Both the position numbers and the translations under genes were made by a program. A stretch of 41,413 nt of DNA from Myxococcota bacterium (GTDB taxonomy: Bacteria; Myxococcota_A; Polyangia; Polyangiales; Houyiibacteriaceae), in the NCBI GenBank assembly GCA_028284955.1, contig JANQQS010000129.1:1-41413 (forward strand), in the 5' to 3' direction. Shown piece by piece: positions 1 to 41,413 of this stretch (position 1 is its first letter; the number at the start of each line of letters is the position of its first letter). The notes beneath the pieces were generated by a model. That model worked only from the letters and a program-made list of their open reading frames with translations, was not told where the DNA came from and did not search any database.

Positions 1-3000
1 TAGCTGCACCACGCCGACTTTGGCGCCTCCGTCGATGCGGATGGGGCGAACGACTTGTGCGATTTGGCCGTTGACGTCTTCGGCTTCGAGGCGCAGCAGA
101 TAGGTGCCGTTTTGCTGTTGGGTGGTGTCGATTTGGCCGAGTACATCATCGGCGATGGGCTCGGTGCCTTCGGCGATGTCGACAAATTCAGGGTCGCCTA
201 CGCGTTTGAGTGCGAGCGTGTAACGCAGAAGGTTGTCGTCCGTGGCGGAACCGATGGCGTCGTGCAGGTAGGTGAGCTCCTCGTCTTCGACCGGAGATGT
301 GAGGGCGACCACGGGGGGCATGTTGTCGAGCGCATCAAAGACACCGAGGTTGATCGCGGCGGTGGCGACGTTGCCTTGGGTGTCGGTCGCGGTGGCGACG
401 GCGGGGTGAATGCCGGGGTCGAGGGTGGTGAAGGTGGCCATCAAGTTCATGTCGATGGGGACCGGCAGTCCATCGATGGTCAGCTCGAGGTTTGCGAGGC
501 CGCTCTCGTCCATTGCCGTTAGGGTGAGCGTGGTGGTGTCGCCGGCTGCAAAGCGCTGGGGGTCGGCCTCGAGGGTGACGAGCGGTGCGATGGTGTCTGC
601 GTCGACCTGCACCGTGAACTCCTGGCGGTCGGTTTCTCCGGCGGCGTCGGTCGCGACAACCACCACGCGCTGGGGCCCAAGCTGGGCGAGGGTGGGTGTC
701 CACGCGATCGCGCCCGTCGATGCTCCGATGGTCATGCCGGTGGGCGCGATTTCGAGCGCGAAGGTGATCGTGTCGCCCGGGTCGGGGTCGGCCGCGGTGA
801 CGGGATAGGCGTAGGGCAGGGCGGCGAGGGTGCGCAGTACGGGCGTCGAGTCGATGCGGGGCGGGTCGTTGATGTTTTGGACGGTGATGTCAAACGTCTG
901 GGTGCCGATTCCGCCGGCCGAATCGATCGCCTCGACGGTGACCGCGTTGGATGCGAGCACGCCCCCATCGCCCAGGACTCCGTCGCCCGGAGTCCACGTG
1001 ATGAGGCCTGTGGCGGGATCGATCTGCATGCCGCTCGGAGCCATCGACAGGGCATAGGTGATGACGTCGGCGGGCTCGATATCGATCGCGTCGACGTCGT
1101 AGGTGTAAAGCGTGTCTTCGGTGGCCGCGGTGATCGGGGCGCTTACGATTTCGGGCGCGTCGTTGACGGGGTTGACGATGAGCGAAAAGGTTGCGGGTGC
1201 AGAAAAGACCTGGCCATCGAATACGCGGTAGGTAAACGAATCGTTTCCGTTTGCGTTCGGGTCGGGGGTGTAAGTTCGGCCTTGGCCGCTGCCCGTGAGC
1301 GTGCCGAACGATGGGTCGCTGAGCACTTCGTAGGTAAGCGCGTCGCCGTTCGCGTCGAAACCCACCATGAGCAGAGGAGCAGGCTGGTCTTCGTTTAGGC
1401 CCACGCTCTGATCGAAGGCCGCCGGCGCGACGTTGACGGGATCTTGGGGTTCGAAGTTGAGGTCTTCGTCGACCAAGCCGTCGCCGTCGTCGTCGAGGCC
1501 GTTGGGCGCTTCTTCGTCGACGCGGCCGTCGCAGTCGTTGTCGATGCCGTCGCCTCGCGCGGTGCTGCTCGGCGCGCAGCCGTCGGCCAACGGAACGAGC
1601 CGGGTTTGTCCGGGGTAGCCGTAGGAATCGTCGTCTTGCCAGCCGTAGACGTAGACGCCAAAGGGCACCACGGCGGAAACGTGCCGTACCAGGTGGGAGC
1701 CTGCGCTTACCGACACCTGTGCGGCGGCATATCCGCTGCTTCCGATCGGCACGAAGGGCGCGGCGATCGGATCTCCATCGATGCGCATGCCGCCGGCCTC
1801 GGCTGCGTCGACGACGATGTTGAGATAGTTGTCGAACGCGCGTACTTCGTCGGGCACGGTGTGCACCGAGAAATCGGAGCCAAACTGTTCGGTCGGCACG
1901 ACCAGGCTCATGAAGGGGTCGGCGAAGTCGACGTCGTCTGCGTCGGTGCTTTTGGCGTACTGCACCACCATGGCAGGCGCGGAGGTCTCGATCAGCGCGT
2001 ACTCTTCAGAAGTGTTTCCTCCGGTCGAGGTGCTCTCGAGATCAAACTCCTCCCATTGTCCGGCGCTCAGTACAGTGGCCGGCGCCCCGTTGATGGTTAC
2101 TTCGGTGTTGTCTTCGGCCGCAAATACGCGCAGCAAGTAGCCCGAGGTGCGGGTGGCGAAGGGTGCGGCCAGGAAATGCTGGCCCCAGGTGTCGATGGGC
2201 GGAATCTGCTCCACCAGGTGGTCGCAGGCTTGCACGCTGGCCGGGACAAACGCGCATTCGTGACCCCCGAATACCGCGACCGGTCGCGTCGACGTGACCC
2301 GCGTGCCGCTGACGTCTTTGATGCCCGGCCCGGTGTCCGAGGCGCGGAATTGCGCGGCCTGGTCTTGCTGCAGGGTGAAGGTGAAGGGCGCGCCGGCTGG
2401 AATATCCACATTGCCGCTCAGCGGTCCGCCTTGGAGGGCGACGGTGGGCACGAGGGTGATTTCGGTGTCGTTTTGTGGCGCGGTGACCGAAAACTGGCTT
2501 TCGCTGAGCGGCACGTTCGAGCCAAATGCGGCGACGATATAGTCTTGGCTCAATACGTCGGTGGGCAGCGCCAGAAACGCGTCGGTGACGGTGGTGCGGA
2601 AGTTGAGGCCCTGCACACAGACCTCTTCGGGCGCCTGAATGCGAATCACCTTTTGGCTCGCCGCGGCAAAGGTTTCGATGCGCGCGTCCATCGGCAGCTC
2701 GAACGGCATCACTTCGCCGGGAATCACTTCGACCGCAGCGTCTACGCCAAGCGCGGAGGAGCGCACGTTGACCATCATGTTGTGCTCGGCCGCCAAAAAG
2801 AGCCAGAGCGCGCTTTCCGCTTCTGAGGGCGCGCCATTGGTGCGATGAAAGACCACGACGTAGTCGGTGCCGCAGTGGTCGGGGCCCTGCGGGCGAATCG
2901 TGTCGGGAAACACGCGCGAAGCGCTCGCTTGGGTATAGAGCGCGTCTCCCATAAACTCGGCCACTACGGTGGCAGGCTCGCCGGCGGGAACATCGAGCAT

Positions 3001-6000
3001 GGCGGTGGCGCGCCCGTTCGCATCGGTCACCGCGGTGATGGCTTGGTCGGCGAGCTGAAATGTGATGGTGCGTCCGCTGAGTACTTGACCGTCCACACGA
3101 TCGGCCAACGTGGCGGCCACTTCTTGGCTGCCGCCCGCGTCGCTTCGAGGCTCAAGCGCAAGCGCGCTTTCTCGCGGCACGACGGTGACGCGGAACGAAT
3201 CGCGATCGCTGCCGCCGGCGCCATCGATGGCCGTGACCCGGGCTTCGTAGACGCCGGGTAGCGCGTACACATGCGTCACCGCCACGTTGGCGGCGGTGCA
3301 CGGTGGGTCGATGGTCAAGGTTTCTCCGTCACCGAAGTCCCACTCGCAGCGGAGGGTTTGGTTGTCTTCAGTGGTGGCGTCGCGTACCTCGGGCGTATCG
3401 GAGAGCGTCCATGGAGCGCCCCACACAACCGTTTGGTCGTTGCCAACCTCAATGAAAGGCGAAAGGTTTCCGATCGGAACTTGTTTGACCACGCTTCCGG
3501 TGAGCAACCGGCTATCGGTGACGGTGAGCTGAATCGGAACAAGGCCGGAGACCGGCGACGTGTAGGTATAGCTGCCGCCGCCGGGGGTCGTGCGCGTAAG
3601 GCCCGCGCGAGAGTCTTCGATGGGATTCCAGAGGGCTTCGAGAATCGCCGCGTCCCCGGCGGAAACGTCGGTCAAAGTGACGGTTTGTCCTTGGTCCGGA
3701 GCGCTGGGCGCGATCGTGAAGTTGGCGGTCGGCGGTCCGTACGCGAGGTAGGGCATGACTGCTTCGTCGCTCAATCCTGAGGCGTCGGTCACGGTGAGGC
3801 GTACGAGATAGCTACCGGGGCCCGCGAAGGTGTGCACCGGGTGGGTATCGAGGGATGCGCTTCCGTCGCCGAAATCCCAAGCCGTTTGCACGATTTCTGA
3901 GCTTCCCGCGAGCGACCGATTGTCGAATGGCACCGTCAGGCCCCCGAGCTCCGGCGAGAGCGCGCGAACGTCGCATATTTCGACGGTGCTCGCGCCGTAG
4001 TTGTCGATGACACGCAGTTGCACAACACGCGCAGGCACGGGATCGAAGAAAAACCAGTGCAGGCCCGCAGTTGGGGGCAAGGTGCCCGCGAAGGCGACCG
4101 TGAAATCGTCGGCCTCACCGGTGATGGAGGTGCGCACTTCAAAGTTCCGCAGCCCCTGGGTGCTGCCCGCTTTGGCCCGCAGGCGTACGCGGTCGATCGC
4201 TTCGATTCCGTCGCCGGCGAGATCCACGGTGATGGTTGCCCCCGCTACGTCGCCGCTTTGGCTGAACCAGCAGGTGCTGATCGAGCGGTCGATGGCGCCC
4301 GAGGCGAAACCGGCGTTCGACGATGCCGTGGCCGTCGCCCCGCCCTCGGCCAAGGACACGGTGCCCCCTTCGCGATCCCGAGCAAATACCGCAAACGCGT
4401 CGACGTCGGTGCGAATGGGCGAGCCCCAGTTGTCGACGACGCGCAGTTTGAGGAACCGCGCTGCGGTAGGCTCGAAAGAGAACGTTTGCAGATCGTTTGT
4501 TTGCGGGATTTCGCCCGAGGCCACGACCGCGAAATCCGCATCGGCGTCGGTTTGCGTGGAGGCCGAGAGCTCGAAGTTGCGGACGCCCGAAGTGAGCACC
4601 GAGCCGAGCAACTGCGCGCGGTCGACGACGTGTGCGTCGGGGCCGGGAAGGTTCAGCACGAGCTCGCCGCTCGAGGTGGTGAGTCGCCAAAAGATGCCTG
4701 CTTCTCGTTGCGTCGGCGTGCCGCTGGTCGCGCGAACAGCGGTCGCGCCCAAGTCGAGGCGGGTCACATCATTGCCTTGCGGAACAAAGAATGCGGCTGC
4801 CGGGCCGACCGGCGTGCACGGAGCGTCGGGCGGGGGCGGGCTGAGCACGCACACGCCCGCGCCGTCGCATAGGCCGAGGCCATTGCAGGGGTCGCCATCG
4901 TCACACAGCACGCCGGCAAGCGCAGGTTCGTGCACTACTGCGCCTGATGCGTCGCAAAGATCCACCGTGCACGGGTTTCCATCGTCGACGTCGAGCGGAG
5001 TGCCGGGCTGGCAGACGCCAGCCGCGTCGCACGTCTCGTTGCCGTTGCAAGGGTCGCCATCCGCGCACGATGTGCCCTCCGCGACTGGCGTATGAGTCAC
5101 GCCCAGGGCCGGGTCGCATGCGTCGATGGTGCAGAGGTTTCCGTCGTCGACCTCGAGCGGCGTGCCCATTACGCACGTGCCTGCAGCGCAGGTTTCCGCG
5201 CCGTTGCAGGCGTCCGCGTCGTCACACTCGGTGCTGACCTGAACGCCCGCGTCGCACGAGAGCGTTTGTGTGCCGGCGCACGTGGGCGCGAAATCTTCGT
5301 CGGTCGCGCCATCACAGTCGTCGTCTACCCCGTCGCACGATGCGTCGTCTGATGCGGGCGCGCCCGGGGAGCAAGAATCCACCACTGCGCCGGCGACGCA
5401 CGCGGTGGCGCCCGACATGACGCAGGCGCCGAGCCCGCAGCTCGTGGGAGAGCTGACGAAGCCTTCATCCGCCAGGCCATCGCAATCATCATCGAGCCCA
5501 TTGCACATGCTGTCGTCGCCCGACGGAGCGCCTGGCATGCAACTGTCGACCACCACGCCCGCGATGCATGTGGTGGCTCCCATCGCCTGGCATACGCCGA
5601 GCCCGCAGCTGGTTGGCGCGCCGACAAAATCTTCATCGGCCAGGCCGTCGCAATCGTCGTCGATGGCGTTGCACAAAGCGTCGTTTGGCGCGGGCGTACC
5701 GGGCGTGCAGTCGTTCACCACAGCGCCGCGCACGCAGGCCACGATGCCGGTGCTGGCGCACGCTCCGACCCCGCAGCTCACGGTGTCGGTCACAAATGCT
5801 TCGTCGATCGATCCATCGCAATCGTTGTCGACGCCGTCGCATACCGAGTCATCGCCGGTTGGCGCGCCAGGTGCGCAGCTATCGACCACGCTTCCATTTG
5901 CGCAGGCGGTTGCGCCCGATGCGGCGCATGCGCCCATGCCACAGGTGGTTGGCATCGATGCGAACGCGTCATCGACGACTCCGCTGCAGTCGTTGTCCAG

Positions 6001-7875
6001 GCCGTCGCAGGTGCTGTCGTCGCCGGTTGGCGCCCCGGGCGTGCAGCTATCGACTACGCTTCCGTCTACGCAGCTCGCTTGGCCGGTTGCCGCGCATACA
6101 CCGACTCCGCAGGTTGTGTCTCCGGGCGAAAAGTCGTCGTCGACGGTGCCGTCGCAATCGTCGTCGAGACCATTGCAATCTGAGTCGTCCCCCGTGGGGT
6201 CTGCGGGCAGGCACGAGTCTTCTACAGTGCCGTCCACGCATTCGGTTGCCACCGACGAAACACAGACCCCGAGGCCGCACGACGTCGATTCGGGAGCAAA
6301 GTCTTCATCGGTGGCTCCGTCGCAATCATCGTCGATGTTGTCGCAGGTCGTGTCGGGCTCGCCGGTGGCGCAATCTGGGTCATCGCAGTCGACGAGCGAA
6401 TCGCCATCGTCATCCACGCCGTTGTCGCATTGTTCGACGCCGCTATCGCAATGGCCGTCGGGAATGCACATCTCCGCCAAACAGCTGTTTCCCGCCGGGC
6501 AGTCGCCTGCGCCGCCGCCCACGCGCAATGCTGCGATGGCGCCTGATTTTGAAAGCTCGAAGGTCAGCTCCACCGTGCGGAGGCAATCGAGCGAAAGGGA
6601 TTGATAGGAGTTTTCGCCGAGGTTTGGGGCGACCACGACTTTGCGCTGTCCCGCCGCGTCGACGCAGGTGACGGGAGAATCTCGACTGATGTCGAGCAAC
6701 TCAATGGCGTCGATGTCTACTGGCTCGGCAAAATGAAACCGAAACCAACCGCCGGAACGCGCATCGTCGGGGTTATCGACCAGGCCATCGCGATTCTTGT
6801 CTTTGACGTTCTCCGCAAGAATCAGCACGTTTCCGCGGGAGCGATCGTTTTGCCCGGTGGCGCCCGCTTGACCCCCCTGGCCTCGGCCTGGGCCGCCAAA
6901 GTCTTTGTTCGGCGTGCCGAGGTCGAAATCGCCGCCTGATGGATGTTCACTGTCGAAGAGCACGCAGGCATCGGGAAACTTCCGATCCCGCGTTTCGCAT
7001 TCGACCGTCACACCGAGCGCGTCCAACCATTCGTGTTCGACAATCGTTCCCGCGGCCAGCGTTCCCGCGGCCAGCGTTCCCGCGGCCAGCGTGTGTCCAT
7101 CGGAGTCTCGATCGAAATCGATGTTCCGTTCGGAGCATTCTGGGACCGAAGGCAGCTCGCATCCCGCAAAGTCGCAGGCGTCTTGCCCCAGCCCTCCATA
7201 GATCACGCTTTTCTTGTTGCCCTTGCTGCTTTTGTAGTTCGGGTGGGCGACTTTGGCGGAGATGAAATCGTCGCCAGGGCCGCCCTGCGCGCGCACTGGA
7301 GCCCGGCCGGCCTGCAGCACATCGTTGCCCTCACCGCCTTCAAGGATATCTTTGCCGTTCCCGCCGTCGAGCAGGTCGCAGCCCGGTCCGCCAAACAGCC
7401 GGTCTTTGCCGTTTCCGCCGAGCAGGGTGTCATCGCCCATTTCGCCATAGAGCCGGTCTTTGCCGTTTCCCCCGGTGATCGTGTCGCTTCCATCACCTCC
7501 TAGGACGACATCGTTTCCTTGCTTGGCGTCGATGACGTCGTCGCCTCCAAGACCGAAGATGCAATCTGCACGGCGCGTGCCCACGAGCACGTCGTTCCGC
7601 TCGGTGCCTACGATGATGTTGGCCCCTTTGGGGCACTGCGATGCGAACGGGATCCCAGAGTCCGCGGCGCCAGACGGGTTGGCCGCCGCATCATCTTGAG
7701 AAAGCGACTGCACCGATGCTCCGACGCCCGCCGCGGCATCCTCGCTAGAGGCTGGGTTTGATGCGCAGGAGAGGCATCCTAGCAAGCAGAAGAGCAAGCC
7801 CCATCGGCGCGCTCGCCATAGCGCGCGGGTTGTCCGCCCTTCGCGGATCGCCATGCGCCAGAAACCGCCTCGCAT
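1..7875 (-). CDS. Giant mosaic surface lipoprotein (C-terminus outside window)
   Basis: The minus strand is open without a stop from an ATG at 7875 to the left edge (2625 codons visible), and the ATG has a strong GAGGAGG site 5' of it. The N-terminus has a basic stretch, a hydrophobic segment and a lipobox LLGC (Cys34), so it is probably exported and lipid-anchored. Modules in order, with approximate residues: RTX-type GGxGxD repeats 83-180; LAAGT repeats 262-277; seven MopE-like repeats with DDDCDG and paired Cys 510-860; three Cys-rich DPCNG...GNPCTVD units 865-1010; two discoidin/F5-8C-like modules 1030-1300; PKD domains (WDFGDG) near 1330, 1380 and 1510; an Ig-like unit near 1610; an IgGFc-binding-type region 1665-2090 (starts DYVVVFHRTNG); another DNDCDG Ca-binding motif near 2110; cadherin/He_PIG-like repeats 2150-2620. 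Such a mosaic suggests a Ca-dependent adhesin or surface matrix protein. Module names are from motif recognition; the function is inferred. Confidence 0.9.
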   Translation of the reverse strand, partial: MRGGFWRMAIREGRTTRALWRARRWGLLFCLLGCLSCASNPASSEDAAAGVGASVQSLSQDDAAANPSGAADSGIPFASQCPKGANIIVGTERNDVLVGTRRADCIFGLGGDDVIDAKQGNDVVLGGDGSDTITGGNGKDRLYGEMGDDTLLGGNGKDRLFGGPGCDLLDGGNGKDILEGGEGNDVLQAGRAPVRAQGGPGDDFISAKVAHPNYKSSKGNKKSVIYGGLGQDACDFAGCELPSVPECSERNIDFDRDSDGHTLAAGTLAAGTLAAGTIVEHEWLDALGVTVECETRDRKFPDACVLFDSEHPSGGDFDLGTPNKDFGGPGRGQGGQAGATGQNDRSRGNVLILAENVKDKNRDGLVDNPDDARSGGWFRFHFAEPVDIDAIELLDISRDSPVTCVDAAGQRKVVVAPNLGENSYQSLSLDCLRTVELTFELSKSGAIAALRVGGGAGDCPAGNSCLAEMCIPDGHCDSGVEQCDNGVDDDGDSLVDCDDPDCATGEPDTTCDNIDDDCDGATDEDFAPESTSCGLGVCVSSVATECVDGTVEDSCLPADPTGDDSDCNGLDDDCDGTVDDDFSPGDTTCGVGVCAATGQASCVDGSVVDSCTPGAPTGDDSTCDGLDNDCSGVVDDAFASMPTTCGMGACAASGATACANGSVVDSCAPGAPTGDDSVCDGVDNDCDGSIDEAFVTDTVSCGVGACASTGIVACVRGAVVNDCTPGTPAPNDALCNAIDDDCDGLADEDFVGAPTSCGLGVCQAMGATTCIAGVVVDSCMPGAPSGDDSMCNGLDDDCDGLADEGFVSSPTSCGLGACVMSGATACVAGAVVDSCSPGAPASDDASCDGVDDDCDGATDEDFAPTCAGTQTLSCDAGVQVSTECDDADACNGAETCAAGTCVMGTPLEVDDGNLCTIDACDPALGVTHTPVAEGTSCADGDPCNGNETCDAAGVCQPGTPLDVDDGNPCTVDLCDASGAVVHEPALAGVLCDDGDPCNGLGLCDGAGVCVLSPPPPDAPCTPVGPAAAFFVPQGNDVTRLDLGATAVRATSGTPTQREAGIFWRLTTSSGELVLNLPGPDAHVVDRAQLLGSVLTSGVRNFELSASTQTDADADFAVVASGEIPQTNDLQTFSFEPTAARFLKLRVVDNWGSPIRTDVDAFAVFARDREGGTVSLAEGGATATASSNAGFASGAIDRSISTCWFSQSGDVAGATITVDLAGDGIEAIDRVRLRAKAGSTQGLRNFEVRTSITGEADDFTVAFAGTLPPTAGLHWFFFDPVPARVVQLRVIDNYGASTVEICDVRALSPELGGLTVPFDNRSLAGSSEIVQTAWDFGDGSASLDTHPVHTFAGPGSYLVRLTVTDASGLSDEAVMPYLAYGPPTANFTIAPSAPDQGQTVTLTDVSAGDAAILEALWNPIEDSRAGLTRTTPGGGSYTYTSPVSGLVPIQLTVTDSRLLTGSVVKQVPIGNLSPFIEVGNDQTVVWGAPWTLSDTPEVRDATTEDNQTLRCEWDFGDGETLTIDPPCTAANVAVTHVYALPGVYEARVTAIDGAGGSDRDSFRVTVVPRESALALEPRSDAGGSQEVAATLADRVDGQVLSGRTITFQLADQAITAVTDANGRATAMLDVPAGEPATVVAEFMGDALYTQASASRVFPDTIRPQGPDHCGTDYVVVFHRTNGAPSEAESALWLFLAAEHNMMVNVRSSALGVDAAVEVIPGEVMPFELPMDARIETFAAASQKVIRIQAPEEVCVQGLNFRTTVTDAFLALPTDVLSQDYIVAAFGSNVPLSESQFSVTAPQNDTEITLVPTVALQGGPLSGNVDIPAGAPFTFTLQQDQAAQFRASDTGPGIKDVSGTRVTSTRPVAVFGGHECAFVPASVQACDHLVEQIPPIDTWGQHFLAAPFATRTSGYLLRVFAAEDNTEVTINGAPATVLSAGQWEEFDLESTSTGGNTSEEYALIETSAPAMVVQYAKSTDADDVDFADPFMSLVVPTEQFGSDFSVHTVPDEVRAFDNYLNIVVDAAEAGGMRIDGDPIAAPFVPIGSSGYAAAQVSVSAGSHLVRHVSAVVPFGVYVYGWQDDDSYGYPGQTRLVPLADGCAPSSTARGDGIDNDCDGRVDEEAPNGLDDDGDGLVDEDLNFEPQDPVNVAPAAFDQSVGLNEDQPAPLLMVGFDANGDALTYEVLSDPSFGTLTGSGQGRTYTPDPNANGNDSFTYRVFDGQVFSAPATFSLIVNPVNDAPEIVSAPITAATEDTLYTYDVDAIDIEPADVITYALSMAPSGMQIDPATGLITWTPGDGVLGDGGVLASNAVTVEAIDSAGGIGTQTFDITVQNINDPPRIDSTPVLRTLAALPYAYPVTAADPDPGDTITFALEIAPTGMTIGASTGAIAWTPTLAQLGPQRVVVVATDAAGETDRQEFTVQVDADTIAPLVTLEADPQRFAAGDTTTLTLTAMDESGLANLELTIDGLPVPIDMNLMATFTTLDPGIHPAVATATDTQGNVATAAINLGVFDALDNMPPVVALTSPVEDEELTYLHDAIGSATDDNLLRYTLALKRVGDPEFVDIAEGTEPIADDVLGQIDTTQQQNGTYLLRLEAEDVNGQIAQVVRPIRIDGGAKVGVVQL
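5295..6345 (-). repeat. Seven ~165-bp MopE-like coding repeats
   Basis: Inside the giant lipoprotein, a unit of about 54-56 codons occurs seven times. Each carries a Ca-binding-like DDDCDGxxDE core, then SCGxGxC, then a CVxGxVVDSC segment and a PGAP-type linker with an Asp pair. The cores lie near 6317, 6150, 5985, 5818, 5650, 5485 and 5313. The third core is altered (NDCSG). Similarity at DNA level suggests amplification by unequal recombination. Confidence 0.85.
7045..7092 (-). repeat. 15-bp tandem repeat, three copies, in frame
   Basis: Three perfect copies of cgttcccgcggccag (7045-7059, 7060-7074, 7075-7089) encode Leu-Ala-Ala-Gly-Thr units on the minus strand. Identity at every base, including third positions, points to recent slippage expansion. 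The unit length keeps the reading frame. Confidence 0.9.
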
Positions 7876-8143
7876 TGTGCCTCCTCACGCCCTGGTCGGC
7901 GCGTGGCCGGCGAGGACAGCTCGCGTACTCCAGAAGTGCGATCGAAAAATTTCTTTATCAGCACATGTAACTTTTCTGCATGAGTGTGTACACGACAATT
8001 TGAGATCGGGTTCAAAAAACCACCTCAGGGGTGACATTCTTGTGGCTGCAGCGAGGCGATAAGGTGCTCTACATCACCAATCGCCATTCACCGATATTCG
8101 TGGCCGGGAGCTCGGCTGCCCAATCCGTGTTAGGTCGCTCGGC
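7876..8143. other. Divergent intergenic region, giant lipoprotein / rnhA
   Basis: 268 bp between two divergent genes. The part from about 7940 to 8030 is clearly richer in A and T than its surroundings and contains the palindrome gtgtacac (about 7986-7993). It probably holds the promoters of both genes, but I could not find a convincing -35/-10 pair. The leader of the giant gene ends with GAGGAGG before its ATG. Confidence 0.5.
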
Positions 8144-8596
8144 ATGCCGAATGCGCCAACGAAGCCTACGTCCGACGAAGTCATCGCCTACACCGACGGA
8201 GCGTGTAGCGGCAATCCCGGTCCTGCGGGGCTTGGGGTCGTAATGATGTGGGACGATGTTCGGCAGGAGCTGTCGGAGTTTTTGGGGCACGGCACGAACA
8301 ATATTGCTGAGCTCACCGCGGTGCTGCGGGCGGCGGAGGCGGCGCCGGATCGCACGCGGCCGCTGCAGATTTATACGGACTCAAACTACGCAATTGGGAT
8401 TCTCACGAAAGGGTGGCGGGCCAAAGCCAATCAGGAGTTGGTGGCGCGCATCAAAAAAGAGCTCGCGACGTTCGATTCGATCAGGCTGATTCATGTACGC
8501 GGTCATGCACAGATTCCGCTGAACGAACGAGCCGACGAGCTCGCTGTGCAAGCGACTGGTCAGCAGGCGTCGACGGGGTGGGTCAAGCTCAGTTGA
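8144..8596 (+). CDS. rnhA: Ribonuclease HI
   Basis: 150-aa RNase HI, which cuts the RNA strand of RNA-DNA hybrids (R-loops, primers) in the cytoplasm with two metal ions. Its length is typical of the family. The opening motif YTDGACSGNPGPAG is diagnostic. The four acidic catalytic residues are D18, E56 (NNIAELTA), D79 (YTDSN) and D131 (NERADELA), and the conserved loop His is H121 (HVRGHAQ). It stands alone, divergent from the giant lipoprotein gene and convergent with lipB. The ATG at 8144 has no obvious Shine-Dalgarno site. The TGA stop at 8594-8596 is followed in the same frame by 63 more open codons of acidic repeat (see next entry). Confidence 0.96.
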   Translation: MPNAPTKPTSDEVIAYTDGACSGNPGPAGLGVVMMWDDVRQELSEFLGHGTNNIAELTAVLRAAEAAPDRTRPLQIYTDSNYAIGILTKGWRAKANQELVARIKKELATFDSIRLIHVRGHAQIPLNERADELAVQATGQQASTGWVKLS

Positions 8597-8788
8597 GCTG
8601 AACCGGATACCGACGCCGACGCAGAATCAGGCACCGAACCTGACGCCGACGCTGAACCTGATGCCGATACCGAATCCGACGCTGCACCTGAGCCCGAACC
8701 AGGCACGGATGCCGATGCCGATGCTGTCCCCAAACCTGCACCGGACCCCGGTCGTTCGTCACTGACGCCGGCGTCGGAGTCTACATAG
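8597..8788 (+). other. In-frame acidic extension after the rnhA stop
   Basis: After the rnhA TGA the same frame stays open for 63 codons to a TAG at 8786-8788. It encodes a strongly acidic Asp/Glu/Ala/Pro repeat (for example EPDTDADAESGTEPDADAEP). It could be a tail lost through a nonsense mutation, a read-through extension, or a chance open frame in repeat DNA. No start codon with a ribosome binding site was seen that would express it separately. Confidence 0.35.
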
Positions 8789-9094
8789 TTTGCATCGGGT
8801 ACTGAGCTGGGGTCGGCATTCGCGTCAGGTTCCGTATCGGCGTCGGCACCAGGTTCGGCGTCAGGACCAGGCTCGGCGTCAGGACCAGGCTCGGCGTCGG
8901 CATCAGCATCAGCGTCTGATTCGGGTTCAGCGTCGGCATCAGGTTCGGGTTCCGCATCGGGATCGGAACCGGGTTCGGCGTCGGGACCGGGTTCGGCGTC
9001 GGGACCGGGTTCGGCGTCGGGACCAGGTTCGGCGTCTGATTCGGCGTCCGCCTTCGTCCGCCTCCGACACTGAATCTGTATTCTACAAGCCTTG
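8597..9094. repeat. Low-complexity acidic-codon repeat DNA between convergent genes
   Basis: About 500 bp between the stops of rnhA and lipB consist mostly of GCCGAC/GAACCT-type hexamers and a roughly 15-bp unit. In the left part (8600-8725) the Asp-Ala-Glu-Pro codons read on the plus strand. In the right part (about 8790-9047) the same kind of sequence is inverted and reads DAEPGPDAEPG on the minus strand, in a frame open from at least 9123 to 8560. The halves therefore form a large imperfect inverted repeat. No start codon with a ribosome binding site supports a separate gene. Confidence 0.8.
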
Positions 9095-9835
9095 CTATTC
9101 GGCTGAATGCCAACTGAACTGAGCGTCGAACAGACTCGCGAGATGGGCTGCGGCGCGTTGCGCGAGGTCCTCCATCGAGGGGGGCGAGGCGATTTCCTGT
9201 TCGAGCGACGTGACGCCGTGGTCCCGGATGCCGCAGGGCACGATCAGATCAAAGTGGCGCAGGTTGGTGGTGTTGTTTAGGGCGAAGCCGTGCATCGTAA
9301 TCCAGCGACTGATGCGAACGCCGACAGCTCCCAGCTTTCGCAGGCCGCGACCGTTCTCGACTCGATCGCCACCTTCGACCCAGATTCCGCGGAGCCCGTC
9401 TACGCGTCTGGCTCGCACTCCGAAGTCGGCGGCGGTTCGGATCATCGTTTCTTCCAGGGTCCACACGTATTTGCGTACGTCTTGGCGGTCTGGTTTGAGG
9501 TCGATGATGGGATAGACTACCAATTGCCCCGGTCCGTGGTAGGTCGCCTGACCGCCGCGGCCGACGTCGTGCACGGTGATTCCGAGTTGCGAAAGCACGC
9601 TGGGCTCCGCGACCACATCAGGACCGTTGCGGGTCGCCTGATCCACTGGGCGACCGGCTGAGCCGTCTGTTGATCCATCGGCGGCCGAACGACCTGCCGA
9701 ACGACCCAGCGTAATGGTCGCCGGGTGTTCGACGAAGAGCACCGTGTCGCCAATGTCTTGCTTCGCGCGGGCTTCGACCAGCGATTTTTGTAGAGCCAAC
9801 GCGGGCGCATAGTCCATCGCGCGAAGCCGCCACAT
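9095..9835 (-). CDS. lipB: Octanoyl-[ACP]:protein octanoyltransferase
   Basis: LipB moves octanoyl groups from acyl carrier protein to lipoyl domains, the first step of endogenous lipoate synthesis. The protein is 246 aa from the ATG at 9835 and has the family signature GGQATYHGPGQLVVYP (about 94-109), the catalytic lysine K167 (RKLGAVGVRI) and the acyl-thioester cysteine C201 (VPCGIRDHG). I chose 9835 because it lies 14 nt after the lpdA stop; the frame stays open upstream to 9967 inside lpdA. Residues about 46-72 are a Ser/Ala/Gly/Asp-rich insert between the TLGR and GRGG motifs, unusual for the family. Its position after lpdA and a 2-oxoacid dehydrogenase E1 gene fits lipoylation of that complex. 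Confidence 0.95.
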   Translation of the reverse strand: MWRLRAMDYAPALALQKSLVEARAKQDIGDTVLFVEHPATITLGRSAGRSAADGSTDGSAGRPVDQATRNGPDVVAEPSVLSQLGITVHDVGRGGQATYHGPGQLVVYPIIDLKPDRQDVRKYVWTLEETMIRTAADFGVRARRVDGLRGIWVEGGDRVENGRGLRKLGAVGVRISRWITMHGFALNNTTNLRHFDLIVPCGIRDHGVTSLEQEIASPPSMEDLAQRAAAHLASLFDAQFSWHSAE

Positions 9836-9849
9836 GGAGAAGGAACGGT

Positions 9850-11265
9850 TCACCGATTCATGATGTGCACCGCTTCGCCGAGCGCGTGTTTGAACGATTC
9901 CATCACGCCTTCGCCGAGCGTCGGATGCGGGTGAATGGTGGCGGCGACGTCCTCCGCGAACGCACACATTTCGAGCGCCAGCGCCGACTCGCTGATGAGA
10001 TCGCTCGCTTCGGGGCCCACGATGCCGACCCCGAGCAGTTGGTTGTCTTCTGCGTCGATGATCGTTTTGATAAATCCGTCAGTTTCGCGGACCGCCATCG
10101 CGCGGCCGGATGCGGCAAACGGGAACTTGCCGATTTTGACTTTCTTGCCGCTCGCTTTGGCCTGCGTTTCGGTGAGGCCCACGGTGGCGATTTCGGGGTC
10201 GGTGAAAATCGCCGCGGGCATGCCGCGCCAATCCGCAGCGGACGCATGTCCGGCGATGACTTCAGCCGCGATTTCGCCTTCCTTGGTGGCCTTGTGGGCG
10301 AGATAGGGGCCGCCGGTGACGTCGCCCACAGCGAAGACGGTCGGCACGTTGGTCTGCATGCGGTCGTTGACCAAGATGTGTCCCCGCTCGTCGGTTTTGA
10401 CGCCGGCCGCTTCCAACCCGAGCCCTTTCGAGTTGGGCTTGAAGCCCACCGCGACGAGCACCTTGTCGGCCTCGATGCCCAGTGTTTTCCCTTTGTGTTC
10501 CACCGAGACCGTCGCGAACCCTCCGCTCACGGTGCAGCCGGTGGCTCGCGCGCCGAGCAATACTTGCGCGGGGTTGTCGCCCTTGGTGAGGTGCTTTTCG
10601 ACCACTTTGACGAGGTCGGGGTCGGTGCCAGGGAGCAACTGGTCGGTGAGTTCTACCACCGTGATCTTGGTGCCGAGTTTTTGGTACACCATCCCGAGCT
10701 CAAGCCCGATGACTCCGCCGCCGATCAGCACCATGCGCTGCGGCGCCTCTTTGAGGCTGACCGCTTCGCGCGCGGTGATGACGGTGTTGCCGTCGGGTTT
10801 GAAGTTCGGAATCTCGATGGTCTGCGTTCCTGTCGCGAGAATGATGCCTTTGGTGGCTTCGTATTGTTCTTTGCTCCCCTGCGGAGTCGTGACCTCGATG
10901 GTGTTCGGGCCGGTAAGCTTCGCGCTCCCCATCGTCACGTCGGCGCCGTTGCCCTTCATCAGGCCCTTCACGCCGCCGGTGAGCTTTTGCACGATGCTTT
11001 CTTTCCAAGCCTGCATGCGGGAAACGTCGACCGACACATCGCTGACATTGATGCCGATGGAGCTCGCGTGCCGAATCTGGTGGGAGAGGTTTGCCGCGGC
11101 GATCAATGCCTTGGACGGAATGCAGCCCCAGTTGAGGCATACGCCGCCCCAGTACTCCTTTTCGACGCACAGCGTTTTGACTCCGAGCTGCCCAAGTCGA
11201 ATCGCTGCGGGATACCCCCCGGGGCCAGCCCCGACGACGATCGCTTCATACGTTTGCTTGGCCAT
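9850..11265 (-). CDS. lpdA: Dihydrolipoyl dehydrogenase (E3)
   Basis: 471-aa flavoprotein that reoxidises dihydrolipoamide of 2-oxoacid dehydrogenase complexes with NAD+. Visible features are the FAD-binding GAGPGG (12-17), the redox-active disulfide GGVCLNWGCIPSK (C43, C48), a second nucleotide-binding GGGVIGLELG and the C-terminal catalytic pair in HPHPTLGE (H447, E452). The length is normal for the family. The ATG at 11265 starts 2 nt after the stop of the E1-alpha gene and has an AAGGA site upstream. It lies between the E1-alpha gene and lipB in one transcription direction, so an operon is very likely. Confidence 0.97.
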   Translation of the reverse strand: MAKQTYEAIVVGAGPGGYPAAIRLGQLGVKTLCVEKEYWGGVCLNWGCIPSKALIAAANLSHQIRHASSIGINVSDVSVDVSRMQAWKESIVQKLTGGVKGLMKGNGADVTMGSAKLTGPNTIEVTTPQGSKEQYEATKGIILATGTQTIEIPNFKPDGNTVITAREAVSLKEAPQRMVLIGGGVIGLELGMVYQKLGTKITVVELTDQLLPGTDPDLVKVVEKHLTKGDNPAQVLLGARATGCTVSGGFATVSVEHKGKTLGIEADKVLVAVGFKPNSKGLGLEAAGVKTDERGHILVNDRMQTNVPTVFAVGDVTGGPYLAHKATKEGEIAAEVIAGHASAADWRGMPAAIFTDPEIATVGLTETQAKASGKKVKIGKFPFAASGRAMAVRETDGFIKTIIDAEDNQLLGVGIVGPEASDLISESALALEMCAFAEDVAATIHPHPTLGEGVMESFKHALGEAVHIMNR

Positions 11266-11267
11266 GG

Positions 11268-12383
11268 CTATGTGTTCCTTTCAAAACGCGCGCGGTGCTC
11301 GCGCAAAGCTTTTCTCTGTGCATCCAGGTGCCACGGAGGGCGGGCGAATACGTCATCAAACATCGTGTCGACGTCGGGAGGACCGAGCGACTCGACTTCA
11401 TTCAGGGCGGCGGAGAGTTCGGTGTTGATCTTGTGCTGCATCGATTCGATGGCAACGTCGTCGATGAGGTTCCGTGTCTTCAAATAGACCGTGAGACGAG
11501 CGAGGGGGTCTCGCTTTTTCCACTCGGCAACTTCCTCTTCGCTTCGATAGACCGACGGATCGTCGCTCGAGCTATGAGGCCCGATACGGTAGGTGACCGT
11601 TTCGACGAAGGTCGGCCCTCCGCCGCTACGCGCTCGGTCGGCAGCTTCTTGAAAGACGTGGTGCAACGCGAGCACGTCGTTGCCGTCGACCCGAATTCCC
11701 GGAAGGCCATACGCCCGCGCCTTAACCGCGAAGGTAGACGACGCGGTTTGCTGGCTCGTGGGCACGCTGATCGCCCAATGGTTGTTCTGGCAAATCATCA
11801 CGCACGGCGGACGATACACCCCCGCGAAGTTGAGTGCCGCGTGAAAGTCAGGCTCGCTGGTCGCGCCATCCCCGCAAAAACCGACCACGACCGTTCCGTC
11901 TTTTCGCAAACCGGCCGCCATTGCGGCGCCGACCGCGTGCGAGAGCTGTGTTCCGATGCACGACGACCAAGCGACCTGGTGGACCGCCTTCGCGGACATG
12001 TGACTCGGCATCTGTCGACCCTTGAGAATGTCGCCAGAGTTTCCGTAGACCTGGCACAACCACGTTGTGAGCGGAAAGTTGCGCACCAACATGATCGCGC
12101 TCTCCCGCAGCGCGGGAAAAATCCAATCGCGTTTTTGGAACGCCATTCCGGCGGCTACGGGTGTGGCTTCCTGTCCCGTACTCGCTCCATAAAAACCTAC
12201 TTTTCCCTGCCGTTGGCGCGCGGTCATGCGCTCTTCGATGATGCGAATGCGCATCATGTGGCGCAGCATATCGACCGCAGTTGCGTCGCTCGGCGGCGCC
12301 TTCCCGTAGGGCGCGAGCGCGTTTCCGTCGTCGCTGAGGACACGAAATAAGCCCAGAGCTGGATCGTCGCGAGACTCGCCCAT
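11268..12383 (-). CDS. bkdA1: 2-oxoisovalerate (branched-chain) dehydrogenase E1 alpha subunit
   Basis: 371-aa thiamine-diphosphate-dependent E1-alpha subunit. The TPP/Mg motif begins GDGATSEPDFHAALNFAG (G171-D172) and ends at N200-N201. The segment GPHSSSDDPSVYR matches the branched-chain (BCKDH) rather than the pyruvate subgroup. The frame is open upstream to 12698, but the family alignment begins after the ATG at 12383, and a promoter-like sequence ends only 14 nt before it. The partner E1-beta and lipoyl E2 genes, usually adjacent, are absent: the next gene is lpdA, 2 nt away. Either they are encoded elsewhere or the order was rearranged. Pyruvate dehydrogenase E1-alpha is a less likely alternative. 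Confidence 0.9.
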   Translation of the reverse strand: MGESRDDPALGLFRVLSDDGNALAPYGKAPPSDATAVDMLRHMMRIRIIEERMTARQRQGKVGFYGASTGQEATPVAAGMAFQKRDWIFPALRESAIMLVRNFPLTTWLCQVYGNSGDILKGRQMPSHMSAKAVHQVAWSSCIGTQLSHAVGAAMAAGLRKDGTVVVGFCGDGATSEPDFHAALNFAGVYRPPCVMICQNNHWAISVPTSQQTASSTFAVKARAYGLPGIRVDGNDVLALHHVFQEAADRARSGGGPTFVETVTYRIGPHSSSDDPSVYRSEEEVAEWKKRDPLARLTVYLKTRNLIDDVAIESMQHKINTELSAALNEVESLGPPDVDTMFDDVFARPPWHLDAQRKALREHRARFERNT

Positions 12384-12397
12384 CACGTTGGCGGCGG

Positions 12398-12425
12398 ATC
12401 TTATCGCCAGGGGGGCCCACGTCAA
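12398..12425 (-). promoter_or_regulatory. Candidate sigma-70 promoter of bkdA1-lpdA-lipB
   Basis: On the minus strand TTGACG (12425-12420), a 16-nt spacer and TAAGAT (12403-12398) form a -35/-10 pair. The expected start of transcription is about 7-8 nt before the ATG at 12383, which would give an almost leaderless mRNA. This agrees with the absence of a ribosome binding site there. Confidence 0.5.
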
Positions 12426-12505
12426 TGGACAGCGACCGAGGATTTCGCGTTCGATGCAGTCGCCATGCGCGTTCCCCGGCGGCGCGCTACGCTGTGTAGG
12501 GCAGC

Positions 12506-13954
12506 GTGCAGTGTTTGCTTTCCCAACGACGTGCCGCGGGCCGTGATGCAGCCCGCGTCGGGGCCGTGACAACATTTGCCCTGGGTGGCGTGTTGACGCT
12601 CGCGGGCGCGTTGGGTTGCGCTTCCGGGTCGCGCCTTGGAAGCAGCGAAGGTCGTGACGGGACCCCTCGGGATCAAGACGCCAGCGTTGCGGACTCAATG
12701 CCTCAAGTGGAAACGCGGCGCGTGGACGGTTCGCGGGCTGCGTTTTGCGCAGGCAGCGGAACGATCGTGGAGATCTCCGAGATCAGCGGTTCGGAATTGT
12801 TTTGCGCGGGCGACATCGCTGCGCGGGCGTTCGGGTCAGCTCTGTGCACCTGCGATGAAGTGAGCCTCGCGGGCGACTTGCGGACCGACGCTGGCGATTC
12901 CTCCGGCGGCGGGTTTGCGGCGGACAGTCAAGGGGGCGGCGCGGTCGGGGTGAATCTCGCCTATCGGGTGGCCGGAACATCGGATATCGGCGGGTCGCTC
13001 AACTCGGCTGCTCCGGAAGGGATCTCGATGACCGCGGGCGACAATCAGATTCGCGGCGACCTCAAGCTGACGGCGCGCTTTTCGCTCACCGGTCGCGCCA
13101 ACGTGGCGCGCGACGCGTGGATTGGGGGAGGCTTGTTTGGAACCGCCGACCTGACGGTAGGTCGCGATCTGTTGATTTCGGGCGCGGGCATCGTGCCGCC
13201 GAGCGTCTCTGTGGGCGGCGAGGTGCGGGAACTCTTCGAAGCCATTCCCAATCCCTGCGCGTGTGGTCAAGACGGGGTGGACATTGATCGCTTTATCGAT
13301 CGCGCGGCCGAGTCAAACGAGAACGAGTCTGAAGGTCTGAACCCTGACCAACTGGCGGCGTTCTCGGGGAGCGAGCGTATCGAGCTTCCTTGCGGCCGAT
13401 ACTATCTGCGGGGCGTTCGAGGCAGCGGAAGTCTTACGTTGGTGGCCCGCGAACGCACCGCGATATTCGTCGAAGGAGACTTCGACGTGTCCGGAGGCGT
13501 GACGGTGGACGCTGGAAGCACCGGGCAAGTAGATATCTTCGTACGCAACCGTTTCAAGGTGGGCGGTCAGGCGAACTTTGGCGATGTGGGTCGGCCGGCG
13601 GCGGTGCGCGTGTACGTCGCCGGTCGCGACGCGCTCGAGATAGGCAATCGGTTTGTCGGGAATGTCTATGCGCCTCAGGCGGAGCTTTCGTTCGGAACCA
13701 TGTTTGAATCGTTCGGCGCGATCTTCGTGCGCACATTCACCGGCGCCGGACAGGCCTCGATTCACTACGACCGCGCCATTCAACGAGGCTCGAGTTCCTG
13801 CGAGCTTCCGCCTCCGCCCAACTGCTCCGTCTGCGAAGGGTGCAGCGGAGAATCGGCATGCGTAGACGACCAATGCGTCGCCTGCCGAGACGACGCCGAC
13901 TGCTGCGAGCCTTTGATTTGCGACCAAGGCAGCTGCCGGACGCTGCTGCTTTAG
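12506..13954 (+). CDS. Secreted lipoprotein with DUF7305-like beta-rich domain
   Basis: 482 aa from a GTG at 12506 (AGGGC upstream; a later GTG at 12566 is possible). The N-terminus has a hydrophobic segment ending ALGC (Cys38), a plausible lipobox. Residues about 80-420 are Gly/Val-rich, with repeating short strands suggesting a beta-helix. The segment with LPCGRYYLRG, later GDFDVSGGV, NRFVGNVYAPQAE and HYDRAI resembles the DUF7305-type domain known from myxobacterial secreted proteins. The last 45 residues form a Cys-rich tail (CSVCEGCSG, DDADCCEP). It is probably a cell-surface or matrix protein of unknown function, divergent from bkdA1. The family assignment is from memory of the motif pattern, not from a search. 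Confidence 0.85.
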   Translation: MQCLLSQRRAAGRDAARVGAVTTFALGGVLTLAGALGCASGSRLGSSEGRDGTPRDQDASVADSMPQVETRRVDGSRAAFCAGSGTIVEISEISGSELFCAGDIAARAFGSALCTCDEVSLAGDLRTDAGDSSGGGFAADSQGGGAVGVNLAYRVAGTSDIGGSLNSAAPEGISMTAGDNQIRGDLKLTARFSLTGRANVARDAWIGGGLFGTADLTVGRDLLISGAGIVPPSVSVGGEVRELFEAIPNPCACGQDGVDIDRFIDRAAESNENESEGLNPDQLAAFSGSERIELPCGRYYLRGVRGSGSLTLVARERTAIFVEGDFDVSGGVTVDAGSTGQVDIFVRNRFKVGGQANFGDVGRPAAVRVYVAGRDALEIGNRFVGNVYAPQAELSFGTMFESFGAIFVRTFTGAGQASIHYDRAIQRGSSSCELPPPPNCSVCEGCSGESACVDDQCVACRDDADCCEPLICDQGSCRTLLL

Positions 13955-13960
13955 TTCGTT

Positions 13961-14029
13961 GAGGGTCTGGCCGTCTGCTTTTTGAGGGTCTGGCACTGTG
14001 TTGTTTGAGGGTTTGGCACCCAAACCCTC
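13961..14029 (+). repeat. Three 23-bp direct repeats starting gagggtytggc
   Basis: Copies start at 13961, 13984 and 14007, each opening with gagggt(c/t)tggc; the second and third extend to gagggtytggcac. Only the third contains its own inverted complement and so forms a hairpin. The same motif recurs inverted at 14351-14374. Confidence 0.85.
14007..14029. repeat. Perfect hairpin, 10-bp stem, 3-nt loop
   Basis: Arms gagggtttgg (14007-14016) and ccaaaccctc (14020-14029) with loop cac. No U-tract follows on either strand, so it is not a classical intrinsic terminator, though it could protect mRNA ends. Confidence 0.85.
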
Positions 14030-14030
14030 T

Positions 14031-14053
14031 CGTCGGGGATACGATCCCCGACG
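14031..14053. repeat. Perfect hairpin, 10-bp stem, 3-nt loop
   Basis: Arms cgtcggggat (14031-14040) and atccccgacg (14044-14053) with loop acg. It begins 2 nt after the previous hairpin and has the same stem and loop lengths but a different sequence. Confidence 0.85.
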
Positions 14054-14116
14054 ATTCACCCAAACTCCCCCGCCAGGAGGCACGCGTGGTGGTTTCGTGG
14101 TCATGAACTGCTGGGG

Positions 14117-14139
14117 GCCCCGCCGCGTTGCGGTGGGGC
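14117..14139. repeat. Near-perfect hairpin, 10-bp stem, 3-nt loop
   Basis: Arms gccccgccgc (14117-14126) and gcggtggggc (14130-14139) with loop gtt and one imperfect pair. It is very GC-rich and has no U-tract. Confidence 0.75.
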
Positions 14140-14322
14140 GGACGCGACAGTGGCCGAATTAGGGACAGATTCGCCCTTTAAAACGCAGTTGGAACAGCTC
14201 GCCAAATCGCCGTCCTCCTCAAACCACCGCACGAAGAAAAGCAGCACACCCCGAACGCCACCCAGCAAGAGCAAGGGGGCGTAGGGGCCCCCGCGCAGCG
14301 CGAAGCGGCGTTGGGAGGGGGG

Positions 14323-14349
14323 CCCCACGCGGGTCGTACCCGCGTGGGG
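14323..14349. repeat. Perfect hairpin, 12-bp stem, 3-nt loop
   Basis: Arms ccccacgcgggt (14323-14334) and acccgcgtgggg (14338-14349) with loop cgt. It abuts the next hairpin, which starts at 14350. Confidence 0.85.
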
Positions 14350-14375
14350 GGAGGGTCTGCGGGGTCAGACCCTCC
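14350..14375. repeat. Perfect hairpin, 10-bp stem, just after holA
   Basis: Arms ggagggtctg (14350-14359) and cagaccctcc (14366-14375) with a 6-nt loop. On the minus strand it starts 7 nt after the holA stop codon, so it could act at the 3' end of the holA mRNA. The arm is the same motif as in the 23-bp repeats. Confidence 0.85.
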
Positions 14376-14382
14376 AAACAAC

Positions 14383-15387
14383 TCAGCGCAGCTGACAGAT
14401 TCGGAGGACAGCGTCGGTCAGTACTGCGGCGCCGGGGCGTTTTGTGGATTTGAGCAGTACATCAACTTCGGCGACGATTTGGAAGGCGTGCGCGAGATTG
14501 TGATAGCGGAATCGTCGCGCGGCCTGCTTTAGCTCGCGGGCTTTGAAGGGTGGTGCTCCAGCCGCGGCGCATGCTTCTCGGTCGCTTTTGCCTCCCGCGA
14601 GTGCTTCCCGCATTTTTGCGATCATGCGCAGCTGTCGCGCAATCAACGCGAGTATTTTCAGCGGGGGCTCTCGGTCAGAGAGTAGAGAGGTGACCGCGGC
14701 GAGTGCATGCTTGGCGTTTCCGGTGCTCAGCGAGTCCACCAGTCGCCACACCGATTCGGTGCGAACGCGGGCAACCGCCTGCTCGATCGCTTGTTCGGTG
14801 ATCGGTTGTCCGGTACCCACAAAGAGGGAAAGACGTTCCACCGCGTCAGAGATCGCGGAGAGGTCTTCCCCCACCGAATCGACCAACGCGCTCGCGGCCT
14901 CCGCGCTCAGTTCGTGTTGGCCAGCCGTCGCTTCCTGCTGGGCGAAGCGAATGAAATCCGAACCGCGGGGAGGGCGGGCCTGGTAGATGACGTTCTGGGC
15001 TTTTGCGGCTTTTGCGAGGGCTCCCCGCCCATCGAGCTTTTCGGCGGTGAGCACGAGACACGTTGTGCCCGATGGTGCTTCGAGATAGCGCGCGAGCGCG
15101 GTTTGCTCCGCCGCGGCCATGGCGTCCACGCCACGTACGCCGACGAAGCGTTTGGTGCCCATCATGGGAAGCGTGCGCGCGGCGGTGGTGACGCGGTCTC
15201 CCGTCAACCCCTTGCCGGCGAACAGTTCCTCGTTGAACCCTGCGGTGAACGGCGCGCAGGCGGCGCGCAGCTGATTGAAGGCTCGATCGACCATGAGCGA
15301 TTCCCCGCCGACCAGCACATAGATCGAACCGATGTCGTGCTCGGTCGAAGCGTCGAAGCCCGCAATGATATCTTGGATATCCGCCAC
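14383..15387 (-). CDS. holA: DNA polymerase III delta subunit
   Basis: 334-aa HolA, the clamp-loader subunit that opens the beta sliding clamp during replication. The length and layout fit the family: an N-terminal AAA-like domain (YVLVGGESLMVDRAF near 23-37), a middle region with LVLTAEKLDGRG, and the C-terminal collar with LLSDREPPLKILALIARQLR near 235-254. The start is a GTG at 15387; a gaggt element lies somewhat far upstream. It is transcribed with the preceding small secreted-protein gene (45-nt gap) and converges on the hairpin element. Confidence 0.94.
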   Translation of the reverse strand: MADIQDIIAGFDASTEHDIGSIYVLVGGESLMVDRAFNQLRAACAPFTAGFNEELFAGKGLTGDRVTTAARTLPMMGTKRFVGVRGVDAMAAAEQTALARYLEAPSGTTCLVLTAEKLDGRGALAKAAKAQNVIYQARPPRGSDFIRFAQQEATAGQHELSAEAASALVDSVGEDLSAISDAVERLSLFVGTGQPITEQAIEQAVARVRTESVWRLVDSLSTGNAKHALAAVTSLLSDREPPLKILALIARQLRMIAKMREALAGGKSDREACAAAGAPPFKARELKQAARRFRYHNLAHAFQIVAEVDVLLKSTKRPGAAVLTDAVLRICQLR

Positions 15388-15432
15388 TCTTGGGCGACGT
15401 TGTACCTCACGACCGCGTTGCAGCCAAAGGCG

Positions 15433-15996
15433 CTATCGACGTCGCGTGTCGTCTACGGAGAAGTTGACCTCGCCGCTGTGGCGAACGTTCTCTCCGACCA
15501 ACTCAAACTTCTGTCGGCCAACTTCCTGGCGACGCACCGTAACCACCAGCTCCATTTTTCGATTCGGTTTGAAGCGCGGCCGGGGCAGCTTGATTTTCTG
15601 CACGAAGGTTTTCTCTTCGCGGTCGTTGACGAACACACTGAGCGGTTCGACAAAACGACGGCCTCCGCCTTCGACGTCGTAGAACAACACTTGAAACTCG
15701 AGGTCTCCGACCGGGCGGTTGAACACGGTGATCAAGGTGGCAAGCCATTTTCGTTTGGCGAGCGGGCTATCGCTCGTCTCGGTGAGGCGTCGCGCGCGAT
15801 GGCGTTTTGCAAAACCGATCAAACGGCGGAGGTTCAGGGAGTTGGGAATGCGCGACTGGGTCAGATAAACCTGCGCGGAGAGTCGCCCCTGGGCGGTCGC
15901 GTCGGTGTGGGCAAAGAGCGCGGCCAAGACCACGATGCCTGCGCCTACGATGCAGCTGGCTTGAAGCTTCCGGCTCATAATTCGCGTAGTGGGCAT
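15433..15996 (-). CDS. Conserved secreted hypothetical protein
   Basis: 187 aa from the ATG at 15996. A second ATG at 15978 gives a more typical signal peptide, and a TTG at 16014 is also possible. The N-terminus has Arg/Lys, a hydrophobic stretch and ATAQG, a good signal peptidase I site, so the product is probably periplasmic. The mature part has RKWLATLITVFNRP, EFQVLFYDVEGG, a VFVNDRE loop, LPRPRFKPNRKMELVVTVRR and GEVNFSVDD, a pattern of beta strands. It resembles a hypothetical family I associate with Myxococcota; no function is known to me. It lies between pal (with a terminator between) and holA. Confidence 0.82.
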   Translation of the reverse strand: MPTTRIMSRKLQASCIVGAGIVVLAALFAHTDATAQGRLSAQVYLTQSRIPNSLNLRRLIGFAKRHRARRLTETSDSPLAKRKWLATLITVFNRPVGDLEFQVLFYDVEGGGRRFVEPLSVFVNDREEKTFVQKIKLPRPRFKPNRKMELVVTVRRQEVGRQKFELVGENVRHSGEVNFSVDDTRRR

Positions 15997-16029
15997 AAGC
16001 CAGTAGTAACACAAAAATACAATACAGAG

Positions 16030-16066
16030 AAAGGGTGTTCCGGCAGATCTAGCCCGAACACCCTTT
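16030..16066 (-). terminator. Intrinsic-type terminator after pal
   Basis: Arms aaagggtgttc (16030-16040) and gaacacccttt (16056-16066) form an 11-bp perfect stem with an inner extension around agatct. On the minus strand a T-rich stretch follows (through about 16010). It lies 39 nt after the pal stop and about 34 nt before the next gene. Confidence 0.75.
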
Positions 16067-16104
16067 TGATCTCTTGCCGCGCTGTCGCGCGGACCGAGCG
16101 GTCG

Positions 16105-16677
16105 CTACTTCTCGCTCTTCTCGGTTTTCTCGGTTGCCGCGACCTTCGATGACGGCGCTGCGCTTGCGGCTTGCTGCGCGGCTTTCGCGCGGAACTCTGC
16201 GCGGCGATCTTGGGCCCAACTGCTCTCATCTGTTCCCGTCGCGACCTCTTCTCCGAGCGACGCGGCTTGGGCTTTGACTCCCAGCGTGTCGATGTATTCA
16301 GCAACGGCGCGCGCCCGGCGATCGCCGAGGGCCAGGTTGTACTCTTCCGTACCTCTGGGGTCGGTGTGACCGGTCACGTTCACCTGGTCTACTCCACGCT
16401 CTTTCAAGCAGTTCGCGTTTTGGCCGATGCGGCTTCGAGCGTGCGACGACAGGTCGCTCGAGTCGTATCCAAAGTGGATCGATTCCACGCTGCAGGGGCC
16501 TGCGTTGCTCGCGCTGAGGTCTTTGTTGTCAGCCACTTCTTCGGTCGCGGTGGGCGGGAGCGTGCGGTCGACGGCCAGCGTTTGAGACGATCCGCAGGCC
16601 ATCAGAGACGCGGCTGCGATGGTCATTCCGCCGATGGGTGCGAGCGAGCGCCAAGATTTGTGAGATTTGCGTGGCAT
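16105..16677 (-). CDS. pal: Pal-like OmpA-family peptidoglycan-associated lipoprotein
   Basis: 190-aa lipoprotein with lipobox LMAC (Cys28). The OmpA-like domain contains IHFGYDSSDL (67-76), NVTGHTDPRGTEEYNLALG (100-118) with the conserved Asp and Arg that contact meso-diaminopimelate, and a final DRRAEF. It would tether the outer membrane to peptidoglycan. Unlike most Pal proteins, it continues past the RRAEF end with about 28 residues of Ala/Lys/Glu-rich tail. The ATG at 16677 has an AAGGAG site 8 nt upstream. No tol genes are adjacent. A sigma-54-like promoter lies about 110 nt upstream and a terminator follows, so it is probably transcribed alone. Confidence 0.93.
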   Translation of the reverse strand: MPRKSHKSWRSLAPIGGMTIAAASLMACGSSQTLAVDRTLPPTATEEVADNKDLSASNAGPCSVESIHFGYDSSDLSSHARSRIGQNANCLKERGVDQVNVTGHTDPRGTEEYNLALGDRRARAVAEYIDTLGVKAQAASLGEEVATGTDESSWAQDRRAEFRAKAAQQAASAAPSSKVAATEKTEKSEK

Positions 16678-16784
16678 TTCGATTCTCCTTGTTCAATCCC
16701 CTGAGGTCATCGGGGTCAGTCGTTTTCCGACACGTCGCTGCAAACGACTTCCCCGTCGCAGAGGTTCATTGTGGAAGTACATAA

Positions 16785-16800
16785 AGCACGCAGCGTGCCA
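16785..16800 (-). promoter_or_regulatory. Candidate sigma-54 (RpoN) promoter of pal
   Basis: The minus strand reads TGGCACGCTGCGTGCT. This matches the -24/-12 consensus TGGCACG-N4-TTGCW except for one base, with the correct 12-nt offset between GG and GC. Expected transcription start is near 16774, giving a leader of about 97 nt to the pal ATG. Confidence 0.5.
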
Positions 16801-16963
16801 TCCGCAAGAATTGCGAAGCACGCCGTGCAATCAACCACAACCAGTTGAATTTGAATGAAAAACAACGGGCTAGACCTGGTCTGGGCAATGTGTGACATGG
16901 GGCTGGTGGGGGTGAGACTTCGATAGGTTGGAGTGAGACACCCGTGGGACATGGCCATCACCC

Positions 16964-16989
16964 CGGTCCAAAACCTCGGTCCAAAAACT
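16964..16989 (+). repeat. Two 13-bp tandem repeats upstream of Clp ATPase gene
   Basis: cggtccaaaacct (16964-16976) is followed directly by cggtccaaaaact (16977-16989), one mismatch. The pair lies about 100 nt upstream of the start codon and could be a regulator-binding site. Confidence 0.6.
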
Positions 16990-17090
16990 TGTCTCGGCGG
17001 AGCTGGACTCGGTAGTTCAAGGGGACGCTCGCGAATACGTTGCCGCGGGCCCGAGCAGTGCCGCAGGAAGAGATCTCAGGAGGTTTGGGG

Positions 17091-19517
17091 ATGAACGGGG
17101 TGCGCAATGGCGTCCGTGGGTTGGTCGGACAAGCGCGTCGTGCAGCCCTCAAGCGCAACCAGTCGCTGTCCACGACCCATCTCGGGCTCGTGATGGTGCA
17201 GACCCACGGCGACGCGGGAACCGCACTGCGTTCGCTCGGATTGCAGGAGAGCGGGATGCTCACCGCACTTCGCGGGGGCGCGTCGGAATCGTCCAGCGCG
17301 GTCGAGCGAGCAGTCGAGCGCGCCGCTCAAGTTGCGAAAGGGATGGACGCGAACGAAATCCGCCCGCTTCATTTGTTGGTGGCGCTGGTTCGCGATGCGC
17401 AATGTGCGTTTGCGAAGTCACTCGCGTCGCTTGGATTCGATGCTGAGATCGTTCATCGCGCGGCGCTTACCGCATTGGGCGCGAGCGATCGAGTCGGCGT
17501 GCGGTCAAACGTCCCTCGAACTCATCGGAAGGCGCAGCCGACGTCGTCCTCCGATTCGGGATCTCGAGCATCTGTTCGTTCGCAAGCGGATGCCGCCGGA
17601 CCCGTGCCCGTCGAGGCACGCCAAAAGCCCGTCGCGAGACCTGTGCCGAAAGCGAAGCAGGCAGGGTTGCCGCTTCGACCGAGTCAGAAAACCACCAAAC
17701 GGGCCGAAGTATCTGCGTTCGAGCTGGACGCCAAAAAATGCCCTTTGCTCGCTCGGTGGGGCCGAAATCTAACGCGCGAGGCTGAACAAGGAAACCTCGA
17801 TGAAGTGTTTGGGCGCGAAGCCGAGCTCGAACACATCGAAGATATTTTGGCGCGCCGCAAAGCCAACAATCCATTGTTGGTGGGGCCGAGCGGGGTTGGA
17901 AAAACCTCTGTGGTCGAGGCATTGGCGCTTAAGATCGCGGTGCGGTCGGTTGTGGACACGCCTACGGTGCTCGTTGGCGTCTCGGTCGGCGCGTTGATGT
18001 CGGGGACCGGGGTGCGCGGCGCGCTGTCAGAGAGAATGCAGCAAATCTGGAAAGAGGTTCGAACTGCTTCCCAGCACGTGGTGCTGTTCTTCGACGACCT
18101 GCACGCGGTGGTTGGAGGCGACGGTCCGGACGAGCTAGTGCAGGAGCTCAAAGGCGCGCTCGCGGGTCGTGCAGTGTGCTGTATCGGGGCTACGTCAGAG
18201 GCTGCATATCATCGATACATCGAGCGAGACCCAGCGCTGGTTCGTCATTTTTCGGTGGTGCGCATCGGAGAACCCTCGGCAGCACTGTCGCTTCAAATTC
18301 TGGAAGGCTCCGCCGCGCACTATGCAAGCCATCACCGCGTTCGCTACGACGACGAAGCGCTACGATTCGCTGTCGAACTGTCCGCAAGGTTTGTGCCGGA
18401 GCGCCGGTTGCCGGAGAAGGCACTGTCCGTCATCGACGTGGCGGGAGCGCGAATGGCGCGGCGTGGGGGTAAGGTGGTGGATGCTGCGTCGGTGGCGGAA
18501 GTGGTTGCTGAAGAAGCGCGCGTCCCTCTTCAACGGCTCATGATGCGGGACGCCGATGTCTTGCTTGATTTGGAAACACAACTTCGCGGGCGCGTCGTGG
18601 GGCATGAAGACGCGATGCGTAGGATCGCGGCTCACTTGAGAAAAGGAGCCGCAGGATTCTTTGGCAACCGGCCGCTTGGTACATTTCTCCTTCTCGGCCC
18701 AACCGGGGTAGGGAAAACGGAGACCGCCAAAGCGGTGAACGAGCTCTTCTTTCCCGGCGCTTCCCTAACCCGGATCGACATGAGCGAGTACAGCGAGTCG
18801 CATACCGTGGCACGGTTGCTCGGCGCGCCGCCCGGCTATGTAGGCCACGAGGATGGCGGCCAGCTTACGGAAGCGGTTCGCCGCAGACCCTACCAACTTG
18901 TCTTGCTCGACGAGATCGAAAAAGCCCATGCCGAGGTTTTGCTGGCTCTCTTGCCTTTGCTCGACGAAGGGCATCTTACCGATGGGCGGGGCCGTACCGT
19001 CGATTTCAAGAACGTCATCATCATGATGACGAGCAACTTGGGCGCGGGCGGGCAGGTGTCGGCCTCGATCGGTTTCGGTTCGGACCAAGTGCGTAAGGCC
19101 TCAGAGCGCGAGGCGACACTCGCGAGCGCGAAACGAGCGCTCCCGCCTGAGTTTTGGAATCGTATCGATGAACCCCTCTATTTTTCTCATCTGGAACGAG
19201 AACAGGTTGCGGAGATTGCGCGCCGAATGTTGGGTCGCGTGGCGCATCAGGTGCTGGAGCAGCACAAGATGAAGTTGTCGTACGAACCGGAAGTGATTGA
19301 AAAGCTGTGTTCCCTGGGGGGTTACGAGCCCGCTCTCGGCGCGCGTCCGATGGCTCGAACCGTGGCCCGTTTCGTCGAGGCGCCACTCGCCGAAGTTGTC
19401 ATTGCGCGCTGTATCGAGCCCGGTGCGTCCGTTCGCCTAGAAGTCGACGGCGACGCGATTCAGGTGGTTCCGGTGCGCTCAGGCTCGGACCAAAATGCTG
19501 CTGGCGATGCTCCTTGA
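17091..19517 (+). CDS. ClpA/ClpC-type AAA+ unfoldase
   Basis: 808 aa from the ATG at 17091, preceded by AGGAGG 8 nt away; the frame opens earlier at 17040 without such a site. Order: Clp N-terminal double repeat (about 5-130); Pro/Ala/Lys-rich linker (about 140-215); AAA1 with Walker A GPSGVGKT (265-272) and Walker B VVLFFDDLH (330-338); AAA2 with Walker A GPTGVGKT (536-543) and Walker B LLDEIEKAH (D607-E608). There is no ClpB-type coiled-coil middle domain between the AAA modules, and AAA2 has an IGF tripeptide (660-662) where ClpP-binding loops lie. This suggests a ClpP partner rather than a disaggregase. AAA1 is odd: the catalytic Glu is Asp336 and the usual RR finger is R385-H386. It converges on nadD with 7 nt between stops. 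Confidence 0.9.
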   Translation: MNGVRNGVRGLVGQARRAALKRNQSLSTTHLGLVMVQTHGDAGTALRSLGLQESGMLTALRGGASESSSAVERAVERAAQVAKGMDANEIRPLHLLVALVRDAQCAFAKSLASLGFDAEIVHRAALTALGASDRVGVRSNVPRTHRKAQPTSSSDSGSRASVRSQADAAGPVPVEARQKPVARPVPKAKQAGLPLRPSQKTTKRAEVSAFELDAKKCPLLARWGRNLTREAEQGNLDEVFGREAELEHIEDILARRKANNPLLVGPSGVGKTSVVEALALKIAVRSVVDTPTVLVGVSVGALMSGTGVRGALSERMQQIWKEVRTASQHVVLFFDDLHAVVGGDGPDELVQELKGALAGRAVCCIGATSEAAYHRYIERDPALVRHFSVVRIGEPSAALSLQILEGSAAHYASHHRVRYDDEALRFAVELSARFVPERRLPEKALSVIDVAGARMARRGGKVVDAASVAEVVAEEARVPLQRLMMRDADVLLDLETQLRGRVVGHEDAMRRIAAHLRKGAAGFFGNRPLGTFLLLGPTGVGKTETAKAVNELFFPGASLTRIDMSEYSESHTVARLLGAPPGYVGHEDGGQLTEAVRRRPYQLVLLDEIEKAHAEVLLALLPLLDEGHLTDGRGRTVDFKNVIIMMTSNLGAGGQVSASIGFGSDQVRKASEREATLASAKRALPPEFWNRIDEPLYFSHLEREQVAEIARRMLGRVAHQVLEQHKMKLSYEPEVIEKLCSLGGYEPALGARPMARTVARFVEAPLAEVVIARCIEPGASVRLEVDGDAIQVVPVRSGSDQNAAGDAP

Positions 19518-19524
19518 GCTGCCG

Positions 19525-20103
19525 TCAACCGGATCGAACACCGCGGTACAGACCTCGTTGCTCGATGTAGTCGAGCACGCGCGCAGGAATGAACTCGCGC
19601 AAGATTGCTCCGCGCTCGATACGCCGACGGATTTCGCTCGAGCTAATCGCCGGCAACGCCCATGTCGGCTCGTCGGTCGATTCGGATCGACTGCCTATAG
19701 GGTACCCGGAGCGCGGTACAACGAAGAGAGGCGCTAGCCGCGCGACATCTTTGCTGCGATGCCATGTCGAGACAGTGTCGAGCACGTCTGATCCGACGAT
19801 CAAACGAAAGTGGAGCTGAGGATTGCGTCGCCGGAGTTCACTCAGCGTCTCCATGGTGTAGCTCGTGGATCCCAGTTCGGCCTCGATCGGTGACACCTCC
19901 ACGCGCAGAAGGTCAGCGAATGCTAGCTCGCACATCCGCAAGCGATCCGAAAACGAGGCCGTGAGCGACTTGCCGGCCGGGCTCTGCCACGTCGGTACGA
20001 CGAGAACGCGGTCCACTTCGCCGCTGCTGAGCGCCCACGTTGCTGCGAGGACATGCGCTATATGCGGAGGATCAAATCCACCCCCATAGACGCCAAGCGT
20101 CAC
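19525..20103 (-). CDS. nadD: Nicotinate-nucleotide adenylyltransferase
   Basis: NadD adenylates nicotinate mononucleotide in NAD+ synthesis. The nucleotidyltransferase motif is GGFDPPHIAH near the N-terminus (the family has HxGH; here HIAH), and the C-terminal ISSSEIRRRI matches the ISSTxIR motif. The start is best placed at the GTG at 20103. It overlaps the TGA of the upstream gene (GTGA), puts the first strand directly before GGFDPPH as in relatives, and gives 192 aa. An ATG at 20151 would overlap the upstream gene by 52 nt. This is the last gene of the TPR operon; why a NAD gene is coupled to it is not clear. Confidence 0.93.
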   Translation of the reverse strand: MTLGVYGGGFDPPHIAHVLAATWALSSGEVDRVLVVPTWQSPAGKSLTASFSDRLRMCELAFADLLRVEVSPIEAELGSTSYTMETLSELRRRNPQLHFRLIVGSDVLDTVSTWHRSKDVARLAPLFVVPRSGYPIGSRSESTDEPTWALPAISSSEIRRRIERGAILREFIPARVLDYIEQRGLYRGVRSG

Positions 20104-20699
20104 CGAGAGACCATCAGTTTGCTTGACGGGCGTTGAAGCACTTCGTTCCATATGCGGGTGCCGGTCGTATCGTAGGCCGACACCGCGAACCGTCCGCCTT
20201 CGTCAATTTCGATGATGCCTACTTTGCGGTCGCCGAGGGGGCCTGGAGTGAAAAAATAGCGAGGGCCAAATCGCTTGAGGAGAAGTTCGTCTTTGCTGCC
20301 GTAGACAATCATGGTTGCGTTGGCGATATCTTCTTCATTGAGCACCGATTTGTCGTGCACCATGAGAATCACGCGATCGTCGATCATCTCGATCGCTCGA
20401 GAGGGCGGTGGGGGGATGGTATGGAGCGTTGCGAGGCGTTCTAGTTGATGATCGGCATGCAGTACGGCGTTAATTTCTTCCGGCGTTCCACTTTTCGTTA
20501 GCTCGAGCGCGCGATCCAAAAATGTATTCTCGGTGCCGCGCGAGATCTCATGCCTCCAGTTTTCGGTGAGCTTAGCCAATGTGTCGTCGGTTCCCAGATA
20601 AACCGCTCGGTCCACGCGTGCGTCGCCCAGGAGGAAGTTGGTGGCTTCCCCGAGTAGTTCTTCATCGCCGTGAGCGGCGCCGAGCAGTCCGATGCGCAC
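20100..20699 (-). CDS. Degenerate calcineurin-like phosphoesterase (YfcE-like fold)
   Basis: 199 aa from a GTG at 20699, six nt after the stop of the upstream TPR gene. The sequence follows the plan of small YfcE/MJ0936-type metallophosphoesterases. The N-terminal IGLLGAAHGDEELL takes the place of ISDTHG, AVYLGTDDT that of vhlGD, IVYGSKDE that of GHTH, and the late FTPGPLGDRKVGIIEID that of the NPGS strand. Most metal-binding residues are missing (DxH is AxH at 8-10, GD is GT at 36-37, GHTH is GSKD). I infer a non-catalytic, perhaps binding or structural, descendant. It overlaps nadD by four bases, so translation is likely coupled. The fold call is from motif order only. Confidence 0.75.
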   Translation of the reverse strand: MRIGLLGAAHGDEELLGEATNFLLGDARVDRAVYLGTDDTLAKLTENWRHEISRGTENTFLDRALELTKSGTPEEINAVLHADHQLERLATLHTIPPPPSRAIEMIDDRVILMVHDKSVLNEEDIANATMIVYGSKDELLLKRFGPRYFFTPGPLGDRKVGIIEIDEGGRFAVSAYDTTGTRIWNEVLQRPSSKLMVSR

Positions 20700-20705
20700 A
20701 ACGAC

Positions 20706-23700
20706 CTAAAGTTGCTCGGCTCCGGCGCGCCGACGCATTTCGAAGTAGGAGTCAGAAATACCGAACATAAGCAGGTCCCACGCTTCTTTATTCCGTTGTA
20801 CCATTTCACTACGTGCTTCTGGGCTGTGGATATCAGGAATTTCCACGGTTGAGAGTTTTAGAAGAGAGGTGATTGCCGCGGGCAGTGATCCCATGGCAGC
20901 AAGCGAAGCGCGGTTTCCCAGGTCCCGCGCGATTTCGCCGATGTCGTGGAGATCGGCGCCGGGTTGCCCTCCCATTTCGGTTGCCACTGGGCCCAGGGCG
21001 GCGCGCGCGCGCCGACTGAGGGCTCGCGTGAGCCGTTTGCCCATATCGCCGAGTCGACTTTGGTCCACGCCCTCGGCTTGGTAGTTCGGATTCAGAGCCT
21101 GGATCAACGCCGCTAGACCTAGTGCAAGTTCGCCTGGTGGAAGACGCAGAGATACCGCGAGATTCTCTGTCGCGATCTTAATGGTCCGCGCGAGCAGAAA
21201 GACGCGTTCGCCCTCATTGAGCAAGGTAGGCAATTCGTGACCAAGCACGATGGTCAAGGTTCGCTCGCGAATAGGTACGCAAATTCGCGGCGCGTTGGTG
21301 CTCATCAAAATCTGAATATTGTCGACACCGAACCAACCAGCGACCTGCTGCGCTTCCTGGGCGAGCGGACTCTTGCGACCGGAGAGTCGCTCGGTGCGTA
21401 GCTTTTTCAGATCCACAGGCCACACCTTTTCAAACGCTTCGCTGGCGAGTCGAAACACTTCCGCGGTAGCTCGCGACCATTTCGGCGGAGTCAGGTGATC
21501 TTGCAACTCGGGGTCCATGGCTCCGCGTCCGAGCCCGGGAACACCTCCGTTGGGATTCACTCGTCTGGACAGGTCTACGTTGAGGAGTCCGAGGGCCGCT
21601 GCGCCTGACGCTGCGCATCGAGCCGCATCTTTGCGGGTTCGCCAATCCAGCACCTCGACCAATCCGTTCCACCCTCGAGCTTCGTGGGGATGATCCGCGA
21701 TCATGCTCCGAAAATCGTTCACCGCTCGATTGAGGTGCATCGACAGCGCCGCTTGTGCGTTTTGGCGACGGTAGAAATCCATGAGGGCGCGAAGAATCGG
21801 AAGTTCGGTAGGTCGTTCGCGACGAGCTTTTTCGAGTACACCCTCTGCTTTTCGGTGCTCTCCGATTTGTTCAAAGGCGGTCGCCAAACGAAAACGATCA
21901 TCCCAGTTGTCCGAACCGTCGACTTCAAGATTCGCAAGACGTTCTAGCAGTGCTGCGGCCTTCTCGACCTGCCCTTCGCGCAGATGAAGCTCGGCAAGTC
22001 GATGCATAGCTTCCCGGTCGTTGGGTACGAGCTTGAGTACTCGGCCAAACGCGGCTTCTGCCCGCTTTGCGTCCGGCATATGGCGTTCGTAGATGTCGCC
22101 CAACGAGAAAAACACCCGACGAAGTTCTTCTCTATCGCTTTTTAGTCGTGCGATTCGAATCAAAGCCTCAGCTGCCCCGCGCCAATCTTCAGCGTGCATG
22201 TTGAGGTCGGCGAGGCGGCGTAGCGCCTTGGCGTGCTCTGGATCGAGCGAAAGCGCCGCCCGGAGCGCTTCGCGGGCTCCGGGTGGATCGGACAGCTCAT
22301 CACATATCTCCGAGCGAATGATGTGGAGCGCGACCAGGGTCGCCGTGTCACCCCCGGCCACCAGTCGTTTTGATGTCAGGTCAAGCAACTCCGACGTACG
22401 ACCGGCTGCGCGCAACAGTCGCTGCTGGCGCTCAAATAGGTCAAGGTAGGTAATGTCTCGTTCGATGGCGTTGGCGTACGCGGAGATGGCGCGATCCGAA
22501 TGCGCGGCGTCTTGCTCCCACAACGTACCCGCTCGGTACCACAACGCGGTCGCTCGAGGGCCTAGCTGGGCTTGCTGAGCCGCGAGCTCGAACTCTTTGG
22601 CGGCTGCTTCCTGGTCGCCATACGCGCGCCATAGGCGGGCAAGCTCTGCGTGCGCAATAGGGTGCTCCAAGTCTGCGGAAACGTACTGCGCGAGGAGCGC
22701 CGCGGCCGAGCGTTGAGGAGCCGCATCATCCTTCTCCAAATCGCCCTCGGCCTCGTCGAGCGCGCTCGCAAGTTGGCCCTTCTCGAGTGCTCTGGCTGCT
22801 TCCAAGGCGATCGAAGCACGTTCAAGCGGATCGTCGAGGCAGGCTGCCAACTGCTCCAGGCATCGGGCGAGCTCGGTGTGCTCGCCTTCGGCATGCGCGA
22901 TCGCTCCTCTCTGACGTGCGGTCCATAGATCCACGTGGCCTTCATCCGAAAGCTTCTTGATCAACGAGTCGGCTTGGGTGTGTGCTTCTCGTCGTTCGAG
23001 GAGAAAATGCATGAATCGCGCATGCGAGTGTGTGTCACCATCGTGTGAAAGAACTTTGACAAGCTGCTCCTCGGTGGCAAGAAGTTCGCCATCGCGCGCT
23101 TGATTCATGAAATATCGCTCGAGGGTTCGGAGACTCGGAAGGTGATTCGGATTTAATTCCAAGAGCGATTCAAGCGACAAGATTCCGGCTTGGTCCTCCT
23201 TGCGATCGAGCAAATCGAACCATGCCAGTGCATCGAGCGCAGCAACTTTTTCCTCATCGGATTCGGCCGAGCGAAGAGCGGTGAATCTTCGCTCGGCGAC
23301 GCGTGCGGATTGGGATGCCTTTAGTTCTTCGAGTTCCAGCACGTGTTGGACGACGGCGAGTTCTGGATTTCGCTCCAGTGCGTTGCGATAGAGCTCAGCC
23401 GCGCGCGCGCTGTCTCCCGAATCTCGAAACGCCGTCGCAGCCGCAACCAGAGCGAAGTCTCTCAGTTCATCGGGAGCCGCGGTCGCCGCCTGATCGATTC
23501 GGCGCGCGCGCTCTGATGGTTCGGCTTGGCCACCGAGCCGCTCCCACAAGCTCGCCACGATGAGGTCGTCTGGACAGTGCTGTTGGGCTTGTTCGAGCCA
23601 GCCTTGAGCAGTCTCCGCATCGCTGGAGGCTTCCAGTAGCGCAGCGCGCACGAGCCGACCCGCGGATTCGTGGGGGTCGGTTGATTCCGTCGCCAATCGG

Positions 23701-26339
23701 ATGTGCACATCGCTGAGAAAGGGAAAATTCTCCTGCTTTCGAGCGATCGGTTCCGCGCACCATGCCGCAGGGGGGTACAGCGGTGTGACGTCGATTGCGG
23801 CGCGCAGCGGGCCGAGCGGGTCTTCCGAGGTCGGAATCAGTCGGCGCCCGGCGGTTGTCGCGGCAAAGGCGGCTCGAAACCCGTCACATGCCTGCGCTTC
23901 CGAGAGCCACAGCTCGGCCGATTGGATTGGATCGCTGGCTTCGAGCGTACGCGCGAGAGATCGTCGGATGAGCGGATCGTCGGGAAAGCTGTCGTAGGCT
24001 TGCCGGAGGAGTGATAGGGCTGCATCGACTTCTCCGCTGTCGCGAAGAAGATCGCATAGTGTCAGAAGCACACCTGCGCGATGTGGGGGCGCACATCGCT
24101 GCGCGTGCCGCCTTAGGCCGGTGACGACGGCGTCGTCGTTTCGATCGGCTGCTGCCGCGTCGAGGGCGAGCACGTCCACGGTTGCTGGGGAGTCCGATTC
24201 GGCGGTCGCTTTCTCAAGTAGAGCTCGCTCTCGCGCCAACGTATCGTGGTTCCGGGCGAGTTTTGCAGCGGCTGCGAGGGCTCCTCCCCGGCCCTCCGAC
24301 GACGCCTCTACCGCGCGCGCCAAGGTGGTGCTGTCGCCTGCGCGGCGCGCCAATACTTCTCGAACGACAACGATGGTTCCCAGCGTGTTGTCGGCAAGCG
24401 CAGCGTCCTTGAGTGAATCCTCGGCGTCTTCCAGCCGACCGGCTTCGGCTTGCAATTCAGCCAATGTCACAAGGGCTTTGGCTCGCTCTGTGCCGCCGCA
24501 CGCCTGGGCCCATTGCTCCACTTGCGATAGGTGTTCTTCTGTGTCTCCGGCGGCGGCTTCCGCGCGAACTCGAAGGGCGAGCGCGCTCTGCGATTCGCTA
24601 AGCAGACGCACGGCGTCCTCCGGGCGCTGCGCGGTATGGAACAAAAGGAGTGCTGCCGCGCGTCGCAGCGCTTCCGACAGCTCGTTCGATTTGAGCAAGC
24701 CGCCGACGTGACCGAGCGCGGTTACCGCGGCGTCGATGTCGCCCTGAGCGCGCGCGGTTCGTGCCAAACCGAGCAGCGCGTCGAGGGCTGAGGGATCCGC
24801 GTGCGCAGCTCGAGCGTAGTACTGCACCGATCGGCGGGTGTGCCCGCTTTGCTCTGCGCTGCGGGCGATTTCGGAAAGAAGAATCGCCTGGCCTTGCTCG
24901 TCCTTCCAGCCTGCAGCGGTTGTTTCGAGGGCGGTAAGCGCTTCTGTTGTGCGCTTGCGGGCAAAATAAACTTCAGCGAGCAACAGGTTTGCGATACACG
25001 ACGTCTTGTTCGCGCGCGCCGCTTTGCGGGCCGTTTGCTCCGCTGCAGCTGCGTCGTCTAGGCATCGCAACTGAATTTCCACGAGCAGTGTGAGAGCGTG
25101 CATTCGGTCGGTTGTCGAAACCGGTAACGCGGCCTCGGCTTCGAGCAGGCGGGCGACTTGGGGCCAATCTCTTTCCGCGAACGCGCGCCGGCGCTCCGCG
25201 CGAAGCGCGATGAGGTTTCGCGGGTCGGCCTGGCGTGCTTCCCGGTAAAGCTCGTGCGCTGCAGGAGCGTTTCCGAGCTGTTCTTCGATCTCCGCGGCGG
25301 CGACCAACGTTCCCGCTCGACCGGGGCCTTTGGTGCATTTCGCCAAGCTTCTCAAGAACTCAGCGCGATGTCGAAGCGTTTCTGGGTTGCGTCCAACGAG
25401 CAGGAGCTTTTCTTTTCGATAGCGCCGATAACCTACGGTTCTCCTCGCGGCTGCTGCGCCATGGTCTGCCGATGCCTTCCGCTCGGTAGGCGGTTTCGAA
25501 ATTTGGGTCGGTATCTCGGCGAGTTCATCTACGTGCGACAGGATTTCATCGTCGAGCTCGGAGGGGGGTGGCTCGGTGGGAGCGAGCCCGAAGCCCGAAT
25601 CTGTGGTGGGTGGCGCGGCTCCAGGAGCTAACGTGGGCATGCTTTGGGCCGACCGGAGATCGCGTTTCACGTCCAGCTCTTCCACATCGCGATTCAGGTC
25701 GTCGTCATCCAGCGTAGCGGTCGCCGCATCGTTCTCCGGCGTTGCGTCTTGAGTCATCGGCAGTGACGCGTAGAGGTTCTCGGCCATCGCGTCTGGTGGC
25801 TCAGGCGCGCCGGATGGGCGAGTGGAGTCTGCGGGTTCGGTTGGCTCCTCGCCGGGAGGAGGAAGCTCCAAGTCGTTGAATAGCCCGTCGAGCTCGAGGT
25901 CGAACGATCCGGTGTCTGGAAAAGGCGTCTCTTCTCCGGGAGGTGGCTTCGTACTTTGCTTCGGGGTGTCCCCGAAATCGATCCCCAGGGAATCGATTAG
26001 CTCCTTAGGGACTTCAGCGAGTCGAGTGGCTTCCACCGGATCCTCTTCGTCCCAGTCCGGAAGCGCTTCCGAGTCTTGTCCCGTCGACTTTGCGATTTCC
26101 GTGAGCGCGGTGAGGTCTGGAGAATAAAGGCGGCGGTCGGCACTTTGCTTGGGCGCCTGCGACTTCTCCGAAGGTTTTGGTTTTGGTGAGTCCACGCGGG
26201 TGCGTTCTTCCGCGAGCTTTTCGTTTTGATCGTCGCTTTTCTTTGGAGTCTCGCTTTCGTTGGCTTCGAAGTCCCGCTGCCAGGCGTCGAGCGCTGCGTC
26301 GAGATCGAGGTCGAAGTGGTCCTGATCGTTCCCACTCAT
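20706..26339 (-). CDS. Giant TPR protein 2 (1877 aa)
   Basis: 1877 aa from the ATG at 26339, which overlaps the TGA of the upstream TPR gene (ATGA). The frame is open farther upstream, but that part lies inside the other gene. No signal peptide or membrane segment is seen, so it is probably cytoplasmic. Residues 1 to about 320 are acidic, Pro-rich and likely disordered, with Thr-containing motifs such as VEATRLAEVPKEL and EIPTQISKPP. About 330-1580 are helical TPR-like repeats (for example ELYREARQADPRNLIALRAE, AEAAFGRVLKLVPNDREAMH). The last 220 residues are a separate domain (GWFGVDNIQ ... FGISDSYFEMRRR) related to the end of TPR protein 1. It is probably a scaffold; the partners are unknown. 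Confidence 0.92.
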   Translation of the reverse strand: MSGNDQDHFDLDLDAALDAWQRDFEANESETPKKSDDQNEKLAEERTRVDSPKPKPSEKSQAPKQSADRRLYSPDLTALTEIAKSTGQDSEALPDWDEEDPVEATRLAEVPKELIDSLGIDFGDTPKQSTKPPPGEETPFPDTGSFDLELDGLFNDLELPPPGEEPTEPADSTRPSGAPEPPDAMAENLYASLPMTQDATPENDAATATLDDDDLNRDVEELDVKRDLRSAQSMPTLAPGAAPPTTDSGFGLAPTEPPPSELDDEILSHVDELAEIPTQISKPPTERKASADHGAAAARRTVGYRRYRKEKLLLVGRNPETLRHRAEFLRSLAKCTKGPGRAGTLVAAAEIEEQLGNAPAAHELYREARQADPRNLIALRAERRRAFAERDWPQVARLLEAEAALPVSTTDRMHALTLLVEIQLRCLDDAAAAEQTARKAARANKTSCIANLLLAEVYFARKRTTEALTALETTAAGWKDEQGQAILLSEIARSAEQSGHTRRSVQYYARAAHADPSALDALLGLARTARAQGDIDAAVTALGHVGGLLKSNELSEALRRAAALLLFHTAQRPEDAVRLLSESQSALALRVRAEAAAGDTEEHLSQVEQWAQACGGTERAKALVTLAELQAEAGRLEDAEDSLKDAALADNTLGTIVVVREVLARRAGDSTTLARAVEASSEGRGGALAAAAKLARNHDTLARERALLEKATAESDSPATVDVLALDAAAADRNDDAVVTGLRRHAQRCAPPHRAGVLLTLCDLLRDSGEVDAALSLLRQAYDSFPDDPLIRRSLARTLEASDPIQSAELWLSEAQACDGFRAAFAATTAGRRLIPTSEDPLGPLRAAIDVTPLYPPAAWCAEPIARKQENFPFLSDVHIRLATESTDPHESAGRLVRAALLEASSDAETAQGWLEQAQQHCPDDLIVASLWERLGGQAEPSERARRIDQAATAAPDELRDFALVAAATAFRDSGDSARAAELYRNALERNPELAVVQHVLELEELKASQSARVAERRFTALRSAESDEEKVAALDALAWFDLLDRKEDQAGILSLESLLELNPNHLPSLRTLERYFMNQARDGELLATEEQLVKVLSHDGDTHSHARFMHFLLERREAHTQADSLIKKLSDEGHVDLWTARQRGAIAHAEGEHTELARCLEQLAACLDDPLERASIALEAARALEKGQLASALDEAEGDLEKDDAAPQRSAAALLAQYVSADLEHPIAHAELARLWRAYGDQEAAAKEFELAAQQAQLGPRATALWYRAGTLWEQDAAHSDRAISAYANAIERDITYLDLFERQQRLLRAAGRTSELLDLTSKRLVAGGDTATLVALHIIRSEICDELSDPPGAREALRAALSLDPEHAKALRRLADLNMHAEDWRGAAEALIRIARLKSDREELRRVFFSLGDIYERHMPDAKRAEAAFGRVLKLVPNDREAMHRLAELHLREGQVEKAAALLERLANLEVDGSDNWDDRFRLATAFEQIGEHRKAEGVLEKARRERPTELPILRALMDFYRRQNAQAALSMHLNRAVNDFRSMIADHPHEARGWNGLVEVLDWRTRKDAARCAASGAAALGLLNVDLSRRVNPNGGVPGLGRGAMDPELQDHLTPPKWSRATAEVFRLASEAFEKVWPVDLKKLRTERLSGRKSPLAQEAQQVAGWFGVDNIQILMSTNAPRICVPIRERTLTIVLGHELPTLLNEGERVFLLARTIKIATENLAVSLRLPPGELALGLAALIQALNPNYQAEGVDQSRLGDMGKRLTRALSRRARAALGPVATEMGGQPGADLHDIGEIARDLGNRASLAAMGSLPAAITSLLKLSTVEIPDIHSPEARSEMVQRNKEAWDLLMFGISDSYFEMRRRAGAEQL

Positions 26340-29300
26340 AGCGACCATCCCATTTCGCGCCGAAGTTCGATGCATTTGGATGATATCCAGAAGCGCAGGA
26401 GTTCGCGCGTGTCTGAGTTTGCGCTCACCAGCTCCACGCTGGGAGTCGATGAAAGCAGGAGATCGAGCGACTCGCCGAGGTTTGAAGAAACGAGCAAACC
26501 CGCGCGAAACGCGTGGAGCCGGCATGCGCGGCAGAAGGTATCCACGCCGCGGCCTCCATCAGGAATCGTTCGCGCGATCTCTCCAGCTGTCTTGCGTACT
26601 CGGCGAGACACAAATCTGCTCAAGGATTGTCGTTGTTTGTTGACCAAAGGACGATCGTGACCCTCTTGGAGCGGGCGGTTAACGGCTGCGGCCATCGCAA
26701 ATAGGGCTGCCGCAGCGTCCTCCGGCGTCCGGTTGATCAAGGGTAAGGTGCGAGCTTGGATCGATGCCGCTTGGGTGCCCACCCAGAACCGTTGCTTGGC
26801 GGTGAGCGGGCTTCGGACGTCTCGCCCCACGATCCAATGCACTCGGTCCTTTCGGCCGGGCGTCGCGACAATGCGCTGCGGGCTGCGCCCGCCGACGTAG
26901 AAGTCCCCCATAAAGAGTCCGAAGAGCTGAACGATCCATTCGATTTCCGAACGCAAGGCGCTTGGCTGCTTTGGATGGATGAGCTCGGACCGGCCTACAC
27001 CGAACGATGCTGGCTCCAAGCGGTCCGCTGCGATCAGTGTATCGAACGAAGCGCTCGCGAAGGCCGCGTAGGCTCCCCCGCTTTCGGCCACTTGCAGGGC
27101 TTGCAGTAATCGCGGCGCCGTCGTTTGATCGGGTCGGATCGTTTGTGTTCGTGCTTCGTGCAACTTGTGGGCTGCGAGCTCTTCCTGGGTGGCCACTCCG
27201 AGGCATACCAATGTGTCGAGAATCGCGCTCTCGAGATACCGATCGCCGCGCCATCGCGCGGCTTGGCAGATTTTTCGCAAATCCGCAGGATCGATCCGGT
27301 CGCGTTCCGCGCGCAAACGGACCGCTGATTCAAAATCCTCTGAAAGCGCTTTTCGGTCGATGGGGTTGACGAGAAGCGCTGCGAGCTCTTCCGCCGCCTC
27401 GAGGTCCGTGGGACGATCGATGAGACATTTGCGAAGAGAGCGTATCGCACCGCTGGTGTCGGTTTGGTGGCGCGCGCGCAGAATGCCGGCGCGTCGGTGA
27501 AGCTCGCCTCGCTCAGAACCGCTGGTTAGCTCGGCAGCGCGATCCAGCGCACCGAGCGCGTCCGAATAGAGTTCTGCCTGTTCTGCGACCCGTGCGATCC
27601 GCACGTAGAGTGCTGCATCGAGCAAGCCTAGCTCTTCTACTTTGCGAAGCTGATGAAGCGCGCCCGGAAGATCGCCTAGTTTTCTCTCTAAGAAGTCTGC
27701 TGCGCCAAGCAGCGCGATACGTTTCTGCTGGGGCGGAACGTCTATCGTCGCGAGTTTCTGAAGCGCCTGGACTGCGTCTTCGAAATGCTCGAGAGAAGCG
27801 TGTACTTCGACCGAAAGCGCGATCGCGCCTGCGTGCTCTGGTTCGATGTGCAAAAGCCGCTGAATAGACGTCAGCGCGCCTTCCCGATCGCGAACGGCGC
27901 GCTGCAACCGAGCTTGTTCGTAGAGTAGGCGCGCGAGCTCTCGCTCTTGTTCCCGGTCTAGCGCATCGATGCGATTCCCGACCAAATCGAGGAGAGCGCG
28001 CGAATCTTCGCGATAGGTTACGAGTTCGTGGAGGCGGGTGAAGCTGTTTGGTCGACGAGGGTCGATGGCGAGCGCCTGGCGTAACCGCTCTTCCGCACCA
28101 GCGGTGTCTCCCAAATAGTCCATCATCACGCCGGCGGCTTCTTCAAGAAGCTCGGCGCGCCATTCACCTTCTGCGACCGCGGCAAGCTCATCGCAGGCTC
28201 CCACCACTTCTTCCCAACGTTCGGCTTCCCGGGCAGCTACCCGCAAAGCTTCCCAAGCGGCAAAGTCGCGTCGATCGTGGTTCGTCGCTTCTCGAAGGGC
28301 GACCAACGCATCGTGTGCGCGCCCGGCAGAGATCAACGCGCGACCGCATGCGCTTTGCAGCGCCGGGCGTGATGCTTCAGAAGCGTGATGCAAGCGCGCG
28401 TCGAGTGCTTGGGCGCGGGCATCCGCGTCATCGCCTCCTTCAAGGCTTTCGTCGAGCGCAACCGCAGCAGCGGCGGTTTCCGGCGCTGCGTCCACGAGCT
28501 CTTGAGCGAGGATGAACGCGTCTTCTGAGACGTCGTCTTCCCCCATCACCACTTTTGCTCGGATTCCGTGTAGGAAAAAATCGCTCGCCGCTTCGATATC
28601 GTCGGTGATGTTGCCGAGTGAAATCCAGGCGTCGGCGCGGCTTTCGCTTTGCTCCAGGCTCGTTCCCGCCGACCGCAGGGTTGCGTATGCTTGCCACAAC
28701 GTGTCGGGAAGGGCGGTGACGGCTTGCTTGATCCACTCTGCTTGCTTGACCTGCCCGGCACTGGGTTCTTCCGGGTGCACATTGGGTTCTTCTGGATGCA
28801 CGCCGGGTTTTTCTGAACGCGCGTTAGCTTCTCCCGAAAGAGCAGTGCCACCAAGCTCGCGCCAAAGGCCTGGTTGATCCTCTTCTGGCGTGGCCATCAG
28901 CAAGCGTTCGACGGCGGCGATGCGCGAACGCTGTTCGATTTGGTGAGCGGGCAAAAGCAGGAGTCCAATCGCGGCCGCGGCGCCCACTTCCTGGCTCGGT
29001 AAGACCTCTCGAAACGGAACTTCGGCGAGCTCGGGTTTGCCCGAGATCAGATCGTAGTGCTCGGCCAGTTCTAGCGTCGCGAGTCCAGCTTCCCGCGTGT
29101 CGATTTCGCGCTCCGACAAAGCTTCGCGCGCGCTCAGCAGAAGCGCTCGATCCCCGGTATGTTCTGCCAAACGAAGCAACGACCAGAGGGGAGCGGGCGA
29201 TGCAGGATGTCGATCCGCAGCTTCTTCGTAGGTGTGAATCGCGAGTAGGTTGTCGCCTGACGCTTCGGCCGCTGCGCCTGCGAGCAAGAGCGAGAGCTCG

Positions 29301-31204
29301 GCGCTGGTTCCTTCGTTCGACTCGGCGGTTTCCCGTAGCAGCGCCACGACTTCGTCGGCCGCGTTTTGGCTGCGCAGCAACTCTTCGAGAAGCGCTACTG
29401 CGTAGCGATGACCGGGAACTTTGTCGATGGCCCGCCGCAAACATTCGATCGCTGGCTGTTCGTCGCCGTTTCGAGCGAGCGCTCTGGCCGCCCCACAGAG
29501 GTGAGCGGCGGCTGCTTCATCGTCGCTTGCGCGATCAGCGAGCGCGAGATGTGCCCGGTGCAGTAGCGATTCATCGCGATTGCGAGCCGCGAACACTCGC
29601 GCTGCGTCTGGCGCCCAGGCTCTAGACGCTTCGTGTTCGAGCGCCTTGGTAAGGACTTCCGTGGTCTTTGCGTGGTTTTCCAAAATGGCGCGGTCGTTGT
29701 CGTACGATTCGCGAAGGAGCATGCTGCGTTCATCCTCCGCAATGTCTTCGGCGAGCAGACTTTCTGTCACCGAAGACACCACATCGAATCGACCCGCGCG
29801 CTCAGCGGCGGCGCGAAGCTCCCGGAATACCGCCGCTCGGTGTTCTGGGGCGACGTCTTCCAAAGCATCGCGATAGTGCCGCTCGGCTTGCTCGAAGTTG
29901 CCGAGAAGTTCCATCGATGCGTGCGCGACGCGCCAGTGGGCCATCCCTTTGGCAACCCCCTCGGTTTGGGCCGGTCGCTTCTTTAGCCACTCGACATATT
30001 CGGCGTGCGCGCCGGCGTCGAGCAGAAGGTCGGCCAACATCGCTTGAGGCACCACCGAGGAGGGATCCGCCTCGAGCGCGGCAGCCAGCGCGGTTCGAAC
30101 CGCTTCCGTTTCGCCTTTTGAATCGGCGAACTCCGCTATTCGAAAATGAAGCGCGGCAGCCAATCGACCGCTGCCACCCTCGACAAGCGCCCGCGCGTCC
30201 TCGGCTGCTTCCCTAAGATTCCCGCTCAGCTCGCTTACGAGCATGCGCGCGTAGCGCACTGAGCGATCCTCGGGCGCAAGAGCGTGGGCCCGTTCCAAGA
30301 GGGAGCGCGCCCCGGCAAGGTCGTTTCGCTTTCTGAGGTTCACATGAGCCGCTTCACAAAGCAGCGAAACGGCGACGGTGGTGGCTTCCTTTGAGTCCGC
30401 AAACCTCCGCACAGAATAGATACGCGTATCTTGCTCGTTCGAGGACGCGGCGCGTTCTGCCAATTCAGCGCGACGAATCAGGCAGTCGGTGAGAAACTCA
30501 TCAAGTTCAAATCTCCGAGCGATGCGTTCCGCGCACATCAGTGCGCGATACGACTCGTCCTCGATTTGTATCGCCATCCGGAGTGCTTCAAGCGACCCTT
30601 CCACGTCGCCTGCGTCGGCACGAAACTGGCCCAGTTCACAATAGAGTAGGCTCTTCAGAGCTGGGTCGGCGGTGTGCTCCGCGCGTCGCCCGAGCGCGAG
30701 CTCGATGCGTTCGGAGTCTTCTTGGTGTCGCGCGCAGCGCTCCAAAAACAAAGCCGGCGCGAGCGCCGCGGGATCTGCGAGCACCGCTTCATAGAGGGCG
30801 GCGATGGTCTTTGCCGGTTCGGCCTCCACCCTTTCGAACAGCGTACCGCGGTCGATCTGGGCGAACGCTCGCACCGTATCATCCTCAGCGACGCGAACTT
30901 CCGCATCGTAGAGTTTTTCGAGGTTCCCGAGAGAACGTCGACGCTGAAAAATGCGCGTGAGCGCGTAGAGCGGAGGACGAAACGTGGGGTCCAGATTGTA
31001 GGCTGCCAAGTATTCCTGAGCCGCTTTTGCTGGCTGCACCAGGCCGGTTTCGAGGAGAGAACCGATCTCGTAGTGCAGCATAGCCTTTCGCGTACCGTCG
31101 AGTTCCGCGTCGACCTCAGCCCGGAGCGATGCGATCCGAACGTCCAACGCGTCGTGGGAGTCCGGCGAGGGGTGCTCGGAGGTGCGCGAGCTGAGGTCTG
31201 TCAT
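26336..31204 (-). CDS. Giant TPR protein 1 (1622 aa)
   Basis: 1622 aa from the ATG at 31204, which overlaps the TGA of a 31-codon upstream ORF (ATGA). No signal peptide or membrane segment is seen. Residues about 35-1400 are Ala/Leu/Glu-rich TPR-like helical repeats, for example AQEYLAAYNLDPTFRPPLYA (about 63-82) and AEERLRQALAIDPRRPNSFT. A Pro/Glu/His spacer near 800-815 comes from 21-bp DNA repeats. The last 210 residues (VQLFGLFMGDFYVGG ... RFWISSKCIELRREMG) form a non-TPR domain related to the C-terminus of TPR protein 2. Coupling and the shared domain suggest the two proteins work together, perhaps as a heteromeric scaffold. The function is not known to me. Confidence 0.92.
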   Translation of the reverse strand: MTDLSSRTSEHPSPDSHDALDVRIASLRAEVDAELDGTRKAMLHYEIGSLLETGLVQPAKAAQEYLAAYNLDPTFRPPLYALTRIFQRRRSLGNLEKLYDAEVRVAEDDTVRAFAQIDRGTLFERVEAEPAKTIAALYEAVLADPAALAPALFLERCARHQEDSERIELALGRRAEHTADPALKSLLYCELGQFRADAGDVEGSLEALRMAIQIEDESYRALMCAERIARRFELDEFLTDCLIRRAELAERAASSNEQDTRIYSVRRFADSKEATTVAVSLLCEAAHVNLRKRNDLAGARSLLERAHALAPEDRSVRYARMLVSELSGNLREAAEDARALVEGGSGRLAAALHFRIAEFADSKGETEAVRTALAAALEADPSSVVPQAMLADLLLDAGAHAEYVEWLKKRPAQTEGVAKGMAHWRVAHASMELLGNFEQAERHYRDALEDVAPEHRAAVFRELRAAAERAGRFDVVSSVTESLLAEDIAEDERSMLLRESYDNDRAILENHAKTTEVLTKALEHEASRAWAPDAARVFAARNRDESLLHRAHLALADRASDDEAAAAHLCGAARALARNGDEQPAIECLRRAIDKVPGHRYAVALLEELLRSQNAADEVVALLRETAESNEGTSAELSLLLAGAAAEASGDNLLAIHTYEEAADRHPASPAPLWSLLRLAEHTGDRALLLSAREALSEREIDTREAGLATLELAEHYDLISGKPELAEVPFREVLPSQEVGAAAAIGLLLLPAHQIEQRSRIAAVERLLMATPEEDQPGLWRELGGTALSGEANARSEKPGVHPEEPNVHPEEPSAGQVKQAEWIKQAVTALPDTLWQAYATLRSAGTSLEQSESRADAWISLGNITDDIEAASDFFLHGIRAKVVMGEDDVSEDAFILAQELVDAAPETAAAAVALDESLEGGDDADARAQALDARLHHASEASRPALQSACGRALISAGRAHDALVALREATNHDRRDFAAWEALRVAAREAERWEEVVGACDELAAVAEGEWRAELLEEAAGVMMDYLGDTAGAEERLRQALAIDPRRPNSFTRLHELVTYREDSRALLDLVGNRIDALDREQERELARLLYEQARLQRAVRDREGALTSIQRLLHIEPEHAGAIALSVEVHASLEHFEDAVQALQKLATIDVPPQQKRIALLGAADFLERKLGDLPGALHQLRKVEELGLLDAALYVRIARVAEQAELYSDALGALDRAAELTSGSERGELHRRAGILRARHQTDTSGAIRSLRKCLIDRPTDLEAAEELAALLVNPIDRKALSEDFESAVRLRAERDRIDPADLRKICQAARWRGDRYLESAILDTLVCLGVATQEELAAHKLHEARTQTIRPDQTTAPRLLQALQVAESGGAYAAFASASFDTLIAADRLEPASFGVGRSELIHPKQPSALRSEIEWIVQLFGLFMGDFYVGGRSPQRIVATPGRKDRVHWIVGRDVRSPLTAKQRFWVGTQAASIQARTLPLINRTPEDAAAALFAMAAAVNRPLQEGHDRPLVNKQRQSLSRFVSRRVRKTAGEIARTIPDGGRGVDTFCRACRLHAFRAGLLVSSNLGESLDLLLSSTPSVELVSANSDTRELLRFWISSKCIELRREMGWSL
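28763..28825 (-). repeat. Three 21-bp in-frame tandem repeats in TPR gene 1
   Basis: Units start at 28763, 28784 and 28805, each opening with gggttyttcyg. They encode EKPGVHP / EEPNVHP / EEPS-like units on the minus strand. The copies have diverged (3-6 differences), so the expansion is older than the 15-bp repeat at 7045. It makes a flexible spacer between TPR blocks. Confidence 0.75.
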
Positions 31205-31296
31205 CGGGGTCGGTGCGCGATAAAGTCCATCAAACTCGAGGTGACGGCGCCCATAGAAACGACTATAGCGGCTCTCGCCCCCCTTTTTGAAGCCAT
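31201..31296 (-). CDS. 31-codon leader ORF coupled to TPR gene 1
   Basis: ATG at 31296, 31 codons, TGA at 31203-31201 overlapping the ATG of the TPR gene (ATGA). A GAGGAGG sequence lies directly upstream (2-5 nt spacing, somewhat short), the best ribosome binding site near this operon. The peptide starts MASKRGARAA, has a hydrophobic middle (IVVSMGAV) and ends AHRPR. TPR gene 1 has no site of its own, so ribosomes probably enter here and reinitiate. It could be a real small protein or purely a translational leader. Confidence 0.55.
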   Translation of the reverse strand: MASKRGARAAIVVSMGAVTSSLMDFIAHRPR

Positions 31297-31448
31297 AACC
31301 TCCTCAAAGTTCTAGGAAATCGTCGCTTATTTCAGTGGCACTTGCTTAAGCGAGACTTATCTAACTGGTTCATTAAGTAAAGCGCTCCCCGCTGACAACA
31401 GAGTCTTTTCTTGCTCCTCTTGTGGCCCGCATTCGATGCTCCGCGGAT
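31297..31448. other. Divergent intergenic region, TPR operon / murJ
   Basis: About 150 bp, AT-richer than its surroundings between 31325 and 31385, where cttaag/ttaag motifs recur. It must contain the promoters of both directions. I see TTGTCA on the minus strand (31401-31396) but no good -10 at proper spacing, so I do not define a promoter. Confidence 0.45.
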
Positions 31449-33059
31449 ATGTCCATGACGCGGACTACCGCTCAGCGAGCATCCTCGGCGTTGGTCCGAC
31501 GTGCGTCGAGCGTCATGGCCGGCACGCTGGCCTCCCGCGTGCTCGGGCTGGCGCGTGACGCCGTGATCGCCGCATCGTTTGCCCGCGGGGCGACCGACTT
31601 GTTCTGGCTCGCGTTCACCATCCCGAACTCCCTGCGGGTGCTGCTCGGGGAAGGAGCCGTTTCGGGAGCGTTTGTTCCCGTGCTCACAGAAGTAGATACC
31701 AAACACGGCCCGGCGCGGACCCGCGAGGTCTTCGCGCGTTTGGCTGGCGTCATGATCGTGGTGCTCGGCCTTGTCGCGGCGGCAGGCGTGGCATGCGCTC
31801 CCTGGTTGGTGACGGCCTATGCGGCCGGGTTCAGAGCCGATCCAGGCCGATTCCAATTTGCCGCAACACTGACCTCGTTCGTGTTTCCCTATATTTTCTT
31901 TGCCGGAGTGAGCGCGCTCGCGACTGCTGCGCTCAACACCCGAAAAAAGTTTGCCGTGGCTGCGTTCTCTCCCGCGGCGCTGAATGTTGCGTTGATCGCC
32001 GCCCCTTTGGTTCTGGTGGGGCCGGCGGCGGCGCTCGGGCTACCTCCGATCGGTGCCCTTGCTTTGGCGGTGCTGGCCGGTGGCCTGCTTCAGGTCGCAG
32101 TGCACGTGCCAGCGCTTAAGCGCGTCGATTTGCTGGTGGTTCCCCGGATTGGGCGGGGAGATCCCGAGGTGCGCAAGGCGATGTGGTTGCTTGGCCCGCT
32201 GTTGCTTGGCTTGGGCGTTTATCAGCTCAACATCGTGCTGTCGCGGCAGTTTGCTTCATTCCTGCCCGCGGGATCGCTGAGCTATCTTTACTACGGCCAG
32301 CGCATCGTGGAGATTCCGCAGGGGATGTTTGCGCTTGCGGTGGCGTCGGCAGGGTTGCCGGCCCTCAGTGAACACGCGGCGCGAGGAGATCGCGAAGCCA
32401 CCCTTCGAACCTTTCGTCAGAGTCTGCGCCTCACGCTTTTTGTCGCAGTGCCTTCTACGGTTGCGCTGGCTGTACTCGCGGAGCCCGCCGTTGCGGTAGT
32501 GATCGGGCGCGGCGCGTTCGGAGCGTGGGAAATCCAAGAAACGGCGCGATCGCTGTTCTGGCAGGCCTGCGGCATCTGGGCAGTCGCCTCGGTTCGCGCC
32601 ACCGTGCCGATGTTTCACGCCGCGTTTCAAGACACCAAGACTCCGGTCTGGGCCAGCGCCGTAAACGTTGCCGTGTTTGCCGCGCTTTCATGGTGGCTGA
32701 TGAAGCCTCTGGCCCACGAAGGGCTCGCCATCGCCTTCGGGTGTGGGGCAGTGGCCCAGCTCGCCATGCTCTTTTTGCTCCTGCGCCGAAAAACCGGACC
32801 CTTGGGGCTGGACGAAGTCTTCGCTAGCGCATGGCGGATGCTGCTCAGCAGCGCGGCGATGGGTGCGCTGGTGTGGACGATCGTACGCGTTGTTCACGAA
32901 CCCGAACAGTGGTCGCGCGGAGCCACTTGGACAAACCTCGGAATGCTATCGCTCGCCGTGGTCGCGGGTGTGGGCACGTACGGACTCGCCGCGCGCATGC
33001 TGGGGGTTCGCGAGCTTCGAGAAATCATGAACTCGTTTTCGGGGCGTTCAGGGGGTTGA
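31449..33059 (+). CDS. murJ: Lipid II flippase MurJ
   Basis: 536-aa polytopic membrane protein of the MOP superfamily, with about 14 predicted hydrophobic segments, which flips lipid II for peptidoglycan synthesis. Conserved residues match MurJ: SRVLGLARD (R30, R36), GATD (D50), LLGEGAVSGAFVPVL, and SYLYYGQRIVEIPQG, which carries the central-cavity Arg. The start is uncertain: ATG at 31449 gives a normal N-terminus; a GTG at 31422 and an ATG at 31455 are alternatives, and none has a strong ribosome binding site. It runs tail to tail into the aldehyde dehydrogenase gene, with the last 12 bp shared. Confidence 0.93.
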   Translation: MSMTRTTAQRASSALVRRASSVMAGTLASRVLGLARDAVIAASFARGATDLFWLAFTIPNSLRVLLGEGAVSGAFVPVLTEVDTKHGPARTREVFARLAGVMIVVLGLVAAAGVACAPWLVTAYAAGFRADPGRFQFAATLTSFVFPYIFFAGVSALATAALNTRKKFAVAAFSPAALNVALIAAPLVLVGPAAALGLPPIGALALAVLAGGLLQVAVHVPALKRVDLLVVPRIGRGDPEVRKAMWLLGPLLLGLGVYQLNIVLSRQFASFLPAGSLSYLYYGQRIVEIPQGMFALAVASAGLPALSEHAARGDREATLRTFRQSLRLTLFVAVPSTVALAVLAEPAVAVVIGRGAFGAWEIQETARSLFWQACGIWAVASVRATVPMFHAAFQDTKTPVWASAVNVAVFAALSWWLMKPLAHEGLAIAFGCGAVAQLAMLFLLLRRKTGPLGLDEVFASAWRMLLSSAAMGALVWTIVRVVHEPEQWSRGATWTNLGMLSLAVVAGVGTYGLAARMLGVRELREIMNSFSGRSGG

Positions 33060-34685
33060 CCCACGGTCATCGGGTTTGGCCCATGTTTGAACGAGCTGGT
33101 TGATGCCGCGGACGCGTTGTTTGAGCCCGGAGCCGAATAGGACGCGAACGGCGGCGGCGCTGATGGGGTAGGTCTGCTTTTTGATCGGATACACTGAGAC
33201 CCCGGCGGATATTGGGAGGCGGTCGCTGACCATCGTTTTGACGTGGCAGCAGGCGCGCAGGCCTTCGCGACCGTTGATGCGACCGTAGCCCGAAACGCCG
33301 ACTCCGCCGAAGGGGAGGGCCTGCATCATGTAGGCGATGCCGTAGTCGTTCACGACCGTCATGCCGCTTCGAATTCGTCGCGCCATGCGTTCGCCGCGCG
33401 CTCGGTTCTGGGTGAATACGCTCGAGCCTAACCCGTAGCGAGAGTCGTTGGCGAGGGAGATGGCTTCCTCGTCGCTGCGGACTTTGATGATGACCATCAC
33501 CGGGCCGAACTGTTCTTCCTGCGTGATCCGCATGCGATGGTCCACGTCGACCAAAATGGTGGGCTCAAAAAACTGGTCGCCGGCGCGCTGGTTTCGCTTG
33601 CCTCCAGTGAGCACCCGCGCGCCTTTCTCCGTTGCGTCGCGAAGGAGGTCTTCGATGATGTCGAGCTGTTTCGGCATCGTCATGGAGCCAACGTCGACGA
33701 GCGCTTCGAGTGGAGGCCCTTGTCTAAGGTTTCGGGCGGCTTCGGTCACTCGGGTCACGAACGCATCATAGATGTCGTCGAACACATAGACGCGCTCCAC
33801 TCCGACGCACATCTGCCCGCATGCGGTGTACACGCCGAGCATCGCTTGCCGAACTGCGTGGTCGAGGTTTGCGTCGTCGCAGACGATCATCGGATCTTTG
33901 CCCCCCAGCTCGAGCACCACGGGGGTGAGCGTCTGTGCCGACTCGGAGACAACCTTGCGGCCGTTGCCGGGCGAGCCAGTGAAAAAGACCTTGTCCACGC
34001 CGCCATCGACCAGTGCCGCGCCAGTGTCTCCAAACCCCGTAACCACCTGTACGAGGTCTCCCTGTTGACCGTGCTGCCGAAGCACGGATCGGATGAGCTC
34101 GAGATAATACGCCGAAGACCACGACGACCATTCCGAGACCTTGGCGACCACGCCGTTGCCGGCGAAGAGCGCGGGGATCAGCGGACACATCAGGTTGTGA
34201 AACGGAAAGTTCCACGGGCAAATTACGCCCACGACGCCGAGCGGCTGATATTCGATCCAGCCCTTCTTGTGTGCCAGCAAACCAGAGGCCCGCCGCTCAG
34301 GCCGCAGGTCACGCGCGCCGCGACGAATGGTGTAGCGCAGCTTCTCGCATACCGGGACGACTTCTCCGAGCGAGGCGTCGACCATCGTCTTACCCGAATC
34401 GCGCACTGCCGCGCGGCAAATTGCTTCCTGCTCATCGACGATTCGCGAAAGCAGGGCGCGCAGTACCTGGCGACGCTCCCGAAACGACGTCTCGGCCCAC
34501 TGCCGCTGTGCGAGTCGCGCCCGCCCGATGCGCTCTCGAACTTCTTCTGGGGAATGAACCGACACTCGGCCGAGCGCTGCCCCCGTCGCAGGGTCCCGAC
34601 ATTCGATCGTGGAGCGCGCGTCCGATGCGTTGCGCGAGCTGGGAGTTGTTGGTGGTGAAGTCTGGAGGGGCGGCGTTTGGAGCAT
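33048..34685 (-). CDS. Aldehyde dehydrogenase (NAD(P)+)
   Basis: 545-aa member of the ALDH superfamily, oxidising an aldehyde to the acid. With the ATG at 34685 (GAGGGTGG upstream) the oxyanion Asn is N159 (CPWNFPF), the cofactor-side Lys K182 (AKVSE), the general base E259 (LELGGKDP) and the catalytic Cys C293 (ACGQMCVGVERV). A C-terminal EEQFGPVMVI and PFGGVGVSGYGR are present. The protein is somewhat longer than typical (about 500), with a Pro/Ser/Thr-rich N-terminal extension and a basic C-terminal tail (KKQTYPI...). That tail recalls membrane-associated long-chain or coniferyl-type ALDHs, but the substrate cannot be told from sequence. Confidence 0.94.
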   Translation of the reverse strand: MLQTPPLQTSPPTTPSSRNASDARSTIECRDPATGAALGRVSVHSPEEVRERIGRARLAQRQWAETSFRERRQVLRALLSRIVDEQEAICRAAVRDSGKTMVDASLGEVVPVCEKLRYTIRRGARDLRPERRASGLLAHKKGWIEYQPLGVVGVICPWNFPFHNLMCPLIPALFAGNGVVAKVSEWSSWSSAYYLELIRSVLRQHGQQGDLVQVVTGFGDTGAALVDGGVDKVFFTGSPGNGRKVVSESAQTLTPVVLELGGKDPMIVCDDANLDHAVRQAMLGVYTACGQMCVGVERVYVFDDIYDAFVTRVTEAARNLRQGPPLEALVDVGSMTMPKQLDIIEDLLRDATEKGARVLTGGKRNQRAGDQFFEPTILVDVDHRMRITQEEQFGPVMVIIKVRSDEEAISLANDSRYGLGSSVFTQNRARGERMARRIRSGMTVVNDYGIAYMMQALPFGGVGVSGYGRINGREGLRACCHVKTMVSDRLPISAGVSVYPIKKQTYPISAAAVRVLFGSGLKQRVRGINQLVQTWAKPDDRGSTP

Positions 34686-34742
34686 GAGCCACCCTCGCAA
34701 GCAACGCCGCGATGCGCAACCAGCATGTTGGACATCCTAGTG

Positions 34743-35892
34743 CTAGAACGAGCCAGTAAGCAGCAGGCGCCCGCCGCGAGGATGCGCTTGAGTGGATAGG
34801 CGGGCGCGCTGTTTGTCGTTCTTGGTGCTGGGTTTTTCTTCGAAATCGGTCAAGAATCCGACCACCAACGTGCTGATGGCGAATGCTCCCGCGATGCCGA
34901 AAAACGTGTCGGCGAGCAGGGAAAATCGGCGAACGTTATCTTGCGCGTCTTCGCGCAGCGGCGCGGCGAGCGGATCGATATCCTCACCGTCATTGCGTTC
35001 TTTGAGGGCGAGACCAGCGAACACGCCGCCGACCAACGCGGTAGCCAGCGTCGCGCCCACGCCGGTCCAAAATACGGCGCGGTGAATGCCGCGATCTTCC
35101 ACCACTGTCACGTCGACTCGTCGTTCCGCTTTGCGCAGTTCGACCTTGAGTTCCGCGGTGGCCCCTGCGGCGACGTCGACTTCCTTGCGCGAGGGAAGGT
35201 AGCCTTCGGCGCGCAACTCGAGGGCATGGCGCCCGCCGGGAATCAGAATGCTGCCTGGCGCGGTGCCCACCAAGCGATCGCGAACCCAGATCTCAGCTTC
35301 GACATTGGACGCGACCTGAATCGTGCCCAACAAATCGCGCAGCGACTGCATCGCCATTTCTACCGCGGTGCGCTCGTCGCTGTCGGCGGGAACTTCGCTG
35401 AGGTAGCGCTCGTAGGCGCGAACGGCCAGATCGTAGCGGAACAGTTCTGACTGGCAGCGGGCGATGTTGTAGAGCGTATTGGGACGCGGGACGAGTTCGT
35501 AGGATGCTTCGAACTCGGCCAACGCTCCTTCGCAGTTGCCGTCTCGAGCAAGTTTTAGTCCCCGCTTGAAGCGCTCTTTTGCCCGCTCCTTGTCCGCGTC
35601 GCTCGGTTTTTGTTCGCCGGCCTGATCGCCCGGGGGCGAGGACGTTGTATCGCTACCCGGTCGGGACGCATCAGGCGATGGGGTTGCGGGTGATGCGGCT
35701 TCGGAGCCCGTTGCGGAGTTGCCTTCCGTTGGTTTGGGTGCGGGCGCGCCCTGTGCTTGGGCGGCGGGATGAACGATGGCTCCGCTCAGCATCGCGACGA
35801 ATAGCCAGGCGACCGCGGGAGCCAAGCGTGTGACCTGACTCGCCCCCATCGCATTTCGATCTCGTACGTGTTGGCCGCTCTTCCGAACCTGC

Positions 35893-35915
<23 letters not shown>
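34743..35915 (-). CDS. Exported TPR/PEGA-domain membrane protein
   Basis: 390 aa from ATG 35915; an ATG at 35849 gives a shorter, more normal signal peptide (hydrophobic core LFVAMLSGAIV, site AQAQG). Then comes a Pro/Ser/Thr-rich linker (about 55-105), a TPR-like helical region (ERFKRGLKLARDGNCEGALA, about 114-190), a PEGA domain (about 196-270; ILIPGGRHALELRAEGY) and two hydrophobic segments (about 282-304 and 340-358). The plan is common in Myxococcota next to Ser/Thr kinases. The gene overlaps the 3' end of the kinase gene by 23 nt, so the two are probably co-translated, and the product may be a sensor or a substrate of the kinase. Confidence 0.88.
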
Positions 35916-37590
<1,675 letters not shown>

Positions 37591-37599
37591 TCTTCCAGT

Positions 37600-37608
37600 A
37601 TTCTAGCA
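37600..37608 (-). promoter_or_regulatory. Candidate extended -10 promoter of the kinase gene
   Basis: On the minus strand TGCTAGAAT (37608-37600) matches the extended -10 consensus TGnTATAAT closely. No -35 is evident upstream, as allowed for this class. Only 9 nt separate it from the TTG start, so the transcript would be leaderless or nearly so. Confidence 0.4.
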
Positions 37609-37631
37609 AACAGAATCGCTCTGGGGGGAGA

Positions 37632-40600
37632 ATGTTCTACCGAACACGTTTTTTTTCAGCGTGGCGGCCCAGCCTGTGGCTCGCGGCGCAAGTTTCCTTG
37701 GGATTGATGATCGTTTCGTGCGGCGACGACGCGGCCACCGACGCCTCCGACGCGGCCATGGAACCCGATGCCGACGAAGCGGGGCCGGCCTGTGTGAGCG
37801 ATGACGGCTGCGACGACGGGCTCTTTTGCAACGGGCTCGAACGATGCTCCGAGGGCATGTGCCGCCGCGGTCAGACCGTGGTGTGCGACGATGGAATTGC
37901 GTGCACGGTGGATCGCTGCTCCGAGGAAACACGCGGCTGCGAATCCGCGGCACCAGATGAAGATGGCGATGGGCGCGGTGACAGCCAGTGCACGGACGGA
38001 ACGGGCATGCCGCTCGGCGACGATTGCGACGATACGGATGCCAACCGATTCGTCGGCAACGTCGAGGTATGCGACGAAGAAGGACACGACGAAGACTGTG
38101 ACCCGACGACGTTTGGGGTGGTCGATCTCGATAATGACGGCTTTCTCGATGCCCGATGTTGCAACGGCGAAACCTGCGGCAACGACTGCGACGATGTGCG
38201 CATCAGCGTCAATCCGGCCGGAACAGAGGCGTGCGACGGGGTCGACAACAACTGCGACGGCGTGGTCGACGAAGGGGTCGCCATCGATGGGTTCGCCGAC
38301 GTAGACCGCGATGGACGCGGCGACCCCGATGCGCCGATGCGGGCCTGCGCGAGCACGGTCGGCTTTTCAGAGTTCGACGACGACTGCGACGACAGCGACC
38401 CGACCGTGCACGGCGCGCAGGTCGAAATTTGCGACATGAAAGACAACGACTGCGACGATGACGTCGACGAAGAAGCGCAATCGGTAGATTGGTTTCGCGA
38501 CATCGACGGGGACGGATTCGGCAGCAGCGCGAGCGGCGTGGTGGTGAGCTGCGAGCCGGTCGCCGACCATGTACTGCTGGGCACGGACTGCAATGACGAG
38601 GAAGCAGGCATCAACCCTGCGGCAGCCGAACTATGCGATGGCGTCGACAACGACTGCAATGGCTCGCCAGATTTCGAAATCGGTACCAACAACTTCGAAG
38701 ACGACGATGCCGACGGCATTGTGGATATCGCTTGCGGGGCGCCGCTCGGCGTCGATTGCGATGACAACAATCCGTTGACCGGTCCGGGGACGGTTGAGCG
38801 CTGCGACGGGCGCGACAACGATTGCGACGAGCGCATCGACGAAGGCGCGATGGATCGGCAATGGCTGCTCGATCTTGACGGCGATACCTACGGAAGCCTG
38901 GCGTCGGGATCGATCATTTCGTGTGAACCGGTACCCGGCTACGCCGCGCTCGGCGGCGATTGCGACGACAACAACGCGTTGCGGCTGCCGGGTGGCTCGG
39001 AAACGTGCAATGCCCAGGACGAAGACTGCGACGGCACGGTTGATGAGGGCGAAGCGAGCAGCGAATGCGCGTTGACCAATGCGCAATCGGTATGCCTCTT
39101 TGGTGCGTGCGAAGTGCGGGAGTGCACGCCCGGGTTTGGCAATTGCGACGATCGCTCGAGCAACGGTTGCGAGCAACCGCTCAATACAGTGGAGGCTTGC
39201 GGGGAGTGCGGGCGCAGCTGCCTGCAGCCCAACACATCCTCAGCATGCGTCGGCGGCGACTGCCAAATTACGGCGTGCGACCCTTCGTGGGCGGATTGCG
39301 ATGGGAGCGCCGAAAGCGGATGCGAAACCAATATCGATACCCCAGAAAACTGCGGGGGCTGCGGGAATCGATGCGATTTGCAGAATGCAAACGCGAGCTG
39401 CGGCGGCGGCGAGTGTCGGGTTGAAGGCTGTTTCATGGGCTTCGCCAACTGCGACGGAGATGACGAAGACGGCTGCGAAACGCCGATCGATACCGATGTC
39501 AACAACTGCGGCGGCTGTGGTCGGACGTGCGTGTTTGCCAACGGCACGGGGCAGTGCGTGGCCGGCGAATGCGTGCTCACGAGCTGCGCGACCGATTTTG
39601 CCGATTGCGACGGTCGCGGCGACAACGGGTGCGAAGCCGATTTGAACAACGACCCGCAGACGTGCGGCGGTTGTTTCGCAGGATGCTTCTTTGCCAATGC
39701 GGATGCTCAGTGTGTCGGGGGGGCGTGCCAGCGTGGCGTCTGCAACGCGGGTTGGGAAGACTGCGACGGGAGCAGCGGCAACGGCTGTGAGGCATTCTTG
39801 GCAGACGACGTCGAGAACTGCGGCGCGTGCTTCAACCGATGTTTCGATGCGTTCCCAGGGTCTGTGCCTCAGTGTACGGGAAGCACCTGTGTGTTTAGCG
39901 GGACGTGCGATCCCGATTTCGCCGATTGCGATGGCATGTCGGGAACCGGATGCGAACAAGACATTCGCAATGACGCGAATCACTGCGGCGGCTGCGACAT
40001 GGTGTGCAACATCGACAAGGCCATGCCGATGTGCGTAGACCAAGCCTGCCAGATCGCCGGCTGCGATCCCGGGTTTGCCGATTGCAACGGGATGACCAGC
40101 GATGGCTGCGAGCGCGATGTCACAAGCGATACAGACAACTGCGGCAGCTGCGGGCGGGCCTGCGGGGCGGGCGGCATGTGCGGGTTCGGGCAATGCGACG
40201 AGATTCGTACCCTGAGCGCGGGCGCCAAACATACCTGTGCGGTGCGCGAGGCCGGCGCAGTGGTGTGCTGGGGCGACAACGACGACGGACAGCTCGGAAA
40301 CGGCGGCGGCGCGGATAGTTCTACGCCGGTGGAGACGGGGATTTTTGACGGGGTGATCGTGGCCGCGGGAGTCTCTCATAGCTGCGCGGTGCTCAGCAAC
40401 GGCGAGCTCGCGTGCTGGGGCCTCAATACGAACGGGCAGCTCGGCGACGGAGGCACCGGTCCGCATGCTTCGCCAAACATCGTGACGCGCCCCATCGGCA
40501 TGGCGAGCGTGATCGACGTTGCGGTCGGCGAGAAGCATACCTGCGCGCTGACCACGGATGCGACGGTGTGGTGCTGGGGAAGCAACGAGTTTGGTCAGCT

Positions 40601-41318
40601 CGGCGACGGGACGACTTCGCTACCCGGCACGACCGTGAACTCTACTCCGCTCATGACGACCGGTTTTTCGGGAACCCCCATCAAAGTCGCCGCGGGCTTG
40701 GATCACACCTGCGTGCAGATGGATTTTGGCGAAATACAATGCTTCGGGCGCAACAATTTTGGCCAGCTCGGGGTGCTCGGAACGATGGATACGGCGACGC
40801 CATCCACCGTGGTGGGTTCCCCGACGTGGGGCGACACCCGCAACCTCGTGCTGGGCGCGCGCCATACCTGCGTGGTTCGAAGCGGGGGTGGAGGCACGCT
40901 GTGGTGCTGGGGCGACAACGGCACCTCGCAGCTCGCGCGGATGATGCCGCCGTTTCTCGACGCACCGGATCAGATTTCCGGGGTGACGTTTGTCATCGAT
41001 GCCTACGCAGGCGACGGCCACACGTGCGCGCTCACGAGTCTCAACGAGCTTCGATGTTGGGGCGCCAATACTGGCGATATGCTCGGCGTCGGGTCCGCGC
41101 CCGATCCTTTGTCGGGTCCGCAACCCGTGGGCGGGCTGCCGGGGGTGCAACGGGTGCCTCAATCGGGTTTCGCTGCGCGGCATACCTGCGCCGTCGATAG
41201 CCCGAACAACTTACAGTGCTGGGGCGAAAACGACCAAGGGCAGCTCGGCGTGGCTGTCGTGAGCCCAGTGGAGCCGACGCCCAGCGTGGTGCAAAATTTG
41301 GGCTTTCTGATTCCCTAG
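37632..41318 (+). CDS. Cys-rich lipoprotein with MopE-like repeats and RCC1 propeller
   Basis: 1228 aa from the ATG at 37632 (ggggggaga just upstream; the frame opens at 37572 but lacks a site). Lipobox IVSC (Cys30) is followed by an Asp/Ala linker. Residues about 58-105: Cys-rich DDGLFCNG unit. About 110-480: MopE-like repeats with DxDxDG and CDGVDNNCDG motifs, probably Ca2+ binding. About 495-855: seven 51-residue repeats of the form CDPxFADCDG...GCE...NCGGCGxxC. About 857-1225: seven RCC1-type repeats (HTCAV ... CWGxNxxGQLG), enough for one complete propeller, each with a Cys pair. It is a large surface protein, presumably binding metal and ligands extracellularly. The role is not known. 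Confidence 0.93.
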   Translation: MFYRTRFFSAWRPSLWLAAQVSLGLMIVSCGDDAATDASDAAMEPDADEAGPACVSDDGCDDGLFCNGLERCSEGMCRRGQTVVCDDGIACTVDRCSEETRGCESAAPDEDGDGRGDSQCTDGTGMPLGDDCDDTDANRFVGNVEVCDEEGHDEDCDPTTFGVVDLDNDGFLDARCCNGETCGNDCDDVRISVNPAGTEACDGVDNNCDGVVDEGVAIDGFADVDRDGRGDPDAPMRACASTVGFSEFDDDCDDSDPTVHGAQVEICDMKDNDCDDDVDEEAQSVDWFRDIDGDGFGSSASGVVVSCEPVADHVLLGTDCNDEEAGINPAAAELCDGVDNDCNGSPDFEIGTNNFEDDDADGIVDIACGAPLGVDCDDNNPLTGPGTVERCDGRDNDCDERIDEGAMDRQWLLDLDGDTYGSLASGSIISCEPVPGYAALGGDCDDNNALRLPGGSETCNAQDEDCDGTVDEGEASSECALTNAQSVCLFGACEVRECTPGFGNCDDRSSNGCEQPLNTVEACGECGRSCLQPNTSSACVGGDCQITACDPSWADCDGSAESGCETNIDTPENCGGCGNRCDLQNANASCGGGECRVEGCFMGFANCDGDDEDGCETPIDTDVNNCGGCGRTCVFANGTGQCVAGECVLTSCATDFADCDGRGDNGCEADLNNDPQTCGGCFAGCFFANADAQCVGGACQRGVCNAGWEDCDGSSGNGCEAFLADDVENCGACFNRCFDAFPGSVPQCTGSTCVFSGTCDPDFADCDGMSGTGCEQDIRNDANHCGGCDMVCNIDKAMPMCVDQACQIAGCDPGFADCNGMTSDGCERDVTSDTDNCGSCGRACGAGGMCGFGQCDEIRTLSAGAKHTCAVREAGAVVCWGDNDDGQLGNGGGADSSTPVETGIFDGVIVAAGVSHSCAVLSNGELACWGLNTNGQLGDGGTGPHASPNIVTRPIGMASVIDVAVGEKHTCALTTDATVWCWGSNEFGQLGDGTTSLPGTTVNSTPLMTTGFSGTPIKVAAGLDHTCVQMDFGEIQCFGRNNFGQLGVLGTMDTATPSTVVGSPTWGDTRNLVLGARHTCVVRSGGGGTLWCWGDNGTSQLARMMPPFLDAPDQISGVTFVIDAYAGDGHTCALTSLNELRCWGANTGDMLGVGSAPDPLSGPQPVGGLPGVQRVPQSGFAARHTCAVDSPNNLQCWGENDQGQLGVAVVSPVEPTPSVVQNLGFLIP

Positions 41319-41413
41319 GAGGCTGGTGTCAAACGCGGACCGAGGATCGCGCAGCGCCGGTAGGCCAGTCGTCGCGTCCGCGAACCGAGGAAATGCCGAA
41401 GCATTTTCGAGCG
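41319..41413 (+). other. Possible start of a downstream gene / intergenic
   Basis: AGGAGG (41317-41322) overlaps the preceding stop codon, and a GTG at 41326 opens a frame to the window end (29 codons, VSNADRGSRSAGRPVV...). The spacing is short. An ATG at 41393 in another frame is also preceded by gagg. Two 12-bp near-identical direct repeats, gcggaccgagga (41335) and gcgaaccgagga (41380), lie here. The window ends too early to decide. Confidence 0.25.

Follow-up and report, generated by a model that had tools for sequence, protein, structure and literature searches.

Can a run of five tightly packed open reading frames, two of them encoding giant TPR proteins, be taken as one functional unit? 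The locus lies on one contig of a 6.07-Mb myxococcotal genome, within the stretch of 41,413 nucleotides that we call the window. A previous sequence-only reading proposed that the five frames form a single unit of ~12 kb, made in fixed ratio. Comparison with relatives, of which those with names are Sandaracinaceae and other Myxococcota metagenome-assembled genomes, gives a different picture. We lean, if only somewhat, towards a locus of two modules: a scaffold of two giants of the GltI superfamily (TPR1 and TPR2), and a separate pair formed by a phosphoesterase-like protein (PE) and NadD. The coupling, the paralogy, the folds, the lost catalytic motifs, the modularity and the C-terminal domain common with GltI-like giants come from sequence, tree or structure model.

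Layout of the locus and the tandem pair of giants

All genes of the locus are on the minus strand, from ~31.3 to 19.5 kb of the window. TPR1 (31204-26336) encodes a giant of 1622 aa in which no signal peptide was seen, and TPR2 (26339-20706) a giant of 1877 aa whose TPRs come after an N-terminal low-complexity part. They are followed by PE (20699-20100; 199 aa, GTG start) and by nadD, the gene for nicotinate-nucleotide adenylyltransferase (20103-19525; GTG start). A leader ORF of 31 aa precedes TPR1 (31296-31201). Direct reading of the sequence confirmed the overlaps and spacings given previously: an ATGA overlap between leader and TPR1, another between TPR1 and TPR2 (26336..26339), 6 nt between the TPR2 stop (20706) and the GTG of PE (20699), and a GTGA overlap between PE and nadD. 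The start of TPR2 was set at 26339 by the conserved 4-nt overlap; first-ATG calling puts it at 26525. A scan for promoters and terminators returned no more sites than shuffled sequences did.

The leader had been counted as a fifth gene. It has a good ribosome site (GGAGG); upstream of TPR1 in 16 relatives, however, no ORF resembled it above the shuffled background. We therefore dropped it as a gene candidate, and it is probably not a conserved gene. Elsewhere on this strand of the window, a candidate reading frame, open over 2625 codons and bearing a lipoprotein-like signal (LLGCLSC), continues past the edge (1-7875), and a frame for a PEGA-domain protein (34743-35915) overlaps a protein kinase-like gene (35893-37590).

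The proposal of two translationally coupled giants was supported by the relatives. TPR1 and TPR2 were adjacent in all 25 mapped loci, which span about a dozen families and differ in their flanking genes. Their frames overlapped in 22 of the 25 loci: 18 of these overlaps were exactly 4 nt long (ATGA or GTGA), and the other four (L049, L051, L064 and L067) were of at least 8 nt; the remaining three loci had gaps of 4, 9 and 87 nt. In this count the start codons of the relatives were our choice among candidate starts. Judged from these alignments of frames, the recurrence of the exact 4-nt overlap is far above chance.

In a tree of 90 C-terminal domains, TPR2 forms one clade (support 99) and TPR1 a separate clade, which includes one extra paralogue group (L053 and L071). 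The members of tandem pairs from two other families of the class (f22 and f24; loci L142 and L143) adjoin the TPR1 and TPR2 clades, one each. Since both clades have such neighbours, the TPR1/TPR2 duplication predates the order, and the pair has been kept together. The analysis exposes two related giants whose coupled pairing is ancient. No published description of TPR1-TPR2, nor of the fold of the GltI C-terminus, was noticed among the papers listed from the open literature.

Searches with Pfam and NCBIfam profiles matched TPR families in TPR1 and repeatedly along TPR2, as in a giant TPR array, and recognised no other domain in either protein. Residues ~1-300 of TPR2 are acidic, Pro-rich and of low complexity. 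We also considered PPG (GYF-binding-like) motifs in this N-terminus, of which the window has two copies, and rejected them as not conserved.

The genes next to the pair vary by lineage and include a beta-propeller, BipA, an acetyltransferase and others. In family f5, a PQQ/BamB-type beta-propeller gene overlaps or abuts TPR2 (L062 16843-17973; L064 1665-2825), continuing the operon of the giants into an alpha-solenoid plus beta-propeller set. In family f12, a gene for the translation GTPase BipA/TypA comes after TPR2 (L067 586-2538; L065 15670-17514).

The shared C-terminal domain and its relation to GltI

TPR1 and TPR2 end in homologous domains of ~290 aa (26339..27214 and 20709..21569, both on the minus strand; hhalign 99.7%, E 3e-25), which matched nothing in Pfam or among PDB sequences. 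The domain of TPR2 was modelled with AlphaFold (AF2) at a pLDDT of 90.9. Foldseek alone gave no significant M48 match for this model. VIA-align placed M48 gluzincins first (BepA Z 10.1, Ste24p 9.8, HtpX 9.7, 3c37 9.3), then other gluzincins, its top rows covering M48, M56 and minigluzincin folds at Z 6-10. The HExxH zinc motif was absent from all 102 copies of the domain. Where it would be expected, in the helix after the strands, the domain alignment has a near-invariant R-A, and we infer from the order of secondary-structure elements that the R-A and HExxH positions correspond. On the model, a pseudo-protease is the best reading of the domain, with an M48 fold but without the catalytic motif.

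The domain was widespread. We found it in 134 of 144 Polyangia genomes, at 1 to 11 copies each, and in 50 of 112 genomes drawn from the phylum. Some giants were masked by the bias filter of HMMER and came up with the filter off. Among its carriers are further giants of the TPR1 clade, one in the window's own genome (L053, contig C71, 3980-11821; 2613 aa) and one in L071 (8148-16457; 2769 aa), in which the pseudo-M48 domain lies mid-protein and is followed by about 1,060-1,190 more residues. A third group of giants with the same C-terminal domain (~1,700-1,850 aa, support 100) was represented by L140 8941-14016, L165 9992-15466 and L159 7842-13379; the L140 giant adjoins a gene for an RpoH-type sigma factor, and the neighbour in L165 looks similar.

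The domain also connects the pair to gliding. GltI/AgmK is required for gliding and is poorly understood. In M. xanthus it is a TPR protein of 4132 aa, listed without a signal peptide, whose gene lies just before gltJ in a cluster containing gltG (PMC3169522). We identified giants of roughly 3,000-3,800 aa that end in the TPR2-type domain, their C-termini being homologous to that of TPR2 (hhalign 99.4%, E 5e-22). In two genomes (L133 and L135) a GltJ-like gene comes directly after such a giant (partial matches to NCBIfam NF033761, under its equivalog cut-off), and a GltG-like gene adjoins one at L158, in the window's own genome, and at L163, in G043 (NF033760, 440 and 269 bits against a cut-off of 650). 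Since these giants stand beside GltG/GltJ-like genes, as M. xanthus GltI precedes gltJ, we take them to be GltI by position and kind; the basis of this assignment is gene order together with homology of the domain and, for the M. xanthus protein, its published description. In the window's own genome the GltI-like giant (3356 aa; L158 6265-16335, contig C85) stands beside the GltG-like gene and a gene for a small TPR protein.

By homology of this domain, TPR1 and TPR2 are members of the GltI/AgmK superfamily, sister versions of GltI and not GltI itself: they fall in clades of their own, no glt gene lies in their neighbourhood in the window, and the same genome has its GltI-like giant elsewhere. 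The earlier statement that no described system has this set was therefore too strong, since GltI/AgmK-type gliding giants carry this C-terminal domain too. If the C-terminus of GltI is a pseudo-protease domain of a widespread superfamily, this offers a testable handle on GltI.

The phosphoesterase-fold protein and its linkage to NadD

PE gave no significant match in Pfam, NCBIfam or PDB sequence searches, and the structure model alone resolved its fold. The AF2 model (pLDDT 90.8) matched VPS29 (Foldseek 4e-8) and YfcE (VIA-align Z 13.3) over nearly its full length, with VIA-align Z of 12-13 for the YfcE/VPS29 fold. The superfamily binds metal through the motifs DxH, GD, GN and GHxH. The YGHTH of E. 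coli YfcE aligns to YGSKD in PE, so that the GHTH motif is lost; in our reading of the alignment, the DxH position is GPAxxD in the PE family, and no GN motif was seen. These observations bear out the suggestion of a phosphoesterase fold with lost metal-site motifs; on the model both the fold and the loss are supported, and PE looks catalytically dead. The profile for searching contigs was built from 13 PE sequences, since a set of 31 proved too divergent. Of 140 genomes sampled across the phylum, 15 had PE, and every one of these belongs to the window's order. Its neighbour NadD is a full-length match to the equivalog TIGR00482 (143.9 bits, cut-off 112.45).

Linkage was counted across 57 genomes of the order. 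Of the 45 genomes with PE and NadD, 44 had the two side by side; in the one exception each gene lies at the end of a contig. For TPR2 and PE the count of adjacent genes was 38 of 45, and the seven genomes that depart belong to families f5, f7 and f12, where the TPR1-TPR2 and PE-NadD modules lie apart. Either module also occurs without the other. In three genomes (G033, G041 and G052) TPR2 stands directly before nadD without PE, and two more (G044 and G050) have the TPR1-TPR2 pair and lack PE; conversely, a genome estimated as 99% complete (G008) has PE-NadD with no TPR1 match and no strong TPR2 match. Distance correlations, a crude measure here given that NadD is a poor proxy for the species tree, were 0.63 both for TPR2-PE and for TPR1-TPR2 with NadD controlled, and 0.48 for PE-NadD with TPR2 controlled; these values do not discriminate between a link of PE to NadD and one to TPR2.

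Since PE adjoins nadD more constantly than it adjoins TPR2, PE is by linkage NadD's companion first, and the proposal that it goes mainly with the giants is not supported. Nor was one indivisible unit of 12 kb confirmed, given the separation of the modules, and overlapping frames do not by themselves imply production in fixed ratio. Being specific to the order and encoded beside nadD, PE makes a concrete candidate for a partner of NAD synthesis that would be new.

Competing explanations and comparison with known systems

Under the two-module reading, TPR1 and TPR2 would most likely be translated in sequence from their overlapping frames and then bind each other, giving a large cytoplasmic scaffold whose TPR solenoids hold partner proteins. 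The pseudo-protease ends of the giants may serve as binding or dimerisation heads. GltI may act in the same mode at the gliding machine, on its cytoplasmic face, with a different task for TPR1/TPR2. PE would most likely assist or regulate NadD as a partner without catalytic activity, and its position behind TPR2 may reflect a lineage-specific joining of operons.

The locus could instead encode one scaffold complex of four proteins, in which dead PE sits on a TPR solenoid, as VPS29 of retromer does on VPS35, and recruits NadD. We regard this reading as unlikely. VPS29, one of the best structural matches of PE, is likewise a dead metallophosphatase and acts as a rigid scaffold (PMC3101248), and both the frequent TPR2-PE adjacency and the TPR2-PE correlation given NadD, crude as that test is, agree with such a complex. 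Against it stand the separated modules in three families, the five genomes with giants but no PE, the one with PE-NadD but no giants, and the restriction of PE to one order when the TPR1-TPR2 pair is older. A bolder version, in which the giants and VPS29-fold PE form a coat- or hub-like cytoplasmic scaffold that tethers NAD synthesis in this order, its connectors being dead enzymes (the proteases and the phosphoesterase), would be quite improbable; the likeness to retromer of PE on a giant alpha-solenoid would be a functional parallel and not homology.

TPR1-TPR2 might also belong, as auxiliary parts, to a Glt/Nfs-like machine for gliding or the envelope and work with an inner-membrane partner of the GltJ/GltG type whose gene lies elsewhere, an idea to which we give only a small chance. 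The C-terminal domain common to GltI-like giants fits it, as does the abundance in the order of proteins with the GltG/GltJ tail (myxo_SS_tail), with 20 matches in the window's genome; however, a scan of neighbours of the pair brought up no recognisable GltG/GltJ-type gene, and the GltG cluster of this genome has its own, separate GltI-like giant. Finally, genes in bacterial operons often overlap by 4 nt, and similar expression might place these genes close together with no joint function. The lineage-dependent neighbours of the pair agree with this, but TPR1 and TPR2 stay adjacent over about a dozen families despite that change. Ordinary packing as an account of the whole locus is thus very doubtful: it is unlikely for TPR1-TPR2 and possible for the TPR2-PE junction.

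Among known proteins, GltI/AgmK is likewise a giant TPR protein of the same phylum without a signal peptide, and the giants adjacent to GltG/GltJ share the homologous ~290-aa C-terminal domain. In contrast to the GltI type (3.3-4.1k aa), proteins of the TPR1/TPR2 kind have 1.5-2.4k aa, always form a tandem pair, fall in separate clades, and have no gltG/gltJ neighbour seen; the window's genome has a GltI-like giant of its own (L158). BepA/YfgC and other M48 metallopeptidases share the gluzincin fold of the giants' C-terminal domain (Z about 10), and BepA too combines M48 with TPR; unlike them, the giants lack HExxH and a signal peptide, and they differ from BepA in that the TPR part comes first and exceeds 1,200 aa. 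NadD is ordinary in its full-length TIGR00482 match, and its PE companion alone is unusual. PE itself has the fold of VPS29 of retromer and of the phosphodiesterases YfcE and MJ0936, and like VPS29 it looks catalytically dead; it differs from these proteins in its identity of about 10-18%, with no VPS35 or VPS26 homologue shown, and in being an order-restricted protein encoded with nadD.
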